Assembly: GCA_021323755.1 (NCBI GenBank)
Contig: JAJPKJ010000039.1
Location: forward strand, 1 to 34,821
Reading direction: 5' to 3'
DNA from: Chitinophagales bacterium
GTDB taxonomy: Bacteria; Bacteroidota; Bacteroidia; Chitinophagales; Chitinophagaceae
DNA: 34,821 nucleotides
Made by a program: the position numbers and the translations under genes. Of this stretch, positions 1 to 34,821 are shown piece after piece; the stretch's first letter is position 1, and each line of letters starts with the position of its first letter. Under the pieces are notes generated by a model. That model was not told the DNA's origin. It saw nothing but the letters and a program-made list of their open reading frames with translations, and searched no databases.

Positions 1-2
1 AT

Positions 3-173
3 AATCCGGATTATGTTGGCTCCTATTATCATTTGGCAAAATTGCTGGAGCGAAACAATGAAATAAAACTAGCGACCGAATGGTATGAAAAAGGAATGGC
101 TGCGGCAAAAAAGGCAGGTGATAATCGGGCATACAATGAACTACATGCTGCTTACGAAGAATTGATCTATTAA
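3..173 (+). CDS. C-terminal end of a tetratricopeptide-repeat protein (5' end outside the window)
   Basis: An open frame enters from the left edge and stops at TAA 171-173, giving 56 residues. The pattern YYHLAKLLERNNEIKLATEWYE is a typical TPR helix pair: a small residue and aromatic residues at the usual positions, then a second amphipathic helix rich in Ala and Lys. The protein ends with EELIY. TPR modules mediate protein-protein contacts, so no specific role can be given. The gene points towards tilS and is separated from it by 74 nt, so the two may be cotranscribed, but nothing in the sequence proves it. The N-terminal part and any signal peptide are not visible. Confidence 0.65.
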   Translation, partial: NPDYVGSYYHLAKLLERNNEIKLATEWYEKGMAAAKKAGDNRAYNELHAAYEELIY

Positions 174-247
174 AGTTGTCCGGCGCTTTATTGCTTATCA
201 GGATCCTTGGGTCGCATACTTCAGCTTTTGCACTATATTGAATACGA

Positions 248-1597
248 ATGAAAAGTATAGCAGAAAGATTTAAAGAATTTATCGAAGAAGAATATCTCTT
301 TTCCCCAAAGGATAAATTATTGCTTGCCGTAAGCGGTGGCGTAGATTCTGTCGTTTTATGCGAATTGTGTTTTCGATCAGGTTTTGATTTTATCATCGCT
401 CATTGCAATTTTCAGTTGCGTGGAAAAGAAAGTGTGCGCGATGAAATTTTTGTAAAGAGTCTTGCTGAAAAATATCAAAAAGAAATTCTTATCAAAAAAT
501 TTGAAACAGAAAAATATGCTGCTGAAAATAAAGTCTCCATCCAGGTCGCGGCAAGAGAATTGCGTTATATATGGTTCAATGAACTCGTGAATGACCGATC
601 GTCAATGGTCAATAGCAAACACCAGATTCTCACAGCGCATCATCTTGATGACAATATCGAAACCTTATTGATGAATTTTTTCAAAGGCACAGGGATAAAG
701 GGATTGCGTGCAATGTTGCCTCACCAGGGGAAGATTATCCGTCCCTTATTATTCGCCAAAAAAGAAGAACTGAAACAATTCGCTGAAGAAAATGACCTGC
801 ATTGGGTTGAAGACAGTTCAAACGAAGCAGATAAATATGCGCGCAATTATATTCGGCATAAAATAATTCCGGCCATCAGCGAAATTTATCCTGATGCCAT
901 TAATAATCTTGCTGATAATATTTCCCGATTTAGAGATATTGAAATTTTGTACCAGCAATCGATCGAACAACATAAAAAAGACCTTATTGAAAAAAAAGGA
1001 AATGAAATTCATATTCCAATTCTGAAATTAAAAAAAACAAGTCCTTTACAAACGATCGTTTATGAAATAATAAAAGATCATGGCTTTTCGTCTCCGCAGG
1101 TGGAGGAAGTGATCAGTTTATTGGAGAGTGAATCCGGAAAATACATTCATTCGCCAACACACCGTATCATTAAGAACCGCAACTGGCTTATTATTGCCCC
1201 GAACGATCATCTACAGGCGGAAAATATCATCATTGATGGTGTTGGCAGATGGTTATTTGCGGATGGCGAATTGAGCATTCAAAAGCTGCCCGCCATTAAC
1301 CACCAATTACAAACCGCAAATTTTTCGGCAGATATTGATGCGGACAAGGTCCCCTTCCCGTTGATCCTCCGTAAATGGAAGCAAGGCGATTATTTCTATC
1401 CGCTGGGAATGAAAAAGAAGAAAAAACTCGGGCGTTTTTTTATTGACAATAAATTATCAAAAACAGAAAAAGAAAAGATCCGGGTCTTGGAGATGAACAA
1501 AAAAATTGTTTGGATCCTGGGGCTTAGAATTGATGATCGTTTTAAAATCACACCCCAAACAAAGGATGTTTTAAAAATCGAAGTGCGGATGACTTAG
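248..1597 (+). CDS. tilS: tRNA(Ile)-lysidine synthase TilS
   Basis: TilS attaches lysine to C34 of the CAU-anticodon tRNA(Ile) using ATP. This switches the codon read from AUG to AUA and the charging from Met to Ile. The protein has 449 residues, normal for the family. The N-type PP-loop SGGVDS is at residues 29-34, followed by the HCNFQLRG segment. The motif LTAHHLDDNIET and the segment FFKGTGIKGLRAM are characteristic of the catalytic domain. The C-terminal TilS domain begins near residue 370 with the pattern LRKWKQGDYFYPLGMKKKKKL and ends with a final beta strand DVLKIEV. The first ATG of the frame is used. The last 27 nt overlap, in antisense, the 3' end of the rhomboid gene. The gene is essential in most bacteria. 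Confidence 0.95.
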   Translation: MKSIAERFKEFIEEEYLFSPKDKLLLAVSGGVDSVVLCELCFRSGFDFIIAHCNFQLRGKESVRDEIFVKSLAEKYQKEILIKKFETEKYAAENKVSIQVAARELRYIWFNELVNDRSSMVNSKHQILTAHHLDDNIETLLMNFFKGTGIKGLRAMLPHQGKIIRPLLFAKKEELKQFAEENDLHWVEDSSNEADKYARNYIRHKIIPAISEIYPDAINNLADNISRFRDIEILYQQSIEQHKKDLIEKKGNEIHIPILKLKKTSPLQTIVYEIIKDHGFSSPQVEEVISLLESESGKYIHSPTHRIIKNRNWLIIAPNDHLQAENIIIDGVGRWLFADGELSIQKLPAINHQLQTANFSADIDADKVPFPLILRKWKQGDYFYPLGMKKKKKLGRFFIDNKLSKTEKEKIRVLEMNKKIVWILGLRIDDRFKITPQTKDVLKIEVRMT

Positions 1598-2200
1598 TTG
1601 ATTCAAGAAGATATCAATCACTTGCGGACGAAGAACAATAGTCAGCACAATGCCAAATAAAGCACCGTAGAAATGCGCGTCATGATTGATATAATCGCCT
1701 CCTTTTCTTGACATATACATTGAATAGACCAAAAACAACACCGCATAAATAATTGCCGGAACAGGAATAAAAAAAATGTAGATAGTTTGCCAGGGTTCTA
1801 ATAGAATAAAAGCGAACAAGACGGCGCATACCGCGCCAGAGGCGCCAAGGCTACGATAGTTATAATTATTTTTTTGTTTGAAATATGTTGGCAGAACAGA
1901 AACGATCAAAGCGCCGATATACAAGACAAGAAAATAATAATGCTGCAACCCAAGCCTTCCCATGTAATAGACTTCCATTACCCGTCCAAAAAAATATAAG
2001 GTGAACATGTTAAAAGCAAGATGCATGAAATTAGCATGTACAAAACCGCATGTAACAAATCGGTAATATTGTTTTCTTTTGGCGATTACAGGCGGCCAAA
2101 AAATAAGTTCATTGATGATCTTTGGATTGCTGAAACCCGCAACAGAAATTAAACAGGTAATGATAATGATAGTTATGGTAATCGTTGCGTAACCGAACAT
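1571..2200 (-). CDS. Rhomboid-family intramembrane serine protease
   Basis: This 209-residue polytopic protein has about six hydrophobic segments, as in the minimal GlpG-type rhomboid core. Rhomboids cleave transmembrane substrates within the bilayer with a Ser-His dyad. Visible signatures are the membrane-loop motif HANFMHLAFNM (55-65), the nucleophile motif GASGA (119-123, catalytic Ser121) and the C-terminal HDAHFYGALFG with catalytic His176. All catalytic features are present, so it should be active. The natural substrate is unknown. The start lies 28 nt after the rlmH stop, and the gene is probably the last of a leftward beta-barrel/rlmH/rhomboid unit. Its 3' end converges on tilS and overlaps it by 27 nt. 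Confidence 0.93.
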   Translation of the reverse strand: MFGYATITITIIIITCLISVAGFSNPKIINELIFWPPVIAKRKQYYRFVTCGFVHANFMHLAFNMFTLYFFGRVMEVYYMGRLGLQHYYFLVLYIGALIVSVLPTYFKQKNNYNYRSLGASGAVCAVLFAFILLEPWQTIYIFFIPVPAIIYAVLFLVYSMYMSRKGGDYINHDAHFYGALFGIVLTIVLRPQVIDIFLNQLSHPHFDF

Positions 2201-2228
2201 TGATTTTTATTTTAAAGATAGGTCTTAA

Positions 2229-2702
2229 TCAGGAATGATGATATTTTTCGTTTCGCATTATGGTGCATGCCCGGTAGATCTGTTCTGCCAATATTAATCG
2301 AACCAGTTGATGCGGAAATGTCAAAGAAGAAAGTGACCATTTAAAATCTGCGCGATCCAGAATAGCGTCTCCCAAACCATAAGTCCCACCAATCACGAAT
2401 ACGAGGTTTTTTTTACTCTCATTTGCGCGCAATTGAATGAATTGCGAAAGCTGTTCGGAGGAGAACTGTTTTCCTTTTTCATCCAGGGCAATCAGGTAAT
2501 CATCTTTTTTTAAGGTAGAAAGAATTGATTCTGCTTCTTTGCTTTTTATTATCATTGCTGAGGCAGAAACAAAATTCTTAAATGGAGAGATTATCGTCCA
2601 ATGGACAGGGAAATATTTGGTGATGCGCGTGGTAAAATCTTCGATCGCATTTTTTAGATCTGCATCATGAGGTTTTCCGACCGACAATAACTGAATCTTC
2701 AT
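2229..2702 (-). CDS. rlmH: 23S rRNA (pseudouridine-1915 N3) methyltransferase RlmH
   Basis: RlmH is a small SPOUT-class enzyme that methylates pseudouridine 1915 in helix 69 of 23S rRNA with SAM, acting on the assembled 70S ribosome. The ATG at 2702 gives 157 residues beginning MKIQLLSVGK, which matches the family length (about 155). The open frame continues upstream to 2765, but those 21 residues are not RlmH-like, so the internal ATG is chosen. Signatures are LDEKGKQFSSE, the SAM-knot motif FVIGGTYGLG (GG at 105-106) and the C-terminal run SLTFPHQLVR, EQIYRA and a YHHS end, all hallmarks of the family. The gene sits between the outer-membrane protein gene and the rhomboid gene on the same strand. 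Confidence 0.95.
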   Translation of the reverse strand: MKIQLLSVGKPHDADLKNAIEDFTTRITKYFPVHWTIISPFKNFVSASAMIIKSKEAESILSTLKKDDYLIALDEKGKQFSSEQLSQFIQLRANESKKNLVFVIGGTYGLGDAILDRADFKWSLSSLTFPHQLVRLILAEQIYRACTIMRNEKYHHS

Positions 2703-2771
2703 AATAGATATTTTAACCGCAGATACTGCCAATAAAATTCCTTTTGCTTGATGAATCCGCAGCAAATCTAT

Positions 2772-4025
2772 TTAAAAAACTTCTCCCAGGTTCACGGCGA
2801 TTCCTTGCGATCCGTTCAAACCCCAACCATAGTCAACACAAAGATTTGCCCCTGAGAATTTATTGAGTCGTATGCGAATCCCCGTACCCACACCCGGAGC
2901 AATGATCTGAAATTGTTTTGATAATTCTTTTGAAAACGACTGTGCGTTGGCAAAAATCACCCCGCCTAAAAGACCATTATGCGTCAACTGAAACCGATAT
3001 TCCGATTCCAGGTAAATCATATCCTGACCACGATAACGCCCTTGAATATAACCGCGCGCCGTATTATAAAAATCATCCCAACCTGTACTAGGGAGTAAAA
3101 GATAAGGAGGTTTTCCTCTTATAGTCAGCCAATTGTAACTCCAAAATGCCAATACATTTTTTGAGTTGCCGGGAAGATTAAAATACCGCCTAAATTCAAG
3201 CAACAGCGATTGCCAATTATTATTACTCCCCAAAAAAGTGAAATTCGGGCGATCAACGATATTAATATACCATCCTGCATCCGGCGTTATTTGATTTTTT
3301 CTCGTGTCAACCAATAATCGAAAAGCGACGCCTGCAGCAGTGACCGTGTTGGTCAACCCATATCTTTCAAAATCCGTAACCACTCCGGTTGGCGGATTTA
3401 CTTCCTTTACATTCCAAAAATAATCATAGAAAAAGCCGACACCCAAATAAAAATCTTTCAGCACTTTCCTCATTAAAGTCTGGTGAATCTTTGCATAATT
3501 AAAATCAATGGTATAGCCGTTATTGATATTTGAATGTCCACCCAAGCCAAAAGTGGTTGAGGGATATTTCATGTATCGCCAGTCAGTAATGATATTGTAT
3601 TTGTCATTATTGATCCAGATGTCAGTCTGAATGGGAAAAATGATTTGATGATATTGGGAATAAGTAACACTGGTTAATAAGCTGGATATTTTTTCCGTCT
3701 TATGCTTGTGTTTTGCCGTATAAAAACCGAGGTTCGCGCTGAGCACTCCCGCAAAACCCGTTTGCAAAGAATAACCGACAAAGGGAAGTGCGGAGAGATG
3801 TTCAGCTTTATCATCCGGTCTTAATACGGTATCTTTTTTTATTATCCTTCTGTAAAGATCGATGAGGTCCAATTGAGAGTTCCATTGCGTGTCCGCATAG
3901 TTTTCATCCCGGATGGAGTCCAATAATAGTTTTGATCTTGATAGATCTGATGAATCTTGCGCGCATAGCGAAATAGATAAGGCAAAAGAAAAAATCAGTA
4001 AAACTATTTTTGCGTAGAATTTCAA
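2772..4025 (-). CDS. Outer-membrane beta-barrel protein of the BamA/TamA (surface antigen D15) type, without POTRA domains
   Basis: The protein has 417 residues. A signal peptide occupies about residues 1-22 (charged KFYAK, a hydrophobic core, then CAQDS). A short polar helical stretch follows to about residue 75. The rest alternates aromatic, glycine-rich strands typical of an outer-membrane barrel and ends in VNLGEVF, an aromatic-terminated beta-signal. The pattern LLVDTRKNQITPDAGWYINI resembles the start of the C-terminal Bac_surface_Ag barrel. There is no room for POTRA repeats, so this is not BamA itself. Its role is unknown; many Bacteroidota carry such orphan barrels. The start codon is TTG (4023-4025): an in-frame stop lies shortly upstream, and no ATG occurs within the signal peptide. 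Function is inferred only at fold level. Confidence 0.75.
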   Translation of the reverse strand: MKFYAKIVLLIFSFALSISLCAQDSSDLSRSKLLLDSIRDENYADTQWNSQLDLIDLYRRIIKKDTVLRPDDKAEHLSALPFVGYSLQTGFAGVLSANLGFYTAKHKHKTEKISSLLTSVTYSQYHQIIFPIQTDIWINNDKYNIITDWRYMKYPSTTFGLGGHSNINNGYTIDFNYAKIHQTLMRKVLKDFYLGVGFFYDYFWNVKEVNPPTGVVTDFERYGLTNTVTAAGVAFRLLVDTRKNQITPDAGWYINIVDRPNFTFLGSNNNWQSLLLEFRRYFNLPGNSKNVLAFWSYNWLTIRGKPPYLLLPSTGWDDFYNTARGYIQGRYRGQDMIYLESEYRFQLTHNGLLGGVIFANAQSFSKELSKQFQIIAPGVGTGIRIRLNKFSGANLCVDYGWGLNGSQGIAVNLGEVF

Positions 4026-4282
4026 ATTATATGCGGGTTTTGCTGAGCTAATAAATTTTATTTAATGCATCACCGCATCGGCAGGGATTACATAAAATAA
4101 ATTAAAGGTGTTTGACAAGAACGGCTTCGCGAAAGTTTAATTATTCATTAGGGTTAATTATTGGTGTTTTTACAGGCAAACAACAAATAAGAGCATGCAA
4201 CATAGCCCATAAACGCAAATTCCTGAAAAAAAGTTGCTGGGCAATATTAAATAATGGTGAGGTTTTCTGATTTATTTAACAC
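4026..4282. other. Intergenic region between the barrel gene and bshB1 (257 nt)
   Basis: Both flanking genes run leftward, so this region should hold the promoter of the barrel gene. I see AT-rich DNA without a convincing TAnnTTTG element at a suitable distance, no ORF of note and no strong hairpin. Confidence 0.4.
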
Positions 4283-5020
4283 TCAGGTGTCGAGTTGAAC
4301 AAATGAATCGAAATTCCGGATGCCGATCATCTTTTCAGCAATAAAACCTTCTGCATAAGGAACGCCGATCATTTTACCAAACATCTGATGACGACCGATA
4401 ATAGAATTCAGAAATTCCGGAGAAGAAATATAAGTCTGCGGTTCATTTTCTTTATACTCAGTTGAAAAAAATTGCGAAGAATATGCTTTGATCGATTCTA
4501 ATTTTCTTTCAAAAACATTGGAAATATCGTATACAAAAGATGGATTATAAAACCTGTCCTGTATAAAATGAAATACATATTTCGGTCTCCAGCTTTGCTG
4601 ATCAATTCCATCATTATCTACAGTTTCAATTTTTCTTAACCCACTTAAAAAACAAGCATCGGCTATAAGGTTGCCTGCTCTGCCATGATCGGGATGACGA
4701 TCTGCCAAAGCGCTGGCCAAAACAATTTCCGGTTGATATTTCCGGATCGCCCGTATCAATAATCGTTGATGTTGCTCATCATTCTTAAAAAATCCATCGG
4801 CCATCCCTAAATTTTCGCGAACATCCAATTGCATGATCGAAGCCGCTTTTTCAGATTCCACAGCACGCAATTCAGCGCTTCCTCTTGTGCCCAATTCACC
4901 GCGGGTAAGATCGACCACCCCAACTTTTTTTCCATGCTCTTTTTCCATCATTAATGTGCCGGAACAACATAATTCGGCATCATCGGGATGAACAGCTATT
5001 GCGAGAATATCTAATTTCAT
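4283..5020 (-). CDS. bshB1: Bacillithiol biosynthesis N-acetyl-alpha-D-glucosaminyl L-malate deacetylase BshB1
   Basis: BshB1 removes the acetyl group from GlcNAc-malate, the second step of bacillithiol synthesis between BshA and BshC. The 245-residue protein belongs to the PIG-L/LmbE zinc deacetylases. The N-terminal zinc motif VHPDDAELCCSG gives ligands His11 and Asp14 and the catalytic base Asp13. The second motif ADRHPDHGRAG supplies His112. The segment LTRGELGTRGSAELRA is typical of BshB1 as opposed to other LmbE members. bshA and bshC are not in this window. The gene is divergent from lpdA, with 156 nt between the start codons. The presence of the gene suggests that bacillithiol is the low-molecular-weight thiol of this organism, as in other Bacteroidota. 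Confidence 0.92.
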   Translation of the reverse strand: MKLDILAIAVHPDDAELCCSGTLMMEKEHGKKVGVVDLTRGELGTRGSAELRAVESEKAASIMQLDVRENLGMADGFFKNDEQHQRLLIRAIRKYQPEIVLASALADRHPDHGRAGNLIADACFLSGLRKIETVDNDGIDQQSWRPKYVFHFIQDRFYNPSFVYDISNVFERKLESIKAYSSQFFSTEYKENEPQTYISSPEFLNSIIGRHQMFGKMIGVPYAEGFIAEKMIGIRNFDSFVQLDT

Positions 5021-5031
5021 GCTGTAAATCT

Positions 5032-5124
5032 AATGTGAAAATGTATTGTCATCCCAAAAAAAGCATCGAATCATTTTCACATTGCCAGATTGAGTCATTA
5101 ATGTAGGGAGCAATTTTCACATTG
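5032..5124. repeat. Repeated ATTTTCACATTG 12-mers between bshB1 and lpdA
   Basis: Two identical copies of ATTTTCACATTG lie at about 5073-5084 and 5113-5124, 40 nt apart. An 11-nt inverted match, AATGTGAAAAT, is at about 5032-5042. The right copy overlaps the presumed -33 region of lpdA. They could be operator sites or part of a dispersed low-complexity repeat; the sequence alone does not decide. Confidence 0.5.
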
Positions 5125-5145
5125 AGACATTATTCCTTAAATTCG
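5115..5145 (+). promoter_or_regulatory. Predicted promoter of lpdA (TTTC-N19-TAAATTCG)
   Basis: A -7-type element TAAATTCG lies at about 5138-5145 and differs from TAnnTTTG at one position. A TTTC/TTTT -33-like element stands 19-20 nt upstream. Transcription would start around 5151, giving a 5' leader of about 25 nt before the ATG at 5177. The same TTCG variant occurs before leuA and before the ilv leader. Confidence 0.5.
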
Positions 5146-5176
5146 CACCTCTTTAATCATTCACTAAATCAACTTT

Positions 5177-6580
5177 ATGGCATACGATGTAGTTGTTCTC
5201 GGCAGTGGCCCCGGCGGGTATGTTGCAGCAATCCGTGCAGCTCAGTTAGGATTTAAGACAGCTATTGTGGAAAGGGAAAGCCTCGGAGGCATTTGCCTTA
5301 ATTGGGGTTGCATTCCTACCAAAGCATTATTAAAAAGTGCACAGGTTTTCCAGGATATCCTGCATGCAAAAGATTTCGGCATTGAAGCCAGTGGTACGCC
5401 TGATTTTCCTGCAGTAATCAAACGCAGCCGCGGTGTTGCAGACAAGATGAGCAAAGGTGTTCAATTCCTAATGCGCAAAAATAAAATTGATGTGGTAATG
5501 GGCAATGGGAAACTGAAGGCAAAAGGCCAGCTTGAAGTTACGGGCGCTGATGGGAAAACACAAATTGTGGAAGGGAAACATATTATTGTCGCAACGGGTG
5601 CACGCAGTAAAGAATTACCAAACCTGAAACAAGATGGCAAAAAAGTGATCGGCTATCGCGAAGCAATGGTGCTTCCGCAAAATCCCAAAAGCATCATCGT
5701 TGTCGGGAGTGGCGCAATTGGTGTTGAGTTCGCTTATTTTTATTTCAGCATGGGCGCAAAAGTCACCATTGTTGAATTCTTACCAAGAATCGTTCCCGTA
5801 GAAGATGAAGAGATCTCAAAAGAACTCGAAAAAAATTATAAAAAACTGGGCATTGATATATTAACCAACAGTGAAGTGACCAGTGTTGATACAAGCGGGG
5901 CTGGCGTGAAAGCAAAAGTGAAAACGCAAACCGGCGAGATCACACTCGAAGCTGATGTTCTATTAAGCGCCGTCGGCGTTACCGCAAACATTGAGAACAT
6001 CGGTTTGGAAACACTTGGCGTGAAAACAGATAAAGGGAAAATTGCCGTTGACAAATTCTATCAGACAAATGTTCCCGGAATTTATTCCATCGGTGATTGC
6101 GCTCCCGGACAAGCGCTCGCACACGTCGCTTCCAAGGAAGGGATTATTTGTGTTGAAAATATCGGTTACAACGAAAAAAAATATGCGCATCAGCCTGAGC
6201 CCATTGATTATAACAATGTCCCGGGCTGTACATACTGCACGCCCGAAATCGCATCGGTTGGCTTCACAGAAAAACAGGCACGAGATGCCGGCTATGAAGT
6301 GAAAGTTGGCAAGTTCCCGTTGAGCGCATCCGGAAAAGCTTCCGCTGCCGGACATACAGAAGGTTTCATTAAAGTGGTGTTCGATGCGAAATACGGCGAG
6401 TGGCTTGGCACGCACATGATCGGTTATAACGTAACTGAAATCATCATCGAAACGGTTGTCGGCAGAAAACTCGAAACAACTTATCAGGAAGTGCTCAACA
6501 GCATCCACCCGCATCCAACCATCAGTGAAAGTGTAAAAGATGCGATCGAAGTAGCATATGGTGAGGCGATACATCTCTAA
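5177..6580 (+). CDS. lpdA: Dihydrolipoyl dehydrogenase (E3)
   Basis: This flavoprotein reoxidises dihydrolipoamide in 2-oxoacid dehydrogenase complexes and the glycine cleavage system, passing electrons through FAD to NAD+. It has 467 residues, normal length. The N-terminal FAD motif GSGPGG is at 9-14. The redox disulfide is Cys40/Cys45 in GGICLNWGCIPTK. The NAD-binding motif VVGSGAIGVEFAYF follows near residue 177. The FAD motif YSIGDCAPG and the C-terminal catalytic HPHPTISE (His446, Glu451) complete the fold. No E1, E2 or lipoyl-domain genes are nearby, so which complex it serves is not shown; one E3 often serves all of them. A terminator follows at 6607-6642, so the gene is probably monocistronic. 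Confidence 0.95.
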   Translation: MAYDVVVLGSGPGGYVAAIRAAQLGFKTAIVERESLGGICLNWGCIPTKALLKSAQVFQDILHAKDFGIEASGTPDFPAVIKRSRGVADKMSKGVQFLMRKNKIDVVMGNGKLKAKGQLEVTGADGKTQIVEGKHIIVATGARSKELPNLKQDGKKVIGYREAMVLPQNPKSIIVVGSGAIGVEFAYFYFSMGAKVTIVEFLPRIVPVEDEEISKELEKNYKKLGIDILTNSEVTSVDTSGAGVKAKVKTQTGEITLEADVLLSAVGVTANIENIGLETLGVKTDKGKIAVDKFYQTNVPGIYSIGDCAPGQALAHVASKEGIICVENIGYNEKKYAHQPEPIDYNNVPGCTYCTPEIASVGFTEKQARDAGYEVKVGKFPLSASGKASAAGHTEGFIKVVFDAKYGEWLGTHMIGYNVTEIIIETVVGRKLETTYQEVLNSIHPHPTISESVKDAIEVAYGEAIHL

Positions 6581-6606
6581 AAACCAATTGATCATATCTA
6601 GATACT

Positions 6607-6642
6607 TAAAAGGGTTACCGAAAAACAGGTGATCCTTTTTTT
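6607..6642 (+). terminator. Intrinsic terminator after lpdA
   Basis: The arms GGGTTACC (6612-6619) and GGTGATCC (6628-6635) form an 8-pair stem with two G-U pairs and an 8-nt A-rich loop, followed by seven T. An A run precedes the stem. It lies 27 nt after the lpdA stop. Confidence 0.75.
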
Positions 6643-6734
6643 ATTAATAGAATCATTCCGGTAACGAGTGGTATAAATATGGAATGCTGAGTTGTCCAGA
6701 TATCATAAATTGCGCGTCATACAAATCTTCAGAT

Positions 6735-7382
6735 ATGCAGATCAAAAGCCTTATTGATAATAAAGATTACCAAGGTATCCAGCAGGCGCTCTCTGATCAT
6801 CCTGCTCTTGCCAATGAAGGCATCCCTTATGATGAAGTGAATACGACAAAAGCCCATCCTTTGCACCGGCTTTGTGATGGTGTGTTTTCAAAAAAATATA
6901 CAGAGGAAGAGAGCATAAAAATGGCAAAGCTCTTTTTGGAACATGGCGCAAATATTAATGGCGGTGAGCTGATATTAAAACAAGACACGCCGCTTATCGC
7001 CGCAGCCAGTCTTTTTGCGGACGGCCTTGCCATTTTTTATTTGGATAATGGCGCTGCACTTGGTCATGCAGGATGTCATGGCGGAACCGCATTGCATTGG
7101 GCGGCATGGTGCGGGAGAAATAAAGTCGTTGCAAGACTGGTACAGGAAGGCGCAGAAATTAATAAGCTATGCATAGATTTTAAAGCTACTCCACTTTTCT
7201 GGGCGGTTCATGGTTTAAAAAATGGACATATTACCGAAGGGCAAGATTATATTGCATGTGTAAGAACTTTAATTGAAGCCGGCGCTGATAAAACAATTCC
7301 AAATATAGATGGAAATACGCCCTTTGATTTACTTGCCCGGGAAGATGAGGAATTGAGGGAACTTTTGAAAACCTTTCAATAA
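6735..7382 (+). CDS. Ankyrin-repeat protein
   Basis: The chosen ATG at 6735 gives 215 residues starting MQIKSLIDNKDY. The frame is open to an earlier ATG at 6684, but that 17-residue extension looks unrelated to the fold. Ankyrin signatures are AKLFLEHGANIN, the canonical HGGTALHWAAWCGRNKVVARLVQEGAEIN, then TPLFWAVHGLKNG, VRTLIEAGADKTIPNIDGNTPFDLL and a final helix. This makes about four to five repeats. There is no signal peptide or transmembrane segment, so it is probably cytosolic. Ankyrin repeats bind other proteins; the partner is unknown. It follows the lpdA terminator and converges on rpoC. No promoter with a clear consensus was seen in the short region before it. Confidence 0.85.
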   Translation: MQIKSLIDNKDYQGIQQALSDHPALANEGIPYDEVNTTKAHPLHRLCDGVFSKKYTEEESIKMAKLFLEHGANINGGELILKQDTPLIAAASLFADGLAIFYLDNGAALGHAGCHGGTALHWAAWCGRNKVVARLVQEGAEINKLCIDFKATPLFWAVHGLKNGHITEGQDYIACVRTLIEAGADKTIPNIDGNTPFDLLAREDEELRELLKTFQ

Positions 7383-7463
7383 ATAAGCTGCCTGCTTTGT
7401 AATGAAATCGGTGATGATGATCAAAAAACCTGCTGTCGGTTACTGATGAGCGTTAGCCCCAAT

Positions 7464-7500
7464 AAAAAAGACCTGCTGGGTTTTTAAACCGGCAGGTCTT
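7464..7500 (-). terminator. Intrinsic terminator of rpoC
   Basis: On the minus strand, the stem AAGACCTGCCGG/CCAGCAGGTCTT has 12 pairs with one G-U. It closes an AT-rich loop of 9 nt, followed by six T. It ends 21 nt beyond the rpoC stop codon. The stem is the strongest hairpin in this part of the window. Confidence 0.85.
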
Positions 7501-7520
7501 ATGATTATAAGTTCAAAAAA

Positions 7521-10500
7521 CTATTCTTCTTCGTCAAACTGCATTGCTTCGCGTGTTGTTTGCAACAATTCATATTCTTCTTTGCTGCCCACGATCATGT
7601 TTTCAAATTCACGCAAACCAGTACCTGCAGGTATCGGATGACCGGTGATCACATTCTCTTTCAATCCAAGCATATCATCTGTTTTCCCTTGTATGGCAGC
7701 AGATGACAATACCTTGGTAGTTTCTTGGAATGATGCCGCTGATATCCAGCTTTGCGTACCAAGCGATGCCTTGGTTATACCCAGCAGCAGCGGTGCAGAA
7801 GTAGCAGAATTTGCATCTCTGAATTCAGCCAGTTTTTTATCACTGCGTCTTAAGATGGAATTTTCTTCTCTAACTTCACGGAGACTCACAATTTGTCCTG
7901 CTCTCAGTTTTCCTGAATCGCCCGGATCGGTAACTACTTTCTTATCGAATATCCAATCATTTTCATCAAGGAATTCAAATTTATCAACTGTATCTTCCTC
8001 CAAAAATCTTGTATCACCCGGATCAACGATAGTGAGTTTGCGCATCATCTGGCGAACGATAACTTCAATGTGCTTATCATTGATCTTAACACCCTGCAGA
8101 CGATAAACTTCCTGTATTTCATTGACAACATATTCCTGAACTGCAAAAGGTCCTTTGATGGAAAGAATATCTGAAGGGGCAGTTTGACCATCACTAAGCT
8201 GAGCACCCGCTTTAACGAAATCACCATCCTGTGCAAGAATTTGCCTAGTTAAAGGAACCAGATATTTTCTTACCACACCATCTCTTGCTTCAACAATTAT
8301 TTCGCGGTTACCACGCTTGATATTACCGAAAGAAACCACACCATCAATTTCTGAAACGATTGCAGGATTTACCGGGCTTCGCGCTTCGAACAATTCCTGT
8401 ACGCGTGGCAGACCACCCGTTATGTCTCGCAATTTTCCTAACACGCGTGGGATCTTCACAATTACCTGACCGGCTTTTACATCATCCCCCCCTTCAACAA
8501 CAATGTGCGATCCAACCGGAAGGTTATATGTTTTTACTTCTTTAGAACCTTCGATAATAATCGAAGGGATCTTTGTTTTATCCTTTGTCTCAATAACCAC
8601 TTTTTCGCGGTGACCTGTTTGTTCATCAGCTTCTTCGCGATAAGTGATGCCTTCTATAACACTGTCGAATTTTACAATTCCGGCAATTTCTGAGATCACA
8701 ACATTATTAAATGGATCCCAGGTGCAGATCACATCTCCTTTGATCACTTTCTGACCATCCTTCACATTTAGCGTTGCACCATAAGGAACGTTGTTGGTGA
8801 TCAATAAGCGATCATTTTTTACATCCATGATACGCACTTCACCAGTGCGGCCGATTACAACATGTGCTTTACCATCATTGGTTTCTGTGGTCACCGTTCT
8901 TAATCCGTCGAACTGGACTGTTCCATCGAATTTCGCTGCCAATGTAGATTCAACCGATGCCGAACCTGCAACACCACCCACGTGGAATGTACGCAATGTC
9001 AACTGTGTACCAGGCTCACCGATTGACTGCGCAGCAATGATACCCACTGCATCACCTCTCTGCGCGGTGTAACCTGTGGCAAGATTTTTTCCATAACATC
9101 TTACGCAAACCCCACGCTTGCTTTCGCAGGTCAATACAGAACGGATTTCGATAGTTTCGATTCCGCTCTCTTCAATTTTCTTTGCAATCTCTTCCGTGAT
9201 TTCTTCGCCGGCAGATACAATTAATGCATCATGCTGCAAGTCGTAGACATTATGCAATGAAGTACGTCCAAGTATTCTATCGTATAATGGCTCAACAACA
9301 TCCTCATTATCTTTAAGCGCCGATGTGGCAATACCTCTTAATGTTCCGCAATCTTCTTCTGTGATAACAACATCCTGCGCAACGTCAACAAGACGACGGG
9401 TAAGATAACCGGCATCGGCTGTTTTCAAAGCGGTATCGGCAAGACCTTTGCGCGCACCGTGAGTCGAGATGAAATAATCCAACACGTTCAATCCGCCTTT
9501 GAAGTTGGAGAGAATCGGGTTTTCAATGATCTCACTTCCGGTTGAACCTGATTTTCTTGGTTTAGCCATCAGCCCTCTGATACCAGCAAGCTGTTTGATC
9601 TGTTGTTTAGATCCACGAGCGCCAGAGTCGAGCATCATATAAACAGAATTGAATCCTTGTTTATCTGTACTCAATTCACGGATAAGCGTTTCCGTTATAC
9701 GCGTGTCTACACGGCTCCAGATATCAACTATTTGGTTATATCTTTCATTATTCGTTATCAATCCCATGTTGTAATTATCCCATACTTCATCGACCTCGAC
9801 TTTTGCATTGTCAAGTAATTCTTCTTTTGTATCCGGAATGATAAGATCATTAATGTTGAATGACAATCCCCCGCGGAAAGCCATGCGGAATCCTAATTGT
9901 TTGATATCATCCAAAAACTTTGCGGTCTTGGGAACATTCGTCCATTTGATGATATCACCAATAATTTCACGCAAAGATTTCTTGGTAAGCAATGCATTGA
10001 TGAATCCAACTTCCAACGGAACATGCTGATTGAATAATACACGACCAACTGTTGTTTCGATCATTTTTTTCTGCACCTCGCCGTTATCACTTCTGACATT
10101 GGTCTTCACTTTAATGTATGCATGCAGATCGATCTGACCTTCATTATAAGCAATGATCACTTCTTCGGTACTATAGAAAGATTTTCCTTCGCCCCGAACT
10201 TTTTCTTTATCCGTTGATTTCTTTCCTTTGGTAATATAATAAAGTCCAAGTACCATGTCCTGTGAAGGAAGGGTGATCGGTGTTCCGTTTTGGGGATTCA
10301 AAATGTTATGCGACGATAACATTAATAACTGTGCCTCTAAAATAGCGGCAGTACTCAGCGGTACGTGAACAGCCATCTGATCACCATCAAAATCGGCGTT
10401 GAACGCCGTGGTCACTAATGGATGCAATTGGATCGCTTTCCCTTCGATCAATTTTGGCTGGAAAGCCTGAATTGATAATCTATGCAATGTTGGCGCACGG

Positions 10501-11813
10501 TTAAGCATTACCGGATGTCCTTTCAAAATATTTTCAAGAATATCCCAGACAATTGCTTCTTTGCGATCAACGAGCTTGCGGGCAGATTTTACTGTTTTAA
10601 CAATTCCTCTTTCAATGAGTTTGCGGATAATAAAAGGTTTGAACAATTCCGCAGCCATATCTTTAGGCAAACCACATTCATGTAATTTCAATTCCGGTCC
10701 AACAACGATTACCGAACGACCTGAGTAATCCACGCGCTTCCCCAATAAGTTCTGACGGAAACGTCCTTGTTTTCCTTTCAACACATCGCTTAGTGATTTC
10801 AACGCACGGCCACCTTCTGCTTTTACGGCGTTTGATTTTCTTGAGTTATCGAATAAGCTGTCAATGGCTTCCTGTAACATTCTTTTTTCATTACGAAGAA
10901 TGACTTCAGGCGCTTTGATCTCCAATAATCTTTTCAAACGATTATTACGAATAATAACACGGCGGTAAAGATCATTCAAATCAGAGGAAGCGAAGCGACC
11001 TCCGTCCAAAGGAACAAGTGGACGTAATTCCGGTGGAATGACAGGGATATATTGCATTACCATCCATTCCGGACGATTGGTGATTCTTCCATTAGCATCT
11101 CTAAAAGCTTCCACAACACTCAGTCTTTTCAACGCATCTGCTTTACGTTGTTGTGAAGTCTCATTGGCTGCCGCATTACGCAAATCAAAAGACAATTGGT
11201 CAAGATCAATTCTTGCCAACAGATCATGAATCGCTTCAGCACCCATTTTAGCGATGAATTTATTGGGGTCATCATCAGGCAAATACTGATTATCCTTTGG
11301 AAGGGTATCCAGAATATCCAAGTATTCTTCTTCAGTTAAAAGGTCACCAAGATTCTGTCCTTTATCAACCCGAATACCCGGTTGAATGACTACATATCTT
11401 TCGTAATAAACAATGGTTTCCATTTTTTTGGAGCTGATTCCAAGCAGGTAACCAATCTTGTTCGGCAAACTCTTGAAGTACCAGATATGTACGACAGGCA
11501 CTACTAATTTAATATGACCCATGCGCTCGCGGCGAACTTTCTTTTCCGTTACCTCAACACCGCAACGGTCACACACAATACCTTTGTAACGAATGCGCTT
11601 GTATTTTCCGCAGGCACATTCATAATCTTTTACCGGCCCAAAAATGCGCTCACAAAACAAACCATCTCTTTCAGGTTTATAGGTTCTGTAGTTGATGGTT
11701 TCCGGCTTCAATACTTCTCCATACGATCTTTCAAGAATAGAATCAGGAGAAGCCAACCCGATAGTAATTTTTGAAAAAGCTGCTCTTGGACGATTTTCTT
11801 TTTTAATAGCCAT
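7521..11813 (-). CDS. rpoC: DNA-directed RNA polymerase beta' subunit
   Basis: RpoC carries the active-site magnesium of the core RNA polymerase. The protein has 1430 residues, the usual length in Bacteroidota. The N-terminal zinc ribbon uses Cys66, Cys68, Cys81 and Cys84 (CACGK and CDRCG). The invariant catalytic motif NADFDGDQM is at 472-480, with Asp474, Asp476 and Asp478. The bridge-helix/trigger-loop region contains [19 protein letters not shown] and the second zinc site [16 protein letters not shown]. The C-terminal part [23 protein letters not shown] is also standard. The gene starts with ATG. Unusually, rpoB is not upstream: a 230-nt gap with its own promoter separates rpoC from an unrelated membrane-protein gene. 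The many short ORFs opposite it are shadows. Confidence 0.98.
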
Positions 11814-11849
11814 ATTACTGGATTATTTTAAAAAAATTATTGACCTAAG

Positions 11850-11896
11850 TTCAGTTAAGCGATTGAGCATTGGGTGCTTCGCACTCTTCAACTGAA
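11850..11896 (-). other. Palindromic element with inner hairpin in the rpoC 5' leader
   Basis: Outer arms TTCAGTT and AACTGAA (11850-11856 and 11890-11896) are perfect inverted repeats. Between them is a small hairpin GTGC-TTC-GCAC (11874-11884). It lies about 37 nt upstream of the rpoC start, inside the presumed transcript. It could be a leader RNA structure or a copy of a dispersed palindromic repeat. Confidence 0.45.
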
Positions 11897-11954
11897 TTAA
11901 GTCTATTGAACATCAATGTTTTAATGCAAAAATTAAATGGAAAAATGACAACAT
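11851..11954 (-). other. Two overlapping small ORFs in the rpoC leader (tentative)
   Basis: Within the presumed rpoC leader, an ATG at 11954 opens a 13-codon frame (MLSFFHLIFALKH) ending in TGA at 11913-11915. That stop shares one base with the ATG of a 20-codon frame running to a TGA at 11851-11853. Stop-start contact of the TGATG type often signals translational coupling. The second frame runs through the palindrome, so its translation would disturb the hairpin. They may be chance ORFs; no ribosome binding site is evident. Confidence 0.2.
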
Positions 11955-11971
11955 TCCTAAATTAAGGACGG

Positions 11972-11979
11972 CAAAGGTA
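11972..11979 (-). promoter_or_regulatory. Predicted rpoC promoter, -7 element TACCTTTG
   Basis: The minus strand reads TACCTTTGCC, an exact match to the Bacteroidota -7 consensus TAnnTTTG. The -33 region is T-rich but has no exact TTTG at the ideal 19-20 nt spacing. Transcription would begin near 11966, giving a leader of about 150 nt before the rpoC ATG. This supports transcription of rpoC independent of rpoB. Confidence 0.65.
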
Positions 11980-12043
11980 CGTACTAATGTCTAAAAAACC
12001 ATAAAATATTAACAGTGTGAATAATTAAAGAAGACCCCCTAAT

Positions 12044-13591
12044 TTACTCGGTTTTAAGGATTACCCAGGCGTCATTTTTATAATAAACCGGCAGTTTTGA
12101 TCTTAGCGTTTTCGACAGGTTTTGATAATAATCCTCCGAATGCAAAACGATATAGTTGATCGAATATTTATTGACATCGCTCATTAGTGAGGCATCATCC
12201 GGGTACGACGCGATCCCGCCATAGTTGTGCAGGTCGAATAAAAAAAGATGATTCCACAAATCTTCACTGTAAAATCCGGCAATATGACTGCCGGCAGGAA
12301 TATGCCGGACAATCTCTGTCGCTGAATCATAATCATCTTTATTAACATTTATCCGCGTTGCCAAATAAGTGATCGTTGTGTAAAAAAAGGGGATCATCAT
12401 GATCAGCACCATGATCATACGCGCTTTTTTAGTGATATTGCAAATCAAATAATAAACCAACTGAAACAAAAGCATGGTTGCCGTTATCAATAATATCCAG
12501 ATGTATCGCGGCTCGACGCTTATTAAAAAATAACCGGAAATATACAAAGCCACAAAAAAAATGATCTTATAAATCAAAGCGTTTTTAAGAAAGCGGACCG
12601 TGTTTTTATTCTTCCACACAAAAAATAAAACAAGCGGAACTAAAAAAAGTGAGAGCAAAAAATATTTTCCTAAAAACATCCCGACAAGTTTTTTACTGTT
12701 GATGAAAATGAGTTTCAGATAAGTGAAAATATCCTTATGGTACTTGGTATGCACCGTAGATTGTTTATAGATCAACGGCATATCCTCCCAACTAAAATAG
12801 GCTTCAGGATAGGGCAATTGCCGAAGCGTGTGTTGCGACTGGAAAGGATGATGAACGACGCCTTGCTCATCCAAAATGGAAAATACATAACCAGATGCTG
12901 TGGAAATGGTCCATTCTTTGTATTTTGAATGCAATGCCAAAATCCAGCAACCGCTCAACGCAAGAAAAATAAAAAGCGTCAGTAACGATCGTTGAAATTC
13001 TTTTTTTAAGCGTTTTTTTTGAAGCAATTTTTGAAGAAAGCAGGCGCTGATAAATACACCAAAAAAATAGAAAGAATATGCTTTTGTAAAATAGAGCAGA
13101 GCGCCTAGAACGCCAACGGTAAAGGGTTTTGAAAGGATATCACCCGACAAATAAATATCCAGCAGATACAAAAGCAGGCATAATGTGAGCAGGTCCGGAG
13201 TGATGGTATTAAAATGAAGAATTAATAATTCCAACGCACAACTAACAACAATGCATAACCGAAATAAATAGGGAATATCATTAAAAAATTTACTGACAAT
13301 AATATTGATCTTCTGCAATGCAACACAAGCAATGATGATGTTCAGCAATCGGAAAGCGACCAATTCAGGGAGACCAATCTTAAATAAAGGAGCAAGCAAC
13401 CAGCTTATTAGTGGAGACCAGCAACCGTTTACTGCAGCATTGAAATTCCCCTGCGCATAATAGCGGGCGATACGCAAATAACAAATGCCATCCGGATTGA
13501 TATGGTATTGAAAGAAAGGCAATAAAACAACTGAGAAGAATATAAAGGCGGCAAGTATTACGAAAAATTCTTTTGATGGCTTACTAAACAT
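12044..13591 (-). CDS. Polytopic membrane protein, probable GT-C-fold glycosyltransferase
   Basis: The protein has 515 residues with an N-terminal helix and roughly ten or more hydrophobic segments, then a soluble C-terminal domain of about 110 residues. After the first helix, the periplasmic loop reads HINPDGICYLRIARYYAQGNF. An acidic residue here (Asp34), followed by Tyr and an amphipathic segment, is the usual place of the catalytic Asp of GT-C enzymes (PMT/ArnT-like) that use lipid-linked sugars. The later segment SVEPRYIWILLITA is also common in such proteins. The C-terminal part (HIAGFYSEDLWNHLFLFDL, INYIVLHSEDYY) resembles the soluble domain of these families. Donor and acceptor are unknown. 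The start lies 10 nt after the stop of the upstream gene, so the two are likely cotranscribed. Confidence 0.6.
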   Translation of the reverse strand: MFSKPSKEFFVILAAFIFFSVVLLPFFQYHINPDGICYLRIARYYAQGNFNAAVNGCWSPLISWLLAPLFKIGLPELVAFRLLNIIIACVALQKINIIVSKFFNDIPYLFRLCIVVSCALELLILHFNTITPDLLTLCLLLYLLDIYLSGDILSKPFTVGVLGALLYFTKAYSFYFFGVFISACFLQKLLQKKRLKKEFQRSLLTLFIFLALSGCWILALHSKYKEWTISTASGYVFSILDEQGVVHHPFQSQHTLRQLPYPEAYFSWEDMPLIYKQSTVHTKYHKDIFTYLKLIFINSKKLVGMFLGKYFLLSLFLVPLVLFFVWKNKNTVRFLKNALIYKIIFFVALYISGYFLISVEPRYIWILLITATMLLFQLVYYLICNITKKARMIMVLIMMIPFFYTTITYLATRINVNKDDYDSATEIVRHIPAGSHIAGFYSEDLWNHLFLFDLHNYGGIASYPDDASLMSDVNKYSINYIVLHSEDYYQNLSKTLRSKLPVYYKNDAWVILKTE

Positions 13592-13601
13592 TTCCGTTGT
13601 T

Positions 13602-15149
13602 TCAATGATTGTATTTTTCTAAAAACTTTTCCCTGATCACATCCTGAACAGGCACGCCCTTTATTTTGCTTTCGAGCCAGGAAATAATATCGAGATAAGA
13701 AAATGCGCGTGTTGCAAATGGGTTTTTTTCAAGTTTTTTGAGTTTATCCAACAAGGCTTCAAATTCCGGTTTTAGCTGTTTTGGAGATAGGCGGAATGAA
13801 CGTCGTAAAAAGTTAAATATCTCTTCTTCAACAACGCCCAGGTTTTCCATTTTTGCCATAAAGCGATAAACAGATTTGATAAGATATTCGAGCAACTGGT
13901 AATTCTCCAACTCATAATGAGCGATCAAATGAAGCAACCGCGAATAACATTGCAGGTCCGTTCTCAGGTCAACTTTCCAGTTAATGATCTTATTCAGATA
14001 ATCGATCGTGGTTTCGTAATCTGCGCTCCCAAAATAGAGCGAAGCGAATTTGTAATAAAAAACGAATACGCGATGTCTGTCAATGAATAGCTGGTATTCA
14101 CCTAACTTTTGCAAAATCTCAGGAACGATTTGTTTCCCTTCAGTAAATGTCCCTTCAATAAAATGTCTATTAATGCGTGAGATGCTCAGGTAAATAAATG
14201 TTTGAATTAAATTGTTGTCATTCTGCAAAACAATTTTTGATTGTGAGAATTTTTCAAACTCCTGAAGCGTCTCTAAGAATTTTGTATAATTCTGTAGATC
14301 GAAATGTGCACCGAGCAAATTGTGCATGCCTTTTATATAATGCACGGTCTCGATTTCGATCATGAATTTTTCCTTCTCAAAAAGATCCACCCATTTTTGT
14401 GCATAGCGATAATACAATAAAAAATCCTGTCGTATAAAGGCATACCAGCAATAGCTTTGATACAAATACAATCTTTCATAAAATCCATTGCAGTGCTCGG
14501 TATTTGCAGGAATCCCTTCTTCAAAAAAATGCTGCACGGCATCTTCATCCGCCTTGTTTCTGGCATGCCCGTTCTTAATATACCAACTGTATAATTGCAA
14601 GGAAAGATTCGATAAATTGCCGATCAGCTGGAGCCGTTGATTGGTATTGTCAACTTCCGAAGTCAATTGCTCTGCCCGATCTTGCATGCTGCGGGTAATG
14701 TGAAGTGCTTCGATCTTTTTTTCAAAAAATAAGATCTGTAATAAAAAAGTAAGCTGATTATTTTCCTGCGCAATTGTTTTTATCTTATCCAGTGTTTTCA
14801 GGCTTTGCAGGTACAACCCTTTATTGTAGAGTATGCGCGCGAAATCCAGTTGTTCGTGTAGTTGAATGTCAATATTATCGTCATTCTTTATCAACCGAAG
14901 ACTTGATAATATTTCTCGGTACAAATGCGCTTTTATGTTCGATAATTGCTGCTTGGCAATCTTCTTATTTCGTTTCAACAAGATCACTTCGTCGTATGTG
15001 TCCATATTGTCCAAAGCATCAAACAATTGAATGATCTTTAGGTCTTCTGCAGCCGAATTTCTCGTTACATAAAGCTTGAAATTGCGCTTTTCTGACTTCT
15101 TAAGCGACTTAATCAATTGAAATAAAGTATCTGAAGATCGGTTGGGCAT
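13602..15149 (-). CDS. Helical-repeat (TPR-like) protein of unknown function
   Basis: I do not recognise a characterised family. The 515-residue protein is soluble, with no signal peptide or transmembrane helix. It begins with a conserved-looking segment SSDTLFQLIKSLKKSEKRNF followed by FKLYVTRNS. Most of the rest consists of paired amphipathic helices, such as FARILYNKGLYLQSLKTLDK and YFGSADYETTIDYLNKII, which look like degenerate TPR units. Charged coiled-coil-like stretches occur near residues 165-200. Scaffold or regulatory roles are typical of such proteins, but nothing specific is shown. The gene is divergent from leuA, with 155 nt between the start codons, and lies 10 nt ahead of the membrane glycosyltransferase-like gene. 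Confidence 0.7.
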   Translation of the reverse strand: MPNRSSDTLFQLIKSLKKSEKRNFKLYVTRNSAAEDLKIIQLFDALDNMDTYDEVILLKRNKKIAKQQLSNIKAHLYREILSSLRLIKNDDNIDIQLHEQLDFARILYNKGLYLQSLKTLDKIKTIAQENNQLTFLLQILFFEKKIEALHITRSMQDRAEQLTSEVDNTNQRLQLIGNLSNLSLQLYSWYIKNGHARNKADEDAVQHFFEEGIPANTEHCNGFYERLYLYQSYCWYAFIRQDFLLYYRYAQKWVDLFEKEKFMIEIETVHYIKGMHNLLGAHFDLQNYTKFLETLQEFEKFSQSKIVLQNDNNLIQTFIYLSISRINRHFIEGTFTEGKQIVPEILQKLGEYQLFIDRHRVFVFYYKFASLYFGSADYETTIDYLNKIINWKVDLRTDLQCYSRLLHLIAHYELENYQLLEYLIKSVYRFMAKMENLGVVEEEIFNFLRRSFRLSPKQLKPEFEALLDKLKKLEKNPFATRAFSYLDIISWLESKIKGVPVQDVIREKFLEKYNH

Positions 15150-15238
15150 TGTAATTAGAAATCTTTAAAACGCTTTAGCAGTAAGGGTTTTAATCAAATT
15201 TTAACTGCTTGCATTATGTAAAACAGTATTCTTTTTGA

Positions 15239-15270
15239 TTTCCCTTCCTGATTAAACAAAGATAACTTCG
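15239..15270 (+). promoter_or_regulatory. Predicted leuA promoter (TTTC-N20-TAACTTCG)
   Basis: A TAnnTTCG element (TAACTTCG) lies at about 15263-15270, with a TTTC at about 15239-15242, a spacing of 20 nt. Transcription would begin near 15277, giving a leader of about 28 nt. No leader peptide or attenuator is visible before leuA. Confidence 0.45.
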
Positions 15271-15304
15271 AAAAGGTTGTTTTTATCTCTTTACCAATAC
15301 TTTA

Positions 15305-16483
15305 ATGAAAATTATGCCTGATAAAAAAATTCACATCTTCGACACAACGCTTCGCGATGGAGAACAGGTTCCGGGCTGTAAATTAAATACATCCGAAAAG
15401 CTTGAGCTTGCACTTAAGCTTGAAGAACTCGGTGTTGATATTATTGAAGCCGGTTTCCCCATCTCGAGTCCCGGCGATTTTCATTCTGTGGAGGAAATTT
15501 CAAAGATCATTAAAAACTCCACGGTATGCGGTCTTTCGCGTGCTGTTCAAAAAGATATCGAAGCAGCCGCAGCAGCTTTGAAATATGCCAAGCGTCCACG
15601 CATCCACACCGGCATCGGAACTTCTGACTATCACATCAAAAGCAAATTCAATTCAACCCGCGAAGAAATTTTACAAAGAGCAGTGCAGTCCGTTAAGTGG
15701 GCAAAGAATTTTGTTGATGATGTTGAATTTTATGCCGAAGATGCCGGCAGAACCGACAATGAGTATCTGGCAAAAGTTATTGAGGCCGTGATTGCAGTTG
15801 GTGCAACGGTTGTAAACATTCCCGATACCACCGGTTATTGCCTGCCTTACCAATATGGAGATAAAATTGCTTACCTGATCAATAACGTAAAAAATATTGA
15901 CAAAGCAATTATCTCTTGTCATTGCCACAATGATCTGGGGTTAGCAACTGCCAATACAATAGCAGGGGTGATCGCCGGTGCAAGACAAATAGAATGCACC
16001 ATCAATGGTTTGGGCGAACGGGCAGGAAATACTTCCATGGAAGAATGTGTGATGGTCATCAAGCAACATAAACATCTTGGATTTTACACCGATATAAAAA
16101 CCGAAATGCTGAACCCCGTCAGCAGGCTGGTTTCCGACATCATGCGCATGCCTGTTCAGCCGAATAAGGCAATTGTTGGTTCAAACGCTTTTTCGCATTC
16201 TTCCGGAATTCACCAGGATGGATTTTTGAAAGACTCATTGACCTACGAAATCATTAATCCTGAAGAAGTGGGTGCAGGTGAATCAAAAATTGTATTAACG
16301 GCAAGAAGTGGAAGAAGCGCACTCGCGCACAGGTTTCGCAAGATAGGCTATGAATTCACGCGAAATGATATTGATGTTTTGTACGAAAGGTTCTTAAAAC
16401 TTGCCGATACAAAAAAAGAAGTTGTTGAAAATGATTTGCATGAAATGGCAAAGACCTACAAACCCATTGAAGAGATTGCATAA
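15305..16483 (+). CDS. leuA: 2-isopropylmalate synthase, short form without regulatory domain
   Basis: LeuA condenses 2-ketoisovalerate with acetyl-CoA, the committed step to leucine. The frame gives 392 residues. A second in-frame ATG three codons later (15314) would be an equally good start. DTTLRDGEQ (13-21) carries the catalytic Arg17 and metal ligand Asp18. The metal-binding HCH (206-208) sits in [22 protein letters not shown] (235-247) and SGIHQDG (300-306) are typical of the family. After the catalytic barrel and subdomain the protein ends at about residue 392. The C-terminal leucine-binding LeuA dimer domain of the long (about 520 aa) enzymes is missing. Homocitrate synthase is an alternative by length, but the leuCDB context favours LeuA. 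Confidence 0.88.
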
Positions 16484-16489
16484 AAAATA

Positions 16490-17890
16490 ATGATGGCAAA
16501 AACACTTTTCGAAAAAATCTGGGACACACATGTTGTTAAAACCATCGATGGTGGTCCTGCTGTTCTTTATATCGATAAGCATTTTATTCATGAAGTGACC
16601 AGCCCGCAGGCTTTCGCAGGATTGAAGAAAAGAGGGATCAGCGTTTTTCGCCCGAAACAAATTGTCGCCACCGCCGATCATAATGTGCCAACCATTCATC
16701 AGGAACTCCCTATTAAAGAGGAACTATCCCGATTACAGGTTGATACGTTGAAAAAAAATTGTGCGGAGTTTGGAATTGAACTATATGGTCTTGGTCATCC
16801 GTTCCAGGGAATAGTCCATGTGATCGGCCCCGAACTCGGCATCACGCAACCCGGAATGACGATTGTATGCGGAGACAGCCACACTTCCACTCACGGCGCT
16901 TTCGGTTCAATTGCGTTCGGGATCGGCACCAGCGAAGTGGAAATGGTGATGGCAACGCAATGCTTGCTGCAGACCAAACCAAAGTTGATGCGCATTAATG
17001 TGGAAGGCAAATTGAACAATGGTGTCGTTTCAAAAGATATTATCCTTTATATCATTGCTCAAATTTCAGCAGCGGGAGCAACCGGTTTTGCGGTTGAATT
17101 TGCTGGTTCAGCCATTCGCGCCCTATCCATGGAAGCAAGAATGACCATTTGCAACATGAGCATCGAAATGGGCGCACGTTGTGGTATGATCGCTCCTGAT
17201 GAAACTACATTCCATTATTTGAAAGGAAGGTTGTTCGCGCCCCAGGGAATAAATTTTGATGAAAAAATCGCATACTGGTCGACGCTATATAGTGACGAAG
17301 CCGCAAAATTTGATAAAGAAATAAACATTAATGCTGCTGATATCGAACCCATGATCACTTACGGAACAAATCCGGGAATGGGTATTGGCGTCAGCGGTCA
17401 TGTTCCAGAACTCAGTGAAATCAATGAAAAGGAAAAACCTTCATTTGAGAAATCACTTCTGTATATGGGCCTTCAACCCGGAACAAATATAAAAGGCAAA
17501 AAAGTGGACTATGTTTTTATCGGCAGTTGTACGAATAGCCGCATTGAAGATTTGAGAATGGTAGCCTCATTTGTCAAAGGAAAAAAGAAGGCAGATAATG
17601 TTGAGGTGTGGGTGGTACCCGGAAGCAAGCAGGTAGAAAAGCAGGCGATCGAAGAAGGTATTAATAAAATATTTGAAGAAGCAGGATTCAATCTTCGCCA
17701 ACCTGGTTGCAGTGCCTGTTTGGGAATGAACGAAGATAAAATTCCGGCAGGTAAATATTGCATCTCCACTTCAAACAGAAATTTTGAAGGCAGGCAGGGA
17801 CCGAATGCAAGAACAATGTTAGCCAGTCCATTAACCGCCGCCGCCGCCGCCATTACTGGTGAAGTTACCGACGTAAGAGAATTAATATGA
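16490..17890 (+). CDS. leuC: 3-isopropylmalate dehydratase large subunit
   Basis: LeuC with LeuD forms the iron-sulfur isomerase converting 2-isopropylmalate to 3-isopropylmalate. The 466 residues match the family length. The [4Fe-4S] cysteines are Cys347 (SCTNSR) and Cys407/Cys410 ([11 protein letters not shown]). [13 protein letters not shown] (127-139) is the substrate-side motif, and RNFEGRQG near 430 is conserved in the aconitase superfamily. Two Met codons are adjacent at the start; either could be used. The gene begins 6 nt after the leuA stop, so the two are in one operon. leuD does not follow directly: a PEBP-family gene lies between. Confidence 0.96.
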
Positions 17891-17917
17891 CCGAATAATA
17901 ATGAAAAATATTTCAAC

Positions 17918-18460
17918 ATGAGAAGAATTATTGTATCCCTTATCATTTTATCATTGGCCTTCACCGGCAAGGCACAAACTTTTACATTGAAGAGCAAAGA
18001 CATTGGCGGGCAAGCAACCGACAAGCAAGTGTATAATGGTTTTGGTTGCACCGGCGAAAATCTCTCTCCCGAATTGTATTGGGAAAATGTTCCCGCAGGA
18101 ACAAAAAGTTTTGCTGTCACCATGTATGATCCTGATGCGCCAACCGGAAGTGGTTTCTGGCATTGGGTGGTTTTTGATATCCCGGCAAACACGACCGAAT
18201 TAAAAACAGGTGCCGGAAATATTGCCAAAGGATTGATGCCTGCCAGTGCTATTCAAAGCAATACCGATTTTGGCCAGGCCGGCTATGGCGGGCCCTGCCC
18301 ACCACCGGGTCATGGTTTTCATGAATATCGCATCACCATATATGCTTTGAAAGTGGACAAACTCGGACTGGACAAGAACGCGACTCCGGCTTTTGTGGGT
18401 TTCAATCTTTTTTCAAACACCATCGAAAAAGCAACATTGGTAATGTATTATAAACGATAA
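17918..18460 (+). CDS. Secreted YbhB/YbcL-type phosphatidylethanolamine-binding-like (PEBP) protein
   Basis: The protein has 180 residues. Residues 1-20 form a signal peptide ([20 protein letters not shown]), so the mature protein should be exported to the periplasm. The PEBP fold is shown by [19 protein letters not shown] (from residue 71) and by [16 protein letters not shown] (122-137), which form the conserved anion-binding pocket. Bacterial YbhB/YbcL proteins have no settled function. The gene lies between leuC (27 nt upstream) and leuD (ATG 1 nt after its stop), so it is translated as part of the leucine operon. A direct role in leucine synthesis is unlikely because the product is exported. 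Confidence 0.9.
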
Positions 18461-18461
18461 A

Positions 18462-19052
18462 ATGAGCAAAAGCATTAACATCATAAAATCAACAGCCGTT
18501 CCGGTTAATATCGAAAATGTGGACACTGACCAGATCATTCCGGCACGTTTCCTGAAAGCCACAACCAGGGAAGGTTTCGGAGAAAATCTCTTTCGCGACT
18601 GGCGTTATAACAGTGATGGACAACCGAAAAAAGATTTTATCCTGAACAACCCAACCTATCATGGAAAAATTTTAGTAGCTGCAAAGAATTTTGGTTGCGG
18701 CTCTAGCCGTGAGCATGCTGCCTGGGCGATCAAGGATTTTGGATTTGATGTTGTGGTGAGCAGTTTTTTTGCAGACATCTTTAAAAACAACGCGCTTAAT
18801 AATTTTCTGCTGCCCGTAACTGTTGGTGATGATTTTTTACAGAAGATTTTTTCTGCTGTCGAAAAAAACCCTGAAACGGAAATTGAAGTCAGCCTTGAAA
18901 AACAAACCATCTCAATACCGGAAACGGGTGAACAGGATAGGTTTGACATCAACAACTATAAAAAGACCTGTTTATTAAACGGATATGATGACATTGATTA
19001 TCTGCTCAGCATCAAAAATGAAATTGAAAAATTTGAAACCTCAACAAATTAA
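18462..19052 (+). CDS. leuD: 3-isopropylmalate dehydratase small subunit
   Basis: LeuD supplies the swivelling domain of the isopropylmalate isomerase and pairs with LeuC. It has 196 residues, close to the usual 200. The N-terminal motif [14 protein letters not shown] and the loop [15 protein letters not shown] are diagnostic. The latter carries the Ser-Arg pair that binds the substrate carboxylate. The start codon lies one base after the stop of the PEBP-like gene, which suggests translational coupling to it. leuB follows after 14 nt. Confidence 0.96.
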
Positions 19053-19066
19053 ATCTTGAAACCGCT

Positions 19067-20182
19067 ATGAATAAAAATATTGTAGTAATCGAAGGAGATG
19101 GAATCGGGCCGGAAGTAACGCGACAATCAATAAAAGTGTTGAATGCAATTGCCGAACAGTTCGGTCACGAATTTGATTATCGTTATTGTCTAATGGGTGC
19201 AGATGCCATTGATAAGACCGGCAACCCATTGCCTGATGAGACCATCGAAGCTGCCTTGAACAGTGATGCTATTTTATTTGGCGCGATCGGTCATCCAAAA
19301 TATGATAATGACCCCACCGCGAAAGTCCGGCCGGAACAAGGGCTGCTTAAACTAAGAAAATCATTACAACTCTTTGCAAACATTCGCCCGATCAATAGTT
19401 ATCCTTCTTTGCATCATTTGTCACCGTTGAAAACCAAAAATATCGAAGATGTGGATTTCATCATCTATCGCGAATTAACGGGCGGAATTTATTTCGGCAA
19501 AAAAGAAACCAACGCTGAAGGCACGATTGCATTTGATGATTGCATTTACTCAAAAGAAGAAATAGAACGCATTGCGCATCTTGCATTTAAACAAGCCCAG
19601 CAAAGAAGAAAAAAACTTACGCTGGTGGATAAAGCGAATGTTCTTGAAACTTCAAGGCTTTGGAGAAAAATAGTAAAAGAAATAGCCACGCAATATGCAG
19701 ATGTAACACTCGATTTTTTATTTGTTGACAATGCAGCGATGCAGATCATCCTCAATCCAAAACAATTCGATGTGGTTCTTACAGAAAATATGTTTGGAGA
19801 TATTATCAGCGATGAAGCGAGTGTCATCAGCGGTTCCCTGGGACTATTGCCATCAGCATCGATCGGAAGCGGCTCTGCATTGTTTGAACCGATACATGGC
19901 TCCTACCCGCAAGCTGCGGGAAAAGATATTGCAAATCCTATCGGCTCGATATTGTCAGCAGCCATGCTGCTCGATCATTTTGGTTTGCACAAAGAAGCAC
20001 AGCTCATCAGAACTGCTGTGATGTGGACATTGGATAATGGATTCGTAACAAAAGATATTGACCCGGTGAATTTTTATTTCACTTCAACAATTGGTGAATT
20101 GATCAGCGATTTTGTTTCAAACAAGATTCCGGTTGATGTAAATAAAGAAAATATTGAATTGAGGAAGTCGACGATCATTTAG
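19067..20182 (+). CDS. leuB: 3-isopropylmalate dehydrogenase
   Basis: LeuB oxidises and decarboxylates 3-isopropylmalate to 2-ketoisocaproate with NAD+. The 371 residues fit the family. Visible motifs are the N-terminal GDGIGPEV, the substrate-binding segment GLLKLRKSLQLFANIRP, and YRELTGGIYFG with the catalytic Tyr. DKANVLETSRLW carries the catalytic Lys, and ENMFGDIISDEAS has the metal-binding Asp residues. The NAD pocket is EPIHGSYPQAAGKDIANPIG. It is the last leu gene. A strong nested hairpin follows within about 15 nt, then the promoter and attenuator of the ilv genes. Confidence 0.96.
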   Translation: MNKNIVVIEGDGIGPEVTRQSIKVLNAIAEQFGHEFDYRYCLMGADAIDKTGNPLPDETIEAALNSDAILFGAIGHPKYDNDPTAKVRPEQGLLKLRKSLQLFANIRPINSYPSLHHLSPLKTKNIEDVDFIIYRELTGGIYFGKKETNAEGTIAFDDCIYSKEEIERIAHLAFKQAQQRRKKLTLVDKANVLETSRLWRKIVKEIATQYADVTLDFLFVDNAAMQIILNPKQFDVVLTENMFGDIISDEASVISGSLGLLPSASIGSGSALFEPIHGSYPQAAGKDIANPIGSILSAAMLLDHFGLHKEAQLIRTAVMWTLDNGFVTKDIDPVNFYFTSTIGELISDFVSNKIPVDVNKENIELRKSTII

Positions 20183-20192
20183 CGGTAAGCCA

Positions 20193-20234
20193 TGAGCCGC
20201 GAGCGGCGGGGATCCGCTCGACGCTAAGGGCTCA
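20193..20234 (+). other. Nested hairpin after leuB (possible transcript end or REP-like element)
   Basis: The outer arms TGAGCC/GGCTCA (20193-20198 and 20229-20234) enclose an inner perfect stem CGAGCGG/CCGCTCG (20200-20206 and 20214-20220) with a 7-nt loop. It is GC-rich in an AT-rich setting. No U-run follows directly, so it is not a canonical terminator. It may stabilise the leu mRNA 3' end or be a dispersed repeat. Confidence 0.5.
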
Positions 20235-20249
20235 AAGCTTAAAAAGTTC

Positions 20250-20280
20250 TTTGTTTTTAAAAAGGCGGTTCGTATATTCG
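20250..20280 (+). promoter_or_regulatory. Predicted promoter of the ilv operon leader (TTTG-N19-TATATTCG)
   Basis: An exact -33 TTTG at 20250-20253 is followed by a T-tract. A -7 element TATATTCG lies at 20273-20280, with a spacing of exactly 19 nt. This differs from the Bacteroidota consensus at one base. Transcription should start near 20286, about 12 nt before the leader-peptide ATG. It is the best-spaced promoter in the window. Confidence 0.65.
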
Positions 20281-20298
20281 CATTACAACGTTTCTTTC

Positions 20299-20397
20299 AT
20301 GTTGAACAGCAGAATAAATAATGTTATTGGTCTTCTCACCGCAATTATTATTGTGGTTGTCATTATTATTCCTGCAACAACTGGAGGGGGCTGTTAA
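20299..20397 (+). CDS. Ile/Val-rich leader peptide of the ilv operon attenuator
   Basis: A 32-codon ORF starts with ATG at 20299 and stops at TAA 20395-20397. Residues 10-24 read IGLLTAIIIVVVIII, with nine consecutive Ile/Val codons (ATT, GTG, GTT and GTC) at codons 16-24. The peptide ends PATTGGGC. Such a run is the hallmark of leader peptides that sense charged tRNA(Ile) and tRNA(Val), like E. coli IlvL. It sits about 12 nt behind a predicted start site and 27 nt ahead of a perfect intrinsic terminator, with ilvE beyond that. The peptide probably has no function of its own. Its Gly codons GGA GGG GGC (20383-20391) double as the antiterminator strand. It is too short for usual gene callers. 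Confidence 0.85.
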   Translation: MLNSRINNVIGLLTAIIIVVVIIIPATTGGGC

Positions 20398-20438
20398 AGT
20401 ATAAACATAAAAATTAAAATACTAAAAAACCCGCCTCC
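20383..20438 (+). promoter_or_regulatory. Predicted antiterminator pairing of the ilv attenuator
   Basis: GGAGGGGG at 20383-20390, inside the leader ORF, can pair with CCCGCCTCC at 20430-20438, the left terminator arm and the start of its loop. It forms 8 Watson-Crick pairs with one bulged G (20433). A ribosome stalled in the Ile/Val run leaves this strand free; one reaching the stop codon covers it. The pairing is inferred by eye. Confidence 0.65.
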
Positions 20439-20456
20439 AAAAAGGCGGGTTTTTTT
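20424..20456 (+). terminator. Intrinsic terminator (attenuator) upstream of ilvE
   Basis: The arms AAAAAACCCGCC (20424-20435) and GGCGGGTTTTTT (20444-20455) are perfectly complementary, with an 8-nt loop TCCAAAAA and a run of seven T. It stands 34 nt before the ilvE ATG and after the leader peptide, so it is positioned to stop transcription before the structural genes and not to end the leu operon. Confidence 0.88.
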
Positions 20457-20490
20457 ATTATGGCAATGGAAAATTCAAATCATAAATAGT

Positions 20491-21390
20491 ATGGCAACTT
20501 ATTACAACGAAAACACGATTCTTTATTTGAACGGGGAATTTGTGAAAGCATCTGAAGCAAAAATTGATCTATATAGCCAATCGCTCCATTATGGTTATGC
20601 AGTGTTCGAAGGGATTCGGGCATACAAGACCCTTGCTGGCGAAACAAAGATCTTCAAGGAACTGGAGCATTTTGAAAGATTAAAGAGATCTGCCGAGGCG
20701 ATTAATATTTATTATCCCTATTCAACCGGAGAACTGATCGATGCTACGTACGAAGTGCTGAAAAGAAACAATTTACAGAACGCATATATAAGACCCTTGG
20801 TTTTCGCTCCCGCAAATATGAGTTTCACTCAGAATACGGAATCATTTATTGCCATTGAGGTTTGGGAGATGGGAAGATTTTTGGGTGATAAACTGATAAA
20901 AGTAATGAGCTCTCCTTTCGAACGCCCAAATCCAAAGGCTTTCAAAATAGAAGCAAAAGCAACCGGCCATTATGTGAATTCAATCGTGGCAAGCCAGGAT
21001 GCAAAAGCAAAAGGTTATGACGAAGCATTATTAAATGATATAAATGGTTTTGTGGCGGAAGCCCCCGGCGCCAACATGTTTTATGAAAAAGATGGAAAAT
21101 TATTTACCCCATCACTTGGAAATATTTTGCCGGGAATCACCAGAGCAACCGTAATAGAAATTTGTCATGAGCTCGATATTGCGGTTGAAGAAAGACTTTT
21201 CACCACTGAAGAAGTGAAGGAGCATGCAGATGCAGCATTTTTTTGCGGAACAGCGGCAGAAGTAATTGGATGGGAAAGTCTCGATGATATCAAGATGAAA
21301 AAAGATTGGAATGATACGGTGAGCAAAGTGATCCAGGATGCATATAAAGCAAGGGTGATTGAAAAAGAGTTTAAGCCAGAATTTGCATAA
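20491..21390 (+). CDS. ilvE: Branched-chain amino acid aminotransferase
   Basis: IlvE is the PLP enzyme that transfers the amino group of glutamate to the 2-keto acids of Ile, Val and Leu. The 299 residues are typical of fold-type IV aminotransferases. SLHYGYAVFEGIRAY (31-45) is the N-terminal signature. The PLP lysine is Lys156 in EAKATGHYVNS. The cofactor phosphate loop is in GNILPGITRATVIEI, and FFCGTAAEVIG (250-260) completes the active site. It is the first structural gene after the attenuator. The next gene, ilvD, begins 118 nt downstream; that gap holds no clear signal. Confidence 0.95.
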   Translation: MATYYNENTILYLNGEFVKASEAKIDLYSQSLHYGYAVFEGIRAYKTLAGETKIFKELEHFERLKRSAEAINIYYPYSTGELIDATYEVLKRNNLQNAYIRPLVFAPANMSFTQNTESFIAIEVWEMGRFLGDKLIKVMSSPFERPNPKAFKIEAKATGHYVNSIVASQDAKAKGYDEALLNDINGFVAEAPGANMFYEKDGKLFTPSLGNILPGITRATVIEICHELDIAVEERLFTTEEVKEHADAAFFCGTAAEVIGWESLDDIKMKKDWNDTVSKVIQDAYKARVIEKEFKPEFA

Positions 21391-21508
21391 ACAAGACCTT
21401 TGAAATGATAAATCGGAAATCAGAATTAAGGAAATAGAAACCAATAATGAAAAGGCGATCCAATGCAATCTGGGATTGTACATCTAACAAAGTAAATCGA
21501 ATATACAA

Positions 21509-23191
21509 ATGTCTGAACTGAACAAATATTCCAAAACATTAACGCAGGATGAAACCCAACCTGGCGCGCAGGCAATGCTTTATGCGATCGGTTTTAAAGA
21601 TGAAGATTTTAAAAAGGCACAGGTTGGCATTGCCAGCATGGGTTGGGATGGCAATCCCTGCAACATGCATCTCAATGACCTGGCAACCGTGGTGCGTGAC
21701 AGCGTAAACGCTGAAAACCTTATCGGACTCAGGTTTTATACAATCGGGGTAAGTGATGGCATGAGCATGGGAACAGATGGCATGCGCTATAGTTTAGTGA
21801 GCCGGGATTTGATTGCAGACAGTATTGAAACAAATGCCGGCGCACAATATTATGATGCACTGGTCGCCATTCCGGGTTGCGATAAAAATATGCCTGGCTC
21901 AATTATGGCAATGGGAAGATTGAATCGCCCCTCAATAATGTTATACGGTGGGACGATTGCGCCGGGACATTATAAAGGAGAAGATCTAAATATTGTGTCT
22001 GCATTTGAAGCGCTGGGAAACAAAATTGCCGGCAATTTAGATGAAGCCGATTTCAAAGGAATCGTACGTAATGCTTGTCCGGGAGCAGGCGCCTGCGGAG
22101 GCATGTACACGGCAAATACGATGGCGAGCGCTATTGAAGCTTTGGGAATGAGTTTGCCATATTCATCATCAAATCCTGCATTGAGCGGAGATAAACAAAA
22201 AGAGTGTCAAGCAATCGGTAAAGCAATAAGATTGTTATTAGAAAAAGATATAAAGCCCAAAGATATCATGACCAGAAAAGCATTTGAAAATGCAATTACG
22301 GTTGTGATGGTCCTTGGTGGGAGTACAAATGCAGTACTGCATCTTATCGCGATAGCAAAAAGTGTTGGAGTGAAATTAACCCAGGATGATTTTCAAACCA
22401 TCAGCAACAAAACGCCCGTACTGGCTGATTTTAAGCCAAGCGGAAAATATCTGATGGAAGATCTGCACCAATATGGCGGGGTACCTGCGGTAATGAAATA
22501 TTTATTGAGCAAGGGTTTTTTGCATGGCGACTGTTTGACGGTAACCGGAAAAACAGTTGCAGAAAACCTGCAGACAGCTCTAGATCTGGATTTTGAAAAA
22601 CAAGATGTCATTCATCCTTTCGAAGATCCAATTAAAGCAACAGGCCATCTCCAAATATTATATGGCAATCTTGCAACAGGTGGAAGTGTTGCAAAAATTT
22701 CCGGTAAAGAAGGAAATCGTTTTGAAGGAACTGCCAGAGTATTTGACGGCGAACACGATTTGATAAAAGGAATTCAAAGTAAAAGAGTGCATGCTGGCGA
22801 TGTGGTGGTAATAAGAAATATCGGCCCGAAAGGCGCACCGGGAATGCCTGAAATGCTGAAACCAACCGGAGCTATTATTGGTGCCGGTTTGGGCAAATCC
22901 GTTGCTTTGATCACAGACGGAAGATTCAGCGGCGGCACACATGGTTTTGTGGTGGGTCATATCACTCCCGAAGCACACGATGGAGGTTTATTAGGCATTG
23001 TAAAAGATGATGACATTATTGAAATTGATGCGCTGAAAAATACCATCAATTTAAAAATAAGTGAAGAAGAAATTGCAAAACGTAAAGCAGCATGGAAACA
23101 ACCTGCATTAAAGGCTACAAACGGCATTTTGTATAAATATGCAAAGTATGTGAAGAACGCAGCGGAAGGATGTGTGACAGATGAAGAGTAG
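21509..23191 (+). CDS. ilvD: Dihydroxy-acid dehydratase
   Basis: IlvD dehydrates 2,3-dihydroxyisovalerate and 2,3-dihydroxy-3-methylvalerate to the 2-keto acids of Val and Ile. It is an iron-sulfur enzyme with 560 residues, normal length. The cluster cysteines are Cys51 (GNPCNMH), Cys124 (PGCDKNMPG) and Cys196 ([14 protein letters not shown]). Three Cys in this arrangement suggest a [2Fe-2S] type, as in plant and many bacterial enzymes, but this is inferred. [15 protein letters not shown] near residue 471 is the conserved C-terminal active-site segment. ilvB follows after 72 nt on the same strand. Confidence 0.96.
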
Positions 23192-23263
23192 ATCTTATTT
23201 ATGAAAAGCTGCTGTTGATCTAAAAGGCAGCCGGTAATGTTTCTTATAAAAAATTAAATTAGT

Positions 23264-25000
23264 ATGAGCACACTCGAATTGACCGCAGAAAAAGTTTCTG
23301 CAAAAAAAACAGAGAACATAAGTGGCAGCGAAGCAGTTCTGAAGGCCCTGATTGCTGAAAATGTCGAGACTATTTTCGGTTATCCTGGCGGGGCGATCAT
23401 GCCGATCTACGATGCTTTGTATGATTATCAGGATAGATTACAACATATTTTAGTTCGGCACGAACAAGGCGCAATTCATGCTGCACAAGGCTTTGCCCGT
23501 ACTTCGGGTAAAACAGGCGTCGTCTTCGCTACAAGTGGGCCGGGTGCAACAAACCTGGTTACCGGTCTTGCGGACGCAATGATTGACAGCACACCTGTTG
23601 TTTGTGTTACCGGGCAAGTATTCGCTCATTTATTAGGTACCGATGCATTTCAGGAAACCGATGTTATCAATATCACGACCCCGGTGACAAAATGGAATTA
23701 CCAGGTCACTGATGCAAATGAGATTCCGGCCGTTCTTGCAAAAGCATTTTATATCGCAAAGAGTGGCAGACCCGGACCGGTCCTGATTGATATTACCAAA
23801 AATGCGCAACTGCAAAAATTCGATTACAGTGGATATACACCCTGTACGCATATACGTAGTTACCGCCCCAAGCCCATTGTCAGAAAAAAATATGTGGAAC
23901 AAGCTGCAGCATTGATTAATGCTGCTGAAAAACCCTTTGTGATTTTCGGACAAGGAGTTATTCTGGGAAAAGCAGAAAAAGAATTTAAAAAGTTTATTGA
24001 AAAATCAGGTATTCCCGCTGCCTGGACAATTCTGGGCATGAGTGCCATTCCAACAGATCATCCCCTTGCTGTGGGCATGTTGGGAATGCATGGAAATTAC
24101 GGACCAAATGTTTTGACCAATGAATGTGATGTGCTGATCGCAATTGGTATGCGTTTCGATGATCGCGTTACGGGAAGACTTGATAAGTATGCAAAGCAGG
24201 CGAAAGTGATTCATCTTGATATCGATCCGGCAGAAATTGACAAGAATGTAAAAGCAACGGTATCGGTTTGGGGCGATTGCAAAGAAACTTTACCCCTGCT
24301 CACGGAATCGATTGAGAAAAAAACCTATCCGCAGTGGTTAGAACGCTTTAAAGAATTTCAAAAAGAAGAAGAAGAAACCTGCATCATCCCCGAATTAAAT
24401 CCAACAAGCGATGTGCTCACCATGGGCGAAGTAATAAAATTATTGAACGAGCTGACAAAAGGGGAAGCAGTGATCGTAACGGATGTTGGTCAACATCAAA
24501 TGGTCGCTTGCCGCTATGCAAAATACAACCAGTCAAGAAGCAATGTTACGAGCGGAGGACTGGGGACGATGGGGTTTGCATTACCCGCGGCAATCGGTGC
24601 AAAGTTTGGCGCAGCAGACCGGGTGGTCGTCGCCATTATCGGAGATGGCGGTTTTCAAATGACACTGCAGGAACTGGGAACGATAATGCAAAGCAATGTG
24701 GATGTTAAGATCATTATTCTTAATAATAATTTCCTCGGTATGGTTCGCCAGTGGCAGCAGTTATTTCATGAAAAAAGATATTCTTTTGTTGACATCACCA
24801 GTCCTGATTTTGTGACTGTAGCAAAAGGTTACCACATCGAAGGACAAAAAGTTTCAAAAAGAGAAGATCTCATGAATGCATTGTCAACCATGCTCAATCA
24901 TAAAGGTGCGTTCTTGCTGGAAGTGATGGTGGGGAAAGAAAATAATGTGTTTCCGATGGTACCGCAAGGCTGCAGTGTGGCAGAAATAAGATTGAAATAG
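23264..25000 (+). CDS. ilvB: Acetolactate synthase (AHAS) large subunit
   Basis: This thiamine-diphosphate enzyme makes 2-acetolactate (to Val and Leu) or 2-aceto-2-hydroxybutyrate (to Ile). It has 578 residues. The catalytic Glu67 is in VRHEQGAIHAAQGFAR. The TPP/Mg motif begins with GDGGFQ (460-465) and ends in LNNN near 487-489. GPGATN and the FAD-site region GMLGMHG (271-277) are also present. ilvN, its regulatory subunit, is not adjacent: a methyltransferase gene lies between. A 123-nt stretch with a small hairpin (25043-25056) follows the stop. Confidence 0.95.
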   Translation: MSTLELTAEKVSAKKTENISGSEAVLKALIAENVETIFGYPGGAIMPIYDALYDYQDRLQHILVRHEQGAIHAAQGFARTSGKTGVVFATSGPGATNLVTGLADAMIDSTPVVCVTGQVFAHLLGTDAFQETDVINITTPVTKWNYQVTDANEIPAVLAKAFYIAKSGRPGPVLIDITKNAQLQKFDYSGYTPCTHIRSYRPKPIVRKKYVEQAAALINAAEKPFVIFGQGVILGKAEKEFKKFIEKSGIPAAWTILGMSAIPTDHPLAVGMLGMHGNYGPNVLTNECDVLIAIGMRFDDRVTGRLDKYAKQAKVIHLDIDPAEIDKNVKATVSVWGDCKETLPLLTESIEKKTYPQWLERFKEFQKEEEETCIIPELNPTSDVLTMGEVIKLLNELTKGEAVIVTDVGQHQMVACRYAKYNQSRSNVTSGGLGTMGFALPAAIGAKFGAADRVVVAIIGDGGFQMTLQELGTIMQSNVDVKIIILNNNFLGMVRQWQQLFHEKRYSFVDITSPDFVTVAKGYHIEGQKVSKREDLMNALSTMLNHKGAFLLEVMVGKENNVFPMVPQGCSVAEIRLK

Positions 25001-25123
25001 CGTGCACCCTGAGAGACTGAATTACCAGCAAGCCGCTTTGCACCTGCTGCCGCAGGCAAGTCGCAACCATGCAAGGCAACGATAAATTGAACAGATAAGA
25101 TCTCAAAGAATAAAAAAAATAAA

Positions 25124-25900
25124 TTGAACACGACAACAGAAAATACAAAATGGAACGCAAGTCTTTATGATGACAAACATTCCTTTGTTTTTAAATATGG
25201 TGAAGACCTTGTGCATTTACTGAATCCAAAACCAGGGGAGCGAATCCTCGATCTGGGTTGCGGGACCGGTTATCTCACTAATATTATTGCAGAGTCCGGA
25301 GCAAAAGTGATCGGCATAGACAATTCAGCGGATATGATCGCCAAAGCAAAAAGCGAATATCCAAAAATCGATTTTGAAAAATTTTCAGCTACTGATTTTC
25401 ATTTTGATTCAAAATTCGATGCCATCTTTTCTAACGCCGTACTGCACTGGGTTTTGGAGAAAGAAAAAGCGATTGATTGCATGTATGAAAATTTGAAAAC
25501 AAATGGAAGACTGGTAATTGAAATGGGCGGCAAAAATAATGTGCAAAGCATCATGAATGCAATTCAAAAATATGCGTCAAAATATTTGCCGGAAAGTGCC
25601 TCATCTTTTAAGATTTGGTATTATCCGTCACTCAGCGAGTACACTTCACTGTTAGAAGCAAGGGGTTTTCGGGTCACCTACGCTACCCATTATGACAGGG
25701 AAACGGAATTAAAAGACCCTGCGAACGGAATAAAAGACTGGATAAAAATGTTCGGCAGTTCTTTCTTAAAAAACATGGATGAATCTGTCGCCGATAAAAT
25801 GCTCTCGGAAATTCAGGAATCATTAAGACCTACAAATTTCAGAAATGAAAAATGGTATGCCGATTATAAAAGATTAAGAGTTGTAGCCATTAAACAATAA
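25124..25900 (+). CDS. Class I SAM-dependent methyltransferase
   Basis: The 258-residue protein has the Rossmann-type methyltransferase core. Motif I is ILDLGCGTGYLTNIIAESGAKVIGID (from about residue 41), with the acidic residue Asp at the end of strand 2. DAIFSNAVLHWVLEKEKAIDC is the motif IV region. Its N-terminus, WNASLYDDKHSFVFKYGEDLV, is common in trans-aconitate methyltransferase-like proteins of Bacteroidota. The substrate is unknown. The start codon is TTG (25124): no in-frame ATG precedes the conserved region. It lies between ilvB and ilvN and only 4 nt before the ilvN ATG, so it is almost certainly in the operon. Confidence 0.85.
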   Translation: MNTTTENTKWNASLYDDKHSFVFKYGEDLVHLLNPKPGERILDLGCGTGYLTNIIAESGAKVIGIDNSADMIAKAKSEYPKIDFEKFSATDFHFDSKFDAIFSNAVLHWVLEKEKAIDCMYENLKTNGRLVIEMGGKNNVQSIMNAIQKYASKYLPESASSFKIWYYPSLSEYTSLLEARGFRVTYATHYDRETELKDPANGIKDWIKMFGSSFLKNMDESVADKMLSEIQESLRPTNFRNEKWYADYKRLRVVAIKQ

Positions 25901-25904
25901 TATT

Positions 25905-26492
25905 ATGAAACCAGAATTCACCATAACCGTTTACACAGAAAACCAGATAGGTTTGCTGAATCGTATTGCTATTATTTTTTCCAGACGAAAGATCAATATC
26001 GAAAGTCTAAATACATCTCCTTCTGAGATCGACAGCGTTCATCGCTTCACCATTGTTATCAATGAGACCGAAGACGTAGTAAGAAAACTTTGCCGGCAAA
26101 TTGAAAAACAGGTTGATGTATTAAAAGCATATTTTAATAATAATGATGAAATCATTTGGCAGGAACTGGCATTGTATAAAGTGCCGACAGATGTTATCGC
26201 TGAAAAAGTTAAAGTCGAACGTTTACTTCGCGAATATGGCGCCCGTGCAGTTGCCATTCGCAAAGATTATATTGTTTTTGAGACCTCAGGTCACCGCGAA
26301 GAAATTGAAGCATTGATAAAAGCCCTCGAACCTTATGGTCTGATTGAATTTGTGCGCAGCGCGAGAGTTGCCATTATCAAAGACAGCATGGGCTTTCATG
26401 AAAAACTAAAAGAATTTGAATCAGAAGAGCCCGGGGCAAATGTTATCGAAAATGAATTTTTAGATAAGCAGGATGAGGTATTCTCCATGTAA
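25905..26492 (+). CDS. ilvN: Acetolactate synthase regulatory (small) subunit
   Basis: The small subunit activates the large subunit and confers feedback inhibition by valine in well-studied AHAS enzymes. This one has 195 residues. An N-terminal ACT domain at about 4-75 reads FTITVYTENQIGLLNRIAII, with the conserved Gly-Leu-Leu turn, and ISRIA-like helix features. The C-terminal domain contains LLREYGARAVAIRKDYIVFETSGHREEI (about 104-131), as in IlvH. It is longer than E. coli IlvN and close to IlvH-type subunits. It starts 4 nt after the methyltransferase stop and is followed after 10 nt by the VOC-family gene. ilvN and ilvH are used interchangeably for this family. Confidence 0.92.
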   Translation: MKPEFTITVYTENQIGLLNRIAIIFSRRKINIESLNTSPSEIDSVHRFTIVINETEDVVRKLCRQIEKQVDVLKAYFNNNDEIIWQELALYKVPTDVIAEKVKVERLLREYGARAVAIRKDYIVFETSGHREEIEALIKALEPYGLIEFVRSARVAIIKDSMGFHEKLKEFESEEPGANVIENEFLDKQDEVFSM

Positions 26493-26502
26493 AAAAAATT
26501 TT

Positions 26503-26880
26503 ATGATCGTTGAAAAAGTCATACCTACATTGCGCATTTTTGATTACAACAAAGCAATTGAATTTTATATCGATTGGCTTGGATTTAAGATCGTTTGGGA
26601 AGCCAGATTTGAAGAGAATGCGCCGATATATATGGAAATTGAAAAAGATGGAATCACCTTTCATTTGAGCGAACATCACGGAGATGGTACACCAGGAAGT
26701 CATGTTTTTATTTGGTGCAAAGGGGTTGAGGAATACCACAGAGAACTGATCGCAAAAAAATATAAGTACAACAGACCGGGACTGGAAAAAACATTTTACG
26801 GAGCACTGGCATTTACAGCCAATGACCCGTTCAATAATAAAATAATTTTCAATGAAAAAATTCCCGAAGCAGACAATTAA
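26503..26880 (+). CDS. VOC/glyoxalase-superfamily protein (bleomycin-resistance-like fold)
   Basis: The ATG at 26503 gives 125 residues starting MIVEKVIPTLRIFDYNKAIEFY. An upstream in-frame ATG at 26473 would overlap ilvN and adds unrelated residues. The pattern of an N-terminal strand, DYNKAIEFYIDWLGFKIVWE, then ITFHLSEHHGDGTPGSHVFIW and a C-terminal half with a repeated fold, is the two-module VOC arrangement. FYGALAFTANDPFNNKIIFNE ends it. Members include glyoxalase I-like enzymes and antibiotic-sequestering proteins; the metal-ligand pattern is too partial to call an activity. It sits 10 nt after ilvN and 71 nt before ilvC, so it is a passenger in the operon. Confidence 0.82.
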   Translation: MIVEKVIPTLRIFDYNKAIEFYIDWLGFKIVWEARFEENAPIYMEIEKDGITFHLSEHHGDGTPGSHVFIWCKGVEEYHRELIAKKYKYNRPGLEKTFYGALAFTANDPFNNKIIFNEKIPEADN

Positions 26881-26951
26881 AAATTAATAATGAGAGTGCG
26901 GGCTAAAAAAAACGTACATCACCAATTTAAAATCGTAAATCAAAATCTAAC

Positions 26952-28001
26952 ATGGCAAAATTAAATTTCGGCGGCGTAGAAGAAAATGTAATCACCCGCG
27001 AAGAGTTCCCACTAAGCAAAGCACAGGAAGTTTTAAAAAATGAAACCATTGCAGTAATTGGATATGGCGTGCAGGGTCCCGGACAGGCACTCAATCAAAA
27101 AGATAATGGTATAAATGTCATTGTGGGCCAACGCAAAAGTTCAAAGACATGGGATAAAGCCGTTCGTGATGGTTTTGTCCCCGGAGAAACACTTTTTGAA
27201 ATTGAGGAAGCTTTGAAACGCGGAACGATCATTTGCTATTTACTGAGCGACGCTGCACAAATTGCGTTGTGGCCAACAGTTCAAAAATATTTAACACCCG
27301 GTAAAGCGTTATATTTTTCACATGGCTTCGGGATCACATTCAATCATCAAACACATATCATTCCACCCAAAGATGTGGATGTATTTTTAGTCGCACCAAA
27401 AGGAAGCGGCACATCATTGCGCAGAATGTTTTTGCAAGGACGCGGATTGAATAGTTCATATGCCATTTTTCAGGACGCAACCGGAAAGGCTAAAGAAAGA
27501 GTGACCGCACTTGGCATCGCAGTTGGAAGCGGATATTTATTTGAAACAGATTTCAAAAAAGAAGTGTACAGCGATCTCACCGGCGAACGCGGAACATTAA
27601 TGGGTGCGATACAGGGAATTTTCGCGGCGCAATATGAAGTGTTGCGCAAGAAGGGACATTCCCCAAGCGAGGCATTTAACGAGACTGTTGAGGAATTGAC
27701 TCAATCATTGATGCCGCTCGTTGCTGAGAACGGGATGGATTGGATGTACGCCAATTGCAGCACCACGGCACAACGTGGCGCATTGGACTGGTGGAAAAAA
27801 TTTCGTGACGCTACGCTACCGGTGTTCACTGAACTATATGAAAGCGTTGCTGCCGGAAAAGAATCACAGCGTTCGATCGATTCCAACTCACAACCGGATT
27901 ACCGTGAAAAATTAGAAGTTGAATTGAAAGAACTGCGTGATAGCGAAATGTGGCAGGCAGGAAAAACAGTGAGAAGTTTAAGACCGGAAAATCAGAAATA
28001 A
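26952..28001 (+). CDS. ilvC: Ketol-acid reductoisomerase, Bacteroidota-type
   Basis: IlvC isomerises and reduces acetolactate and acetohydroxybutyrate with Mg2+ and NAD(P)H. It has 349 residues, near the length of class I enzymes. The dinucleotide motif GYGVQGPGQA (37-46) replaces the more usual GYGSQGHA. The metal-binding residues are Asp208 and Glu212 in YSDLTGERGTLMG, and Glu244/Glu248 in FNETVEELTQSL. The beta2-alphaB loop reads GQRKSSKTW (from about 59), whose Arg/Lys/Ser favour NADPH. The position of the gene after ilvN fits the order of the pathway. Confidence 0.93.
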   Translation: MAKLNFGGVEENVITREEFPLSKAQEVLKNETIAVIGYGVQGPGQALNQKDNGINVIVGQRKSSKTWDKAVRDGFVPGETLFEIEEALKRGTIICYLLSDAAQIALWPTVQKYLTPGKALYFSHGFGITFNHQTHIIPPKDVDVFLVAPKGSGTSLRRMFLQGRGLNSSYAIFQDATGKAKERVTALGIAVGSGYLFETDFKKEVYSDLTGERGTLMGAIQGIFAAQYEVLRKKGHSPSEAFNETVEELTQSLMPLVAENGMDWMYANCSTTAQRGALDWWKKFRDATLPVFTELYESVAAGKESQRSIDSNSQPDYREKLEVELKELRDSEMWQAGKTVRSLRPENQK

Positions 28002-28073
28002 GGGTAGCTGCAGACAATCAGCGAATGGCTGTTAATGGAAGACATGCTACAACACCAGTAATAAAATAGAATC

Positions 28074-28703
28074 ATGGCCAATCCAAAAAATCATGTTCCG
28101 GAAGTCGTGGCGCTTCGCACCTGGAAAGAATACGTCGGTGAATCTTTGCTGATCGTTTTCAGCGTGGTGCTCGCATTGATCCTGACAGAAGTCATCAACA
28201 AAATCCATGAAAGCAACCAAACCCATGAGGTATTGCATCAGTTACGCGAAGAGTTGCTCGCAAATAAAAAGGCCGAGGAAATACAGTATAAATATCATTT
28301 GCAGGTTTTAAAGAATATAGACTCGGCTTTGCATGATGATAAATTTCTTAAAAAATTTATAGATAGCGGAAGGGTGCATTTATACCTTCTGGCACCGGAT
28401 GGGGTGCTGGAAGAAGACTTAAATGATGTGGCATGGCAGATTGCCAAACAAAATAATATTCTTTCAAAAATAGATCTCAAAACTTTTGGTCTGTTCACCG
28501 ATATCTACAATCATCAACAGCGAATCACAAAAACAGAAGATGAGATCGGAAAAGTATTATTATCATTCGAATCACGTAAACCGGAAAACGCAAGAACTAC
28601 TTTGATATTGATGCGTGATAATTATCACGGGTGGGCTGTTGACAGGGTCCCCTCATTATTAAGAAAATATCAGGTTGCCATTGATGCATTAAGCAATTAT
28701 TGA
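28074..28703 (+). CDS. Single-pass membrane protein of unknown function
   Basis: I do not recognise a characterised function. The 209-residue protein has one clear hydrophobic segment at about 22-41 (VGESLLIVFSVVLALILTEV), preceded by a short charged segment. A mostly helical, polar part of about 165 residues follows. The first 30 residues read like the beginning of the uncharacterised Bacteroidota family often called DUF6090, but this is from memory. No catalytic motif is visible. It lies between ilvC (72 nt upstream) and ilvA (13 nt downstream) on the same strand, so it is probably cotranscribed. Confidence 0.6.
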   Translation: MANPKNHVPEVVALRTWKEYVGESLLIVFSVVLALILTEVINKIHESNQTHEVLHQLREELLANKKAEEIQYKYHLQVLKNIDSALHDDKFLKKFIDSGRVHLYLLAPDGVLEEDLNDVAWQIAKQNNILSKIDLKTFGLFTDIYNHQQRITKTEDEIGKVLLSFESRKPENARTTLILMRDNYHGWAVDRVPSLLRKYQVAIDALSNY

Positions 28704-28716
28704 AAACATTTTTGAA

Positions 28717-29973
28717 ATGAACGTAAAAGAAAAAACAACATATCAGTTGGATTTTGCAAAAGCAAAAGAAAGATTGAGTAAAGTAGTTATCAAATCGCCG
28801 CTACAACTAAACAGAAGCTTATCGGCTAAGTATAACGCCAATGTTTATTTGAAAAGGGAGGATTTGCAAGTGGTTCGGTCATACAAATTGCGCGGAGCAT
28901 ATAACATGATGAGTAGTTTGTCGGAAGAAAAACTGAGAAATGGGGTTACTACTGCAAGTGCCGGCAATCACGCGCAGGGATTTGCTTATTCTTGCAAGAA
29001 ACTTGGAGTGAAAGGTGTTGTGTTCATGCCCGTTATTACGCCAAATCAAAAAGTTAACCAAACGAAAATGTTCGGTGAAGATAATATCGAGATAAAACTG
29101 GTTGGCGATACTTTCGATGATTGCGCTGTGGCAGCAAAAAAATTTACGGAAGAAAATGGAATGACTTTTATACCGCCATTTGATGACTATCGCATCATCG
29201 AAGGGCAGGGAACTGTTGCTGTTGAAATATTGGAGCAATTATCCGATGTCGATTATGTGTTCGTACCTGTCGGTGGTGGCGGACTTGCTGCCGGCGTGGG
29301 CACCTATTTCAAAACATATTCCCCCAAAACAAAGATTATCGGGCTGGAACCAGAAGGCGCACCCTCTATGTATGAAGCGCTAAAAATCGGTCACCCGGTA
29401 ACCTTGGATACAATTGAGCGGTTTGTTGACGGCGCTTCGGTAAAACGAACCGGCGATATCACTTTTTCCATTTGCAAAGAAGTGTTGGATGATCTGCATC
29501 TTGTACCGGAAGGGAAAATTTGTTCGACGATTTTGAAATTATATAATGAAGATGCGATCGTTGTTGAACCTGCAGGAGCAATGTCAATTGCCTGTCTGGA
29601 TGATTATGCAAATGAAATAAAAGGTAAAAATATTGTGTGTATCGTGAGCGGAAGCAATAATGATATTGACAGAATGCAGGAAATAAAAGAACGCTCGCTG
29701 CAATATGAAGGATTAAAACATTATTTTTTGATTCGCTTTGCACAGAGACCCGGCGCATTGAAAGAATTTGTGAACCATGTGCTGGGTGCAAACGATGATA
29801 TTACCCGGTTTGAATATATGCAGAAACATAATAAAGAAACCGGACCCGCGCTTGTCGGGATTGAATTGAAATCGAAAGAAGATTACCATGCATTGATGCA
29901 GAACCTAAAGAAGTTCAATATTAATTTTACAGAATTGAAAAAGGATGACAACATGTTTGGCTACGTGGTGTAA
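28717..29973 (+). CDS. ilvA: Threonine dehydratase (deaminase) with one ACT-like domain
   Basis: IlvA deaminates threonine to 2-oxobutanoate, the entry to isoleucine. The 418 residues include a catalytic fold-type II PLP domain. The PLP lysine is Lys57 in RSYKLRGAY, SAGNHAQG is at 81-88, and the phosphate-binding GGGGLAAG is at 186-193. From about residue 333 onward, YFLIRFAQRPGALKEFVNHV begins a single ACT-like regulatory domain. E. coli IlvA has two such domains; Bacillus-like forms have one. Isoleucine feedback is therefore likely but not shown. It starts 13 nt after the preceding gene and is the last gene of the ilv cluster. Confidence 0.94.
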   Translation: MNVKEKTTYQLDFAKAKERLSKVVIKSPLQLNRSLSAKYNANVYLKREDLQVVRSYKLRGAYNMMSSLSEEKLRNGVTTASAGNHAQGFAYSCKKLGVKGVVFMPVITPNQKVNQTKMFGEDNIEIKLVGDTFDDCAVAAKKFTEENGMTFIPPFDDYRIIEGQGTVAVEILEQLSDVDYVFVPVGGGGLAAGVGTYFKTYSPKTKIIGLEPEGAPSMYEALKIGHPVTLDTIERFVDGASVKRTGDITFSICKEVLDDLHLVPEGKICSTILKLYNEDAIVVEPAGAMSIACLDDYANEIKGKNIVCIVSGSNNDIDRMQEIKERSLQYEGLKHYFLIRFAQRPGALKEFVNHVLGANDDITRFEYMQKHNKETGPALVGIELKSKEDYHALMQNLKKFNINFTELKKDDNMFGYVV

Positions 29974-30290
29974 ATCCTGCGAGCCATGGGTTTCGACCAG
30001 AAAACCAAAGAAAAAAAATAGGAATTTGAGATCTGAAAATGAAGCATCCGGTAGCATAACCAGCAAAGAATCCAGACGCTTCGACACTCCTTAAAATTGT
30101 CGATCTCGTTGCCCGGGAAACCATACTGCCATAGCTTAATAAGTCCACCTTTTTTGTGGAAAATTAGAATTGCAAAATTGTTCAATAATTCATATTTATT
30201 TCGTAATTTCAATTGAATCGTTGCTGCTATTTTGAAAAAATCTGTATTTATTTTCATTTTTATTAGATAATATTCAATAATTAAAAGAAC
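29974..30290. other. Intergenic region before gltB (317 nt)
   Basis: There is no gene here and no T-run terminator after ilvA. A small hairpin TCCAC/GTGGA lies at about 30145-30161. The last 120 nt are very AT-rich and likely hold the gltB promoter, but I found no element close enough to TAnnTTTG to place it with confidence. Confidence 0.5.
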
Positions 30291-33200
30291 ATGAGTGAAT
30301 TAGGCTTATATTCTCCGGAATTCGAGCGTGATGCCTGTGGTATCGGCTTTGTTGCTAACATCAAAAGCAACAAATCGCACCAGATCGTTTCTGATGCGCT
30401 CACGATTTTGGAGAACATGGAACATCGCGGTGCATGTGGTTGTGAAAATAATACCGGCGACGGTGCAGGCATAATGATTCAAACACCGCACGAATTCTTC
30501 TTTGATGAATGTGTGAAGCTGGGAATTCATTTGCCTTCTTATGGAAAGTATGGAGTGGGCATGATTTTTTTCCCCAGAGATATCCGGTTGAAAGAAGAAT
30601 GTCGTGACATTTTTAACAGATCAACGGAGAAATTAGGATTGGAAATCCTGGGCTATCGCAAAGTGCCGGTCAATCCAGATGGAATCGGACCAACCGCATT
30701 ATCTGTTGAGCCTGAAATTGAACAGGTCTTCATTGCATGTCCGGATCACATCAATAATCCGGAAAATTTTGAACGCAAACTCTTTGTGCTGCGCAATTAT
30801 TCAACTCATCTCATCAACAGCACGGTAAAAAAAGACGCGATCGGTTTTTATTTCGCCTCCCTCTCTTACAAAACAGTGGTGTATAAAGGACAGCTGACGA
30901 GCATGCAGGTCCGTAATTATTTTCCAGACCTGAGTAATAAGCGCGTTGTTTCCGCATTCGGTTTGATACATTCTCGTTTTGCAACAAATACTTTTCCTTC
31001 CTGGAAATTGGCGCAGCCATTTCGCTACATCGCACACAATGGAGAGATCAATACACTCCAGGGAAATCTGAATTGGCTCCGTACAAGCGAAAAGGGTTTC
31101 ACATCTCCCTATTTCACTGATGAAGAGATGGAAATGCTATTGCCGATCGTAACTGAGGGACAATCGGATTCTGCCTGTCTGGATAATATGATCGAGCTGC
31201 TCACCTTATGCGGAAGAAGTTTACCACATGTGATGATGATGCTCATCCCCGAAGCATGGGATGGCAATGAGCAGATGGATCCGGTAAAAAAGGCATTCTA
31301 TGAATTTCATGCAGCATTCATGGAGCCCTGGGACGGACCTGCTTCTATTTCCTTTACGGATGGAAAAATAATCGGGGCTACGCTTGACAGAAATGGTTTG
31401 CGTCCCTCACGGTATTGCGTAACCGAAGATGACAGAGTGATCATGGCATCAGAAACAGGTGTGCTTCCCGTCGATCCGAAATTGATAAAAGAAAAAGGAA
31501 GATTACAACCAGGGAAAATGTTCATCGTTGACCTGGAACAGGGAAGAATCATCAGCGATGATGAACTGAAAAAAGATATCTGTTCTCAAAAGCCATATGA
31601 AGAATGGCTGAATAAATATAAAATCCGCCTGGAAGAACTGCCCGAACCCCGCGTCATGTTCACGCATCTTGAGCACGACCAGATATTCAAATATCAGAAA
31701 GCATTTGGATACTCTACAGAAGATCTGGAAACGATCATTGCACCAATGGCTTTGGATGCAAAAGAACCTGTAGGCTCGATGGGTAGTGATGTTCCGCTTG
31801 CGGTACTCAGCGATCAACCACAACATCTCAGCAGTTATTTCAAACAATTATTTGCGCAGGTCACCAATCCGCCCATTGATCCGATACGCGAAAGACTGGT
31901 AATGTCTTTGTCAACTTTCGCCGGCAATAATGGAAATCTGCTGGTTGAAGATTCGCTCGCGTGCCACAGTATCGCCTTGAAACATCCCGTGCTTGGCAAT
32001 CATGAATTGGAAAAGATAAGAAGTATAGATACCGGAATTTTCCAGGCAAAAACCCTGCAGACATATTTTCGCGCAGATGGACAAAAGGGTTCACTGCAAA
32101 AAGGGCTGGACAGACTTTGTCGGTATGCTGTTGATGCGGTTGAAGATGGATTTGAGGTCCTGATACTGACCGACCGCGCCATTGACAGCGACCACGCTCC
32201 TATTCCTTCATTGCTCGCAACTGCAGCCGTTCATCACCATCTTATTCGCAAAGGCTATCGCGGTCAGGTAGGCATTATTGTTGAAGCCGGCGATATCTGG
32301 GAAGTACATCATTTTGCCTGTCTCATTGGCTTTGGGGCAACAGCGATCAATCCATATCTCTCCTTGTCTACTATCCGCGACATGAAGTTGAGCGGGAAAT
32401 TAGAAACAGAATTGGATGTGGAATATCTAAAAAAGAATTACATCAAAGCCGTCAATGATGGATTGCTTAAAGTCTTTTCGAAGATGGGAATTTCCACGCT
32501 GCAATCTTACCAGGGGGCGCAGATATTTGAGATCATCGGTTTGAATAAATCGGTAGTCGATAAATATTTTACCGGCGCCACCTCACGTATAGAAGGAATG
32601 GGTTTGGATGAAATTGCCAAAGAAACCCTGGCAAAACATTTTTATGCTTTTAGCAAAAAAGATATTCCTGTTGATCGATTAAGTGTCGGTGGTATTTACC
32701 AATGGAGGCGCAAAGGGGAATTTCATTTATTCAATCCGCAAACCATTCACTTGTTGCAATATTCAACAAGAATGAATGATTACAATACTTTCAAAAAATA
32801 TTCAAAACTTATCAATGAGCAGGGAGAAAAAGCGGCGACATTAAGAAGTCTTTTCACATTTAAGCACTTGCGGAATTCGATTTCAATTGATGAAGTTGAG
32901 CCAGCTGAAAATATCTACAAACGTTTTGCTACTGGTGCTATGAGTTTTGGTTCGATTTCGCATGAAGCACATTCAACATTAGCCATTGCCATGAATCGCC
33001 TCGGTGGAAAAAGCAATACCGGCGAAGGCGGTGAAGATGAAATGCGTTACGAAAAACTGGCGAACGGAGATTCAATGAACTCTGCGATCAAACAAGTTGC
33101 CTCGGCACGCTTTGGTGTTACGAGTTATTATCTGACCATGGCAAAAGAGTTGCAAATTAAAATGGCGCAAGGCGCCAAACCCGGTGAGGGCGGGCAATTG

Positions 33201-34802
33201 CCAGGACATAAAGTTGATGATTGGATTGGTAGAGTTCGTCATGCAACTCCGGGTGTAGGTTTGATTTCTCCCCCACCCCATCACGATATTTATTCCATTG
33301 AAGATCTGGCACAATTGATATTTGATTTGAAGAATTCAAATCGCGATGCCCGCATAAGTGTGAAGCTAGTTTCAAAAGCGGGTGTTGGCACAATCGCCGC
33401 AGGCGTTGCCAAAGCAAAATCAGATGTGATATTGATCTCCGGTTTTGATGGCGGCACAGGCGCCTCCCCGATCAGTTCCATCAAACATGCCGGCTTACCT
33501 TGGGAATTGGGTCTTGCAGAATCTCATCAAACACTCGTAAAAAATAAATTACGAAGCAGAGTTGTTCTGCAAACTGACGGGCAATTAAAGACCGGTCGCG
33601 ATATTGCCATTGCAACATTATTAGGCGCAGAAGAATGGGGTGTTGCAACAGCCGCATTGGTAACGGAAGGTTGCATCATGATGCGCAAATGTCATTTGAA
33701 CACTTGCCCGGTTGGCGTTGCAACGCAAGATCCTGAATTAAGGAAAAGATTTACCGGGAATCCAGATCACGTCGTGAATCTCTTCAAATTCCTTACACAA
33801 GAATTGCGTGAAATAATGGCTGAGCTTGGTTTTCGTACGATTGAAGAAATGGTCGGACAAGTAGATTGTTTGGACATGAGAGAGGATATTGATCATTGGA
33901 AATACAGCAAACTTGATCTTACCCCTATTTTATACAAAGAACCAACATCATTATATACTGGCTTATACAAACAGGAAGAACAAGATCACGGACTAGCAGA
34001 TGTGCTTGACTGGAAATTACTGGTGGCTGCAAAACCCGCACTTGAACATCAGCAAAAAGTCTTCGCAGCATTCAATGTAAAAAATACAGACAGGACCATC
34101 GGCGCAATTTTATCAAACGAGATTTCAAAAAAATATAAATCGAACGGACTGCCGGAAGACACGATTCATTTTAAATTAACCGGGACAGCCGGACAAAGTT
34201 TTGCAGCGTTCAATACAAAAGGGGTTACCCTTGAGCTTGAAGGTGATGCCAACGATTATTTTGGAAAAGGACTATCAGGGGCAAGATTGATCATTTATCC
34301 TTCGCAGGATGCCGGATTCGTGCCTGAAGAAAATATCATCATTGGTAATGTGGCATTTTATGGTGCAACAAGCGGTGAGGCGTTTATAAGGGGAAAAGCG
34401 GGCGAGCGTTTTTGTGTGCGTAACTCCGGCGCAAAGGCAGTGGTGGAAGGCGTCGGCGATCACGGCTGCGAATACATGACCGGCGGAAGAGTGGTGATTC
34501 TGGGTGATACGGGAAGAAATTTTGCGGCGGGAATGAGTGGCGGAATTGCCTATGTATATGATGTCAATGCGCAATTTGCCGCATTATGCAATAAAGAGAT
34601 GGTTGACCTCGACGCTGTTGATGAAGAAGATGGACTGGAGCTGAAAGACATGATACAAAGGCATTATGCTTATACGGGCAGCACGGTCGCAAAATTTGTG
34701 TTGGATGATTTTGAGAATCAATTAAAGAATTTTGTGAAAGTATTTCCAAGAGATTATAAAAAAGTCTTGTTACAGAAAAAGGTCAGCGTGAAAACGAATT
34801 AA
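30291..34802 (+). CDS. gltB: Glutamate synthase large (alpha) subunit
   Basis: GltB hydrolyses glutamine and uses the ammonia, with 2-oxoglutarate, to form glutamate; the GltD subunit supplies electrons from NAD(P)H. The protein has 1503 residues, typical. The N-terminal glutaminase domain starts after a 15-residue propeptide with the catalytic Cys16 ([10 protein letters not shown]). The central domain begins near residue 480 ([18 protein letters not shown]). The FMN-binding synthase domain includes [10 protein letters not shown] and [16 protein letters not shown]. The [3Fe-4S] cysteines are Cys1128, Cys1134 and Cys1139 in [15 protein letters not shown]. The C-terminal beta-helix domain, rich in Gly, completes it. 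The stop is 19 nt before the window edge; gltD is expected next. It could supply the amino donor for ilvE. Confidence 0.97.
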
Positions 34803-34821
34803 TGATAATTAAACACTTGAG

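Follow-up and report, generated by a model that had tools for sequence, protein, structure and literature searches.

Results

Genes flanking the leader

The window, that is, the whole stretch of 34,821 nucleotides that was analysed, comes from a Chitinophagaceae genome of 4.08 Mb in 75 contigs. Profile searches confirmed on its plus strand the six ilv identities that an earlier note, made from the letters alone, had assigned: ilvE, the branched-chain aminotransferase gene and the first that would be under control (20491–21390), ilvD (21509–23191), ilvB (23264–25000), ilvN (25905–26492), ilvC (26952–28001) and ilvA, which encodes threonine dehydratase with a C-terminal regulatory domain (28717–29973). 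A methyltransferase gene (25124–25900) lies between ilvB and ilvN, a glyoxalase-family gene (26473–26880), whose frame overlaps that of ilvN, lies between ilvN and ilvC, and a gene without a Pfam match separates ilvC from the threonine dehydratase gene. The large subunit of glutamate synthase is encoded 3' of the ilv genes (30291–34802). On the 5' side of the leader the gene order is leuA, leuC, a YbhB-like gene, leuD and leuB, the third of these being a YbhB/YbcL Raf-kinase-inhibitor-like gene at 17918–18460, and leuB ends at 20182, 241 nt 5' of the hairpin described below. Two adjoining ORFs of 515 aa each are found on the minus strand (12044–13591 and 13602–15149); the former had no Pfam match at 1e-5.

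Anatomy of the ilv leader

The stretch from 20250 to 20490, immediately before ilvE, carries a compact series of elements. The promoter proposed in the earlier note, TTTG (20250–20253) followed after 19 nt by TATATTCG (20273–20280), was read directly and is promoter-like; we take the two boxes to be of the -33 and -7 types, an assignment that presumes the consensus of Bacteroidota promoters. The mechanical scan, whose models do not cover Bacteroidota promoters, listed no E. coli-type promoter on the plus strand. Both boxes are kept in relatives: at all 25 loci the second ends 16–22 nt 5' of the start codon of the leader, and a CTTTG/CTTTT box stands 19–20 nt 5' of this second box in 24 of the 25 (16 nt in L021). 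With a start site near 20286, the 5' untranslated region of the leader would be only about 10–15 nt long. Within it, a pyrimidine tract directly before the start codon (20291–20298) is a weakly predicted pairing partner and a possible segment 1.

The leader ORF itself, MLNSRINNVIGLLTAIIIVVVIIIPATTGGGC, occupies 20299–20397, with ATG at 20299, 32 codons and TAA at 20395–20397. Its codons 16–24 (20344–20370) read IIIVVVIII, exactly as the earlier note had stated. As in a leader peptide, this run of codons for end products of the pathway precedes ilvE, ilvD, ilvB, ilvN, ilvC and ilvA. No other Ile/Val run of at least seven residues occurs in any of the window's six frames; among 200 dinucleotide-shuffled versions of the window there were five runs of at least seven and none of at least nine. 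A small hairpin, ACCGCAAT-TATT-ATTGTGGT, at 20338–20357, at the start of the Ile/Val codons, is predicted in many relatives as well, and is a possible pause hairpin.

A four-codon spacer, PATT (20371–20382), leads from the sensing codons to GGAGG (20383–20387), the core of segment 2 (TGGAGGGGG, 20382–20390), which forms the 5' strand of the antiterminator within the last leader codons. Its partner CCTCC (20434–20438) lies in the 5' arm and loop of the terminator, within segment 3 (CCCGCCTCCA, 20430–20439), which is common to both structures. An inner antiterminator helix is formed by AGTAT (20398–20402) and ATACT (20419–20423). The intrinsic terminator (20424–20456) is identified by sequence and folding only and sits between the leader and the first gene; its stem (20424–20436/20443–20455) has 13 pairs and a loop of 6, with a folding energy of -18.8 kcal/mol, and its T7 tract (20450–20456) ends 34 nt before the ilvE ATG at 20491, so that the stem-loop, T run and distance claimed beforehand all stand. 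The mechanical scan listed the same hairpin on the minus strand only, and its failure to list the terminator on the plus strand was probably caused by counting the T tract into the stem.

Occurrence in relatives

A search for ilvE covered 58 genomes, including the source genome, and gave a match in 57, many of them paralogues. Thirty-five of the genomes searched belong to the same family; a close ilvE was found in 25 (the source and 24 others, 65–85% identical), and the other ten gave distant ilvE matches only. An Ile/Val-rich leader, the hairpin and the promoter boxes were present at the ilvE loci of all these 25 genomes, also at L016, where the Ile/Val run is interrupted by an Arg. The check that the earlier note had proposed, whether ORF and terminator are kept in relatives, was thus passed throughout these loci, and the N-terminal half of the peptide varies, as does the length of the Ile/Val run. 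Only the start residue and two Gly residues are invariant in a 24-row peptide alignment. Such conservation we regard as the strongest evidence against a chance origin of the leader element. It was absent from the five loci of other families (L027–L031) among the 30 fetched, where the ilvE homologues are 30–52% identical and where the upstream DNA of L027 and L028 was just 118 and 146 nt long.

At E <= 0.01 a profile built from 24 leaders found matches in 36 of the 298 genomes searched in the order. Of these, 35 are genomes of the same family and represent 20 genera, and two of their matches are weak (E about 0.003). The match in another family was discounted, since it sits inside a 1039-aa frame. 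At least 20 same-family genomes had no match to the leader profile; among them G058 has ilvD and G068 gave no ilvD match. The best 30 of the 36 matches were made into loci and read, and a pooled set of 54 loci was formed, from which L035, L037, L038, L039, L041, L044 and L046 (7 of 36 read) were omitted as repeats and in which L032, L033, L034 and L036 are near-copies. L010, which contains Ns, was omitted from the peptide alignment, the small-hairpin prediction and the synonymous-resample test. Across the pooled loci the leaders are 30–38 codons long.

A phylum-wide regular-expression search for an Ile/Val leader within 700 nt of ilvD returned one of 29 loci, and that one was unconvincing; the sensitivity of this search is poor, since G081, with its leader (L047) at another place, also escaped it. 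No Rfam family matched the window at its gathering score. A permissive threshold gave 75 sub-threshold matches on 401 bases, the best being AbsR25 at 39.9 of 47 bits, and these were taken as chance or as likeness to terminators.

Mutually exclusive pairing

At every one of the first 25 loci, pairing is possible between the last part of the leader and the 5' arm and loop of the terminator. In the window the antiterminator comprises TGGAGG/CCTCCA, GGG/CCC and the inner helix AGTAT/ATACT, and since segment 3 is shared, the GGAGG:CCTCC pairing and the terminator are mutually exclusive. This antiterminator was absent from the earlier note; its Ile/Val attenuator reading is supported by the present results and is sharpened by it. 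The inner helices of relatives differ, for example GGTA/TACC where the leader ends in Trp, and 53 of the 54 loci have GGAGG and 53 have CCTCC, whose final two bases fall within the terminator loop. The base 5' of GGAGG and the loop base 3' of CCTCC vary partly in concert: they form G-C in 11, T-A in 6 and no pair in 8 of 25 loci.

Alignment cells of the antiterminator are paired in 90.3% of cases (0/500 shuffles as high; 43–67% in slid versions), with a covariation score of 0.096 against 0.064 when shuffled (0/500). Both partners have changed in only one of its ten pairs, and in two inner columns 12 and 3 rows, respectively, have no pair. For the terminator, in whose alignment three rows are misaligned by one column, 92.4% of cells are paired, 4 of 11 pairs are changed on both sides, the covariation score is 0.214 against 0.144 (0/500), and the outer stem pairs covary. 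When partners were swapped between loci, own-partner pairing was matched by none of 20,000 permutations over the 54 loci, by none of 20,000 over 24 loci of other genera (a subset without L032, L033, L034, L036 and L040) and by 2 of 20,000 over the first 25 loci (291 and 449 within its two groups), with the reservation that the shuffle and swap tests leave shared ancestry in. The inner helix alone gave 134 of 20,000 over the 25 loci and 573 where the leader does not end in Trp; the Trp-ending group showed no swap signal (7,294/20,000). Folding the alignment of the whole region with RNAalifold gave a weak consensus (-6.6 kcal/mol), in which the structures were mixed and which was left unused.

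A three-way constraint can explain a near-invariant GGAGG/CCTCC beside varying pairs: these words would be fixed because CCTCC overlaps the bases that pair with both segment 2 and segment 4. We also considered that GGAGG might serve as a Shine-Dalgarno sequence at the stop codon of the leader, and rejected this because its distance to that codon varies.

Spacing and a ribosome model

Between the last codon of the Ile/Val run and GGAGG, 12 nt were counted by script in 51 of the 54 loci. The exceptions are L056 and L059, with 9 nt, and L064, with 3 nt by script and 12 nt by eye, its spacer PVIS including VI. The distance from the stop codon to the terminator arm varies from 21 to 35 nt across the same loci.

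We placed a model ribosome, assumed to cover the RNA as far as 12 nt past the first A-site base, at A-site codons 8–33 of the window leader. With codons 16–24 in the A site, all five GGAGG:CCTCC pairs remain intact (-15.9 kcal/mol). From codon 25 they are gone; a shifted pairing of -11.5 kcal/mol takes their place at 25, and the loss proceeds stepwise to -7.6 kcal/mol at codon 26 and -0.7 kcal/mol from 27. In the model, a ribosome stalled on the sensing codons exposes segment 2 and a terminating ribosome covers it. The terminator (-18.8 kcal/mol) outcompetes the antiterminator (-15.9 kcal/mol) at equilibrium at every position from codon 8 to codon 33, and the switch must therefore be kinetic.

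The naked RNA (20287–20456) folds with the terminator formed and its 5' end paired to segment 2. Such pairing of segments 1 and 2 is predicted in 23 of 25 loci (mean probability of at least 0.5 with the first 25 nt), and summed over the 25 loci it was equalled by 0 of 300 shuffled untranslated regions and by 3 of 20,000 swaps. In the window itself it was no better than shuffled (146/300 as good), and the 1:2 pairing is, as a folding prediction, unproven. The leader ORFs taken together fold slightly better than synonymous resamples (3/200), whereas the window's own does not (175/200).

Other amino acid leaders in the genome and family

The same genome carries MKFNLHIHHHHTCPTR before hisG, a His leader peptide (L077), MKQIQINIQWWWHTNLIRGL before trpE, a Trp leader peptide (L090), and a leader ending SSTITTTTTL before thrA (L147, contig C62). 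His-run leaders were found by regular expression at 12 of 16 hisG loci, the own locus being read separately, WWW leaders at 13 of the 14 trpE loci read (L084–L097, of 21), and Thr/Ile-rich leaders at all eight thrA loci, own included. No leader was found within 350 nt of leuA in 12 of 12 relatives by regular expression, and none is evident before leuA in the window.

In 12 of 13 trp loci the spacing from WWW to the start of CGGGGC, a word able to pair with the arm of the terminator, is 15 nt; the thirteenth differs at this point. At the his loci the RNA freed by a stalled ribosome folds into a helix over the terminator 5' arm in seven of eight, the eighth, L081, giving the terminator. His leader peptides with alternative hairpins were seen across L071–L083, the own hisG locus among them, and the predicted folds of some relatives (L074 and L076) pair the His codons themselves with a GGTGATG farther downstream. 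Phylum-wide, judged from the letters alone, short ORFs with a His run precede hisG at 12 of the 29 loci scanned (L185–L213, from 38 matches), several of them followed by a terminator-like hairpin.

The thrA leaders (L147 and L148–L154) end inside a hairpin with the stop codon at its centre. The hairpin reads CACAACCCGTTAAGGGTTGTC in several relatives and differently in others. It has no U tract, and 3' of it comes a conserved stretch around TTTCCATAT; control at these loci may work differently, through translation, Rho or a pause.

Discussion

We consider it highly probable that the element before ilvE is a ribosome-mediated transcription attenuator of ilvE-ilvD-ilvB-ilvN-ilvC-ilvA. The computations support its parts, their conservation, the exclusive pairing, the spacing and the covariation; from these we infer the transcript ends, the stalling, and the direction and size of the response. 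Because an antiterminator exists, the element is a switch and not a terminator only, and its role, as predicted from the sequence, is very probably to turn the pathway on when isoleucine or valine runs short.

In the proposed scheme, RNA polymerase would start just 5' of the leader ORF. With ample charged Ile-tRNA and Val-tRNA, the ribosome would reach the stop codon and cover segment 2 (GGAGG), leaving segment 3 (CCCGCCUCC) to pair with segment 4 (GGCGGG), and transcription would end at the U tract before ilvE. When Ile- or Val-tRNA is scarce, the ribosome would stall while its A site holds an Ile or Val codon; segment 2 would then lie just beyond its leading edge and pair with segment 3 once that is made, and this pairing, in place before segment 4 is made, would keep the terminator from forming. 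The four-codon spacer would act as a ruler by which segment 2 is still just exposed when the last sensing codon is in the A site.

Other readings of the same features have to be weighed against attenuation. The hairpin could be a mere terminator of the upstream leu genes, with the short ORF incidental, and both its place 241 nt after the end of leuB at 20182 and its minus-strand terminator-like score, as expected of a two-way terminator, would suit that role. A plain terminator, however, has no need of promoter boxes, a start codon, an Ile/Val run, a 12-nt spacing and an antiterminator, which are kept together in 25 of 25 loci, and we hold this reading to be very improbable. Hardly credible, and slightly less so than the last, is the proposal that the ORF encodes a functional small membrane peptide to which the RNA structure is secondary; the Ile/Val stretch is indeed hydrophobic and the peptides can be aligned, yet the N-terminus and the run length vary, nothing beyond the start residue and two Gly is invariant in the 24 rows, and the Gly codons are accounted for by pairing with CCTCC.

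What the leader acts on is a separate matter. It has been proposed that leader genes near structural genes aid reinitiation (PMC4833913), and the thrA leader hairpin of the same family, which has no U tract, would fit an action through translation of ilvE, reinitiation or Rho in place of the intrinsic terminator. In the ilv leader, however, T7 follows the stem, and CCGCCT lies 33 to 164 nt from the ilvE match in the 25 loci, a spread too wide for reinitiation, which makes such an action highly unlikely at this locus. Alternative structures alone do not reveal what chooses between them, and a metabolite, a tRNA (as in a T-box) or a protein might bind the leader RNA and select one; but no Rfam family reaches its gathering score, and conservation tracks the codons and a ribosome-sized spacing, so that a ligand of this kind is scarcely to be expected. 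A translating ribosome that senses Ile and Val codons and so governs an intrinsic terminator is the reading that we retain.

The findings document leader-peptide attenuation, with evidence of the covariation type, in a phylum where, in the literature searched, it has hardly been described. The scheme would require transcription and translation to be closely coupled in these bacteria, and the near-invariant spacing offers a direct genetic test of this. A leader ORF of this kind could easily be missed by annotation. Together with the other leaders, the ilv element would provide a rule, at the level of operons, for how the family controls its synthesis of branched-chain amino acids, histidine, tryptophan and threonine. 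A wider reading, which we put forward as a rather doubtful speculation, is that the family has a full attenuator set of its own (ilv, his, trp and thr), that the ilv helix is built from the Shine-Dalgarno and anti-Shine-Dalgarno words GGAGG and CCTCC, and that the fixed 12-nt ruler records the leading edge of the ribosome. As part of this speculation, those words would be freely usable because these ribosomes ignore Shine-Dalgarno pairing; the ribosomes of these bacteria are reported not to recognise Shine-Dalgarno sequences (PMC9976891).

Comparison with known systems

Ribosome-mediated attenuation is classical in E. coli, where the leaders of ilvGMEDA and ilvBN encode peptides rich in branched-chain residues and fold into a mutually exclusive antiterminator and terminator. 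The leader described here resembles them in its type, its exclusive structures and the enzymes concerned, and differs in its very short predicted 5' untranslated region, in a run made up of Ile and Val only, and in a single compact antiterminator built by the last leader codons. It belongs to the same function class as the Rfam families Thr_leader, Phe_leader, Leu_leader and Trp_leader, with scores that all fall below gathering (36.6/55, 33.8/55, 27.4/50 and 23.9/41 bits, respectively). The broad survey of Lopatovskaya et al. in 2010 may include Bacteroidota cases.

Attenuation has been shown or proposed for the uORF of Corynebacterium ilvBNC (the ilvB-II motif) and for the ilvB-OMG and ilvB motifs (PMC10272879). 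These resemble the present leader in having a uORF with branched-chain codons 5' of ilv genes, and differ from it in structures and hosts; the section on ilv motifs names Leptospira and "various bacterial phyla" as hosts, and Bacteroidota are not named in that section (PMC10272879). A gamma-proteobacterial origin of attenuator motifs was suggested in a passage of a 2013 survey (PMC3766115), and the earlier note was right in calling such attenuation best described in Proteobacteria. A hint from Bacteroidota already exists: the 2021 transcriptome of Flavobacterium psychrophilum, of the same phylum, gave strong clues for leader-peptide attenuation, likewise before amino acid biosynthesis operons, in a passage that names no operon and gives no detail of mechanism, the main text containing no word that starts with ilv (PMC9723704). 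Short ORFs reminiscent of leader peptides are also mentioned for the B. thetaiotaomicron transcriptome (PMC7366714). Among the matches listed in the literature searched, none described an ilv attenuator in Chitinophagaceae. The class of mechanism is already known, and the ilv leader is a new instance of it with an unusually clean anatomy.
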